NCBI GenBank assembly: GCA_000497405.1
Contig: KI547043.1
Location: forward strand, 132,278 to 177,772
DNA from: Streptomycetaceae bacterium MP113-05
GTDB taxonomy: Bacteria > Actinomycetota > Actinomycetes > Streptomycetales > Streptomycetaceae
Direction of reading: 5' to 3'
DNA length: 45,495 bases
Positions 1 through 45,495 of the stretch are shown piece after piece. Numbering within the stretch: the stretch's first letter is position 1; every line of letters begins with the position of its first letter. Under the pieces are notes generated by a model, which saw only the letters and a program-made list of their open reading frames with translations, was not told the DNA's origin and made no database searches. Position numbers and translations under genes: made by a program.

Positions 1-1103
1 ACCTGGCCGTCGCCGTGCCGACCGGCATCGTCACCAGCCTCGTCGGTGCGGTGTTCCTGGTCGTGATCGCGACCCGCGGCCGCGACACCGGCGCCGCCGC
101 GGTCGACCGACAGCGCATCCGCAGCCGCGCCGCCTTCCTGACCACGCTGGCCGCCGCGGCAGCGGTGCTCGCCGGCGTGACGGTCGCCGCCGTGCTCCTC
201 GGCGACAGCAAACTCCTGCTGGGCGACGTCGCGAACTGGCTCCGGGCTGACGCGAGCCGGACCCTCACCTTCGTCCTCGACACCCGCGTCCCCCGCGTCC
301 TGTCGGCGCTCCTCGCGGGTGCGGCCCTCGCCCTGGCGGGAACCCTCGTCCAGGCCGTGACCCGCAACCCCCTGGCCGAACCGGGCGTGCTGGGCGTGTC
401 CGGTGGCGCCGCCCTCGGCGCGGTACTCCTGGTCACGACGGTGCCCGTGGCCGGGTCGTGGAGCGTCGCCGGTGCGGCGTTCGCGGGAGCCGCGCTCACC
501 GCCGCCGTGGTGTTCGGGCTCGCCGCGCGGGGCGGCTTCCGGCAGAACAGGCTCGTCCTCGTCGGCATGGGCGCCGCAACCGGCACCTCCGCACTGGTCG
601 CCCTGCTCATCGTCCTCACCGACCCGTACAACGCCGTCAAGGCGCTCACCTGGCTGTCCGGCTCCACCTACGGGCGGACCTTCCCCGACCTGCTGCCGCT
701 CGCCGTCGTGATCGTCGTCGGCGTGATCGTGGCGGTGGTGCGACACACCGAACTCGACCTGGTGTCGCTCGACGAGGACACCCCGCGCCTGCTCGGCCTC
801 AGCCTGGCACGCGGGCGCCTGGGCTTCCTCGCGTTGAGCGTCCTGCTCAGCGCGACGGCGGTGGCGGCTGCGGGGACGATCGGCTTCGTCGGGCTCGTCG
901 CGCCGCACGCCGCCCGCGCCCTCGTGGGACGGCGGCACGCGCGCGTCGTGCCGGTCTCGATCCTCCTCGGAGCCGTCCTGGTCTGCACCGCCGACCTGCT
1001 GGGCCGCACCGTGATCGCCCCGGCCCAGCTCGGTGCCGGGCTGATGACGGCGGTCGTGGGCACGCCGTACTTCCTCTACCTGCTGGTCCGCAGCCGCCGG
1101 TAG
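1..1103 (+). CDS. FecCD-family siderophore ABC permease, fused double-domain, 5' end outside window
   Basis: Inner-membrane permease of an iron(III)-siderophore ABC importer (FecCD/BtuC family). The frame is already open at base 3. Its first visible residues (VPTGIVTSLVGAVFL) match the typical C-terminal end of a FecCD permease. After a short Arg-rich linker a second complete permease half begins, with the family signatures DTRVPRVLSALLAGAALALAG and TRNPLAEPGVLGVSGGAALG (about residues 88-130 from base 15) and a C-terminal GTIGFVGLVAPHAAR. The gene is therefore most likely a FhuB-like tandem fusion whose N-terminal half is cut off by the window edge. A GTG at 15 is not the real start. No binding protein or ATPase gene follows; they are presumably upstream. 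Confidence 0.85.
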   Translation, partial: LAVAVPTGIVTSLVGAVFLVVIATRGRDTGAAAVDRQRIRSRAAFLTTLAAAAAVLAGVTVAAVLLGDSKLLLGDVANWLRADASRTLTFVLDTRVPRVLSALLAGAALALAGTLVQAVTRNPLAEPGVLGVSGGAALGAVLLVTTVPVAGSWSVAGAAFAGAALTAAVVFGLAARGGFRQNRLVLVGMGAATGTSALVALLIVLTDPYNAVKALTWLSGSTYGRTFPDLLPLAVVIVVGVIVAVVRHTELDLVSLDEDTPRLLGLSLARGRLGFLALSVLLSATAVAAAGTIGFVGLVAPHAARALVGRRHARVVPVSILLGAVLVCTADLLGRTVIAPAQLGAGLMTAVVGTPYFLYLLVRSRR

Positions 1104-1130
1104 ATCCGCCCCCCGCCGGGGCGGCGCGTA

Positions 1131-2069
1131 TCACGCGGGGCGGTCGCCCGGAGGACGCCGGGACGGCGCACCGGGATCCTCGAGTCGGCCGCTGGCACCA
1201 CTGAGCAGAGGGGAGCCGCCCAACGCGATCACCGCACCGACGACCACGGCCGCTCCGACGAGGGCGGGAAGCAGGAACACTCCGGCACGCACGTGCTCGC
1301 CGAACACCAGGACGCCCCAGACGACGGCGACGACGGGGTCGACGAGCGTCAGGCCGGGCTGGGTCGCCAGCAGGCGACCGGCGTTCAGCGCGGACTGGAG
1401 GAGGAACAGCGAGCCGAGACCGGCGAGGACCATTCCGTAGAGCTGCCAGCTCGACAGCACGGCGGTGAAGCCCTCCTCGTAGCGGTTCGTCACCCCTTTG
1501 ATCAGTGCGGCGGTGAGCCCGAACGCGCACCCGGTGGCAGCGCCGAGGATCGCCGCGCGGCGTGCCCCCGGAGGGTGGGTCGTGGCCCAGGCCACCGCCA
1601 GGGCCACGATCGTCACGTTGATGCCGACAGCGATGGCCCAGGTCAGCGGCGGGACGGCGACGCTGGAACCCCCGCTGGGCGACAGCGAGTACAGCACTAC
1701 GGCCAGCCCGGTCGTCATGGCTGCGGCGGCGCCCCACTCGCGGAACGTCATCCGGCTGCGGAAGACCAGGGACGCCAGGATGAGTGTGGCGGGCAACTCC
1801 AGAACCAGCACCGGCTCCACCACGGAGATGCGGCCCGCACCCAGCGCGGCCGCCTGCAGCAGGAACCCGGCGATGACGGCGAGCACCCCGGCGAACCAGA
1901 CCGGCTGGTGCATCAGATGCCACGTCAGGCGCCAGCTGAGGTTCTCGCTGGTCGGATGGATGCGGGCGGCCTTGCGCTGCAGCACCGACGCGAGGCCGTT
2001 GGCGACGGACGCCAGGACGGCCAGGGCCGGGCTCAGCAGAACGACGCTCTCCGTGCCGTGTCCGGTCAC
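1131..2069 (-). CDS. DMT-superfamily (EamA-like) membrane transporter
   Basis: Multi-span membrane protein of 312 residues with about nine to ten hydrophobic segments and two related halves, typical of drug/metabolite transporters. It starts LSPALAVLASVANGLASVLQRKAA, an N-terminal helix style shared with NIPA-like and small Streptomyces DMT proteins. The substrate cannot be read from sequence. The start is a GTG at 2069 that overlaps the TGA of the upstream gene by four bases (GTGA), so the two are translationally coupled and may work as a paralogous pair. The last 25 residues are hydrophilic and Pro/Arg-rich. Confidence 0.75.
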   Translation of the reverse strand: MTGHGTESVVLLSPALAVLASVANGLASVLQRKAARIHPTSENLSWRLTWHLMHQPVWFAGVLAVIAGFLLQAAALGAGRISVVEPVLVLELPATLILASLVFRSRMTFREWGAAAAMTTGLAVVLYSLSPSGGSSVAVPPLTWAIAVGINVTIVALAVAWATTHPPGARRAAILGAATGCAFGLTAALIKGVTNRYEEGFTAVLSSWQLYGMVLAGLGSLFLLQSALNAGRLLATQPGLTLVDPVVAVVWGVLVFGEHVRAGVFLLPALVGAAVVVGAVIALGGSPLLSGASGRLEDPGAPSRRPPGDRPA

Positions 2070-2983
2070 CGGGCGTCCCCCTCACTGCCCGCAGACCGTG
2101 ACGCGCCGCCGTCGCCGTTCCCGGCCATGCCGGACGGGGACCCGTCCGGCATGGCCGGGTGCCGCCCGAGGAGGAACACGCCGGCGACCACGGCCGTCAG
2201 CCCCGCGACCTCCCCGGTGATCGCCAGTGGAGTGAGCCGCACCTCGTTGCCGAGGAATCCGATGCCGCATGCGATGGCGGCCAGCGGCTCGGCCGCCGTC
2301 AGTGAAGGAAGGGACATGCGCAGCGGCCCCGCCTCGAAGGCACTCTGCACCAGCATCAGTCCGGTGACGGCAAGCGCGACCAGCACGTACGGTTGCCAGG
2401 CCGTCAGGAGAGCCGCCGGCCCGGACTCCTCCACGATGCGCCCGCACACCCGCGTCATGGCGTCCTGCAGCCCGTACAGCAGACCCGCGGCGGCGGCCAG
2501 GAAGGGCGGTTCCACGAACAGCTGCAGGTGGCGGGCGATCAGCACCAGAAGCAGGGCGAGGCCGACCACCGAACCGAACATCCCCCAGTACCGCCACGCG
2601 CTCACCTCGTTCCCCGTGCCGACCGGCCGGCCCGCGACGATGAACGCCGCCACCCCGCCGCTGAGAAGCAGCACCCCCGTCCATCCCGAGAGGCCCAGCG
2701 GCTGACCGCTGAGCCGCCGGGCCAGGGCCATCGCGAAGAGGAGGTTGGTCGCCAGCAGTGGCGCCACGCGCGAGAGGTGGCCCTGCGCCAGCGCCACCGC
2801 TCCGAGGACCTGCCCGGCCACCATGCAGCCGATTCCGGCCCGCCACCTGGGCACCTTCACCAGATCCAGCAGCAGCCGGAACGACAGCATGTCCCGCAGC
2901 GGAGCCTGTGCGGCGGCATGCTGCTGCAGCACGAAACCCAGTCCCAGCAGGCACGCTGCGGTCAGGCTCAGGACGTAGACCAT
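2066..2983 (-). CDS. DMT-superfamily membrane transporter, upstream partner of the coupled pair
   Basis: About 305 residues from ATG at 2983, chosen over the longer frame from 3085 because a GGGGGG-type ribosome site lies just upstream and the protein then begins MVYVLSLTAACLLGLGFVLQQHAA, a normal first membrane helix. It has about ten hydrophobic segments and ends in a Gly/Ser/Asp-rich hydrophilic tail. It resembles its downstream neighbour in layout (an N-terminal VLQxxAA motif in both), suggesting an old duplication or a heterodimeric transporter. The gene starts 28 bases after the glycosyltransferase stop on the same strand, so all three may form one operon. The substrate is unknown. The tail-coding region contains a long perfect palindrome, listed separately. 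Confidence 0.75.
   Translation of the reverse strand: MVYVLSLTAACLLGLGFVLQQHAAAQAPLRDMLSFRLLLDLVKVPRWRAGIGCMVAGQVLGAVALAQGHLSRVAPLLATNLLFAMALARRLSGQPLGLSGWTGVLLLSGGVAAFIVAGRPVGTGNEVSAWRYWGMFGSVVGLALLLVLIARHLQLFVEPPFLAAAAGLLYGLQDAMTRVCGRIVEESGPAALLTAWQPYVLVALAVTGLMLVQSAFEAGPLRMSLPSLTAAEPLAAIACGIGFLGNEVRLTPLAITGEVAGLTAVVAGVFLLGRHPAMPDGSPSGMAGNGDGGASRSAGSEGDAR
2121..2158. repeat. 38-bp palindrome inside the 3' end of a DMT gene
   Basis: Perfect 18-bp inverted repeat with only two bases between arms: CCGGCCATGCCGGACGGG, GA, then its exact reverse complement. It encodes the hydrophilic C-terminal tail of the DMT protein. In RNA it could form a very stable hairpin about 70 bases before the start codon of the second DMT gene. 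In DNA it could be a protein-binding palindrome. Confidence 0.85.
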
Positions 2984-3011
2984 GACCCCCCGTCCCTTGA
3001 GCGGACGCCCC

Positions 3012-4151
3012 TCATCCGTCGGCCACCACGGGTGCCGGGCCCGGCAGGTCGGCCAGCTCGGCCACGAGCCGCGCCGCGTCGGCACGGAAGATCGAACGGC
3101 CGGCAGCCACCCGTTCCTCCCGGACCGGCCCGTCTCCGGTCACCGCCTGAAGCGCACGCAGCAGTTCTCCGGGGCTGCGCGCATACTGCGACAGGCCCGC
3201 CGCCGCCATCCCCGCGACCCCTTCCACGCCGTGACCGGGAATCGGCCGGTACCCCACGACCGGAAGCCCCACCGACAGGGCTTGCAACGCCGTCTGTCCC
3301 GCCGCGTTGTCCACCAGGGCGTCGGCCGCCGCCATCAGGCCGGCGAGGCCGTGCACCCAGCCCAGCGCCAGGTTGCCGGAGTGCCGGGCCACCCGCCGCC
3401 GCAGCCGGTCGTCGTGCCCGCACAGGACGACCGGAAGGTACCCCGCCTCGTGCAGCAGCGACGCCGTACGGCACGGATCGGAACCCGTCGCCCAGGCACC
3501 CAGGCTGACCAGGACGCGCGGCCGTCCGGGTGCCTGCCGCGCCAGCAGGTGCGCCCAGCCCGTGGAGTCCCGCAGCGCCCGCGACGGTTCGAACGCCGGT
3601 GGCACCACCGGTCCGGAAGCCGTGGCGCGGCGTCCCGACTGCTCCCGGGCGCGCACGGCCGCGACCTCGGTGACGCACAGGTGGAGGTCGTTGCCGGGGT
3701 GGGCCCACTGACGGTGCACGGCGAAGTCGGTGACGACGACCGCGCTGGGCACCGCGAGCAGGCCACGGGACCGCAGCCGGCCGGCGACCTGTGCCGCCAG
3801 GTGGAACGTCGACACGATCACGTCGGGCCGCTCGTTCTCCACGGCCCGCAGCAACTCCGCCTCCACCAGGGAGGAGACCGGCGCGATCCCCGGATGCCGC
3901 CCGCTCCGGCGCGACCGGAAGAACGCGGTGTAGACCAGGCCGTACGCCCACGGCATCCGCCGGATCGTCAGGCGGTACGCACCACGCAGGCACGCCCCCG
4001 TCCCCGCCGGGAAGAGCCCGAGAAGGTCCCGGCGCGCCACGTGGCAGCCCCGTTCACGCAAACGGCGGGCGAGCTCACCGGCGACGGTGTCGTGGCCCGC
4101 CCCCATTCCGGCGCTGACCACGAGAAGCCGACGCTGCCCTGGACCTTCCAT
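3012..4151 (-). CDS. Glycosyltransferase, MurG/MGDG-synthase-like (GT28 type)
   Basis: Cytoplasmic GT-B glycosyltransferase of about 379 residues, probably transferring a sugar from a nucleotide sugar to a lipid or polyprenyl acceptor. Seen: an N-terminal glycine-rich motif VVSAGMGAGHDTVAGELARR (residues 9-28) typical of diacylglycerol glucosyltransferase/MGDG synthase, and a C-terminal donor-site region with DNAAGQTALQALSVGLPVVG then PGHG. Start: ATG at 4151 with a GGGAG site upstream; the longer frame to 4376 would run into the divergent intergenic region and is Arg-rich. It is divergent from the polysaccharide deacetylase at 4331 and probably co-transcribed with the two DMT genes downstream. 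A glycolipid or cell-surface glycan role is inferred. The acceptor is unknown. Confidence 0.75.
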   Translation of the reverse strand: MEGPGQRRLLVVSAGMGAGHDTVAGELARRLRERGCHVARRDLLGLFPAGTGACLRGAYRLTIRRMPWAYGLVYTAFFRSRRSGRHPGIAPVSSLVEAELLRAVENERPDVIVSTFHLAAQVAGRLRSRGLLAVPSAVVVTDFAVHRQWAHPGNDLHLCVTEVAAVRAREQSGRRATASGPVVPPAFEPSRALRDSTGWAHLLARQAPGRPRVLVSLGAWATGSDPCRTASLLHEAGYLPVVLCGHDDRLRRRVARHSGNLALGWVHGLAGLMAAADALVDNAAGQTALQALSVGLPVVGYRPIPGHGVEGVAGMAAAGLSQYARSPGELLRALQAVTGDGPVREERVAAGRSIFRADAARLVAELADLPGPAPVVADG

Positions 4152-4330
4152 ACGGCTCCCGTGAGTAGTGGTGCTTTCCGGCGTCGGTGCACGCGTGCCG
4201 GTCGCCTTTACCCCGGTACTCGAGTCCCGGAACACGGCGATTCGGGCACCCGGGTGAAAGCCGACGGCATTCGTCGGAACAGAAGTCCTGGGCCCGACAC
4301 GGCGGCGCCCGAGCGGGAAGGGGGAGTGGG

Positions 4331-5071
4331 ATGCCCTCCTGGACGCCCGTACGCCACGCCGCCGGAACGGGCGCACTCTGCCTCGCCGTCGCCTGCGCCT
4401 GTCACATCGGGCCGGCAGTCACCTGGTTGCCCGCGGTCCGGACGCGGGCCCTTCCCCGCCTCACCGGTCTGGGCGACCCGCAGCACGTTGCGCTCACCTT
4501 CGACGACGGCCCCGATCCGCAGAGCACGCCGCTCTTCCTGGACGCGCTGCAGGGTCTCGGGGCACGCGCGACGTTCTTCGTGCTGGGCAGCGCCCTGGCC
4601 CGGCACCCGGATCTCGGCAGCGACATCGCCCGGCGGGGACACGAACTCGCTGTGCACGGCTGGGACCACACCCGCCCGTGGTGTCCGACGCCCCGGCAGG
4701 ATCTCCGCGACCTCGTCCGGGCCGCGTCCGAGGTCGGCCGGGTGAGCGGCGCCCGGCCCCGCTGGTACCGGCCGCCCTACGGCATCCTGACGGCCGGCCG
4801 GTGGAGGGCGTCCCGCAGAACACGCCTGCGGCCGGTCCTGTGGTCCGCATGGGGACGCGACTGGACCGCCGACGCCACCCCTGCCACCGTGCTGACCGAA
4901 GTGAGCGCCACGCTGCAGGGCGGGGGCACCGTCCTCCTGCACGACAGCGACTGCACGAGCCACCCCGGCTCCTGGCGGTCGGCCCTCGGGGCGCTCCCGG
5001 ACCTGGTGCACCGGTGCCGGGCGGCCGGCTGGAGCGTCGGCCCCCTGGCGGAACACGGAATCCGCCCCTGA
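4331..5071 (+). CDS. Polysaccharide deacetylase (NodB/CE4 family)
   Basis: Metal-dependent N- or O-deacetylase acting on a cell-envelope glycan or chitin-like substrate. About 246 residues. The N-terminal 20-30 residues are hydrophobic (GALCLAVACACHIG), consistent with a signal peptide or anchor. Seen in order: TFDDGPDP (motif 1, catalytic and metal-binding Asp), HELAVHGWDH (motif 2, metal-binding histidines), WYRPPYG (motif 3), and LLHDSD near the C-terminus. Start: ATG at 4331 after AAGGGGGAGTGGG; the longer frame from 4187 lacks such a site. It is divergent from the glycosyltransferase, so the 180-base gap between them probably holds both promoters. Confidence 0.85.
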   Translation: MPSWTPVRHAAGTGALCLAVACACHIGPAVTWLPAVRTRALPRLTGLGDPQHVALTFDDGPDPQSTPLFLDALQGLGARATFFVLGSALARHPDLGSDIARRGHELAVHGWDHTRPWCPTPRQDLRDLVRAASEVGRVSGARPRWYRPPYGILTAGRWRASRRTRLRPVLWSAWGRDWTADATPATVLTEVSATLQGGGTVLLHDSDCTSHPGSWRSALGALPDLVHRCRAAGWSVGPLAEHGIRP

Positions 5072-5576
5072 CGACCGTTACGGCCCGGGGCGGGTCATCC
5101 GGCTGCGGGGGCAGAAACCCGCATCTTGGGGAGCCGCCGCGACCTGCCTCCTGTGCTCGGCATGATGACCAACACGAAGGGCGCACCGGCCGAGGGGGCG
5201 TAGCGGTAGGACTGCCGGACAGTCCAGGCGCGGTCGTACTCGGTGGCCAGCATCGGCGGGGTGCGTCGGGATCCCACCGGGTGCGGTGGGATCCCGTGGC
5301 GGCCTTGAGTATGGCGACCCGGCTGCCGCTGGTTCGTGCCGGTGACGCGCGGACGGTGGTGTTTCCCGGCGCCCCTCACCCGGACTTCGTGGGGCCGCCT
5401 GCTCGGCTCCCCGGCGCGGTTCGGATCCGCGCAACGGGAAGCTGCGACGTGCAGGGCGGACGATTCGGGGGAGAACCCGACACGCGGTGAGCCCCCCGAC
5501 ACGGGATCGACCTCCCGATTCCCAAGGGGTGGGAAGCGGGTTGTCGGTAGGTGACACCTGTTGCAGTCTCTGGCGC
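5072..5576. other. 505-bp intergenic region with a perfect hairpin
   Basis: I see no convincing gene. A perfect 12-bp inverted repeat with a 6-base loop lies at 5267-5296 (arms CGGGATCCCACC and GGTGGGATCCCG). A short minus-strand frame ending near 5095 has a plausible-looking 52-residue tail (starting MLATEYDRAWTVRQSYRYAP), possibly a gene remnant, but it has no recognisable ribosome site or family. Confidence 0.5.
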
Positions 5577-6977
5577 ATGTTCGCCCCGGAAGCCCTCGAC
5601 GCGGATCTCTCCGTGACCGGCCACGTGGTGACTTCGCAGGAGGAGTTCCCAGGTGGCGAGGTACGCGTCCGCGACGGCCGTGTGATCGCCGTGCTCGACG
5701 TGCCCAGCGACGCGCCGTCCGCCGAGCGTATCGACGCCGGCGGAGCCTACGTGTTGCCCGGAGTCGTGGACCCGCACGTCCACTGCCTCAGCCACGGCGG
5801 GGAGGGGATCGAGGCCGCGACCCGGTCTGCTGCCGCAGGCGGGGTGACGACCCTGCTGGAGATGCCGTTCGACGAGGCAGGGCCGGTCTGGTCGGTGGAC
5901 GCGTTCCGTGGCAAGCGCCGTGCCGTGCAGCAGGAAGCGCACGTGGACGTGGGCATGTACGCGACCGTGAAGCCGGGAGGCTCCGGCCTCGCCGAGATTC
6001 CGGCGCTGGTAGCCGAAGGCGCCACGTGCTTCAAGTTGTCGACCTTCCACACCCACCCGGAGAGGTTCCCCCGGACCCCGGACGGGGAGCTGCTCGACGC
6101 GTTCGACGAGATCGCCCGCACCGGGCTGCGGGTCTGCGTGCACGCGGAGAACGACGAGATCGTGCAGCGGAAGCTGTCACAGCTACGGGCTTCCGGAGGC
6201 TCCGGTCCGCTCCTGCACGGCGCCTCCCGGCCGCCGGTCACCGAGACCGCGGCCGTGGCAGCCGTACTGGAATTCGCCCGTGCAACGGGTGTACGACTGC
6301 ACTTCTGCCACATCAGTACGCCGCACGCAGTCGATCTGGTGCAGTGGCACCGGCGGGCCGGCACATCGGTCACCACCGAGGTGTGCCCGCACTACCTGGC
6401 GCTGACCGAGCAGGACATGGTGCGGGGCGACGCCCGGCTGAAGTACAATCCGCCGCTCCGTGCCGCGCAGGAGAGTGACGGGCTGTGGCAGCGGATCCGT
6501 GCCGGGGAGATCGACATGATCGCTTCGGACCACGCTCCGTGGCCGCCTGAGTACAAGCAGCGCGACCACGTCTTCGACAACGCCTCGGGCGGTCCCGGCG
6601 TGGAGACACTGCTCCCGCTCATGGCCGACAGGGCGCTGCACGACCACCGGATGGACCCGAGGGCACTGGTCCGGAGCGTCTCCACCCGGGCGGCCCGGGC
6701 CTTCGGCCTCGACGACCGCAAGGGCGACCTCCGGCCGGGACTCGACGGCGACCTCGTGGTACTCGACCCGGAAGCGGCGTGGACCGTCGACGGCACCCGT
6801 CTGCGGTCGAACGCCGGGTGGAGCCCGTTCGACGGGATGCGGATCCGCGGCCGGGTGCGCCTCACGGTCTCCCGGGGTGAGGTGATCTGGGACGGCACCT
6901 CGGTGCTGTCCACCCCGGGCCGCGGCCGGTTCCTCGCCCCCGGCACGGGCTCCGCACCCACGAAGGAGCGTGGGTGA
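5577..6977 (+). CDS. Cyclic amidohydrolase (allantoinase / hydantoinase / dihydroorotase superfamily)
   Basis: Zinc-dependent TIM-barrel enzyme that opens a cyclic amide or ureide ring (hydantoin, allantoin or similar). About 466 residues from ATG at 5577. The complete dinuclear metal set is visible: DPHVH (H67, H69), a carboxylatable Lys in TCFKLS (K153), His in CVHAEN and in FCHIST, and SDHAPW (D318). The C-terminus closes the usual beta-sandwich (KGDLRPGLDGDLVVLD). No strong ribosome site precedes 5577; a TTG at 5541 is a weaker alternative. The stop overlaps the start of the IclR gene. With the M20 amidohydrolase and AbgT transporter downstream it forms a catabolic unit. Which ring it opens cannot be decided by eye; an allantoinase or hydantoinase is favoured over pyrC because of the context. 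Confidence 0.8.
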   Translation: MFAPEALDADLSVTGHVVTSQEEFPGGEVRVRDGRVIAVLDVPSDAPSAERIDAGGAYVLPGVVDPHVHCLSHGGEGIEAATRSAAAGGVTTLLEMPFDEAGPVWSVDAFRGKRRAVQQEAHVDVGMYATVKPGGSGLAEIPALVAEGATCFKLSTFHTHPERFPRTPDGELLDAFDEIARTGLRVCVHAENDEIVQRKLSQLRASGGSGPLLHGASRPPVTETAAVAAVLEFARATGVRLHFCHISTPHAVDLVQWHRRAGTSVTTEVCPHYLALTEQDMVRGDARLKYNPPLRAAQESDGLWQRIRAGEIDMIASDHAPWPPEYKQRDHVFDNASGGPGVETLLPLMADRALHDHRMDPRALVRSVSTRAARAFGLDDRKGDLRPGLDGDLVVLDPEAAWTVDGTRLRSNAGWSPFDGMRIRGRVRLTVSRGEVIWDGTSVLSTPGRGRFLAPGTGSAPTKERG

Positions 6978-7747
6978 TGCCGGAGGAACCACACTCCTCC
7001 TCGTTCGCGAGAGGGCTGAACGTCCTCGCCGCGGTCGTCGACGGCGGTCCGCAGCGGGCCGACGAGATAGCCCGGCGCACGGAGTTGTCCACGAGTTCCG
7101 TCTACCGGTTCGTCCGCACGCTCGTCGACGACGGGTTCCTCGAAGCCGACGGTGCCGGGACGTATCGCGTCGGCCCCCGGCTGTCCCGCTTCCGGGGCGG
7201 ACCGGACACAGGAGAGGTCCTCCGAGGGCTGGCACTCCCCTTCATGCGTGAGCTGGCGACCGAGACCTCCGAAACCGTGCTGCTCACGGTGCCCGCCGGA
7301 GAGTCGGCACTGGTCGTGGAAAGTCTCGACTCCCCGCTCTCCATGCGTCTCTCCTTCGCTCCGGGAACGCTCCGGCCGCTCTACGCGGGTGCGTCGGCCA
7401 AGGCCCTGCTCGCCTTTTCGCCCCAGGAGGTGATCGACCGGGTTCTCCGCAGTGAACTGGAACGGTTCACGCCCGGCACCCCGGCGAAGGCGGCCCTGCG
7501 AAAGCAGTTGGCCCAGGTCCGGGAGCAGGGATACGTGGTCAGCCGCGGTGAGGTCGATCCGCACGCGGTGGCCATCGGTGTTCCCGTCATGCCGCACGGA
7601 CGGCTGGTGTGTGCGCTGAGCATCGCCGGCCCCGAGCACCGCTTCGACGGGCATCGTGCCCGGGCGGAGGTACGGGCGCTGATCACCGCTGCACGAGGAC
7701 TCGCCTCGCAGCTCGAGGACGCGGGGGACCTCCCCGCCTGTTCGTAA
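6977..7747 (+). CDS. IclR-family transcriptional regulator
   Basis: Probable regulator of the surrounding amide/ureide catabolic cluster. An N-terminal winged helix-turn-helix (residues 8-60, RADEIARRTELSTSSVYRFVRTLVDDGFL) is followed by a GAF-like IclR effector domain containing LYAGASAKALLAF and the C-terminal VAIGVPVM. About 256 residues. Start: ATG at 6977, overlapping the upstream TGA, with AAGGAG at a spacing of 8; a GTG one codon earlier is also possible. Regulators of this type often control allantoin or hydroxy-acid pathways and sense a pathway intermediate; the ligand here is unknown. Confidence 0.88.
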   Translation: MPEEPHSSSFARGLNVLAAVVDGGPQRADEIARRTELSTSSVYRFVRTLVDDGFLEADGAGTYRVGPRLSRFRGGPDTGEVLRGLALPFMRELATETSETVLLTVPAGESALVVESLDSPLSMRLSFAPGTLRPLYAGASAKALLAFSPQEVIDRVLRSELERFTPGTPAKAALRKQLAQVREQGYVVSRGEVDPHAVAIGVPVMPHGRLVCALSIAGPEHRFDGHRARAEVRALITAARGLASQLEDAGDLPACS

Positions 7748-7772
7748 GTACCATCCGAAAGGCCTCTTCCCC

Positions 7773-9071
7773 ATGTCCCACGGACCGGTTTCCGTAGTCC
7801 CCCCCTGCTCGGTGGAGCGTTTGCGCGGGGATTTCGACGCGCTCGCGGAATATCACGACCCCGAACGGCCGGGATGGACCCGCGGCGCCTTCTCGCCCTG
7901 GTACACGGCCTCCCGCGACTGGATCGAGGCCCGCATGCGGGAAGTGGGCCTGACCGTGCGCCGTGACGCGGCGAACAACGTCATCGGGACGCTTCCCGGC
8001 ACGAAGGCGGGCACCTCCGCACTCGTCACCGGGTCGCACACCGACACGGTCGAGGGGGGCGGACGCTTCGACGGAATCATCGGCGTCCTCGGCGCACTGG
8101 AAGCAGTGCGCACCCTCGCCGACGCCGGGATCGAGCTGGAACACGAACTGCGTGTCGTCGACTTCTTCAACGAGGAACCCAACCAGTTCGGGCTGAGCTG
8201 TGTCGGAAGCCGCGCACTGGTCGGCGAGATCGACGAGCAGCACCTCCGGCTGGACGACGGCACGGGGGACACGATGGGTGAGGCTCTCGCGCGGGTGGGC
8301 GGTTCTCCCGACCGCCTGTCCGAGGCCCGGTGGACCGAGGACGAGGTTGCCGCGTTCCTCGAACTGCACATCGAGCAGGGCCCGGTGCTGGAGCGTGAGG
8401 GGCTGCCGCTGGCGATCGTGAGCGCCATCGCCGGGATCGACCGCTACCGGTTCGAGTTCACCGGCCAGCCGGACCACGCGGGCGCGACTCCGATGGACTA
8501 CCGGCATGACGCCGCCTGCGCCGCGGCCGAGATCGTGCTCGCAGCGGAACGACTGGCCTCCGGTGACGGCCAGGGGGTCGCGACGACGGGACGGATCGAG
8601 ATCGAACCCGGTGCGCCGAACGTCGTTCCGGGGACGGCCAGGCTGTGGGTCGAGTTCCGGTCCGGCGAGCGGAAGTGGCTGGACGCGTGCAGTCGGGAAC
8701 TGGAGGAGACCGCACACGCCGCGGCGGAGCGCCGTGGCGTGCGAGGAGACGTGCAGGGCCTGTCGGCGGTCGACCCGGTGGCCGCGGACACGCGGGTGCG
8801 CGAGTTCCTCGCGCGCGGCAGCGAACGGCTCGGGCTGCCGCACCGCACGATGTTCTCCGGTGCCGGACACGATGCCGCGCACATGGCCCGTCTGGCGCCG
8901 ATGGGAATGCTGTTCATCCCTTCCCGCGGTGGCCGGAGCCACTGCCCCGAGGAGTGGACCGAGCTCGAACAGGTCGCGACGGGCGCGCGGGCCCTCGCAC
9001 AGGGACTCGTCGAAATCGACCGCGCGACGACCTCCGACCCGGCGCCCCCACGCCAAGCCCCGGCCATCTGA
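7773..9071 (+). CDS. M20-family Zn amidohydrolase (allantoate amidohydrolase / N-carbamoyl-L-amino acid hydrolase)
   Basis: Hydrolyses the open-chain ureide or N-carbamoyl amino acid made by a cyclic amidohydrolase, usually releasing ammonia and CO2. 432 residues, the usual length. Metal-binding motifs visible: GSHTDTV (H89), GGRFDG (D100), FFNEEPNQFG (E134/E135), LHIEQGP (H199), and SHCPEEWT (H390). Dimerisation-domain motifs PDHAGATPM and GAGHDAAHMA are present. It begins 25 bases after the IclR gene. Pairing a ring-opening enzyme with an M20C carbamoylase is the classic arrangement for hydantoin or allantoin breakdown. The exact substrate is inferred from context only. Confidence 0.85.
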   Translation: MSHGPVSVVPPCSVERLRGDFDALAEYHDPERPGWTRGAFSPWYTASRDWIEARMREVGLTVRRDAANNVIGTLPGTKAGTSALVTGSHTDTVEGGGRFDGIIGVLGALEAVRTLADAGIELEHELRVVDFFNEEPNQFGLSCVGSRALVGEIDEQHLRLDDGTGDTMGEALARVGGSPDRLSEARWTEDEVAAFLELHIEQGPVLEREGLPLAIVSAIAGIDRYRFEFTGQPDHAGATPMDYRHDAACAAAEIVLAAERLASGDGQGVATTGRIEIEPGAPNVVPGTARLWVEFRSGERKWLDACSRELEETAHAAAERRGVRGDVQGLSAVDPVAADTRVREFLARGSERLGLPHRTMFSGAGHDAAHMARLAPMGMLFIPSRGGRSHCPEEWTELEQVATGARALAQGLVEIDRATTSDPAPPRQAPAI

Positions 9072-9142
9072 TCCCCCTCCGCCCGGCGCCGCCTACCGAC
9101 ACCGCGCCGGAGCGTCCGCTCACCCGAAAGTGAAGGTGCTCC

Positions 9143-10678
9143 ATGCCACTGATGGTGAACAAACGCGTCAACAACGTCTCCAGCAGCATGCTCGGTGGCA
9201 TCGAGCGGGTCGGCAACAAGCTCCCCCACCCGTTCGTCCTCTTCGTCTACCTCGCCCTGCTCATCATCGTCGCCTCCGGCGTCACGAGCCTGTTCGGCGT
9301 CACCGTCCAGAACCCGGAGACCGGCGATACGGAGCCGGTCCGCAGCCTGCTCTCCGGTGACGGACTCGTCCACATGCTGACATCCGCGCTGGACAACTTC
9401 GTGCAGTTCCCGCCGCTGGGCCTCGTGGTGGTCATGATGATGGGCATCGGGCTCGCCCAGCAGGTGGGACTGATCGAATCGGCGGTCAAGCGCGTGATCC
9501 TCGCGGCCCCGCCGCGCCTGGTGACAGCCGCCGTCATCCTCACCGGCATCTGCGGGAACCTCGCCTCGGACGCCGCCTTCATCATCATCCCTCCGCTGGC
9601 GGCGCTGGTGTTCCGCGCGGTGGGGCGGCATCCGCTGGCCGGGCTTGCCGCAGGCTTCACAGCTGCGGGTGCCGGGTTCTCGGCGAACTTCTTCGTGGCG
9701 GGTACCGACGTCCTCCTGTCCGGCATCTCCACCGAAGCAGCGGGCATCGTGGACTCCGGTGCGGAGGTCTCCGCCGTCGCGAACTGGTACTTCATGGTCG
9801 CCTCGGTGGTGACGCTGACTCTCATCGGCGTCTTCGTCACTGAGAAGATCGTGGAACCCCGCCTCGGTTCCTACGAGGGGGGTGACGACTCCACCGCCCT
9901 GGAGCAGGCGCAGGTGACTCCGGAGCAGCGCCGCGGCCTGCGCAACGCGCTGCTCGCGACCCTCGGGTACGTCCTCCTGGTCGCCGTGGTCGTGGCGCTG
10001 CCCGACTCGCCGTTGCGCGGTGAGGGCGGCTCGCTGATCGAGTCGCCGTTGCTGGACGGCATCGTGCCGCTGATCTTCCTGCTGTTCGTGGTGGGCGCGG
10101 TGGCCTACGGCATCACCGTCAACACGCTGCGGAGCAGCGGCGACGTGCCCAGGTACATGGGGGAGGCGGCGAAGAACCTGGGGGGCTTCCTGGTGCTGAT
10201 CTTCGCGGCGGCACAGGCCATCGCCTACTTCGAATGGAGCAGGCTCGGCCTGTGGGTCGCCGTCAACGGCGCCGAGCTGATGGAGAGTCTGGACGTCTCC
10301 GGGCTGACCGGGCTTGTCGGCTTCAGCCTGATCACCCTGGTGCTGAGCCTCCTCATTGCCAGCGGTTCGGGGCTGTGGGCCATCGAAGCACCCATCTTCG
10401 TACCGATGTTCATGCTCCAGGACGTCAACCCCGCGTACGTGCAGCTCGCCTACCGCATCGCGGACTCCTCCACCAACTGCATCGTCCCCCTGAGCCCGTA
10501 TGTCGCCATCATGCTCGGCTTCATCCAGCAGTACGACAGGAGAGCCGGCCTCGGCACGCTCTTCGCGCTGGTCCTGCCGTACACGGTGGCCTTCTACCTG
10601 GGCTGGATGCTTCTGTTCGCCGCATGGCTGCTCCTCGGGATACCCATCGGCCCGGGCGAGGCGCTCCACCTTCCCTGA
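9143..10678 (+). CDS. AbgT-family transporter (p-aminobenzoyl-glutamate transporter-like)
   Basis: Inner-membrane carrier of 511 residues with about 11-13 hydrophobic segments. Family signatures seen: the N-terminal GGIERVGNKLPHPFVLFVYL, GICGNLASDAAFIIIPPLAAL, and the pair AAGAGFSANFFVAGTDVLLSGIS and DSSTNCIVPLSPY, which are hallmarks of the AbgT fold. The best known member takes up p-aminobenzoyl-glutamate, a folate breakdown product, and some homologues export sulfonamides. Linked to two amidohydrolases, it probably supplies their amide-bearing substrate. A strong terminator follows immediately, closing the operon. Confidence 0.88.
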   Translation: MPLMVNKRVNNVSSSMLGGIERVGNKLPHPFVLFVYLALLIIVASGVTSLFGVTVQNPETGDTEPVRSLLSGDGLVHMLTSALDNFVQFPPLGLVVVMMMGIGLAQQVGLIESAVKRVILAAPPRLVTAAVILTGICGNLASDAAFIIIPPLAALVFRAVGRHPLAGLAAGFTAAGAGFSANFFVAGTDVLLSGISTEAAGIVDSGAEVSAVANWYFMVASVVTLTLIGVFVTEKIVEPRLGSYEGGDDSTALEQAQVTPEQRRGLRNALLATLGYVLLVAVVVALPDSPLRGEGGSLIESPLLDGIVPLIFLLFVVGAVAYGITVNTLRSSGDVPRYMGEAAKNLGGFLVLIFAAAQAIAYFEWSRLGLWVAVNGAELMESLDVSGLTGLVGFSLITLVLSLLIASGSGLWAIEAPIFVPMFMLQDVNPAYVQLAYRIADSSTNCIVPLSPYVAIMLGFIQQYDRRAGLGTLFALVLPYTVAFYLGWMLLFAAWLLLGIPIGPGEALHLP

Positions 10679-10692
10679 CGCGGCGGTGACAG

Positions 10693-10725
10693 CTGCCCCT
10701 CCCGGCGCCCCGCCGGGAGGGGCAG
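10693..10725 (+). terminator. Strong hairpin terminator after the AbgT gene
   Basis: Perfect 15-bp GC-rich inverted repeat with a three-base loop (left arm CTGCCCCTCCCGGCG, right arm its reverse complement), 14 bases after the AbgT stop. No U-tract follows, as is usual in Streptomyces. Confidence 0.8.
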
Positions 10726-10752
10726 CCGCAGACAGGGGCGGCCTTGGACGTT

Positions 10753-10778
10753 CTGACGTTTCATGTAATGCTTGTCAG
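10753..10778. promoter_or_regulatory. Candidate TetR operator overlapping the tetR start region
   Basis: Imperfect palindrome CTGAC ... GTCAG with 16 bases between the arms, ending two bases before the tetR ATG at 10780. It contains a TGTAAT -10-like hexamer. The position suits autorepression, and the transcript may be leaderless or nearly so. This is inference from position and symmetry. Confidence 0.35.
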
Positions 10779-10779
10779 T

Positions 10780-11373
10780 ATGTTGGACGATGAACGGCTC
10801 GAGCTGATCCTGGACGCGGCGTACGTGTGCTTCACGCGGCACGGGGTCAGGCGTACGACCATGGACGACATCGCACGCGAAACGGGGATGTCCCGTCCTG
10901 GGGTCTATCAGTACGTGCGCAACAAGGAAGATGCGTTCCGTCGCCTGGCGGAGCGCCTACTGGGTGATGCTCTCTCCACGGCTCGCAGTGCGATCGGCAC
11001 TCGCGGCGACCTGTGCGCCCGGCTGACTGCGGCGTTGGACGCGAAGCTGGGGCTGGCAGTGCGGTTGTGGCGTGACAGTCCCGCGCATGCTGCCGAACTA
11101 CTCGGTGTCGATACCCGCCTCTCGGCCGAACAGGTGGAGGCGTACAACGCCGCCATGCGCGACCTGCTCGCCGCCGCCGTCGCTGCCGATCATCCGGACA
11201 CGGACTCCGTCGAGGTGGCCGAACTCCTGTTGGCCTTCACCCGCGGGCTGGAAGCGGACCTCTCGGACGCCGAAGCGCCCGCCCGGCGCTTGCGCCGTGG
11301 CGTGGCACTGCTCGTCGCCGGCCTGGACCGACCGAACAACCACTCGCACACGTCACTGAAGGAATCGTCATGA
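10780..11373 (+). CDS. TetR-family transcriptional regulator
   Basis: About 197 residues. The N-terminal TetR helix-turn-helix is clear at residues 5-52: RLELILDAAYVCFTRHGVRRTTMDDIARETGMS followed by RPGVYQYVRNKEDAF. The C-terminal ligand domain is unassigned. Start ATG at 10780 was preferred to the upstream GTG/ATG codons because it gives the normal short N-terminus. The stop overlaps the SDR start by four bases (ATGA), so the pair is translationally coupled and the regulator very probably controls the SDR gene and itself. Confidence 0.88.
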   Translation: MLDDERLELILDAAYVCFTRHGVRRTTMDDIARETGMSRPGVYQYVRNKEDAFRRLAERLLGDALSTARSAIGTRGDLCARLTAALDAKLGLAVRLWRDSPAHAAELLGVDTRLSAEQVEAYNAAMRDLLAAAVAADHPDTDSVEVAELLLAFTRGLEADLSDAEAPARRLRRGVALLVAGLDRPNNHSHTSLKESS

Positions 11374-12206
11374 CCGCTTCCGTACTGATAACCGGAACCT
11401 CCTCCGGCATCGGCCGTGTCACCGCCCTGCGCCTGGCGCGCCGTCCGGAGTTCACCGTCTACGCCACCGCGCGCCGCCCCGAGACCCTGACGGACCTGGC
11501 TGATGCGGGAGCCCGAGTCCTGCCCCTGGACGTGACCGAGGAGACGTCCATGGCCCGGGCCGTGGCTGAAGTGGAGGCCGAGCACGGCTCGGTGGGTGTC
11601 CTCATCAACAACGCCGGCTACGGCGAGTACGGCACCATCGAGGAAACCGGACTCGAAGGCGTACGCCGGCAGTTCGAGACCAACGTCTTCGGCCTCTCCC
11701 GGATGACCCAACTCGTCCTGCCGGGGATGCGCCGGGCGAATCGGGGCCGGGTCGTCAACGTCGGTTCGATGGGCGGCCGTATCGTCTTTCCCGCCGGCGG
11801 CTACTACCACGCCAGCAAGTACGCGGTGGAGGCCCTCACCGACGCCTTGCGCTTCGAGGCCGCGCCCTTCGGCGTCAAGGTCAGCCTGATCGAACCCGGC
11901 CTGATCCGCACCTCCTTCGGCGACACCGCAGCCCGTGCCCTTACCGGATCGGCCGCCCCGACCGGCCCTTACGCGGCGCTCAACACCGCCGCCGAACAGC
12001 AGATGACCCAGGCCTACGACTCGAAGATCCTCTCCGCTCCGCCCGAATCCGTCGCCAAAGTCATCGAACGCGCCGTCACAGCCGCACGGCCCAAGGCCCG
12101 CTACGTGGTCACCCCGGCCGCGAAAGCACTCATCCATACCCGGCGCCTGCTCGGCGCGCGCGTCTTCGACGCCTATCTGCGCATGCAGTTCAAGGCATCC
12201 GCCTGA
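11370..12206 (+). CDS. Short-chain dehydrogenase/reductase
   Basis: Classical SDR of 278 residues: NAD(P)-binding TGTSSGIG (residues 7-14), NNAG motif, catalytic Ser in VGSMGG and YxxxK as YYHASKYAVEAL, and the PG loop EPGLIRTSF. An Arg pair after the first strand (TARRPETL) favours NADP(H). The substrate is unknown. Co-transcribed with the TetR gene through an ATGA overlap. Just downstream a small hairpin (12242-12258) may end transcription before the island boundary. Confidence 0.88.
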   Translation: MTASVLITGTSSGIGRVTALRLARRPEFTVYATARRPETLTDLADAGARVLPLDVTEETSMARAVAEVEAEHGSVGVLINNAGYGEYGTIEETGLEGVRRQFETNVFGLSRMTQLVLPGMRRANRGRVVNVGSMGGRIVFPAGGYYHASKYAVEALTDALRFEAAPFGVKVSLIEPGLIRTSFGDTAARALTGSAAPTGPYAALNTAAEQQMTQAYDSKILSAPPESVAKVIERAVTAARPKARYVVTPAAKALIHTRRLLGARVFDAYLRMQFKASA

Positions 12207-12295
12207 TCGCCGATCATCCGAACCGCCCCCATCCTTGCCCCGCCCCGGTGCTCGGGGCAGCGCCCGTAGGAGTCGGTTTCACACCCGAAGCCCCG

Positions 12296-12395
12296 GAGAA
12301 AGCCCCACGGTTGCCGCCGCACCCCCCCGTCTGGGCCTCTCGCACCGCAGGTCAGGCTGAGTGCGGCGGCGTCCGTCGTTCAGATGTCGCGGAAG
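12296..12395. repeat. attL: left copy of the island boundary repeat (murA-like 3' end plus terminator)
   Basis: Runs parallel to 33903-33999 over about 100 bp, roughly four-fifths identical by eye. Shared parts: the 10-bp hairpin arms GCCGCCGCAC and GTGCGGCGGC, the loop segment CACCGCAGGTCAGG, and the 12-bp exact core ATGTCGCGGAAG at 12384-12395. Read on the minus strand the core encodes the last residues FRD plus Ile and stop of the murA-like protein (here an ATC Ile codon, versus ATT at the right copy). Interpreted as the chromosomal half of the attachment site, with the original terminator of the murA-like gene. Confidence 0.8.
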
Positions 12396-12698
12396 AGACC
12401 ACATCACTCTGTGACCTGCCACGCTGTGCGGATGTATGCTGCTGACCTGCACAGATGACCTTTCACCTGTTTCACCTTCTTGCTCGTTGATGCAGCCGGA
12501 AGTCCCAGGAAGGTCGGGATCAGGGCCCGTGTGCTCATCTCGTACACGCAAGGTCGCGTTCACAGACCGGCCGTAGCGCGGCGATAGCTTCCTCCGCAAG
12601 CACGGTCAGTGGGGGCCGTGCTTTCTACTTTGTGGAGTCGCGTCGATGCGGGAGCTCAACCCTGGGGCCATGCACTCATCGCTGGGCCAGTCGGGCCG
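12396..12698. other. Island left edge, no gene seen; one hairpin
   Basis: No supported coding region. A stem-loop with 8-bp arms AAGCACGG / CCGTGCTT and a 10-base loop lies at 12598-12623 and is followed by a pyrimidine-rich stretch TCTACTTT, so it could terminate rightward transcription or be part of a small RNA. Confidence 0.4.
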
Positions 12699-13634
12699 CT
12701 AGGCCGGGGGGAGACCGGGGAGCACCATCCCCGTGTAAGCGGCGAGCACGCTGCCGAGGGCTCCGCTGACGGCAGGAGAGTTGAGGATGCCGATGATGGT
12801 GCCACGCCAGCGCTGGAGTCTCGCCGGGTCGGGCGAACCACCGGCGGCCTCGTCCTCGAGACGCGTGGCGGTCTGGGTGAACTCGAGAGCTTCGTCTTCT
12901 GGCAGTTCCAGGGCAGGCGCGGCCTGTCGCAGGGCACGAGCGAGCATGATCACTGCTGCGGCGTCGATGCCGTCCTTGTTCGTGGTGGCCCTCATGTTGA
13001 AGTCACGGCTGTTCGCAGCAATGTTGCCGGTGTTCTCGCCGATGTGGAACGTTGTGTTCCCGCTGCTGTTGCGACGCTCGTACGCACTGATGTCGCCGTC
13101 GTAGTGCTCCACGCAATCCAGCCCTTCAGACGTGATCTTGGCGCGTACCGGCCCTTCTCGGCTGTCGACCTTGGGGCCCTTGATCATTGCCTTGGAGTCG
13201 AGATACGCAGCGGCTCGGTCTATTTCGGTGATGGTGAGACGGTCGCCTTCGAAGAAGGCGTCATCGGTCTCCAGGATGCCGTCGATGACGGGGAGGTGTG
13301 TGCCGTCGTGCTGGCGGTGCCATAGCCAGACGAGCAAGGCTCTGCGGGCCGCGGCGCTCCGGGCTGCTGGTGATGAGCGACGACGCAGGCGCGCTTCCAT
13401 CGTCTCCAACCCATAGGAGGTCAGCTCCGCACGGGCGTCCCCCATGGTGGACTGGTTGCCGTCCAAAAGCCCTTTGCTCGCACCGTATCGGACCAGTTCG
13501 TAGGCTTGATTGTCCGTCATCCCACGCTCACCGGTGAACGGCAGGACGGAGACGTCGGCCAGCGGGTTGTCCCCGGCTTGCTCGTAGACCCACTCAACAA
13601 GCGGGTCCAGTAGTTTCGCGAACTCAACAGCCAC
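12699..13634 (-). CDS. Hypothetical protein with a C-terminal hydrophobic segment
   Basis: About 311 residues from GTG at 13634, chosen because GAGGGGG lies just upstream; a longer frame reaches 13682. No family recognised. The N-terminal two thirds look like helical or winged-helix-like repeats (DNQAYELVRYGASKGLL; ITEIDRAAAYLDSKAMI). Then comes a Gly/Asn-rich strand segment (TTFHIGENTGNIAANSRDF), a helical stretch, and a hydrophobic C-terminal segment (SPAVSGALGSVLAAYTGMVL) that could insert in a membrane. Sensor modules followed by a membrane-active tail occur in some phage-defence effectors, but that reading is only an inference. It faces away from the pPIWI-RE operon. Confidence 0.65.
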   Translation of the reverse strand: MAVEFAKLLDPLVEWVYEQAGDNPLADVSVLPFTGERGMTDNQAYELVRYGASKGLLDGNQSTMGDARAELTSYGLETMEARLRRRSSPAARSAAARRALLVWLWHRQHDGTHLPVIDGILETDDAFFEGDRLTITEIDRAAAYLDSKAMIKGPKVDSREGPVRAKITSEGLDCVEHYDGDISAYERRNSSGNTTFHIGENTGNIAANSRDFNMRATTNKDGIDAAAVIMLARALRQAAPALELPEDEALEFTQTATRLEDEAAGGSPDPARLQRWRGTIIGILNSPAVSGALGSVLAAYTGMVLPGLPPA

Positions 13635-14214
13635 GGTGGCCCCCTCTCGTGTACGACAGAGGGTATGGGGATCCTCTGACATCGGCCCGGAGTAGTCGGC
13701 CGAAATCGTTCGGAAGGACGTTCGTCGGAGGCAGGCACGTCACGCACGCTGCGCGTGCGGTGCAGCCTGAGGGCCAGTTCCTGCGGAGCCAGACCCAGCT
13801 CGGCATTAGCCTGTTGCGCCTCAAGTGCCTGGCGAACAGGCCGCTCGTCAGTCACTGTCAGCAGTTCCTACCCGATCCGCTGCCACCTTCACCGGCTGGT
13901 TCATGACGACTTTGGAGGTGTGACGACCGGCGACCCATGCCGCGTTCGTCTTGCCGAGCTCCTGCGTGCCGATCGTCCCTTCGCGGCTCGACGTCGTCAG
14001 CCTCTCAAGGCCGCCACCCTGACGTGCAGTCTGTCAAGTCGACACAACGCTACTCACCGGTTCTGGTGAACTTCGGCAGCTCCGGGCGCACCTGTGGGTC
14101 ATCGTTGATGCAGGTCAGCGGCGGTATGCGGCGTGTCGCCGCTCGGTCGGGGAGGCTCAGACTCCTGTCATCATCGTCACAGAACACTCTGTCGTGGTCA
14201 CTTAATGATGTGAG
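13635..14214. other. 580-bp divergent intergenic region upstream of the pPIWI-RE operon
   Basis: Presumably carries the promoters of both the hypothetical gene on the left and the pPIWI-RE operon on the right. A minus-strand frame from 13855 begins with a protein-like stretch (MTDERPVRQALEAQQANAE) but runs into the neighbouring gene in another frame, so at most it is a remnant. The 50 bases before 14215 are noticeably less GC-rich than the surroundings. Confidence 0.4.
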
Positions 14215-15396
14215 ATGGAGAGCCGGATGACGCTGTCGTCTGACGTTTTGCAATATCACAGGCGGGTGCTGACCAGTGCGGCCGTCCGTGCCGGATACGC
14301 GCACACCTGCCGCTTCGAAGTGCCTGCCGCTCGTCGGGAGATTGCCCGGATGACCGGGGTCGTCATGTCCGTGTGCGGCCCGGGCAAGGGGCCGAACACG
14401 CCAACCATGCTGGTCGAGGCGCTGCATCGGCCCCTCGAGCAGGTGGCTCCTGACGTTTTCGCTGGCAGCACCATGGGCTCGTTGACGGTTCTTGACGGTG
14501 ACGAGCTCAGCGACGACGTGTACGCCGAAGGCTGCGAGGACATCGTCGAGTTGCTCAGCGGGGGCGTGGATCCGGCGCGCCTCTGGCTGCCGACGTGGGC
14601 GTGGATGCACGGCGAGCTGGTGGAGCGGGAGGCTTTCCAGCAGATCAACGAGGGGGCTAGCGGCGAGGAGTACACCGCGCACCGCTATTTCGTGGTCAAA
14701 CATCCCGCGGGCGGGGAGCGGAAGCTGGCGGAGCTGTTCAGCCAGGCGGTCGGCATGCGCAAGTCCGTGCGCTACGTTCCGATCCCGGCCGACCAGGTGT
14801 TCCGGGGGAAATTCTGGTGGCCGTGTCCGGTGTGCCAGTGGCCGATGCACATCGACGGATCGGAGGTGCGCTGCCGTTTCCCGCTGCACAACGCGGTGTA
14901 CTTCGTGCGCGCCGATGTCGCGAAGGGGCGTCCACTGCTGCAGCGGCGAGACGGCAGTGTGCCCCGCCAGCCCGCGGCCCACCCCTTCTACCGGGAGGGC
15001 CCGAAGCGGAGCCTGTGCGTGGAGACGGCGGTGTGGCGGCACATCGTGATCTCCGGGGTGTCCGAGATCCACCTCTTCGAGCGGATGGAGGCGCTGGGGG
15101 ACAAGGGTGTCGAGGTCGAACTGTGGCCGGGCATGGACCGCTACGACCTGCTGATCAGGGTGCCCGCGACCGGCTGGGAGATGCGGATCGATGTGAAGGA
15201 CTACGGGAGCGCGGTGTCACTGGCCGACCAGCTGCGTAGGAAACCGCCAGCGGCCCACACCATCGTCATTCCCGAATACCGCGGCGAGGCGCAGTGCGAC
15301 GAACTGGCCGAACTTCTACCGAACCTGACGGTCTTGCTGGTGAGCACGGTCCTCAAGGCCGTCAAGGCCGAGGTGCGCAAGGCCGGTCGCCGATGA
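14215..15396 (+). CDS. pPIWI-RE system REase-like protein (first gene of the three-gene island)
   Basis: Predicted nuclease of a pPIWI-RE defence system, 393 residues. The N-terminal ~190 residues are a domain I cannot assign by motif; in this position known systems carry the pPIWI-RE Y/Z-type domains. A zinc-ribbon-like CPVC ... C ... H cluster follows (C204, C207, C220, H225). The C-terminus looks like a restriction-endonuclease fold: DRYDLLI, then WEMRIDVKDYG with the D-x-K signature (D326, K328), then a strand TIVIPEY. The start at 14215 follows a weak site; ATG at 14227 has GGAG at a spacing of 6 and may be the true start. Its TGA overlaps the helicase ATG (ATGA). Assignment rests on the D-x-K motif plus the two downstream partners. 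Confidence 0.75.
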   Translation: MESRMTLSSDVLQYHRRVLTSAAVRAGYAHTCRFEVPAARREIARMTGVVMSVCGPGKGPNTPTMLVEALHRPLEQVAPDVFAGSTMGSLTVLDGDELSDDVYAEGCEDIVELLSGGVDPARLWLPTWAWMHGELVEREAFQQINEGASGEEYTAHRYFVVKHPAGGERKLAELFSQAVGMRKSVRYVPIPADQVFRGKFWWPCPVCQWPMHIDGSEVRCRFPLHNAVYFVRADVAKGRPLLQRRDGSVPRQPAAHPFYREGPKRSLCVETAVWRHIVISGVSEIHLFERMEALGDKGVEVELWPGMDRYDLLIRVPATGWEMRIDVKDYGSAVSLADQLRRKPPAAHTIVIPEYRGEAQCDELAELLPNLTVLLVSTVLKAVKAEVRKAGRR

Positions 15397-18300
15397 TCAC
15401 GCAGCTGGTGGAGAAGGACAGCGAGCTTGACCGGCGCATTCTGCCGAAAGTCATCGCCTGCGCGTGCGCACTGGCGCAGGCGTACTTTCCCCTGCGGATG
15501 GCAGACGGCAGTGCCGGAACCGACCTTGAGCGTGTGTGCTATCTGCTCACGGGACAGTACGACGCGTGGACGCAGTATCCGCAGCTCTCGGATGAGGAGC
15601 AGCGGAGGATCAGCCGCGTGCTGCGCCAGCGCCCCAACCGGCTGAGCAACCAGGAGTCGCTGACGACGGATGCGGAGCGGTTCCTGGCCACGGGCGCGAT
15701 GTGCGAGTTCGTCCTGCACGGCGAAGGGGCGCTCGCCGCCCGCCACGGAATGCCGCCCCACGAGCTGGCCGACGCGCTGCTGGAGGAGATCGACCGGCTG
15801 CGAGCCGAGAACTCGCGTGCGCTGCCCGACGCCGAGCCCGGCGACTACGTGACCACCTTGCGGGTACCGGTGGCCGGCCACGACTCCACCTGGTCCGTCC
15901 AGGCTCACTACACCCTTCAGGAGCGGCACGCCGCCTCGCAGACCGAGCCCCCTGTTGTGCACACAGCGTCTGCCGCCGGGCAGTTGACCCTGAAGGTGCC
16001 AGAGTTCCTTGCCCTCAACCGGGACCTGGACGAGCAGGCCGGGGAGAGTTTCCGTACCGAGTCCCTCGAGCCGCTCTTTGCACAGTTGCGGACCGGCGAC
16101 GACGCCGAGCTCGGTGACCAGCTGCACGTTCAGGCGGGGAATCTGCACGTGCTGCAAGCGCCGACCGGGTTCGGCAAGAGCGTACTGATGCGCAGCCTCG
16201 GATCCTGGGCCCAGGCTGAGGGGGTGACGCTGGGCCTGGCCGTCCCCACCACGATGGCGGCACTCAAAATGGCCTACGGCATCGAGAAGGATCTGCGCTC
16301 GTGCGGGGTGGAGCATCCCGAGCAGCTGGTCGTGCCGCTGATGTCACCGAACAGCATGATGGCCGCCCTGGACCAAGTGGCCGCAGAGTCCAGGGACCGG
16401 GGCTTCATCAAATGGGCCGAAGAACGCCTTGGGTACGGCTGCGCACTGCCGTCGCTCGCCACCGTCGACGACGAGGTCGACGCGTGGGTACCCGGCCATG
16501 AAGCGTGCATGTCCCTGGTCCCGTACCGACCGGTCGGCACCCCAAATGGAGCACGGGGATCGAAGTCGCGGCGACACGGGGCATGCGCCTGCTCTTTCCG
16601 CGCGGACTGCGGGAAGTTCCGGCTGGTCAGGCAGGCGTGCACCGCACAGATCATCGTCACCACGCACGCAAACTTCTACCAGGGGCATCTGCACATCCCG
16701 GTCCAGGTCGACTCCGGCGCAGTTGTGGAGCGCATGACGGTGGAGGAACTCATTCTGCGGCGTTGCCAGTTCACCGCCCTGGACGAAGTAGACGCCTTTC
16801 AGTCCTTCGTCCTGGGACGCGCCGGGCGAGGACTGACCCTGGCCTGGGGCAACCGTCAGGACCAGCGCCCGCTGCTTCGCTTAGACGGTGAACTAATCCA
16901 GGCATTCGGGCGTGTACGTCCAGCGCTGGATGAGTCCATGCGTAACACGCTGATGCGCACCCGCTGGCTCGCCGAGACGTACACCAGCCACCTCGCGTAC
17001 GGAAACCTCGGCCCCAGTGACCGTAACGACACCAAGAAGAAGGGCGTCCGTGGTTCGAAGAGGTCTGGGCGCCCGGCGCAGGAGCGGCGGTGGATCATCC
17101 CGCAGCGCTGGGACGGGTGGATCAGCACCCAACTGCGGGCCCTGATCGCTAACGACCCGGAGCAGGTGAACGGCCAGGAGCGCGGCTATTCTCCCGATCC
17201 GACGGAGCGTGGTCTGTTCGCCGCCCTGTACGAGCGGAAGATCAAGATGCCGACGCTGCCCGAGCATCTGCATCCGTTCGCCGAGCTGATGCGCGATGTC
17301 ATTGACCCGGATGCGGACGCCGGATCCCTTTCCCATGTGCGCAAGCAACTGGAGCAGCTGCTGGCCTCGTGGGTGCCCAACCAGCAGGTCCGCGCGGACG
17401 TGTCGGACCGGATGCTGCGCCGGGCCTTCCTCGAACCGCTGCGGCTGCTGCTGTACCGCTTCGTCCACAACGCGGCGCATCTCAAGCTGGCCGGCGTGGA
17501 CAGCGCCCGAGACATCGCCGATGTTCTAGGGCCCTTCAGCGCCTGGCGGGCCATCCCGCACGGTCCGCAGGGCCGGTTGATGTTCGCGTTCACCGAGGAC
17601 GTCAGGTCCGGAGTGCCGGAGGACACCCGCTTGAGTGTGGCGGCCTTCGGTGGTGACCCGCACAGCTATGTCACCACTCTCGGGCAGATCACCGCTCTGG
17701 CCCACAGCGGCCACAAGCGCGTCGTGCTCGGCCTCTCCGCCACCGCCTATGCGCCCGGAGCCCACCGCCACCACATTCACACCGTCCCCACCTGGTGGGT
17801 GCCCGACGACGTCGATCACGGAGTGAGTATCGAAGCCGAACTCTTCCCCGGGCTCGGTGAAGAGATGCTGCGTGTCTCCGGTATCACGGGCAAGGACCGC
17901 ATCGAGGCGACCCGATTGCTGGGCCGGCGCATGTGGGCCCGACTGCGCGGCGAGCTCAAGGACCTCACACGGGTGAGCAAGCACCGGGTCCAAGACTCCA
18001 TCCTGCTGGTGACCACCTCCTACGACAGCTGCCAGCATCTGCGTGACGGTCTGCTGGCCGCCGGCGCGGAGCCCGGGCTCATCGCGGTCGCTGTGCGCCC
18101 CCGGCCTGATGATGAACCCGCTGCCCGCTACGACGAGTCGGGCGAGCCCCTGTGGCATGAGATCCCGGGTGACCAGCTGGAATCGTTCACCCGGCTGCCC
18201 AAGGCCCGGATCCTAATCGCACCGCTCGGCCGGGCCGAGCGCGGCCTGAACATCCTCGCCCCGCAGTCCAACAAGTCCGCGATCGGCTCCATCTGGCTCG

Positions 18301-18758
18301 CCGTCCGCCCCGTGCCGCTGGTCGACGAACCCGACGAACTCCTCGCCCACGTCGGTGCCCGAGCCCTGGACGAGAAGGACATCAGCAGCGAGCCCTGGAC
18401 GGAACTCGAGCGACGCCGGACCGTGGCTGGCCACTACTTCGAGCAACTGGTCACCAGCGAACGCTACTTCCGCTCCCTGCCGCTCCGCGCCAAGAGGGCC
18501 ATCGCCGCCGAGCTCATCATCAGCCTCATCCAACTCGTCGGCCGCGCCCGCCGCGGCGGCACACCAGGCCGCATCAAACTCGTCGACGCAGCCTTCCTCG
18601 ACACGAGCGGCAACTCCGACCTGCCCCACCTCATCCGCGAGCTACGCGAGCAGTGGACTACGAGTGGCGAACTGCCCCGCATGCACCGCTACTACGGCAC
18701 CACCCTCAACGCCTTCTTCCACTTCGCCGACCGGCACGCTCGAAAGGCCACCCGATGA
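15393..18758 (+). CDS. pPIWI-RE system DinG/XPD-type helicase with Fe-S cysteines
   Basis: Superfamily 2 helicase of about 1,121 residues, predicted to unwind DNA or DNA-RNA duplexes for the pPIWI-RE protein. Seen in order: Walker A APTGFGKS (256-263); a four-cysteine cluster (C398, C400, C406, C416) followed by TAQIIVTTHANFY, the arrangement of the DinG/XPD iron-sulfur domain; a DEVD box (464-467, DEAH-like motif II); GLSAT (780-784); and motif VI QLVGRARRG (from 1047). Start: ATG at 15393 inside the stop of the preceding gene; the longer frame from 15294 is a shadow. Its own TGA overlaps the pPIWI start the same way, so the three products are probably made in matched amounts. The N-terminal ~240 residues are unassigned. 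Confidence 0.88.
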   Translation: MITQLVEKDSELDRRILPKVIACACALAQAYFPLRMADGSAGTDLERVCYLLTGQYDAWTQYPQLSDEEQRRISRVLRQRPNRLSNQESLTTDAERFLATGAMCEFVLHGEGALAARHGMPPHELADALLEEIDRLRAENSRALPDAEPGDYVTTLRVPVAGHDSTWSVQAHYTLQERHAASQTEPPVVHTASAAGQLTLKVPEFLALNRDLDEQAGESFRTESLEPLFAQLRTGDDAELGDQLHVQAGNLHVLQAPTGFGKSVLMRSLGSWAQAEGVTLGLAVPTTMAALKMAYGIEKDLRSCGVEHPEQLVVPLMSPNSMMAALDQVAAESRDRGFIKWAEERLGYGCALPSLATVDDEVDAWVPGHEACMSLVPYRPVGTPNGARGSKSRRHGACACSFRADCGKFRLVRQACTAQIIVTTHANFYQGHLHIPVQVDSGAVVERMTVEELILRRCQFTALDEVDAFQSFVLGRAGRGLTLAWGNRQDQRPLLRLDGELIQAFGRVRPALDESMRNTLMRTRWLAETYTSHLAYGNLGPSDRNDTKKKGVRGSKRSGRPAQERRWIIPQRWDGWISTQLRALIANDPEQVNGQERGYSPDPTERGLFAALYERKIKMPTLPEHLHPFAELMRDVIDPDADAGSLSHVRKQLEQLLASWVPNQQVRADVSDRMLRRAFLEPLRLLLYRFVHNAAHLKLAGVDSARDIADVLGPFSAWRAIPHGPQGRLMFAFTEDVRSGVPEDTRLSVAAFGGDPHSYVTTLGQITALAHSGHKRVVLGLSATAYAPGAHRHHIHTVPTWWVPDDVDHGVSIEAELFPGLGEEMLRVSGITGKDRIEATRLLGRRMWARLRGELKDLTRVSKHRVQDSILLVTTSYDSCQHLRDGLLAAGAEPGLIAVAVRPRPDDEPAARYDESGEPLWHEIPGDQLESFTRLPKARILIAPLGRAERGLNILAPQSNKSAIGSIWLAVRPVPLVDEPDELLAHVGARALDEKDISSEPWTELERRRTVAGHYFEQLVTSERYFRSLPLRAKRAIAAELIISLIQLVGRARRGGTPGRIKLVDAAFLDTSGNSDLPHLIRELREQWTTSGELPRMHRYYGTTLNAFFHFADRHARKATR

Positions 18759-21331
18759 TCAGCACCCTGGCCTTCCTGTTCCCGTACGCCGGGCTCGGGA
18801 AGATTACGCTCTACCCCCTGAACAGCGAGTTCGGCCAGGCATGGAGCTGCCTTCCCAGCTACGGCGACGCCAAGAACGGCAAGCCGCGCCGCCCTCCGTA
18901 CGCCGGACTGGCCTCCGCGCTCAGCGCGGTCTCGGGCCAGCCCGTCGTCCTCATGCCACACACGTATGAACCCGTCGATGACGAATTCGCCCAGCCCGCC
19001 GTCGCCGTCACCACCAAGCCCCTCGACGCCTGGACGCTGTCCACCGCGGTCCGTGAATGGGAGCGGTGCGTCCGAAAGGGCGAGGACGCCAACACCCTCG
19101 CCCCGCTGCTGGCCGCCGCCGATGTCGAACAACCCGACCTGGCCCACTTCGTCAGGGGAGTCGAGGAGGGCACCCCGCACGCACCGGGCTGGTTCTACCG
19201 CGTCGCGGCCTGGAACTTCGCCCAGCGCCTCGCCCGCACCCCGATGCCCGTCCCCGACGGGTCGCGGGTGCGCCGCATCCGCTGGCGCATGGACACCCAA
19301 GGCAGCCTCATCAGCTGGGACAACGTCACCAAGCGGACCACACTGAAACCCAAACGCACCGGATATGCCCTGCACAAGCTGGACTTCAGAGTGGTCACTC
19401 AGCCCGGCGAGCCGCTGTTCGCGCTCCATGTGCTGCCCACCTTCAGCCGCCTGGCCACCCACTGGGCCAGCACCCGCACCGCCTTCATCGAACATGGCAC
19501 CAACAAGGACACCCTGTTGCGGATGCCGATCGGGCACACCAAGAACAGCGACGGCCAATGGGTGCCCTACGCCCGCAACTACGCCTCAGAAGTCCTCGAA
19601 GCTTGCGGCATGGACTTCACCGCCTGGCCCACCAACGACGAACTCGCCACACTCCAGGGACAGATGCGTGCCCTGGTCCCGGCACCCGTGCCGCACGTCC
19701 TCGGCAAAGGCGTCGGCACCCGCTTCAACAAGATCCTCGCCGACCACATCAACGCGACCATCAGACGCCCCAAGATTACCCAAGTCGGCTTCGAGCCCAC
19801 CGGAAGCGAGCTCACCCGTCCCACCAAAGGCGCCGTCACCCGCGCCGAGCTCGACCACGCGCTGGCCGCCACCGGCAGCGACACCGTCCGCATCATCGCC
19901 CTGTTCAACGACGGCACCACTCGCAAGAGGATGACCGAGACCCTCGCCGCCTACACGAACACCCCCGACAAACCGCTCGACTGCGGCGACCACGAGGACC
20001 ACCGCCTGAGCGAACGGCTCATCGTGCGCTTCCACCGCCTGCGGGCCCTCGACCGGGTCGAGAAGGTCGACTGGGACGACGAACTCACCTTCCTCGACCA
20101 ACTCGAGGACGACACACTCAACGCCGCTTGGGTCGAGACGATCTGGAACCCCAAACCCACCAAACGCGAGCGCGAGGCGGGCCAGCACCGCCACGACCAC
20201 AAACGCGACCTGCGCCGCGCCCTGTACGAGCGCGGCATCGTCTCCCAGTTCCTGGCCCGCCAGAGCGCACCCGAACCCCATGACGACGCAGAAGCGGAAG
20301 CCAGCGCTGAAGCACCCAGGGACTACAAGGCAATCAACGCTCTGCGTGACCTGTTGTTCCGGGTCGGCTGCGTGGACGACCGCCTGCGCGAGGTCACCGA
20401 TCTCGCCGACGAGCCCATCCTGGTCGGCATCCACCTGCGCCAGCAGCGGATCAGCAACCGCCGCCCCGGCGCCGCCGACCGTACGCAGATGGTTGAAGTC
20501 CTCACCGCACTACACACCAGCAACGACCCCGGTCGCCCCTGGCACATGGACTCCTACGACCAAAGTAGCCACGACTGGCGGCCCCAGGCGGCGGCCGAAG
20601 CAGCCTTCGGCCGACATGCGATCGGCCGTGAGGGCCACGCCCGGCACGAAGAGGGCGCCCTACTGGCCCGCCAGCACATCGAATCGGCCCTGAAACTCAT
20701 CCCCTCCGACCGGCCGCTGATCCTCTTCGTGGACACGGAAGCCTGCCGCACCATCTGGCCGGGCCTGCAAAACGTGCGCTTCGGCACCGGGCCGCTGCCG
20801 GGCGACGACCTGCGCACCCCCACCCGGTCCGTCGCGGTGGTCGCCATCAACACCTCCTACGGCGAAGTACCAACCCCAGTGGAGAACGCCGCCAGTCGCC
20901 GCAAGAACCCCAAGCGTCCGCCCAAGCCCCAGAACCGCCTCTACGAGCGCACCACCAGCACCGGTCACACCAGCTGGTACATCGCCCAGGCATCGCGCAC
21001 CTATGACGGCTTCGGCAACGCGGGCAGCATCGGCGGCGTCCACACCCGCTTCACCCTCCCCGCAGACGAGTGGGCCCTGCAGCGCAAGGACTGGCACAGC
21101 TTCACCGCCACCCAGATCACCGTCCCGCACGCAGGGGACAAAGATCCCCAGCAACTCGCCGCCGTTGCAGCCCAGTTGTGTCACCAGTCCCTGGCCTGGG
21201 ACGCGCGCACCCGCCACCCCGTGCCGCTCCATGTCGCCGGTGCCATGGACCGCGCCCATCCCGAATACCGCGGTCCCAGCATCGAACCGGTCAGTACGCC
21301 GGAAGTCGACGAAACGCAGGACAGCGTGTAG
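18755..21331 (+). CDS. pPIWI-RE protein (prokaryotic PIWI with the R/E motif)
   Basis: About 858 residues, start ATG at 18755 overlapping the helicase stop. Predicted Argonaute-like protein of the pPIWI-RE family: an N-terminal X-type module (roughly 1-300), a MID-like region (about 320-560) and a C-terminal RNase H-fold PIWI domain (about 560-858). The region FVDTEACRTIWPGL (658 onward; E662, R665, W668) fits the family's conserved E..R..W motif, and the segment IGGVHTRFTLPADEW near 750-770 fits the C-terminal PIWI part. Domain borders are approximate. I cannot assign catalytic acids with confidence. The gene order REase-like / DinG helicase / pPIWI-RE is the signature of this proposed RNA- or DNA-guided defence system. 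Confidence 0.85.
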   Translation: MISTLAFLFPYAGLGKITLYPLNSEFGQAWSCLPSYGDAKNGKPRRPPYAGLASALSAVSGQPVVLMPHTYEPVDDEFAQPAVAVTTKPLDAWTLSTAVREWERCVRKGEDANTLAPLLAAADVEQPDLAHFVRGVEEGTPHAPGWFYRVAAWNFAQRLARTPMPVPDGSRVRRIRWRMDTQGSLISWDNVTKRTTLKPKRTGYALHKLDFRVVTQPGEPLFALHVLPTFSRLATHWASTRTAFIEHGTNKDTLLRMPIGHTKNSDGQWVPYARNYASEVLEACGMDFTAWPTNDELATLQGQMRALVPAPVPHVLGKGVGTRFNKILADHINATIRRPKITQVGFEPTGSELTRPTKGAVTRAELDHALAATGSDTVRIIALFNDGTTRKRMTETLAAYTNTPDKPLDCGDHEDHRLSERLIVRFHRLRALDRVEKVDWDDELTFLDQLEDDTLNAAWVETIWNPKPTKREREAGQHRHDHKRDLRRALYERGIVSQFLARQSAPEPHDDAEAEASAEAPRDYKAINALRDLLFRVGCVDDRLREVTDLADEPILVGIHLRQQRISNRRPGAADRTQMVEVLTALHTSNDPGRPWHMDSYDQSSHDWRPQAAAEAAFGRHAIGREGHARHEEGALLARQHIESALKLIPSDRPLILFVDTEACRTIWPGLQNVRFGTGPLPGDDLRTPTRSVAVVAINTSYGEVPTPVENAASRRKNPKRPPKPQNRLYERTTSTGHTSWYIAQASRTYDGFGNAGSIGGVHTRFTLPADEWALQRKDWHSFTATQITVPHAGDKDPQQLAAVAAQLCHQSLAWDARTRHPVPLHVAGAMDRAHPEYRGPSIEPVSTPEVDETQDSV

Positions 21332-21729
21332 CGCGTCTCGGCGGTCTTGACTCGCCAGGCGTTGCTGCGGCTGCGCAGGAGGCGGCCCCTGGGCACCCCG
21401 GCTTGCGAATCGTGTCCGCACGCCGGGGCTCGGGCGCCCGGGGCCGGCAGACCCGCGGTATGCGCTCGCCCAGGCCGATGCCGGCGCTGGCGTCCGCCGC
21501 GGCCAGGTCGAGCACTGCCCGGACGGGCAGGGGCCCGGCGAACGCGGCCGGGGCCTCGAGGCGAAGCTTTAGGTCCTGGTGGGGGACGATCCGGCGCGCG
21601 GCCGGACCCGCCGCAGCCACGTCCCTCGCCAGCAACGACGCGAGCATCGCGCGAAGCATGCGCACCCGCGGATGCGTCGGTGCGGTGCCGGGGCCGGCCA
21701 CCACCAGCTCGCGCAGCGGCCCGAGGTGG
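21332..21729. other. Gap after the pPIWI-RE operon, no clear gene
   Basis: About 400 bases between the pPIWI-RE stop and a small minus-strand gene. A minus-strand frame here reads protein-like for about 100 residues (LRELVVAGPGTAPTHPRVRM onward), but it lacks a start with a ribosome site and any recognised motif. It may be a decayed remnant. Confidence 0.35.
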
Positions 21730-22059
21730 TCAGCGGTCTTGGTGCGTGCACCAGTTCTGTTCGCGGGCCACATCCTGTAGGTGGGAGGCATCGGACGCCA
21801 GAGCTGAGCGCTCGGCTGCTGCGACGGCTGCGAAGACCCATTCGATGGGGTAGTCGAACGGTGCGTCAAGGATGGAAGTGAGAGCTTCGGGGGCCTCGAT
21901 GAAAACGTCGCTGCGCACAAGGAGCGGCTCCCTGAGGGACCCTTGGCAATGCGGGCCGTAAGCTCTCAGTCCCTCCATCAGCCGCGACGTGAGGCCGTGT
22001 GGCGTCCGTGCGGACAGGGCGCGCAAGGCTGGCCAGGCAGAACCGCCGTAGCGAGCCAT
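21730..22059 (-). CDS. Small hypothetical protein
   Basis: 109 residues from ATG at 22059, the C-terminal part of a much longer minus-strand open frame whose upstream portion is antisense to the toxin gene and not believed. The stretch SDVFIEAPEALTSILDAPFDYPIEWVFAAVAAAERSALASDASHLQDVA has normal protein character, with two helices. No family recognised and no strong ribosome site, so existence is only moderately supported. It is divergent from the polymorphic toxin gene. Confidence 0.4.
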   Translation of the reverse strand: MARYGGSAWPALRALSARTPHGLTSRLMEGLRAYGPHCQGSLREPLLVRSDVFIEAPEALTSILDAPFDYPIEWVFAAVAAAERSALASDASHLQDVAREQNWCTHQDR

Positions 22060-22173
22060 GTCGATCAGCGGGCTGTGGCGCCCAACGCAGGTAGACGACT
22101 CGTAGGTGGAGAGTTGGCCCGGAGACCGTGGGTGAAACAATGGCGTTTGCTGCGGGAGAAGGGGACGGGGCGG

Positions 22174-23730
22174 ATGCGTGTTCATGCGGTGGATCTGATC
22201 AATGCTTCGTGGGGGATGCACAGCCTGAACGAGTGGTACACCGAAGTGGTCCATGCGCTGGCCCGCGAGCTCGATGAGCAGGCGGGGATGGCGGGGGATG
22301 ACGAGGCGGGTCGCGCGTTCGCCACGATGTACGACTCCGCCGGGCGCACCACGGTGAACCAGATGGGCGAGGCGACGTACATCGTCGGGCGGGGCAGCGA
22401 GGGGCTCCTGGAGAACGCCAACAACTACATGGCGACCGAGAGTCAGATCGCTGCCGACATGCTGGATGCCCTGGGCCAGTCTGGGGCCGCTCCGTCGCCA
22501 GGGGGTGCCGGCCAGAGGTGTTCGCCGGCTCCTCTTGGCCGTGGCGACTACTTGCCGGACCTCATCGGTGAGACCAGCTTTGTCACGCAGTACCTGGTTG
22601 GCGACCGCTTCCGCGGCTCGCCCGAGCAGCTCCGGGACGTCGCTGCGACGTGGCGCAAGGCCCGCGGGGTAGCGCTGCAGATCTTCTACGACGCTCAGGA
22701 CTGCTGGCGGCGCGCCACGCGGAACGGCGAGGGAGAGACGGCTGACGCCATCGACAACTTCTTCACCAAGTTCGTCGGCCGCGCCGGGCCGCCCAGCGAG
22801 GTGTCCGGCCAGGACACACTGCTCGCGAACCTGCCCACCGCGTGCCAGCAGATCGCGACCGCCTGCGAGCACTACGCGGACCACATCGTGACAGCCAGCG
22901 AACGCTCCTGGGGGGACACCCTCAGCGACGCGTTCTTGAAGGCAGGCGGCGAATCCCTCTGGGACACCCCCGTTTTCGGCGGCAACGGCGAAGACGGAGG
23001 ACTGCACGAGGCCATAGCCGACGACGGCAAGATCCTCAACCTGGCTAGCCTCGGCCACCACTTGGACTCCTCCCAGAAGCGCGTCCCGGTCCCGCAGCCG
23101 AAGGACAAGTGGTGGGTCCCGGACGGCCCTCTGATACCGCCGCTCGTGCCACTTCCCGTGCCGCGCATCCCGCGCCTTGTGCCCATGGGGTACACCCCGC
23201 CCGACTCCAGCCTGTACCGTCCGGCGATGCCTCCGCCCTCGCCGCCGGACCCGCGCTTCCCACCGCTGACGCCTATGCAGCGGAACAGCTTCGACCGGTG
23301 GGCCGGCAGCCTGCGTGACGGCGGATTCTCCGGCGGCACGAAAGCCGAGCGGGACTACCAAAGGCGCACCGCCGGCTACCCGGAGAAGGAGGTGCCCATC
23401 GACCCCCGGAAGTCAGCACGGGGCACCTTGATGGTGGACGGCCTGCGGCACACCGACGGCATGGCCGTCGAAGCCAAATTCGTCAAGAAGCCCGGGTGCA
23501 CCTTCCGCAACCTGGACGACCTGCAGAGCCCCTCCAACTTCCAGGAGAAGGTCTTGCACAAGAAGGACGAGCAGGAGCTGTTCAAGTACAAGTCGGCCAT
23601 CGAATACCCGGGCAACGCCGACCGGCTGCGCGGCGTGGAAGTGGCCACGAACGACCCCGACGCGGTCCCCTACTGGAACGCTCTGCTCGTAGCCCACGAA
23701 GTCCCCGGCTACGGCCGCTACGCCCCGTAA
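22174..23730 (+). CDS. Polymorphic toxin: WXG100-like N-terminus with restriction-endonuclease-fold C-terminal toxin domain
   Basis: About 518 residues from ATG at 22174 (site GGAGAAGGGGACGGGG upstream). The N-terminal ~110 residues are helical with a WYTEV / AGDDEAGRAFATMY pattern like ESX/WXG100-type export domains of Streptomyces polymorphic toxins. A second helical domain runs to about 280, then a proline-rich linker (about 310-370). The last ~150 residues resemble the Tox-REase family: D428, then the catalytic-type E-x-K in VEAKF (E433, K435) and an EQELFKY helix. Predicted to be secreted and to cut nucleic acid in competitor cells. The immunity gene follows 19 bases downstream. The export route is inferred; no secretion gene is nearby. 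Confidence 0.75.
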   Translation: MRVHAVDLINASWGMHSLNEWYTEVVHALARELDEQAGMAGDDEAGRAFATMYDSAGRTTVNQMGEATYIVGRGSEGLLENANNYMATESQIAADMLDALGQSGAAPSPGGAGQRCSPAPLGRGDYLPDLIGETSFVTQYLVGDRFRGSPEQLRDVAATWRKARGVALQIFYDAQDCWRRATRNGEGETADAIDNFFTKFVGRAGPPSEVSGQDTLLANLPTACQQIATACEHYADHIVTASERSWGDTLSDAFLKAGGESLWDTPVFGGNGEDGGLHEAIADDGKILNLASLGHHLDSSQKRVPVPQPKDKWWVPDGPLIPPLVPLPVPRIPRLVPMGYTPPDSSLYRPAMPPPSPPDPRFPPLTPMQRNSFDRWAGSLRDGGFSGGTKAERDYQRRTAGYPEKEVPIDPRKSARGTLMVDGLRHTDGMAVEAKFVKKPGCTFRNLDDLQSPSNFQEKVLHKKDEQELFKYKSAIEYPGNADRLRGVEVATNDPDAVPYWNALLVAHEVPGYGRYAP

Positions 23731-23749
23731 CACCCATGGAGAGTCCCGA

Positions 23750-24211
23750 ATGACGAGCGAGGACGTCGACACCTTCCGCACCATGTTCATGTTCAGCCCG
23801 CCGGACCATCAACCGGCAGGTTGGTCCTTGACCTTCGAGGGCTTCGCTGACGCACTGCGCGCCCGCGAGGCGGACGCACCCACCGAGCAGTGGCGCGGCG
23901 TCTTCGCCGGCGAGACCCTGTCCTTCGTCTGCACCACGGCTGGGGGTGGCGAAGCGGAGGGTATGGCGAGCGTCGAGCCAAACGGAGTGTCCATCGACGG
24001 CTGCACCTGCACTGAAGCGGCTGAGTTCGCCCACTGGCTGCAGACGGCCGTACTCCCGCGGGACGCCCCCATGCAGGTCAACATGACCGAGGGCGTGGAG
24101 TGGGAACTGCCACCCATCGAACTGCCCCGCAGTCAGGAAGAGGCACTTCGAGACCTTCTCGTCAGCCGGCTCCGGGAGATCCTCGATCACGAAGAAGAAC
24201 ATCTGGGATAG
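23750..24211 (+). CDS. Probable immunity protein for the upstream toxin
   Basis: 153 residues, strongly acidic (DAPTEQWRGVF; EGVEWELPPIELPRSQEEAL; DHEEEHLG), as expected for a protein that masks a basic nuclease. It has ribosome site GGAGAG and starts 19 bases after the toxin stop, the usual toxin-immunity order. No immunity family recognised by name. The function is inferred from position and charge. Confidence 0.6.
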   Translation: MTSEDVDTFRTMFMFSPPDHQPAGWSLTFEGFADALRAREADAPTEQWRGVFAGETLSFVCTTAGGGEAEGMASVEPNGVSIDGCTCTEAAEFAHWLQTAVLPRDAPMQVNMTEGVEWELPPIELPRSQEEALRDLLVSRLREILDHEEEHLG

Positions 24212-24378
24212 CACTACTCTGCGGACTCGCCCGGCCTCGGGGGCAGAGCACAGGGGTGATGCGTGTCCCGGCTTGCTCATCCATCGATGTTGTATGTGTT
24301 GGCATCCGGGGCCGAATCACACGAGGGTGTGGTGACGTCGCCAGCGACGGCGACGCTTGGCGCGCCGAGATCTCCAGG

Positions 24379-25902
24379 CTAGGCGCGTGGGGGAGGCAGG
24401 TCGTAGCGGCTGACGGCCAGGTACGTTTCTGGCGTGGCCGCTTCGAGGAGACCCTCGTCGCCCTCCAGGTCGAGCTTCGGCTCCTGGGGACGGCGCAGCA
24501 GGTCGCTCCAGTCGCTCGTCGTTCCCCGCTCGTAGGCGTCGCGGAGCAGGGGGCGCAGCCGTGGGCGGGCTTCCTCCTGCTGTTCGCGGAAGATCCGTCG
24601 CTGGGTGAGCCGTTGAACTTCCTGGGCTTCGTCGCTGAGCCCCTGCTCGAGGGCTGGCTGATCCTCGGCGCGCAGTCCCAGGGTGCGCCGGGCGATGGCC
24701 AGATCTTCTTCGTGGAGGCGTGCGCAGGTGGCGAACAACTTTCTGGACATGCCGAGGTGGACCTCGGTTCCAGGGATGCGGCAGGTGAGGAAGTCGTCGA
24801 GCCCCCAGGAGCGGATCTGCTCGCGCAGGGTGTGCGACTCGATGTGGAGGGCCGCTCCGCGTGCGTCCGCCCGCATGGCGAGGGTGATGTCGTCGTTTTC
24901 CAATGGGGTGGTCAGCCCGGAACGCCGGCGGCGGGAAGCGCGGTCGGCCAGCACCGGCACCGTGTGCAATTGAGAGGCAGGAGCGGAGCGCAGCGCAAGG
25001 TAAGCGAGCATCTGGGCACGGGCCGCGCCTATGAGCGCGTCGTCGCTGTCCCCGAGGTGGTCTTCGAGGTTGCCGGGGCAGACCGCTACGTCGTCAGCGC
25101 CGGATCCTGCCGGGGGAAGGGGTGGCTCGCCGGAGTGCAGGTCATGGTCGATCGTGAGGAAGAGGTCGTCTCCGGGCCGCACGGACGCCCCGACTAGGAC
25201 AATGCGGTGCATGTAGGAGCCGAGGATCTTGCTGCCGGCCTTCAGTTGTGCCCACCCTTTGCGGAGGGTGCCGACGCCGACATTGCCGCCCTTGGCCTCG
25301 ATCAGCCAGTACATCTCTTCTGCCTCGTGCCGTCCCCACAGGTCGGGCAAGGTCCTCTTCGGGTCCTTGAACGTGCCGCTCAGGGCGGGGATGGGGCCGC
25401 CGAGTTCGAGGTGGTGGGTCTGTCCGAGGCCCAACAGGGAGCGGCAGGCCCACTCGGTCATCGTCATGCCCAGCCGGTAGGCGGCTGCGTTCTGCGCAGT
25501 GCGCTCGGTGCCGTGCTCGTACACCGGGTTCAGGGTCAGGCGCTGGCCCTTTGCGCCCGGTACGGGGTGCCGGGGCGTGACAGGGTGGGCGCCAAGGTAG
25601 GCATACAGCGGGGAGACCCGGGCGACGAGTTCTCCGTGCGCGTACCGGGGCTGGTTCTGCAGGTGCGGGGCAACGTCGCGGCCGACCTCGGTGGCGGCTT
25701 TGATGATCTCCCGCCACGTGGTGGTCGGGGCGTACCAGCCGTCGGTTGCCGGGAACCCGTCCGACTCGCTCCACGCCTCGTGCTCCGCCGTGCGCCACTG
25801 CCTCTTGGGCTTGTTCGCGGGTCCGTTACGGAACAGGACCGGTACGTCGAAGCTGTCGGCGTAGGTGAGCGGCGGCTCGTCGGGGATGTGTGCGGGGATC
25901 AT
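24379..25902 (-). CDS. Uncharacterised PD-(D/E)XK-like nuclease
   Basis: About 507 residues from ATG at 25902 (a GTG three codons earlier is possible). The middle of the protein carries LPDLWGR followed by MYWLIEAKGGNVG: D187, then E202-A-K204, the PD-(D/E)XK signature of restriction-type nucleases, followed by a helix ending GWAQLKAGSKIL. The N-terminal ~170 residues and the C-terminal ~250 residues, which are Arg/Glu-rich helices (QRRIFREQQEEARPRLRP), are unassigned. No methylase or helicase partner lies beside it, so it is not a simple restriction-modification system. Its place in the island suggests a solitary defence or element-maintenance nuclease; that is inference. Confidence 0.65.
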   Translation of the reverse strand: MIPAHIPDEPPLTYADSFDVPVLFRNGPANKPKRQWRTAEHEAWSESDGFPATDGWYAPTTTWREIIKAATEVGRDVAPHLQNQPRYAHGELVARVSPLYAYLGAHPVTPRHPVPGAKGQRLTLNPVYEHGTERTAQNAAAYRLGMTMTEWACRSLLGLGQTHHLELGGPIPALSGTFKDPKRTLPDLWGRHEAEEMYWLIEAKGGNVGVGTLRKGWAQLKAGSKILGSYMHRIVLVGASVRPGDDLFLTIDHDLHSGEPPLPPAGSGADDVAVCPGNLEDHLGDSDDALIGAARAQMLAYLALRSAPASQLHTVPVLADRASRRRRSGLTTPLENDDITLAMRADARGAALHIESHTLREQIRSWGLDDFLTCRIPGTEVHLGMSRKLFATCARLHEEDLAIARRTLGLRAEDQPALEQGLSDEAQEVQRLTQRRIFREQQEEARPRLRPLLRDAYERGTTSDWSDLLRRPQEPKLDLEGDEGLLEAATPETYLAVSRYDLPPPRA

Positions 25903-26054
25903 GAGAATCACTCTGGCACGGGTCTGGACCCTTCCGGACGCCCGGCAGTGGGCCGCCGATCTGCTTGACTCCCGTCGTCATGGCGCAGGCGCGGCCATGT
26001 CTGATGGCGACCGCGTGTTGTTGGCCTGCTACCCGCCTCCTCGCGTTCTACTGC

Positions 26055-26483
26055 TCACGGTCGGTCGGGCCAGAAGGTCGACCAAGGGAGCCGGACGGAG
26101 GGCAGCTGTACCGCCTGGATCGGTCCGAGAGCGGCTGCTGCAGCGCGAAGGGCTTCGTCGTAGGAGCCGAAGCCAAGGACCTCAGCAGAACAGGCAGAAC
26201 AGTCACCGGGGCGGCCGGCATGTCCGGCGCTGCGATCCCCGGAGCCTCGGACGTGCGCGAAGGCGTCGTCGGGAAAGTCGGCCCGCACGGCGTGCCAGAC
26301 CCCGACGCGTTCGTCGTCGGGCAGCCCAGCCGCTACTGCAGGCCGCATCGGCGGCAGCAGGCGTTCGTGGTTCTGGACGAGGAACACCCGGTCGGTGAAA
26401 TCTACGCTGTCCCCCTCGGGGCGCTCCTGCTCCAGCCACGCCCGGGCCCCCTCTCGGGTGCCCGGTCCCCACAGGTAATCCAT
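26055..26483 (-). CDS. Possible small hypothetical protein
   Basis: Minus-strand frame with good protein character (EGARAWLEQERPEGDSVDFT; DERVGVWHAVRADFPDDAFAHV), about 142 residues if started at ATG 26483. A longer version from 26618 would overlap the XRE gene start. No family recognised. Divergent from the XRE/TPR gene. Confidence 0.4.
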   Translation of the reverse strand: MDYLWGPGTREGARAWLEQERPEGDSVDFTDRVFLVQNHERLLPPMRPAVAAGLPDDERVGVWHAVRADFPDDAFAHVRGSGDRSAGHAGRPGDCSACSAEVLGFGSYDEALRAAAAALGPIQAVQLPSVRLPWSTFWPDRP

Positions 26484-26543
26484 CGGGAACCGTGTGGTCT
26501 CGTAGCGGGTGTCGAACTCCGCCCATTGCGTGATCCAGCGAGC

Positions 26544-27817
26544 ATGTTCGGTGCCGAGCTCCGGCACTACCGGGAACGCGCCGGACTCTCTCAGTCGCAG
26601 GCCGGAGCCCGTGTCCATGTGAGCGGCTCCCTCATCGGCAAGATCGAGAAGGCCGAGAGGCAGTGCGACCGCTCCCTCGCGCTTCTGCTCGACGAGGTGC
26701 TCGAAGCCGACGGATCACTTGAGCGGCTGTGGCTCTATCTCTTCTCCGATGCGGACAGAGCCAAGCCCGCCGACCCCGCCCGGAAGTCTGGGGACACCTC
26801 TGAGCGGCCTGGCACCGTGGATCTTTGGGAAGACGAACTGTCGGTCGCACAGAGGATGCAGGCCGTGGCGTCATCCAACGTCGATGACGCCACCCTCGCC
26901 GTCCTGCGAGCCGGATGTGACGACATCGTGGAGCGGTACGAGGCGGAGGGGCCACAGCGCCTGGCTCCCAACACCAGGAACCTTCGGCAGGCAGTACATG
27001 ATCTCCTTGCCGGCTCCCAGCACCCCTCACAACGCAAACAGTTGTACGAGCTGGCCGCCAAGGCTTCTGGCCTGCTCGCCTACATGGCAGTCAATGCCGG
27101 CCGACTTCGGCTTGCCCGAAGCTATTGCGCCGAAGCTCTACAGCTGTCGAGGGCCATTGAAGACCGCAATCTCACCGCCTGGGTACACGGCACGCAGTCT
27201 CTGGAGGCTTACTACGACGGCCGCTACGCGGACGCTCGCGAGTATGCGCTCGGCGGCTTGCTGTAGCTCCGGACAGCCCGCAAGCCATCCGTCTGCTGGC
27301 AAACGGAGCTGCCCGTGCCCACGGGAAACTGGGTGATCGCTACGCAGCCGAGCAGGCGATCGACCAGGCCCTGGAGCTCACCGAGAGGCACCAGCCACAG
27401 CGGGGGCTGACTCCCTGCATCGCGTTCACCCCGTACGGACGGGCCCGCACTCTGGCCAACGCGGCAACGGCATACGTCTCCCTGGGCGATGCTACGAAGG
27501 TCGTCGAGCTCGCAGGCGAGATCGATCAGCACATCGAGCAAGCCGACTCCGCATGGAGCCGTGCCCTTGTCTCCCTCGACGTCGCTTCGGCGTTAATCAG
27601 CCGTCCCGGTCCAGACGTCGAAGAGGCCATGGCCCTGGGTACGGCTGCGCTCGCTTCCTGCCAGACCCACCCGATCCGTTCCGTCGTGCAACGGGCCAGC
27701 GAACTGTCCGAGCGAGCCACCGCCAGATGGCCTGAAGTCACCGAGGTGCGGGACTATGCGGAAGTCCTGCTGGAATGGCAGGCGAAGCCAGCCGCCGGGA
27801 TCCTCACCCGAGGATGA
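26544..27817 (+). pseudogene. Frameshifted XRE-family regulator with C-terminal TPR-like region
   Basis: Begins MFGAELRHYRERAGLSQSQAG with a standard XRE helix-turn-helix (residues 1-60), then helical TPR-like repeats. The frame stops at 27266 after ~240 residues (YADAREYALGGLL), but a perfectly continuous TPR-like sequence resumes in the -1 frame (PDSPQAIRLLANGAARAHG ... AATAYVSLGDATKVVELA) and runs to 27817. One base appears to be missing near 27258-27264. The ancestral protein would be about 424 residues, the normal size for Streptomyces XRE/TPR regulators. Either a real loss-of-function change, a sequencing error, or less likely a programmed shift. The next gene starts 34 bases later, so they were probably co-transcribed. 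Confidence 0.75.
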
Positions 27818-27851
27818 TCGGTGACATACGCCAACCCGAGGGACAAGGCGC

Positions 27852-28580
27852 ATGATCGCAGCCGAGCCACCCAGCTCTCAGCCCTTCCCGGCCGACCCGC
27901 CGATCTCGCTCGACGATCCAACCAGCATCATCAGCAACGACTGGCGAGCATTCGACGCACTGACCGAAATGACCGACCACTGGGACCGCCCAGGCTGGGA
28001 CGCCCAAACGCGGCGCTACTACTGGTTCCTCACCGTCGACCACGCACCCGCCGTAGTTCACCAGGCCCAGAAGTGCCAGCAGGCCATACGGCATCTCGAG
28101 CTCGACAACGTTCCCCCGGACGGCTTGCACGTAACCGTCGCCCGCATCGCCGACGTTACAGAGGTGCCGGCGCAGAAACTCACTGAGCTACTCGCTGCAG
28201 CAGAGCGACGGTGTCGCGACGTCGACCCGTTCACCGTCCGGGCGATGCCGCTCACCGGATCCCGCGGCGCGATCCGCTTCAGTCTCGCCCCTTGGCGGCC
28301 CCTCTGGGACCTGCACGACGCGGTGCGGAACGCCTGCACGGATGTGGGCATCACAAAGGTCAAGCCGACCGCTTCCTTCCGGCCCCATCTCGGCGTTGCC
28401 TACTGCAACCGGAGCATGCCCGCAGCTCCAGTCCAACAGGCTGTTGCCCGCATCCGGGCACTCCCGCAGGTGGACTTCCCAGTCACGGATGTCCGTCTAG
28501 TCGAGCTGAGAAGGGGACGACGTCGTTACGAATGGAAAACGCTCAGCACCATAAGCTTGGCAAGCTCCAGGGACTCATGA
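27852..28580 (+). CDS. 2H phosphoesterase / 2'-5' RNA ligase-like protein
   Basis: 242 residues. The two-histidine layout of the 2H superfamily is visible: first motif LHVTVARI (H-V-T), second motif FRPHLGVAY (H-L-G) about 95 residues later. The second motif has Gly where Ser/Thr is usual, which may alter or weaken catalysis. 2H enzymes act on 2',3'-cyclic phosphates or 2'-5' linkages in RNA or nucleotides. Starts ATG 27852 after GAGGGACAAGG, 34 bases after the XRE/TPR gene. In an island with a PIWI system an RNA-end-processing role is an attractive guess but unproved. Confidence 0.7.
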   Translation: MIAAEPPSSQPFPADPPISLDDPTSIISNDWRAFDALTEMTDHWDRPGWDAQTRRYYWFLTVDHAPAVVHQAQKCQQAIRHLELDNVPPDGLHVTVARIADVTEVPAQKLTELLAAAERRCRDVDPFTVRAMPLTGSRGAIRFSLAPWRPLWDLHDAVRNACTDVGITKVKPTASFRPHLGVAYCNRSMPAAPVQQAVARIRALPQVDFPVTDVRLVELRRGRRRYEWKTLSTISLASSRDS

Positions 28581-28726
28581 AGAGGCTGCGCGGCTGGCAG
28601 ACGAGGGTGTACGGGTACAAGGCCGCTCGTTGAGCGGTCGGAGGACGCTGACTTTCGTACTCAGCTGCAACCGACGAGAACCGACTGCGACGGACCCGCT
28701 TCGTACGGGGTCGAGGTCGTGGACGA

Positions 28727-29344
28727 CTATCCCCGCAGGAGGTCGGGAAGTTGGTACAGAGAGTCGATGCGCCAATCCGCCCCAGCCGCTTCCGGTTGAT
28801 CGGCCCACAGGTGCCCCCACGGGCCGCGTCGCAAGTGCGCGGTTCGGAGCCCTGCGGCTGCGGCAGGGCCGATATCGTTCACGGGGTGGTCGCCGACGTA
28901 CACGATCTGGTGGGGCTCGGCATCGACTGCAGCGACGAGGCGGGCGAAGAACGCGGGGTCAGGCTTGCCTACGCCCCACTCACCCGAAGTGGCGACGTGG
29001 TCGGCGGGCAAGTCGAGACGGCGCAGCAGGTCGCCGACCTTCGCGGTCTGATTTCCGGCGATCACGACCTTCAGGCCGGCGGCGCGCAGGGCGGTGAGAG
29101 AGGGCCGGACATCGGGGTACAGGTCGGACTCGTCAAGCTGTTCGCCCTGCCCGGCGGCTTCCCGGGCTTCGTACTCGGCGGTGAGGTCGATCCCGGGACG
29201 CAGTAGGCGGACGGCGTGGGCGTTGTCGTGGCCCTGGGCTACGACAACGCCGATGAGCGCGGAGAGGGTGTGCCGGGGGACGTCGAGCCAGTCCGCCCAC
29301 GCGGCCCAGTAGCGGTCGTCGCGGGCGATAGTCTCGCCGACGTC
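28727..29344 (-). pseudogene. HAD-superfamily hydrolase, 5' end removed by an IS630 insertion
   Basis: Continuous HAD sequence on the minus strand beginning LDVGETIARDDRYWAAWADW (motif I, nucleophile Asp in DVGET), then LKVVIAGNQT (motif II), GKPDPAFFARLV (motif III Lys) and VGDHPVNDIGPAAAAGL (motif IV). The IS end at 29345 lies directly before LDVGET, so the first few residues and the start codon are gone. Joining across the IS does not restore them: the right flank gives an in-frame stop five codons upstream. A GTG at 29065 is internal. Likely non-functional. Confidence 0.75.
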
Positions 29345-30519
29345 TAGTGTCTCGTGATCCTGTTTATGTCAGTTCGCGTTGTTATTGACGAGTTTCTTCG
29401 CGTTAGTCGCGACGAGGCGAACCTTTGCGAGGACGTCGCCGGCGGTCGCGGTCCAGGTGAACGGTTTCGCAGTCGTGTTCCAGGTGTTGATGTAGTCACG
29501 GATCTGTTTGATCAAGACGTTGACGCTGGCGAACGTTCCGCGCCGGATGGACTGACGGGTCAGGAGTCCGAACCAGATCTCGATCTGGTTCAGCCACGAG
29601 GAGCCGACGGGGGTGAAGTGGAAGTGGACGTGTGGGTTCTTCGCCAGCCACTCCTTGACTTCGGGGGTGGTGTGCGTCGAGAGGTTGTCGAGGACAACAT
29701 GGATGTCCTTCCCCGCGTGCGGTTTCACCGCCTTCTTGAGGAAGGCCAGGAAGTCCTTGCCGTTCCGGGACGGCTTGCACTCACCGAGCACTTCACCGGT
29801 GGTCACGTTCAGGGCGGCGAACAGGTTCGTGGTGCCGTGCCGCACGTAGTCGGCGGTGCGCTTCTCGCTCGCCCCGAAGGCGACCGGCAGCACCGGCTGG
29901 GTCCGGTCCAGCGCCTGGATCTGCGTCTTCTCGTCGATCGAGAGGACCACCGCGCCACCCGGCGGGTCCAGATACAGGCCGATCACATCAGTCACCTTCT
30001 CCGCGAAGGCCGGATCCTTCGAAATCTTGAAGGTGCCGGACCGGTGCGGCTTCAGACCCTCCTCCCGCCAGATCCGCGCGATGTAGTGCCAGGACACCGT
30101 GATGTTCTCGACCCGCTTCAGGTACTTCGCCAACTCGCGTGTGGACCAGTGCGAAAGCCCCGTGCCGTCCGGCGGCGTCATGCGCGTCAGCGCGATCACC
30201 CGGGCCCGCACCCGCGCCGGCACCTGTTCCCGTGCGCCGCCGGGCCGGTCGCCTTCCAGGCCCGCCAGTCCGAGCTCGGCATAACGCCGCTTCCAGCGGT
30301 CCACCGTCGGAAGCGATACACCAAGCAGCTCGGCAATGTCCTTACGCCGACGGCCTTCGCCCGACCACAGCACGATCCGGCCCCGCGTCGCCATGTCGGC
30401 GGGTGCGTCCCGGCTGTTCACCAACTCCCGCAACTCGGCGGTCTGTTCCACGGAGAGCTCCACACCAAGAGACCCTGCCACAGAGAATCAAATAACGCTA
30501 ACGGAATCACGCGACACTA
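29345..30519 (-). mobile_element. IS630-family insertion sequence
   Basis: Both ends carry related terminal inverted repeats, TAGTGTCTCGTGATCCTGTT at the left and TAGTGTCGCGTGATTCCGTT read inward from the right, each starting with the TA target dinucleotide that this family duplicates (29345-29346 and 30518-30519). It encloses one transposase gene and truncates the HAD gene. Confidence 0.85.
29369..30481 (-). CDS. IS630-family transposase
   Basis: 370 residues. N-terminal helix-turn-helix (GRRRKDIAELLGVSLPTVDRWKRRY), then the DDE catalytic domain: first Asp in VVLSIDEKTQIQALDR, second Asp in HVVLDNLSTHTTPEV, Glu in SWLNQIEIWFGLLTR. Full length with no frame disruption, so the element may be active. 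It lies 24 bases inside the left end of the IS. Confidence 0.92.
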   Translation of the reverse strand: MAGSLGVELSVEQTAELRELVNSRDAPADMATRGRIVLWSGEGRRRKDIAELLGVSLPTVDRWKRRYAELGLAGLEGDRPGGAREQVPARVRARVIALTRMTPPDGTGLSHWSTRELAKYLKRVENITVSWHYIARIWREEGLKPHRSGTFKISKDPAFAEKVTDVIGLYLDPPGGAVVLSIDEKTQIQALDRTQPVLPVAFGASEKRTADYVRHGTTNLFAALNVTTGEVLGECKPSRNGKDFLAFLKKAVKPHAGKDIHVVLDNLSTHTTPEVKEWLAKNPHVHFHFTPVGSSWLNQIEIWFGLLTRQSIRRGTFASVNVLIKQIRDYINTWNTTAKPFTWTATAGDVLAKVRLVATNAKKLVNNNAN

Positions 30520-30582
30520 GGCGACGCCACGGTTAGCCGACTGCTGTGCCTACCCATACGTCCCGTGCAAAGGAGCTCGTCC

Positions 30583-30762
30583 ATGACCATGCTTACCGGC
30601 AATCAAATGGTGCGCGAACGTGAGGGATTTCGGCTCGCTGAACGCTTCGCTTGCTGTCTCAGGAAGCCGACACTGGCTGAAATCCCCTGGGACCGCCCCG
30701 AAGCTGCCGTCCGCCTTCCTGCCTTGTGCATCGCACCGACAACGAGTGGACACCGGCCGTAG
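30583..30762 (+). CDS. Possible small protein upstream of the excisionase
   Basis: 59 residues (MTMLTGNQMVREREGFRLAE start) with AAGGAG at a spacing of 6, a very good ribosome site. No family recognised, and the residue composition after position 30 is not strongly protein-like. It could be a remnant or a small regulatory peptide of the excision module. Confidence 0.35.
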   Translation: MTMLTGNQMVREREGFRLAERFACCLRKPTLAEIPWDRPEAAVRLPALCIAPTTSGHRP

Positions 30763-30985
30763 GGCGATATCGGGATCTGCCGTCCGCGAAGCCGCAAGGC
30801 CCACGTCTCGGACGGAGAACCGGTATCCGCCCAACCTGGCTCGCTGCTCCTCCGCACTCCCGAGGGAATCTCCATGTCTGCACAATCGCTACTTGCTCCT
30901 TCCGCCGCTGCCCGTTCCACAAGTGCCGCACGTACGGCGTTCTTGACGGTGAAGGACGCCGCCGAGTATCTCGGCCTCTCACCCC

Positions 30986-32332
30986 AGGGCTTGATCAAGT
31001 TCCGGAGACGTGGCGCTGGTCTGGTGGTGACCGGTTGGGGTGCATAGCAGTGCAGGCACGGGATCCGTGATCATTGGGGTGTCGAATCTCAACGATCATG
31101 AGGTGGCCCGTGCCTGCCGCTGTATCTTCTCCCATCCCGCCGGTGTTGGTGAGGCTGGGTCCGCTGGACATCGGTCAAGTCGCTGACCTGCGGACGTTCC
31201 TGGACCAGGTGCCCGACCCGCGTGCGAGGCGGGGCCGCTGGTACTCGCTGACCGCGATCCTCCTCGTCTGTGCCTGCGCGGCCGTCTCGGGAGCGAGGAC
31301 CGTCGACGAGATCGCCGAGTGGACGGCGCGGGCCTCGGAGACCGTGCTGATGGCCGTCGGCGTCCGACGGCATCCGCTGCAGTGGCGCCGTGCCCCTTCG
31401 CGGACCACGATCGGCCGTGTGCTGGCGGCCGTCGACGGTGACGCCCTGGACAAGGCGATCGGCGCCTACCTCGCCGGCCGGAACGCCGCGGGACCGGAGC
31501 CGGAGCAACGGCGGGTGATCGCCGTCGACGGCAAGTCGCTGAGGGGATCGGCCCGCCTGACCGCCGGCCGCAGGCACCTGCTCTCCGCCGTCACCCACCA
31601 CCGGGCCCTGACCCTCGCCCAGGCCGAGGTCGGAGCGAAGACGAACGAGACCGCGCACTTCCGGCCCCTGCTCGAAGGGCTGGACCTGGACGGAGCTCTC
31701 GTCACCTTCGACGCCCTGCACTCGGTCCAGGCGAACGTCACCTGGCTGGTCGAGACCAAGAACGCCCACTACATCGCCGTGATCAAGCGCAATCAGCCGA
31801 CCGCCCACCGGCAGCTCGCCGCCCTGCCCTGGTCCGACGTCCCCGTCCAGCACACCACATCCTCCACCGGACACGGCCGCCACGAATCCCGCTCCATCAA
31901 GACCTGCGGCATCGCCGACGAACTCGGCGGAATCGCCTTCCCCCACGCCCACCTCGCCCTCCGCGTCCACCGCCGTCGCCTGCAGACCGGCCGACGCGAG
32001 AGTCGTGAGACGGTCTACGCCGTCACCAGCCTCGACGCCCACCAGACCACCCCCGCCGAACTGGCCGCCGCCGTCCGCGGCCACTGGAGCATCGAAGCCC
32101 TGCACCACGTCAGAGACGTGACTTATACCGAGGACGCCTCAACCGTCCACACCGGCACCGCACCCCGCGCCATGGCCACCCTCCGCAACCTCGCCATCGG
32201 CCTGCTCAAAACCCTCGGAGCCGCCAACATCGCCAAGACCACCCGCGCAATCCGCGACCAGCCCGAACGAGCCCTCCCACTCCTGGGCATCCTCAACAAC
32301 CCCGACCCTCACGGAACTTGATCAAGCCCCTG
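30986..32332 (+). mobile_element. ISAs1-family insertion sequence with 10-bp target duplication
   Basis: Ends share an inverted repeat containing GGGCTTGATCAAGTTCCG at the left and its exact complement at the right (one extra G near the right tip). Direct repeat CTCTCACCCC flanks it at 30976-30985 and 32333-32342. One base of ambiguity remains in placing the tips. Carries one intact transposase gene. Confidence 0.88.
31098..32321 (+). CDS. ISAs1-family transposase
   Basis: About 407 residues from ATG at 31098. N-terminal [21 protein letters not shown] is the usual ISAs1 start region. DDE residues: [12 protein letters not shown] (first Asp), [12 protein letters not shown] (second Asp), and [20 protein letters not shown] (Glu). 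Uninterrupted, so possibly functional. It ends 11 bases before the right tip of the IS. Confidence 0.92.
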
Positions 32333-32593
32333 CTCTCACCCCACACCCTCTACGTCTGGCGGCACCGGCGACAGGGACCGCCGAGCTTCCGGATGGGTCC
32401 ACGTGGCCGCGTCATGTACAGGCTGGAAGCACTCGACTCCTGGGTTCGTGCGCAGGAGGAAGCCGACGCGCGGTCAAACCCGGCCCTCAACCCCCTGAAC
32501 GTCGCCTCTCGAGGGCGGTCCGCCTACACCAGCACGTAACGCTCCAGGCGTCGTACGACGACGTTCTCCGTCTCGTTCCCCAAGGAGTCCGCT

Positions 32594-33838
32594 CTGGCCG
32601 GCTACATAGAAGACCGATGGCTGAAGAAGCGCCCCAGCCCGAAGACCGGCAAGCGCGAACGCACTGCCATGTACGGCAAATGCACCCGATACCGCGTCAA
32701 GGGCATCCCTGGCGTCAAAGATCGTTCTTTCGACACCCTTCAGGACGCCAAGACCTGGCTCGCTCAAGCCCAGACAGATGCGCGTCGAGGCGAGTTCATC
32801 GATCCGCGCGACGGTGCCGTCTCTCTCAAGGAGTACATCGAGGGGCACTGGTGGCCCACCCAGAGCGGAGACCCCTCCACTCTCGAGAGGAAGGAACAAC
32901 AGGTGCGTCGCCACATTCTTCCGCATCTCGGTGCTCAGCCGCTGAACGGCGTGGGTACGGAGACGCTCCGCGGGTGGAAGAAGCGCCTGGAAAATGACCT
33001 TGGTCCGACCTCGATCCGCCTTGTCTGGGCGACCCTGTCCAGCATCCTTCAGGCCGCCGTCGAGGACCGCCGACTCGCACGCAATCCGTGCCGCTCCAGC
33101 ACGGTCGGTCCGCCCGCTGCCGCACCCGGCAGGGTCGAGGCTTGGTCGCCCGAGCGTCTGCTGGCCGTCCGCGCAGCCATGCCGGAACGCTATCGGCTCT
33201 TGGTAGAGGTCGGAGCTGGCCTGGGCTTGCGGCAAGGGGAGGCGCTCGGGCTGAGCCTGGAGGACATTGACTTCGAGAAGAAGGTTGTCCATGTGCGGCG
33301 CCAGATCAAGATGGTGCGGACGAAGCTGTGCTTCGCTCTTCCCAAGGGGCGGAAGGTTCGAGATGTGCCGCTGCCTTACAGCGTGGCCGGCGCCATCCAG
33401 CGGCACATGGAGCAGTTCGCTCCGGTGCCGGTCACGCTGCCCTGGGACGACCCGCGTCCTCCTGCGACGCCCGTAGAGGCCAAACATCGGCGGCCGAGGA
33501 CGTACAGCCTCCTGGTGGCCGGGCGCGAGCGGACAGCGGTTAACCGCAACTACTTCAACTCCTACGTCTGGAAGCCAGCCCTGGCCCAGGCAGGGGTGAT
33601 TGCTCCGTTGGAGGAGACCGCGGGTGGACCCCGCGTGTGGGAGCCCTCGAGGGAGCACGGCTTCCACGCTCTGCGTCACTTCTACGCGTCCGAGGAATTG
33701 GAGGCAGGTGAATCGGTCGTGTCGCTGGCGCGCTGGCTGGGACACTCCGACCCGGGCTTCACGTTGCGGAAGTACTCCCACTTCCTGCCCCGCGCGGGTG
33801 CACGGGGGAGCGCCGCGATCGACGCGATCTTCGAGTAG
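32594..33838 (+). CDS. int: Tyrosine-family site-specific integrase; likely CTG start
   Basis: Integrates and excises the island. Catalytic set visible: R213 (LRQGEAL), H358 and R361 (HALRH), H384 (LGHSDP) and Y394 (KYSHF), numbered from 32594. The arm- and core-binding parts contain GVKDRSFDTLQDAKTWLAQA and SLKEYIEGHWW. The first ATG (32669) would drop the normal N-terminus. The frame extends upstream as LAGYIEDRWLKKRPSPKTGK, where relatives normally begin MAGYIEDRW. The codon there is CTG, with a perfect AAGGAG six bases before it. So translation probably starts at CTG 32594, giving 414 residues. It lies 65 bases from the right boundary repeat. Confidence 0.88.
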   Translation: MAGYIEDRWLKKRPSPKTGKRERTAMYGKCTRYRVKGIPGVKDRSFDTLQDAKTWLAQAQTDARRGEFIDPRDGAVSLKEYIEGHWWPTQSGDPSTLERKEQQVRRHILPHLGAQPLNGVGTETLRGWKKRLENDLGPTSIRLVWATLSSILQAAVEDRRLARNPCRSSTVGPPAAAPGRVEAWSPERLLAVRAAMPERYRLLVEVGAGLGLRQGEALGLSLEDIDFEKKVVHVRRQIKMVRTKLCFALPKGRKVRDVPLPYSVAGAIQRHMEQFAPVPVTLPWDDPRPPATPVEAKHRRPRTYSLLVAGRERTAVNRNYFNSYVWKPALAQAGVIAPLEETAGGPRVWEPSREHGFHALRHFYASEELEAGESVVSLARWLGHSDPGFTLRKYSHFLPRAGARGSAAIDAIFE

Positions 33839-33902
33839 GTCCGCCGGACGGCGTAGGACCCGGGCGGCGACCCGTAGGAGCCCACCTCACGTCCAAAGTC
33901 CC

Positions 33903-33999
33903 AGAGAAGTCCCACGGATGCCGCCGCACCTCCTTCTGACCCGCTTCACCGCAGGTCAGGACGGGTGCGGCGGCATCTGCTGTTCAAATGTCGCGGAAG
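33903..33999. repeat. attR: right copy of the island boundary repeat
   Basis: Parallel to 12296-12395. Contains the hairpin arms GCCGCCGCAC (33920-33929) and GTGCGGCGGC (33965-33974) and the exact 12-bp core ATGTCGCGGAAG at 33988-33999. The core is the 3' end of the murA-like gene. Everything left of the crossover, including its ATT codon, TGA and terminator, is island-derived and replaces the displaced originals now at 12296-12395. Confidence 0.8.
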
Positions 34000-35513
34000 G
34001 TTTCGATCTGAGCGCCGACTTCGTTGAGGCGTTCGGCGAGGTCCTCGTAGCCGCGGTTGATGACGTAGACGTTGCGCAGCACCGACGTGCCTTCGGCGGC
34101 GAGCATGCCCAGGAGGACGACCACGGCGGGACGCAGCGCCGGCGGGCACATCATCTCGGCGGCGCGCCAGCGGGTGGGCCCCTCGACCAGCACGCGGTGC
34201 GGGTCGAGCAACTGCAGCCGTCCGCCGAGCCGGTTGAGGTCGGTGAGGTAGATGGCGCGGTTGTCGTAGACCCAGTCGTGGATGAGGGTCTGGCCCTGCG
34301 CGGACGCGGCGATGGCCGCGAAGAAGGGCACGTTGTCGATGTTGAGGCCGGGGAACGGCATCGGGTGGATCTTGTCGATCGGTGCCTCCAGCTTGGAGGG
34401 GCGGACCGTCAGGTCGGTGAGCCGGGTGCGGCCGTTGTCCGCCGGGTACTCCGCGCTGCGGTCGACGTCCAGGCCCATCTCCTCCAGGACCGCCAGCTCG
34501 ATCTCCAGGAACTCCACGGGGACGCGACGCACCGTCAGCTCGGACTGGGTGACGACCGCTGCGGTGACGAGGCTCATGGCCTCGACCGGGTCCTCGGAGG
34601 GGGAGTAGTCGACGTCGCGGTCGATCGCGGCGACGCCGTGCACGGTGAGGGTGGTGGAGCCGACCCCCTCGACGCGGACGCCGAGCTGCTCCAGGAAGAA
34701 GCAGAGGTCCTGGACCATGTAGTTGGAGGAGGCGTTGCGGATGACCGTGACGCCCTCGTGCCGGGCGGCGGCCAGCAGGGCGTTCTCCGTCACCGTGTCG
34801 CCGCGTTCGGTCAGCACGATCGGACGTTCCGGGGTGACGGTGCGGTCGACGACCGCGTGGTAGACGCCCTCGGTCGCGGTGACGTCCAGGCCGAATCGGC
34901 GCAGCGCGATCATGTGTGGCTGGACGGTGCGCGTGCCGAGGTCGCAGCCGCCGGCGTAGGGGATGCTGAACGCATCGGTCCGGTGTAGCAGCGGGCCGAG
35001 GAACATGATGATGCTGCGGGTGCGGCGTGCGGCCTCGGCGTCGATGGAACCCAGGTCCAGTTCGGCAGGCGGCACGATTTCCAGGTCGCCGGCCTCGTTG
35101 AGCCAGCGGGTGCGGACGCCGACGGAGCCGAGGACCTCGAGGATGCGGAAGACCTCCTCGATGCGCGCGACCCGGCGCAGCACGGTGCGGCCGGAGTTGA
35201 GCAGTGAGGCGCAGAGCAGAGCGACGCAGGCGTTCTTGCTCGTCTTGACTGCGATGGAGCCCGACAGGCGGCGCCCGCCGACGACCCGCAGGTGCATCGG
35301 ACCGGAGTAGCCGAGGGAGACGATCTCACTGTCCAGCGCTTCGGAGATGCGGGCGATCATCTCAAGGCTGATGTTCTGATTTCCGCGTTCGATGCGGTTG
35401 ACGGCGCTCTGGCTGGTGCCGAGTGCCTCCGCGAGTTGCGACTGTGTCCAGCGCCGGTGCTGGCGGGCGTCGCGGATCAACTGGCCGATGCGAGCGAGGT
35501 AGTCATCCGTCAT
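33984..35513 (-). CDS. murA2: UDP-GlcNAc 1-carboxyvinyltransferase homologue with N-terminal XRE domain
   Basis: 509 residues: an XRE helix-turn-helix at about 8-62 (RWTQSQLAEALGTSQSAVNRIERGNQNIS) fused to an EPSP-synthase/MurA fold (about 73-509). MurA features: substrate Lys-Asn in TSKNACVALL and the catalytic Cys loop GGCDLGTRTVQPH (C190, the residue fosfomycin alkylates in MurA). This matches the second murA gene next to aconitase in S. coelicolor as I recall it. Enolpyruvyl transfer to UDP-GlcNAc is the family reaction, but activity of this fused form is not certain. Its last codons are the island attachment core, so the 3' end is a chromosome/island hybrid. An 18-bp palindrome lies 12 bases before the start. 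Confidence 0.85.
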   Translation of the reverse strand: MTDDYLARIGQLIRDARQHRRWTQSQLAEALGTSQSAVNRIERGNQNISLEMIARISEALDSEIVSLGYSGPMHLRVVGGRRLSGSIAVKTSKNACVALLCASLLNSGRTVLRRVARIEEVFRILEVLGSVGVRTRWLNEAGDLEIVPPAELDLGSIDAEAARRTRSIIMFLGPLLHRTDAFSIPYAGGCDLGTRTVQPHMIALRRFGLDVTATEGVYHAVVDRTVTPERPIVLTERGDTVTENALLAAARHEGVTVIRNASSNYMVQDLCFFLEQLGVRVEGVGSTTLTVHGVAAIDRDVDYSPSEDPVEAMSLVTAAVVTQSELTVRRVPVEFLEIELAVLEEMGLDVDRSAEYPADNGRTRLTDLTVRPSKLEAPIDKIHPMPFPGLNIDNVPFFAAIAASAQGQTLIHDWVYDNRAIYLTDLNRLGGRLQLLDPHRVLVEGPTRWRAAEMMCPPALRPAVVVLLGMLAAEGTSVLRNVYVINRGYEDLAERLNEVGAQIETFRDI

Positions 35514-35524
35514 ACGTCAGACGT

Positions 35525-35542
35525 TATCTCAGATGTGAGATA
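35525..35542. promoter_or_regulatory. 18-bp palindrome TATCTC-N6-GAGATA upstream of the murA-like gene
   Basis: TATCTCAGATGTGAGATA, perfect 7-bp arms around GATG, between 12 and 29 bases before the start codon. The position would block translation initiation or transcription. It shares its outer six bases on each side with the site at 35669. Confidence 0.65.
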
Positions 35543-35668
35543 GCCGGGCATCGAGACGCGCCGATTCGGGCCGAACGGGTGAACGGTCGCGCGATCCGGG
35601 GCACGCGTGAGGGGGCGGTACGGTCGGCGTGGCCCGGGCGTGACCGTTCCCGGGTCGTACACTAGAGT

Positions 35669-35686
35669 TATCTCGACATCGAGATA
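35669..35686. promoter_or_regulatory. 18-bp palindrome TATCTC-N6-GAGATA upstream of aconitase
   Basis: TATCTCGACATCGAGATA, perfect 8-bp arms, five bases after a TACACT -10-like hexamer (35658-35663) and 86 bases before the aconitase start. Same length and same outer hexamers as the site beside the divergent gene, so one regulator probably binds both. The MarR-type regulator TamR is known to act on aconitase in Streptomyces and is one candidate. The XRE domain of the murA-like protein is another. Confidence 0.65.
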
Positions 35687-35731
35687 TCTGGCGAAAGGCG
35701 AGCCCCGGCGACCTACGGGGAGGCTTGCCGC

Positions 35732-38493
<2,762 letters not shown>

Positions 38494-38527
38494 CCTGGGG
38501 GTAGCCCGGCCTTTCACCTCGTGAACG

Positions 38528-38565
38528 CGGCGCCGCACCCCGTCTCCGGGCGGGGTGCGGCGCCG
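38528..38565 (+). terminator. Terminator after aconitase
   Basis: Perfect 15-bp inverted repeat (arm CGGCGCCGCACCCCG and its reverse complement) with an 8-base loop, 35 bases after the aconitase stop. Confidence 0.85.
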
Positions 38566-38659
38566 TCGTGTCCACGTCCCGGCGTGGCGCTCCGTGAGAG
38601 GTCTCAACTCGGGAAAGACTGGGACGGATCAGCGCGACGATCTTGCCTCACCGGCGAGA

Positions 38660-38675
38660 AGTGGACTATACCTGT
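38660..38675. promoter_or_regulatory. Candidate DasR (dre-like) site upstream of ngcE
   Basis: AGTGGACTATACCTGT matches 12 of 16 positions of the DasR operator consensus AGTGGTCTAGACCACT. DasR is the GntR-type regulator of N-acetylglucosamine and chitin use in Streptomyces, so a site before ngcE makes sense. Moderate match only. Confidence 0.45.
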
Positions 38676-38767
38676 CGGCACCCGAGCGGCCGTGCGCCTG
38701 AGCACCACAGCAGCAGCGGACGCCGTCTTTCCAGCCACAGGGCGCATCACCCAGCAAAGGGGAAGCC

Positions 38768-40186
38768 ATGGGATCCACGTTCGACGTCCACCGCCGAGAC
38801 CTCGTCAAGCGCGCTGCTGCCGCCGGTCTGATCGCGGTCCCCGCCATGGGTGTGCTCACCTCCTGTGCCAGCGGGAGCGGCGACAGCAAGCAGGTGGACA
38901 AGGGTGAGAAGACCGAGAAGAACCCGCTCGCCGTCAACGGCACCGCGGCCCTCGAGGTCTACATCTTCGACGGCGGTTTCGGCACCCAGTACGCCAAGGA
39001 CGCGGCGAAGACGTACGAGAAGAGTTTCCCCGAGGCCGACGTCGCGGTGAAGGCGACGCAGAAGATCCAGTCCGTCCTCCAGCCCCGCTTCAACGGCGGG
39101 ACGCCGCCCGACCTCGTCGACAACTACGGCGCCGAGCGGATGGACATGGGCGTGCTGGTGGGTCAGAAGCAGCTGACCGACCTCACCCCGCTGCTGGACG
39201 CGCCCTCCGTCGACGACCCCGCCAAGAAGGTCCGTGACACGCTGCGTCCCGGCATCGTCGAGATGGGCCAGTACGACAGCGACGCCGTGTACGCCCTGTA
39301 CTACGCCTACACCGTCTACGGCGCCTGGTACTCGCAGACGAACCTGGACAAGCTGGGCGTCGAATACCCCGAGACCTGGGACGACATGCTCAAGGTCTGC
39401 GCCAAGGCCAAGAAGAAAGGTGTGGCGGGCTGGACCTACCCCGGCAAGTACCCCTACTACCTGCCGTTCAGCCTGTACCCCTTCATGGCCAAGATCGGCG
39501 GCCCCGAGGTGCTGAAGGCCATCGACAACCTGGAGGCGGACGCCTGGAAGCACCCGGCGGTCAAGGCGGCGCTGGAGGCGTACTACGAGCTCCAGCAGAA
39601 GGGGTACATCCTCCAGGGCACCCCGGGCCTGACGCACACCCAGTCGCAGACCGCATGGAACGAGGGCGAGGCGCTCTTCATCCCGAACGGCTCCTGGGTG
39701 GAGAACGAGAGCGCGAAGACCACGCCGGACGACTTCGAGATGCGGGTCGGTGCGCCGTCCAGTCTGGACAGCGGCGACAAGATGCCCTTCGGGACGCTCT
39801 GGGCCTCGGGCAGCGAGTCCTTCGTCGTACCGTCCAAGGCCAAGAACGTGGCCGGCGGCATGGAGCAGCTGCGCATCATGCTGGGCGAGAAGGCCTCCAG
39901 CAACTTCGTGCAGCAGGTGTCCTCGCTCACCGCTCTGGACGGCGGGACCGAAGGCTCGCTGCCCCCGGGCCTGAACTCGGCGGTCGAGGCGCTGAAGGCC
40001 GCCGGGGACAACGTCGTCAACCCCCGCAGCCCGGGCTGGTACGTCACGCTGCACAAGGACAAGATCGGCGGCGTCCTCGGCGAGATGATGGCCGGCCGGA
40101 TCACCCCGGCCGAATGCGTCAAGCAGGCGCAGAAGCTCACCGACGAGGCGCGCGAAGACGACTCCATCACGCACTACAAGCACTGA
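38768..40186 (+). CDS. ngcE: N-acetylglucosamine/N,N'-diacetylchitobiose ABC transporter, substrate-binding lipoprotein
   Basis: Extracellular binding protein of about 472 residues (family 1 sugar-binding). N-terminus: twin-arginine motif RRDLVKR, hydrophobic stretch and lipobox LTSC (lipidated Cys near residue 36), so it is a Tat-exported lipoprotein. Mature domain features EVYIFDGGFGTQYAKDAAK and GTLWASGSESFVVPSKAKN fit NgcE. AAAGGGGAAG precedes the ATG. Gene order ngcEFG-rok7B7-xylFG is that of S. coelicolor. It delivers chitin-derived sugars to NgcFG; the ATPase is not encoded here (MsiK serves such systems in Streptomyces). Confidence 0.88.
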   Translation: MGSTFDVHRRDLVKRAAAAGLIAVPAMGVLTSCASGSGDSKQVDKGEKTEKNPLAVNGTAALEVYIFDGGFGTQYAKDAAKTYEKSFPEADVAVKATQKIQSVLQPRFNGGTPPDLVDNYGAERMDMGVLVGQKQLTDLTPLLDAPSVDDPAKKVRDTLRPGIVEMGQYDSDAVYALYYAYTVYGAWYSQTNLDKLGVEYPETWDDMLKVCAKAKKKGVAGWTYPGKYPYYLPFSLYPFMAKIGGPEVLKAIDNLEADAWKHPAVKAALEAYYELQQKGYILQGTPGLTHTQSQTAWNEGEALFIPNGSWVENESAKTTPDDFEMRVGAPSSLDSGDKMPFGTLWASGSESFVVPSKAKNVAGGMEQLRIMLGEKASSNFVQQVSSLTALDGGTEGSLPPGLNSAVEALKAAGDNVVNPRSPGWYVTLHKDKIGGVLGEMMAGRITPAECVKQAQKLTDEAREDDSITHYKH

Positions 40187-40201
40187 CGCCCCCTCGCCCG
40201 T

Positions 40202-40221
40202 CGGCGGCGTTCGCGCCGCCG
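40202..40221 (+). other. UUCG-loop hairpin between ngcE and ngcF
   Basis: Perfect 8-bp stem CGGCGGCG / CGCCGCCG closed by a TTCG tetraloop, an unusually stable RNA hairpin. Likely protects the ngcE mRNA 3' end or reduces read-through so that the binding protein is made in excess over the permeases. Confidence 0.6.
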
Positions 40222-40247
40222 GCGCAGGGAGATCGGAGTCGAAGGAC

Positions 40248-41171
40248 ATGCAGCACGGCAAGTACCGGTTCATCGCCGGGTTCCTCGTGGTCCCTCTGGT
40301 GATCTACGTACTTTTCGTGATCTGGCCGTTCATCCAGTCCATCTACTACTCGTTCACGGACTGGAGCGGACTCAGCCCGGAGTTCTCCTTCGTCGGCTTC
40401 GCCAACTATGAGCGGATGCTGAACGACAGCGACTTCTGGGACGCCCTGGGGCACAGCCTGCTGTTCCTCGCACTGCTGCCGGTGGCGACGATCGGGTTCG
40501 CCCTGTTCCTCGCGTTCATGATCAACGTCGGCGGGCGGCGCCGCAAGGGCGCCGCCATCACCGGCGTGCGGGGCTCGGGCCTGTACAAGATCCTCTACTT
40601 CTTCCCGCAGGTGCTGTCGATCGCCATCGTCGCCCTGCTCTTCCAGTTCCTCTACAACCCCCGCAACGGCGCCTTCAACGCCGGTCTGGAGGCTGTCGGG
40701 CTGGGCTCGGTGAAGCCGGACTGGCTGGGCGACCCGGAGCTCGCCCTGTGGTGCGTCATGTTCGTGCTGTTCTGGTGCACGGTGGGTTTCTTCGTGGTCC
40801 TCTTCTCGGCCGGCATGTCCTCCATCCCCGGGGACATCTATGAGGCCGCACTGCTGGACGGTGCCGGCCGCTTCACCACGTTCTTCCGGATCACCCTGCC
40901 GCTGCTGTGGGACACGGTGCAGTCCGGCTGGGTCTACATGGGCATCCTGGCGCTGGGCCCGGAGGCGTTCGCCGTCGTGCAGATCATGACCGTCGGGCCG
41001 GGCGGCCCGGCGAACTCCACGACGGTGCTGCCGCTCGAGGTGTACACGACGGCCTTCTCCGACGCCCAGGCCGCCTACGCGACCACCATCGGCGTCGCGC
41101 TGTTGATCGTCACCCTGACCTTCGCGGCCATCGTGCTGAAGCTCGGCCGGCGCGAGCGACTGGAGTACTGA
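40248..41171 (+). CDS. ngcF: Sugar ABC transporter permease, MalF type
   Basis: 307 residues with six to seven membrane segments, the first YRFIAGFLVVPLVIYVLFVI. The ATPase-contact EAA loop is EAALLDGAGRFTTFFRITLP. GGAG site before the ATG. Forms the membrane channel with the next gene product for N-acetylglucosamine/chitobiose uptake. Confidence 0.88.
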   Translation: MQHGKYRFIAGFLVVPLVIYVLFVIWPFIQSIYYSFTDWSGLSPEFSFVGFANYERMLNDSDFWDALGHSLLFLALLPVATIGFALFLAFMINVGGRRRKGAAITGVRGSGLYKILYFFPQVLSIAIVALLFQFLYNPRNGAFNAGLEAVGLGSVKPDWLGDPELALWCVMFVLFWCTVGFFVVLFSAGMSSIPGDIYEAALLDGAGRFTTFFRITLPLLWDTVQSGWVYMGILALGPEAFAVVQIMTVGPGGPANSTTVLPLEVYTTAFSDAQAAYATTIGVALLIVTLTFAAIVLKLGRRERLEY

Positions 41172-41178
41172 GTTACCG

Positions 41179-42108
41179 ATGAAGACGACCGACACCCCGT
41201 TGTCCAGCGCAGGGCCGGAACCGGCGTGCCCAGCCGTGACGAAGACGAACGCCCCGCCCGGTCCGTCCCCGCGGCCGAAACGCGAGGGAGGCGCCCTCAA
41301 CGTCTTCTCGCACGGCGTACTCGCGCTGTGGGGCTTCATGGTCGCCCTGCCCCTGCTGTGGGCGGTGATGACCTCCTTCAAGACCGACCGGGAGATCTTC
41401 ACCTCGCCGTGGTCACTGCCCACCGAGCTGCACTTCGAGAACTGGTCGCGCGCCTGGACCCAGGCGAACATGAGCGACTACTTCGGCAACACGATCGTCG
41501 TGGTCGGCGGCTCGCTCTTCGGCACCATGCTGCTCGGCTCGATGACGGCCTACGTGCTGGCGCGCTTCGACTTCCCCGGCCGGCAGTTCCTGTACTTCCT
41601 GTTCATCGGCGGCATGAGCTTCCCGATCATCCTGGCGCTGGTGCCGCTGTTCTACGTCATGAACAACATGGGCCTGCTCAACACCCGGCACGGCCTGATC
41701 CTGGTGTACATCGGCTACTCGCTGCCGTTCACGGTCTTCTTCCTCACCTCCTTCTTCCGTACCCTGCCCACCTCTGTCGCCGAGGCGGCGATGATCGACG
41801 GCGCCTCGCACTCGCGGACGTTCTTCCAGGTGATGCTGCCGATGGCCAAGCCAGGGCTGATCAGCGTCGGCATCTTCAACTTCCTCGGGCAGTGGAACCA
41901 GTACCTGCTGCCCACGGTGCTCAACACGGATCCGGACAAGAAGGTGCTCTCCCAGGGGTTGGTCCAGCTCGCCGTGGACCAGGGGTACAAGGGCGACTGG
42001 TCCGGTCTCTTCGCCGGCCTGGTCATGGCCATGCTTCCGGTCCTCGCGGCGTACGTCATCTTCCAGCGGCAGGTGGTCTCCGGCCTCACGGCCGGCGCCC
42101 TGAAGTGA
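41179..42108 (+). CDS. ngcG: Sugar ABC transporter permease, MalG type
   Basis: 309 residues, six membrane segments after a ~45-residue hydrophilic N-terminal extension rich in Pro and Ala. The EAA loop is EAAMIDGASHSRTFFQVMLP, and the MalG-type C-terminus is FQRQVVSGLTAGALK. Starts seven bases after ngcF, so translation is closely linked. Partner of NgcF. Confidence 0.88.
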   Translation: MKTTDTPLSSAGPEPACPAVTKTNAPPGPSPRPKREGGALNVFSHGVLALWGFMVALPLLWAVMTSFKTDREIFTSPWSLPTELHFENWSRAWTQANMSDYFGNTIVVVGGSLFGTMLLGSMTAYVLARFDFPGRQFLYFLFIGGMSFPIILALVPLFYVMNNMGLLNTRHGLILVYIGYSLPFTVFFLTSFFRTLPTSVAEAAMIDGASHSRTFFQVMLPMAKPGLISVGIFNFLGQWNQYLLPTVLNTDPDKKVLSQGLVQLAVDQGYKGDWSGLFAGLVMAMLPVLAAYVIFQRQVVSGLTAGALK

Positions 42109-42368
42109 CGCCCGGGTGAGGTGACGTCGCAGGCGCGGCGACTCACGGATACGGCCCGGCTGCGGACCGTACCCGTGGGTCGTCACGTCTGCTCGTCCCG
42201 GTGGGAAATGTTCACGTCTGAGCGACGACCACACTCAAGGTCTTGACGGGAGAGAACCCTCAGCGCTCTGCTTAGAGTTCAGATGTTGGAAGCGGGTCGT
42301 GGCCGAGCTCGTCGGTGCGGCCGACGGGCCGGCGGACGCCACCCGTCGAGGCGGGAGTGGGGCATCAC

Positions 42369-43577
42369 GTGGAGACTCCGGGGTCGCAGTCGTCGCTGCA
42401 CCGGGCAAACCTGGAACGGGTGGTCCGCGCCGTCCGGACGGCCGGATCGCTGACCCAGGCGGAGATCGCCCGTTCGACCGGACTGTCGGCGGCGACCGTC
42501 TCCAACATCGTCCGCGAACTCAAGGACGGCGGAACGGTCGACGTCACGCCTACCTCGGCCGGGGGACGCAGGGCCCGCAGTGTCTCCCTCTCCGGGGACG
42601 CGGGGACCGTCGTCGGCGTCGACTTCGGCCACTCCCACCTGCGGGTCGCCGTCGGGAACCTTGCCCACCAGGTGCTCGCCGAGGAAGCCGAACCGATCGA
42701 TGTGGACGCCTCCGCCCACGAGGGCTTCGACCGGGCCGAGGCCCTGGTGCACCGGCTGCTGAAGGCCACCCGCATCAGCCTGGAGAAGGTCGTGGGCGTG
42801 GGTCTGGGAGTACCCGGGCCGATCGACGTGGAGACCGGGGCCCTGGGCTCGACGGCCATCCTGCCGGGCTGGGCCGGCACCCGCCCCCGCCAGGAGCTGG
42901 CCGAGCGTCTCGGCGTGCCGGTGTACGTGGACAACGACGCCAACCTGGGCGCGCTGGGCGAGAAGGTCTGGGGCAGCGGGCGGGGCGCCACCGATCTCGC
43001 CTACATCAAGATCGCCAGCGGCGTGGGCGCAGGCCTGGTGATCAACAACCAGATCTACCGGGGGCCCGGCGGCACCGCGGGCGAGATCGGCCACATCACG
43101 CTGGACGAGTCAGGTCCGGTCTGCCGCTGCGGCAACCGGGGTTGCCTGGAGACGTTCACCGCAGCCCGCTACGTGCTGCCGCTGCTGTACTCCAGTCACG
43201 GCCCGGACATCACGATGCCTGCCGTCGTCCGGCTCGCACGGGACGGCGACCCGGGCTGCCGCCGGGTGGTCGCCGACATCGGACGCACCATCGGCTCCGG
43301 CGTGGCCAGCCTGTGCAATCTGCTCAACCCCAGCCGCATCGTGCTGGGGGGCGACCTCGTGGAGGCGGGGGACCTGCTGCTGGACCCGGTGCGCGACTCG
43401 GTGGCCCGCTACGCCATCCCCAGCGCCGCCCGCCAGCTGACCGTCGCCCCGGGAACGCTCGGCGGTCGGGCGGAGGTACTGGGCGCCCTCGCACTAGTGC
43501 TGAGCGAGATGGGTGACTCGTCACTACTGAACTCCTCAGTCCCCTCCGCCCCCGCCGTCGCACCCGTCTCCGCGTGA
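42369..43577 (+). CDS. rok7B7: ROK-family transcriptional regulator
   Basis: About 402 residues from GTG at 42369 (VETPGSQSSLHRANLERV), preceded by a GGGAG site. N-terminal winged helix (SLTQAEIARSTGLSAATVSNIVRELKDGG) followed by a ROK sugar-kinase-like domain with DFGHSHLRVAVGN, the GVPGPID segment, and the zinc motif GHITLDE ... CRCGNRGCLE. In S. coelicolor the protein at this locus is a pleiotropic regulator of carbon catabolite control, antibiotic production and the adjacent xyl genes. It lies between ngcEFG and xylFG. Confidence 0.92.
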   Translation: METPGSQSSLHRANLERVVRAVRTAGSLTQAEIARSTGLSAATVSNIVRELKDGGTVDVTPTSAGGRRARSVSLSGDAGTVVGVDFGHSHLRVAVGNLAHQVLAEEAEPIDVDASAHEGFDRAEALVHRLLKATRISLEKVVGVGLGVPGPIDVETGALGSTAILPGWAGTRPRQELAERLGVPVYVDNDANLGALGEKVWGSGRGATDLAYIKIASGVGAGLVINNQIYRGPGGTAGEIGHITLDESGPVCRCGNRGCLETFTAARYVLPLLYSSHGPDITMPAVVRLARDGDPGCRRVVADIGRTIGSGVASLCNLLNPSRIVLGGDLVEAGDLLLDPVRDSVARYAIPSAARQLTVAPGTLGGRAEVLGALALVLSEMGDSSLLNSSVPSAPAVAPVSA

Positions 43578-43743
43578 GACGCTGACCCATCACACCGGTG
43601 ACCGCACTGAGTTCACAGACGTAACGCATGGCATCGTTGCCGTCTCGTTAAGGATTTACTTCTTGACGGCAAGGGTTCACGCAGAGTTGACTTCCAGCCA
43701 CCTCGGCCGCACCGGTGCGGCCTCGTCAGGGAGGTTGTGAAGT

Positions 43744-44838
43744 ATGAAGGCAACGACGCGCCGCGTGGTCGTCGGTATGGCTGCCATCGCGATGTCCGCC
43801 TCGCTGGCCGCCTGCGGGCAGGCCGGCGGCGACAGCGGCGACAGCGGTGACGACGGCAAGAAGCTGATAGGCCTGCTGCTGCCGGAGAACAAGACGACGC
43901 GGTACGAGACCTTCGACCGCCCGCTGATCACCGACAAGATCAAGCAGCTGTGTTCCGACTGCGAGGTCAAGTACAACAACGCCTCGCAGGACACCCAGCA
44001 GCAGAAGAAGCAGTTCGACGCTCTCATCACGCAGGGAGCGGACGTCATCATCCTGGACGCCGTGGACGCCACCGCCACCAAGTCCTGGGTCGACCGGGCC
44101 GCTTCGCAGGGCACCGAGGTCGTCGCCTACGACCGCCTCGCCGAGGGCGACGTGTCCGGTTACGTCTCCTACGACAACGAGGCCATCGGCGAGCTCCAGG
44201 GCGAGGGCCTCGTCGAGGCGCTCGGCGACAAGGCGTCGGACGCGAACGTCGTCATGATCAACGGTTCGCCGACCGACCCCAACGCCGCGCTGTTCAAGAA
44301 GGGCGCGCACTCCGTCCTCGACGAGAAGGTCGGCAAGATCGTCTACGAGCAGGACATCCCGGACTGGTCGCCGGACGAGGCGAACAAGAAGATGTCCGCC
44401 TCGATCACCTCTCTCGGCAAGGACGGCTTCGACGCCGTCTACTCCGCCAACGACGGCATGGCCGGCGGCATCATCACCGCCCTGAAGAAGGCCGGCATCT
44501 CCGACGTCCCGGTCGGCGGTCAGGACTCCGAACTGGCCGGCCTCCAGCGGATCGTGAAGGGCGAGCAGGCCTTCACCATCTACAAGGCGATCAAGCCCGA
44601 GGCCGAGACGACCGCCCAGATGGCCGTCGCACTGCTCGAGGGCAAGAGCATCGAGAAGTACGGTCCGGAGTCGGTGGACAGCAAGAGCAAGAAGGGCATC
44701 CCCAGCAAGCTCTACGGCGCCAAGGTCGTCACCAAGGACAACATCAAGGACACCCTCGTCGCCGACGGTGTCTACAAGGTCGAGGAGATCTGCACCAAGC
44801 AGGTCGAGAAGGCCTGCAAGGCCGCCGGCCTGATGTGA
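43744..44838 (+). CDS. xylF: D-xylose ABC transporter substrate-binding lipoprotein
   Basis: 364 residues. Signal peptide with lipobox SLAAC (Cys about 24). Periplasmic-binding-protein type 1 sugar fold: GLLLPENKTTRYETFDRP, LITQGADVIILDAVD, NDGMAGGIITALKKAG, and GGQDSELAGLQRI are XylF-like. Ribosome site AGGGAGG upstream. Binds xylose outside the membrane and hands it to the XylGH transporter. The 166-base upstream gap holds two TTGAC hexamers and is probably the xyl promoter region controlled by Rok7B7. Confidence 0.92.
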   Translation: MKATTRRVVVGMAAIAMSASLAACGQAGGDSGDSGDDGKKLIGLLLPENKTTRYETFDRPLITDKIKQLCSDCEVKYNNASQDTQQQKKQFDALITQGADVIILDAVDATATKSWVDRAASQGTEVVAYDRLAEGDVSGYVSYDNEAIGELQGEGLVEALGDKASDANVVMINGSPTDPNAALFKKGAHSVLDEKVGKIVYEQDIPDWSPDEANKKMSASITSLGKDGFDAVYSANDGMAGGIITALKKAGISDVPVGGQDSELAGLQRIVKGEQAFTIYKAIKPEAETTAQMAVALLEGKSIEKYGPESVDSKSKKGIPSKLYGAKVVTKDNIKDTLVADGVYKVEEICTKQVEKACKAAGLM

Positions 44839-44847
44839 TCCCGCAGC

Positions 44848-44885
44848 CCGCTCCGCCGCTGTCCGCTCGGTCGGCGGCGGAGCGG
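44848..44885 (+). terminator. Intercistronic hairpin between xylF and xylG
   Basis: Perfect 11-bp stem (arm CCGCTCCGCCG and its complement) with a 16-base loop, just after the xylF stop. Probably a partial terminator that keeps xylF expression above xylG. Confidence 0.6.
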
Positions 44886-45047
44886 GGCCCCGCGGTGTGC
44901 CCGCCCTCGGGACGCACCGCGACGTACCACGTTTCGCGGGAGTCCCGCCGCCCCCGTCCCCGCCTCCGCGGGCGTCCCTCCGGACGTCCGCGCCGGCGGG
45001 CCGCGCACACGGCCGGAAGCGCTCCCACAGAGATCGGAGTCGACCCA

Positions 45048-45495
45048 GTGTCGAACGAACCCGTGCTGGCCCTGCGCGGAGTGTCGAAACGGTTCGGCGC
45101 CGTCCAGGCGCTCACCGACGTACACCTCGAGATATCCCCCGGCGAGGTCGTCGCCCTCGTCGGCGACAACGGTGCCGGCAAGTCGACCCTCGTCAAGACC
45201 ATCGCCGGCGTGCACGCCATCGACGGCGGCGTCATCCAGTGGAAGGGCCGCCCGGTCCAGATCCACCGCCCCCACGACGCCCAGGAACTCGGCATCGCCA
45301 CCGTCTACCAGGACCTGGCGCTGTGCGACAACCTGGACGTCGTCGCGAACCTCTTCCTCGGCAACGAGGTCCGCACCGCCGCGGTGCTCGACGAGGTCGC
45401 CATGGAACAGCGCGCGATGGAGCTGCTGCAGACGCTCTCCATCCGCATCCCCAGCGTGCGCATCCCGGTCGCCTCGCTCTCCGGCGGCCAGCGGC
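45048..45495 (+). CDS. xylG: D-xylose ABC transporter ATP-binding protein, 3' end outside window
   Basis: Starts GTG at 45048 after AGATCGGAG, a leader motif identical to that before ngcF. About 149 residues visible: VSKRFGAVQALTDVHLEI, Walker A GDNGAGKST, Q-loop TVYQDLALCDNLDVVANLFLG and the start of the ABC signature LSGGQR at the window edge. Sugar-type (XylG/RbsA) ATPase. The second ATPase half and xylH lie beyond the window. Confidence 0.93.
   Translation, partial: MSNEPVLALRGVSKRFGAVQALTDVHLEISPGEVVALVGDNGAGKSTLVKTIAGVHAIDGGVIQWKGRPVQIHRPHDAQELGIATVYQDLALCDNLDVVANLFLGNEVRTAAVLDEVAMEQRAMELLQTLSIRIPSVRIPVASLSGGQR

Follow-up and report, generated by a model that had tools for sequence, protein, structure and literature searches.

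Does the operon at positions 14215-21331 (+) in Streptomycetaceae bacterium MP113-05 encode a complete pPIWI-RE system, and which of its subunits would cut invading DNA? All positions refer to the window, i.e. the whole stretch of 45,495 nucleotides that was analysed. The locus is a pPIWI-RE conflict operon with all three genes present (Table 1). The open reading frames were found where an earlier note had placed them and all frames are open. The order is strictly REase, helicase, PIWI, and both junctions are four-nucleotide ATGA overlaps, the REase stop codon (15394-15396) overlapping the ATG at 15393 and the helicase stop codon (18756-18758) the ATG at 18755. This kind of system is already catalogued, having been described in 2013 and modelled in Pfam and PADLOC, and the match to it is supported by profiles, operon order and an Argonaute fold. 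The earlier note held the system to be defined mainly by comparative genomics; a biochemical study of a related PIWI protein exists, so the system is not known from comparative genomics alone (PMC10991935).

Table 1. Features of the operon and of the mobile element around it (positions in the window)
Feature	Position	Strand	Remarks
left end repeat	12255..12395	.	77% to 33862-33999 over 142 columns
divergent gene, 327 aa, element cargo	12699..13682	-	no Pfam/PADLOC match at limits used
conserved cis element	14192..14223	+	palindrome TCACTTAATGATGTGA and RBS GGAGAG; likely operator/promoter-proximal role
REase gene	14215..15396	+	Y domain, zinc ribbon, PD-(D/E)XK core; start more likely 14227
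helicase gene	15393..18758	+	DinG-type SF2, 1121 aa
helicase motifs			GFGKS, four Cys (350, 372, 400, 406), DEVD, SAT, QLVGRARR
pPIWI-RE gene	18755..21331	+	858 aa, with X, MID and RNase H-like domains
polymorphic-toxin-like gene, cargo	21943..23730	+	Tox-REase-2 1.6e-28; WXG100-like below cut-off
510-aa gene, no family assigned	24379..25911	-	homologues flank pPIWI-RE operons at two other loci (L085, L121)
DDE transposase (DDE_3)	29369..30481	-	
DDE transposase (DDE_Tnp_1)	31074..32321	+	
tyrosine integrase	32669..33838	+	Phage_integrase 1.8e-12; right end of the element
right end repeat	33862..33999	.	continues into 3' end of murA-like gene 33984-35513 (-)

The REase probably begins at the ATG at 14227 (389 aa), four nucleotides after GGAGAG (14217-14222), and 389 aa is also the length of the REase annotated next to a PIWI relative at 87%. 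In the conserved element upstream, 31 of 32 columns are invariant among seven sequences and an imperfect palindrome lies at 14198-14213; it is a likely operator or promoter-proximal site. A second genomic copy with up to three mismatches was not found, so no regulon is suggested. Of 79 loci, 45 have a REase-helicase overlap of 4 nt and 23 one of 8 nt, in a count that takes the nearest in-frame start and is biased towards overlaps. Purifying selection acts on each of the three genes, with a dN/dS of 0.11-0.16 against three relatives.

The five Pfam models X, MID, RNaseH, Y and REase that the earlier note had named were recovered above their curated cut-offs; the Z family, for which nothing was reported at E<=1 in the operon proteins, is the sole named module not recovered. 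In the PIWI protein the matches are to RNaseH_pPIWI_RE (PF13032, 3.2e-65), X (PF13111, 3.0e-29) and MID (PF18157, 6.9e-8), and the E..R..W motif is E662..R665..W668. Argonaute matches span residues 1-840 of the AlphaFold2 model (pLDDT 81.6, pTM 0.85), the best being T. thermophilus Argonaute (Z 18.8); PIWI models are thus matched and an RNase H fold is predicted, the two points on which the earlier reading had been made to depend. DdmE is absent from the 50 matches listed for this model, which says nothing on a difference in fold, and the PIWI profile had no match among PDB sequences up to E 1.

The first catalytic Asp of the RNase H domain is replaced by H560, and none of the 77 aligned relatives has Asp there, while D660 is retained (43/77 rows; the alignment holds one misaligned, very long fusion, L151, which was left out of the tree, three partial rows, L130, L137 and L088, and several mutually close relatives). 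Judged by its residues, the PIWI protein is without a complete RNase H (DEDX) active site. The name-giving R and E are A697 and Q787 in MP113-05, in columns matched to the PsPIWI-RE numbers by conservation and spacing rather than by a published alignment. Both are present in 51 of the 77 rows and both are lost in 15, a clade that includes the MP113-05 protein. Since the pair is missing, the family assignment rests on profiles and operon, and the protein is best described as belonging to an R- and E-less clade inside the profile-defined family. E461, D481 and K483 of the MID domain are invariant in a set of 46 sequences; some non-actinobacterial rows have another residue in place of K483 or Q498, and these candidates for a guide pocket are not universal.

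The assayed member of the same family, PsPIWI-RE of Pseudomonas stutzeri, was studied in 2022 and shows RNA-guided DNA cleavage with a preference for DNA/RNA hybrids (PMC10991935). It keeps D525, D610, R639 and E718 and cuts alone, whereas the MP113-05 protein has His for the first Asp and has lost the R/E pair. Lacking the name-giving pair as well as the first catalytic Asp, the MP113-05 PIWI is probably a sensor and not a cutter, and with its cutting site partly lost it is the partner helicase and nuclease that probably destroy the invading DNA.

The nuclease motifs of the REase subunit are intact. It matches pPIWI_RE_REase (PF18154, 1.6e-20) and Y (PF18156, 9.2e-9) above the curated cut-offs, and its N-terminal part (the Y domain) is predicted to be helical. 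The zinc-ribbon cluster (CxxC...C...H) and the D-x-K site of the earlier note are confirmed, the former with C204, C207 and C220 in 44/44 sequences and H225 in 18/18, the latter as D311...D326-V-K328; D308, D311, D326 and K328 are kept, like the four zinc-ribbon residues, in 18/18. In a separate clade (n=6) the REase active site is degenerate, so REase cutting is not universal, and all six of these operons have a PprPDDEXK nuclease gene upstream. That gene, present at 29 of 73 loci, looked at first like a new fourth gene and was dropped as such on finding its PADLOC model; it was not found in the flank adjoining the MP113-05 operon. In Foldseek the top three matches of the REase model are DdmD, weakly (best 9bgk, E 4.3e-3, prob 0.89), the fourth entry being an unrelated translation factor and no match reaching E<=0.001. 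In VIA, DdmD makes up 12 of the 50 matches listed (164-188 residues, Z 4.8-5.9), the highest Z, 7.5, belonging to another protein, Upx (95 residues), and all Z lying below 8. The REase profile drew two chance-level matches alone from PDB sequences, up to E 10.

No Pfam family is above cut-off in the helicase, at whose N-terminus the Z domain of such systems would lie. The full-length PADLOC PprDinG profile matches it (residues 21-1112, 2e-106). Next among the PADLOC matches come typeIV_DinG (16/17 members), DpdF and HamB, and DdmD does not figure in that list; against DdmD the helicase profile gave E 0.17 at the sequence level. The motifs that the earlier note had read are well conserved, G261, K262, Cys 350/372/400/406, D464, E465, D467, Q1047, G1050, R1051 and R1054 in 45/45 sequences and G259 in 39/45, where rows that are too short were dropped (L052 and one L082 piece here, L089 for the PIWI protein). 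The helicase is of the DinG type and has a Cys-rich, Fe-S-type region with putative iron binding.

The mobile element that carries the operon is 21.6 kb long and lies at the 3' end of a murA-like gene. Its integrase and direct repeats, with an identical 12-bp core ATGTCGCGGAAG at 12384-12395 in the left one, bear out the island proposed earlier, and the operon adjoins the WXG100-like/Tox-REase-2 gene. Searches of the element for direct repeats, tandem repeats and Rfam families found neither a guide array or other tandem array nor an Rfam RNA. Within the stretches covered, no clean empty site was found among ten relatives, because in none of them is the murA-like gene followed by the window's left flank.

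Among relatives the operon is patchy: within the genus 45 of 150 genomes have it, and in a phylum sample 6 of 396. It is carried on plasmids there and on an integrated element in MP113-05, and several relatives hold remnants. To contrast standalone with three-gene loci, i.e. to see whether the RNase H site is incomplete only beside REase and helicase, 47 regions were fetched. All three genes are present in 42 (in L082 with the helicase split over two ORFs). As for the other five, one contig ends before PIWI (L048), two have a partial helicase and no REase found (L052, L088), one has PIWI alone (L058) and one a PIWI fragment (L089); the helicase gene adjoins PIWI in 45/47, two of them partial. 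Short PIWI pieces are outside this set, and of seven checked separately (tblastn, 1e-4) L111 and L112 gave a PIWI piece and L110, L113, L114, L115 and L116 none. No relative was found in phage records or by a pattern-based search of viral contigs, and a 120-aa query piece found no DdmD relatives on plasmids.

In the model we propose, to which we give an even chance, the PIWI protein is a guided Argonaute that cannot cleave and that brings a separate helicase and nuclease to bear on invading DNA, with plasmids as the probable targets. The PIWI protein would bind a short guide via the MID pocket (candidates E461, D481, K483, Q498) and pair with the invading DNA. It would then recruit the helicase, which would unwind and translocate while the REase subunit cuts, and plasmid-like or conjugating DNA would be eliminated. 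By analogy with the single assayed relative, an RNA guide against a DNA target is favoured. The proposed division of labour, a non-cutting Argonaute sensor with helicase and nuclease, corresponds to that in DdmDE and ApsAB, the closest functional analogues named, which act on plasmids.

Burroughs et al. put forward R-loop restriction instead, in which PIWI senses DNA-RNA hybrids on a transcribed or replicating invader without a loaded guide, DinG resolves and the REase cuts (PMC3702460). The intact DinG-type helicase with its four Cys and the taste of PsPIWI-RE for hybrids (PMC10991935) are in line with this, but the invariant MID residues E461, D481 and K483 fit a held guide strand, and the 2013 authors likewise expect 5'-anchored guides (PMC3702460); we regard it as unlikely. 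Much the same standing is given to abortive defence, where the REase, once a target is recognised, would degrade DNA indiscriminately and kill or arrest the cell. A long-B Argonaute-nuclease system acts so (PMC10620215), and here too an Argonaute whose cutting site is incomplete shares an operon with a nuclease. Yet the helicase next to PIWI in 45 of the 47 regions suggests on-target unwinding, and for ApsAB, also helicase plus nuclease, its authors report no evidence of killing (PMC11096173).

A role in replication or repair for the host or the mobile element would agree with the P. stutzeri knock-out, in which survival under ciprofloxacin is about 15-fold below wild type, a phenotype that is not defence (PMC10991935); it is at odds with patchy presence and carriage on plasmids and an island and seems improbable. 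That the operon is a decaying island passenger without present function is hardly credible: remnants in relatives and the lost catalytic and name-giving residues could be read this way, but all three frames are open, the dN/dS values are low, and the losses are common to the whole 15-member clade.

The prediction of the three-gene system dates from 2013, and the wet-lab study found among the matches listed is of PsPIWI-RE alone. The MP113-05 operon is intact and compact, in a genus that includes tractable laboratory strains, and an incomplete RNase H, an intact REase and helicase and a degenerate-REase clade together give clean predictions of which subunit cuts. If the operon removes plasmids, this would link pPIWI-RE to DdmDE and ApsAB and give a reason for the presence of these operons on plasmids and islands that are rivals.

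DdmDE (V. cholerae, L. casei) is an anti-plasmid system in which DdmD is a fused nuclease-helicase. It resembles the MP113-05 operon in combining a non-cutting Argonaute, an SF2 helicase and a PD-(D/E)XK nuclease, but here helicase and nuclease are separate genes, the helicase has four conserved Cys, and the Argonaute is a pPIWI-RE subunit and not DdmE. The anti-plasmid system ApsAB of E. coli ST38 likewise has an Argonaute-like partner, and ApsA, a fusion, carries GFGKS, DELH, SAT, QAVGRVER and D...DVK where MP113-05 has GFGKS, DEVD, SAT, QLVGRARR and D...DVK; ApsB, in contrast, is said to be without typical PIWI and PAZ domains, and a PIWI domain is present here (PMC11096173). BPAN (long-B pAgo plus nuclease) likewise pairs a long Argonaute that has no catalytic activity with a nuclease, but differs in its Argonaute clade and abortive outcome, and its abstract appears to name no helicase (PMC10620215). 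PMC7641849, retrieved as a 'PIWI-RE' paper, matched through 'Piwi-related' only and was set aside. With the three-gene system of Burroughs et al. (PMC3702460; PADLOC Ppr) the MP113-05 operon shares the REase/DinG-type helicase/PIWI order, the overlaps, Y, zinc ribbon and REase, X, MID and RNase H, and patchy occurrence on mobile DNA; it differs in its replaced R and E (A697, Q787), the unreported Pfam Z and the lack of a PprPDDEXK gene found in the adjoining flank. Tentatively, and with more doubt than for the mechanism itself, pPIWI-RE operons may be a split form of the DdmDE/ApsAB anti-plasmid machine: the REase and the nuclease arm of the DdmD type would have a common origin, the DinG-type helicase would be the motor, the cleavage-incompetent PIWI, its pocket rewired (both R and E being gone in the clade), the guided sensor, and PprPDDEXK the replacement for a dead REase.

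The earlier note's claim of a complete pPIWI-RE three-gene operon was correct: the REase, helicase and PIWI ORFs are coupled by ATGA overlaps at both junctions, and the Pfam domains of the REase and PIWI ORFs (see table) all exceed their curated cut-offs. The PADLOC model for the pPIWI-RE-associated helicase, PprDinG, spans the full length of the helicase ORF (2e-106); in the Pfam profile search no family exceeded its own cut-off for this ORF, and no NCBIfam model did so for any of the three. The REase most likely starts at 14227, since GGAGAG precedes this position and the REase annotated beside an 87% identical PIWI relative has the same length. With dN/dS values of 0.11-0.16 for every one of the three genes (window versus three relatives), the operon is maintained. 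It is of an already catalogued kind, not a new one; what stands above routine annotation is the loss of the name-giving RE pair in its clade, an incomplete RNase H site combined with an intact REase, and a weak DdmD-like fold match.

Features of the operon and of the surrounding mobile element (window coordinates)
Feature	Position	Strand	Length	Remarks
REase ORF	14215-21331, first gene	+	393 codons	Pfam pPIWI_RE_Y, pPIWI_RE_REase
Helicase ORF	14215-21331, second gene	+	1121 codons	PADLOC PprDinG
PIWI ORF	14215-21331, third gene	+	858 codons	Pfam pPIWI_RE_X, MID, RNaseH
Left repeat copy	12255-12395
Right repeat copy	33862-33999
murA-like gene	33984-35513			HTH + EPSP-synthase-type; 3' end is the integration site
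Tyrosine integrase	right end of 21.6-kb element
Two DDE transposases	inside 21.6-kb element
WXG100-like/Tox-REase-2 gene				cargo
2'-5' RNA ligase-like gene				cargo
Gene of no known family	24379-25911		510 aa	cargo; WLIEAKGG motif

An AlphaFold2 model of the PIWI protein, built from 18 sequences (pLDDT 81.6, pTM 0.85), has an Argonaute-like fold. Of the 50 Foldseek matches listed, all are Argonaute/PIWI entries save one titled only "protein-DNA complex" (best match: E 1.2e-14, probability 1.00, TM-score about 0.4), and a second structural comparison aligned 518 residues of T. thermophilus Argonaute across model residues 1-840 (Z 18.8, rmsd 5.0). In the RNase H domain, the catalytic position on the first strand is occupied by H560 (GIHLR). 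Across 77 aligned PIWI rows this column holds H (44), W (25), Y (4), T (2), L (1) or K (1); column 660 (FVDTE in the window) is D in 43 of the 77. Because the catalytic Asp is never present at column 560, the cutting site of the window PIWI is incomplete. That many family members lack a full RNase H site is already published, as passages of PMC3702460 and PMC10991935 describe. Within the MID domain, 46/46 sequences share E461, D481 and K483 and 45/46 retain Q498, with exceptions in the wider set of 77; purely by analogy, these residues are candidates for a guide 5'-end pocket.

The family takes its name from an Arg and a Glu that are absolutely conserved within a beta-sheet extension (Burroughs et al., in a passage of PMC3702460). 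In the numbering given in part of PMC10991935, these are R639 and E718 of the Pseudomonas stutzeri protein PsPIWI-RE, following D525 and D610; we assign them provisionally, by conservation and spacing, to columns 697 and 787 of the window protein. Of the 77 rows, 51 retain the pair and 15, the window included, have lost both residues, with A, S, T or C in place of R and Q or H in place of E. In a FastTree phylogeny rooted at the midpoint, all 15 fall into a single clade (local support 1.0). R alone is changed, to L, in six rows, E alone in four, and one row is misaligned. Such joint loss is the pattern expected of a salt-bridge pair that is dispensable, and single mutants of R and E in PsPIWI-RE stayed active according to a section of PMC10991935.

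In the 18 operons around the window clade the REase residues D308, D311, D326, K328, C204, C207, C220 and H225 are invariant, and the helicase retains K262, its four Cys, D464/E465/D467, Q1047, G1050, R1051 and R1054 in 45/45 sequences. The REase D...DxK motif is lost in six of the wider 44 loci (L071, L074, L075, L077, L078 and L080), which form one clade and are identical to the six with R changed to L. All six carry upstream a gene for an extra nuclease, PprPDDEXK, a name that rests on a PADLOC match to one copy and Pfam PDDEXK_1 matches to two. Five of the six copies show the E-x-K motif, the sixth (L080) being a 248-aa ORF; among the longer copies the motif is retained in 23/24, the exception being a truncated ORF. 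Within the flanks covered, this gene accompanies 29/73 operons and 0/14 of the window clade. The coincidence of degenerate REase and upstream PprPDDEXK points to a constant need for some nuclease, although each clade represents a single event.

PF13032 was found in 45/150 sampled genomes of the genus versus 0/14 control genomes, and in 6/396 genomes of a phylum sample, five of these six from the same genus as the window; the REase family was present in 6/296. Relatives of the window PIWI occur in 25/293 genomes of the order, three of them, besides the window itself, at 80-87% identity; a pattern-based scan of species genomes gave 20 named loci. Among 72,556 plasmid records 17 carry such relatives, all Streptomyces, and divergent PIWI queries match plasmids of Nostoc, Calothrix, Tolypothrix, Microchaete and Azospirillum. 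No pPIWI-RE relatives were found in 50,697 phage records, nor in viral contigs by a further pattern-based scan. Of 47 regions retrieved at PIWI or REase matches, 42 contain all three genes in the order REase-helicase-PIWI.

Remnants and variants were also observed. In six loci (L104, L105, L106, L107, L111 and L112) the PIWI gene is represented by just a 3'-terminal piece, and mid-gene pieces are present on S. anthocyanicus plasmids; no N-terminal-only piece was found among the matches in the 293 genomes of the order. In Streptomyces sp. MP131-18 (L100) a second PIWI 3'-end copy of 153 bp (15465-15617), ending at the stop codon, lies 3.6 kb downstream of an intact operon and adjoins ORFs whose translations read as putative integrase, Rep and FtsK-like proteins; upstream of the operon (119-3932) are what we take, from reading translations, to be dnd-type phosphorothioation genes (DndB-like, DndA-like and an associated methyltransferase). 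On an Azospirillum oryzae plasmid (L151, 5413-15183) the pPIWI-RE protein is annotated as a single 9771-bp gene, with about 2300 residues outside the PIWI match, an AAA_22 match among them, and a divergent WYL-domain gene upstream. On a Streptomyces plasmid (L155, 9606-11359) two extra overlapping or abutting genes follow PIWI; the family of the first adjoins 10/73 operons and the second encodes an Mrr-type restriction endonuclease.

The window operon lies in an element flanked by a direct repeat (142 columns, 77%) whose copies are 21.6 kb apart and share an identical 12-bp core; the right copy extends into the 3' end of the murA-like gene, and the left one does not. Three of ten relatives carry matching integrase-side sequence at this murA end, so it is an integration site reused in several streptomycetes. 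The operon itself moves as a block: segment 14027-21331 and a relative with different flanks align at 85%, and two further relatives give nearly equal limits. At 14192-14223, 31/32 bases, a palindrome included, are invariant in seven sequences. The family of the 510-aa cargo gene, which could be an accessory nuclease, occurs beside pPIWI-RE operons in 3/73 loci, the window and two distant ones (L085 and L121).

In the likeliest sequence of events, PIWI would hold a bound guide and pair with invader DNA, to which the helicase and REase would be recruited; the DNA would then be unwound and cut, presumably eliminating plasmids. Less likely, the system would sense R-loops without a guide, degrade DNA in an abortive response, or serve in replication.

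Guided plasmid removal would resemble the anti-plasmid systems DdmDE and ApsAB. One paper contains the names PIWI-RE and DdmDE together; we found no comparison of the two in the literature searched. No Foldseek match of the REase model (pLDDT 84.5) reaches E<=0.001; the top three are DdmD (9bgk, E 4.3e-3, probability 0.89), followed by an unrelated Pelota/EF1-alpha entry and, further down, Hjc, MunI and HindIII. In the second structural comparison DdmD accounts for 12 of the 50 matches listed (Z 4.8-5.9), aligning 164-188 residues inside model 126-389; 33 of the 38 other matches listed align 75-110 residues (longest 153), and the best-scoring one listed is Upx (Z 7.5 over 95 residues). Given these low Z values and the large number of PDB entries for DdmD, this modelled likeness is a lead. 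The helicase profile also had DdmD as its best, non-significant PDB match (E 0.17), and its closest PADLOC models after PprDinG are type IV DinG. ApsA carries GFGKS, DELH, SAT, QAVGRVER and D...DVK motifs and was inactive against eight phages, as parts of PMC11096173 report. DdmDE, as outlined in a passage of PMC12409362, couples an Argonaute that is catalytically inactive to an SF2 helicase-nuclease that travels 5' to 3', and ApsA likewise acts with an Argonaute-like partner and removes plasmids (PMC11096173, in part).
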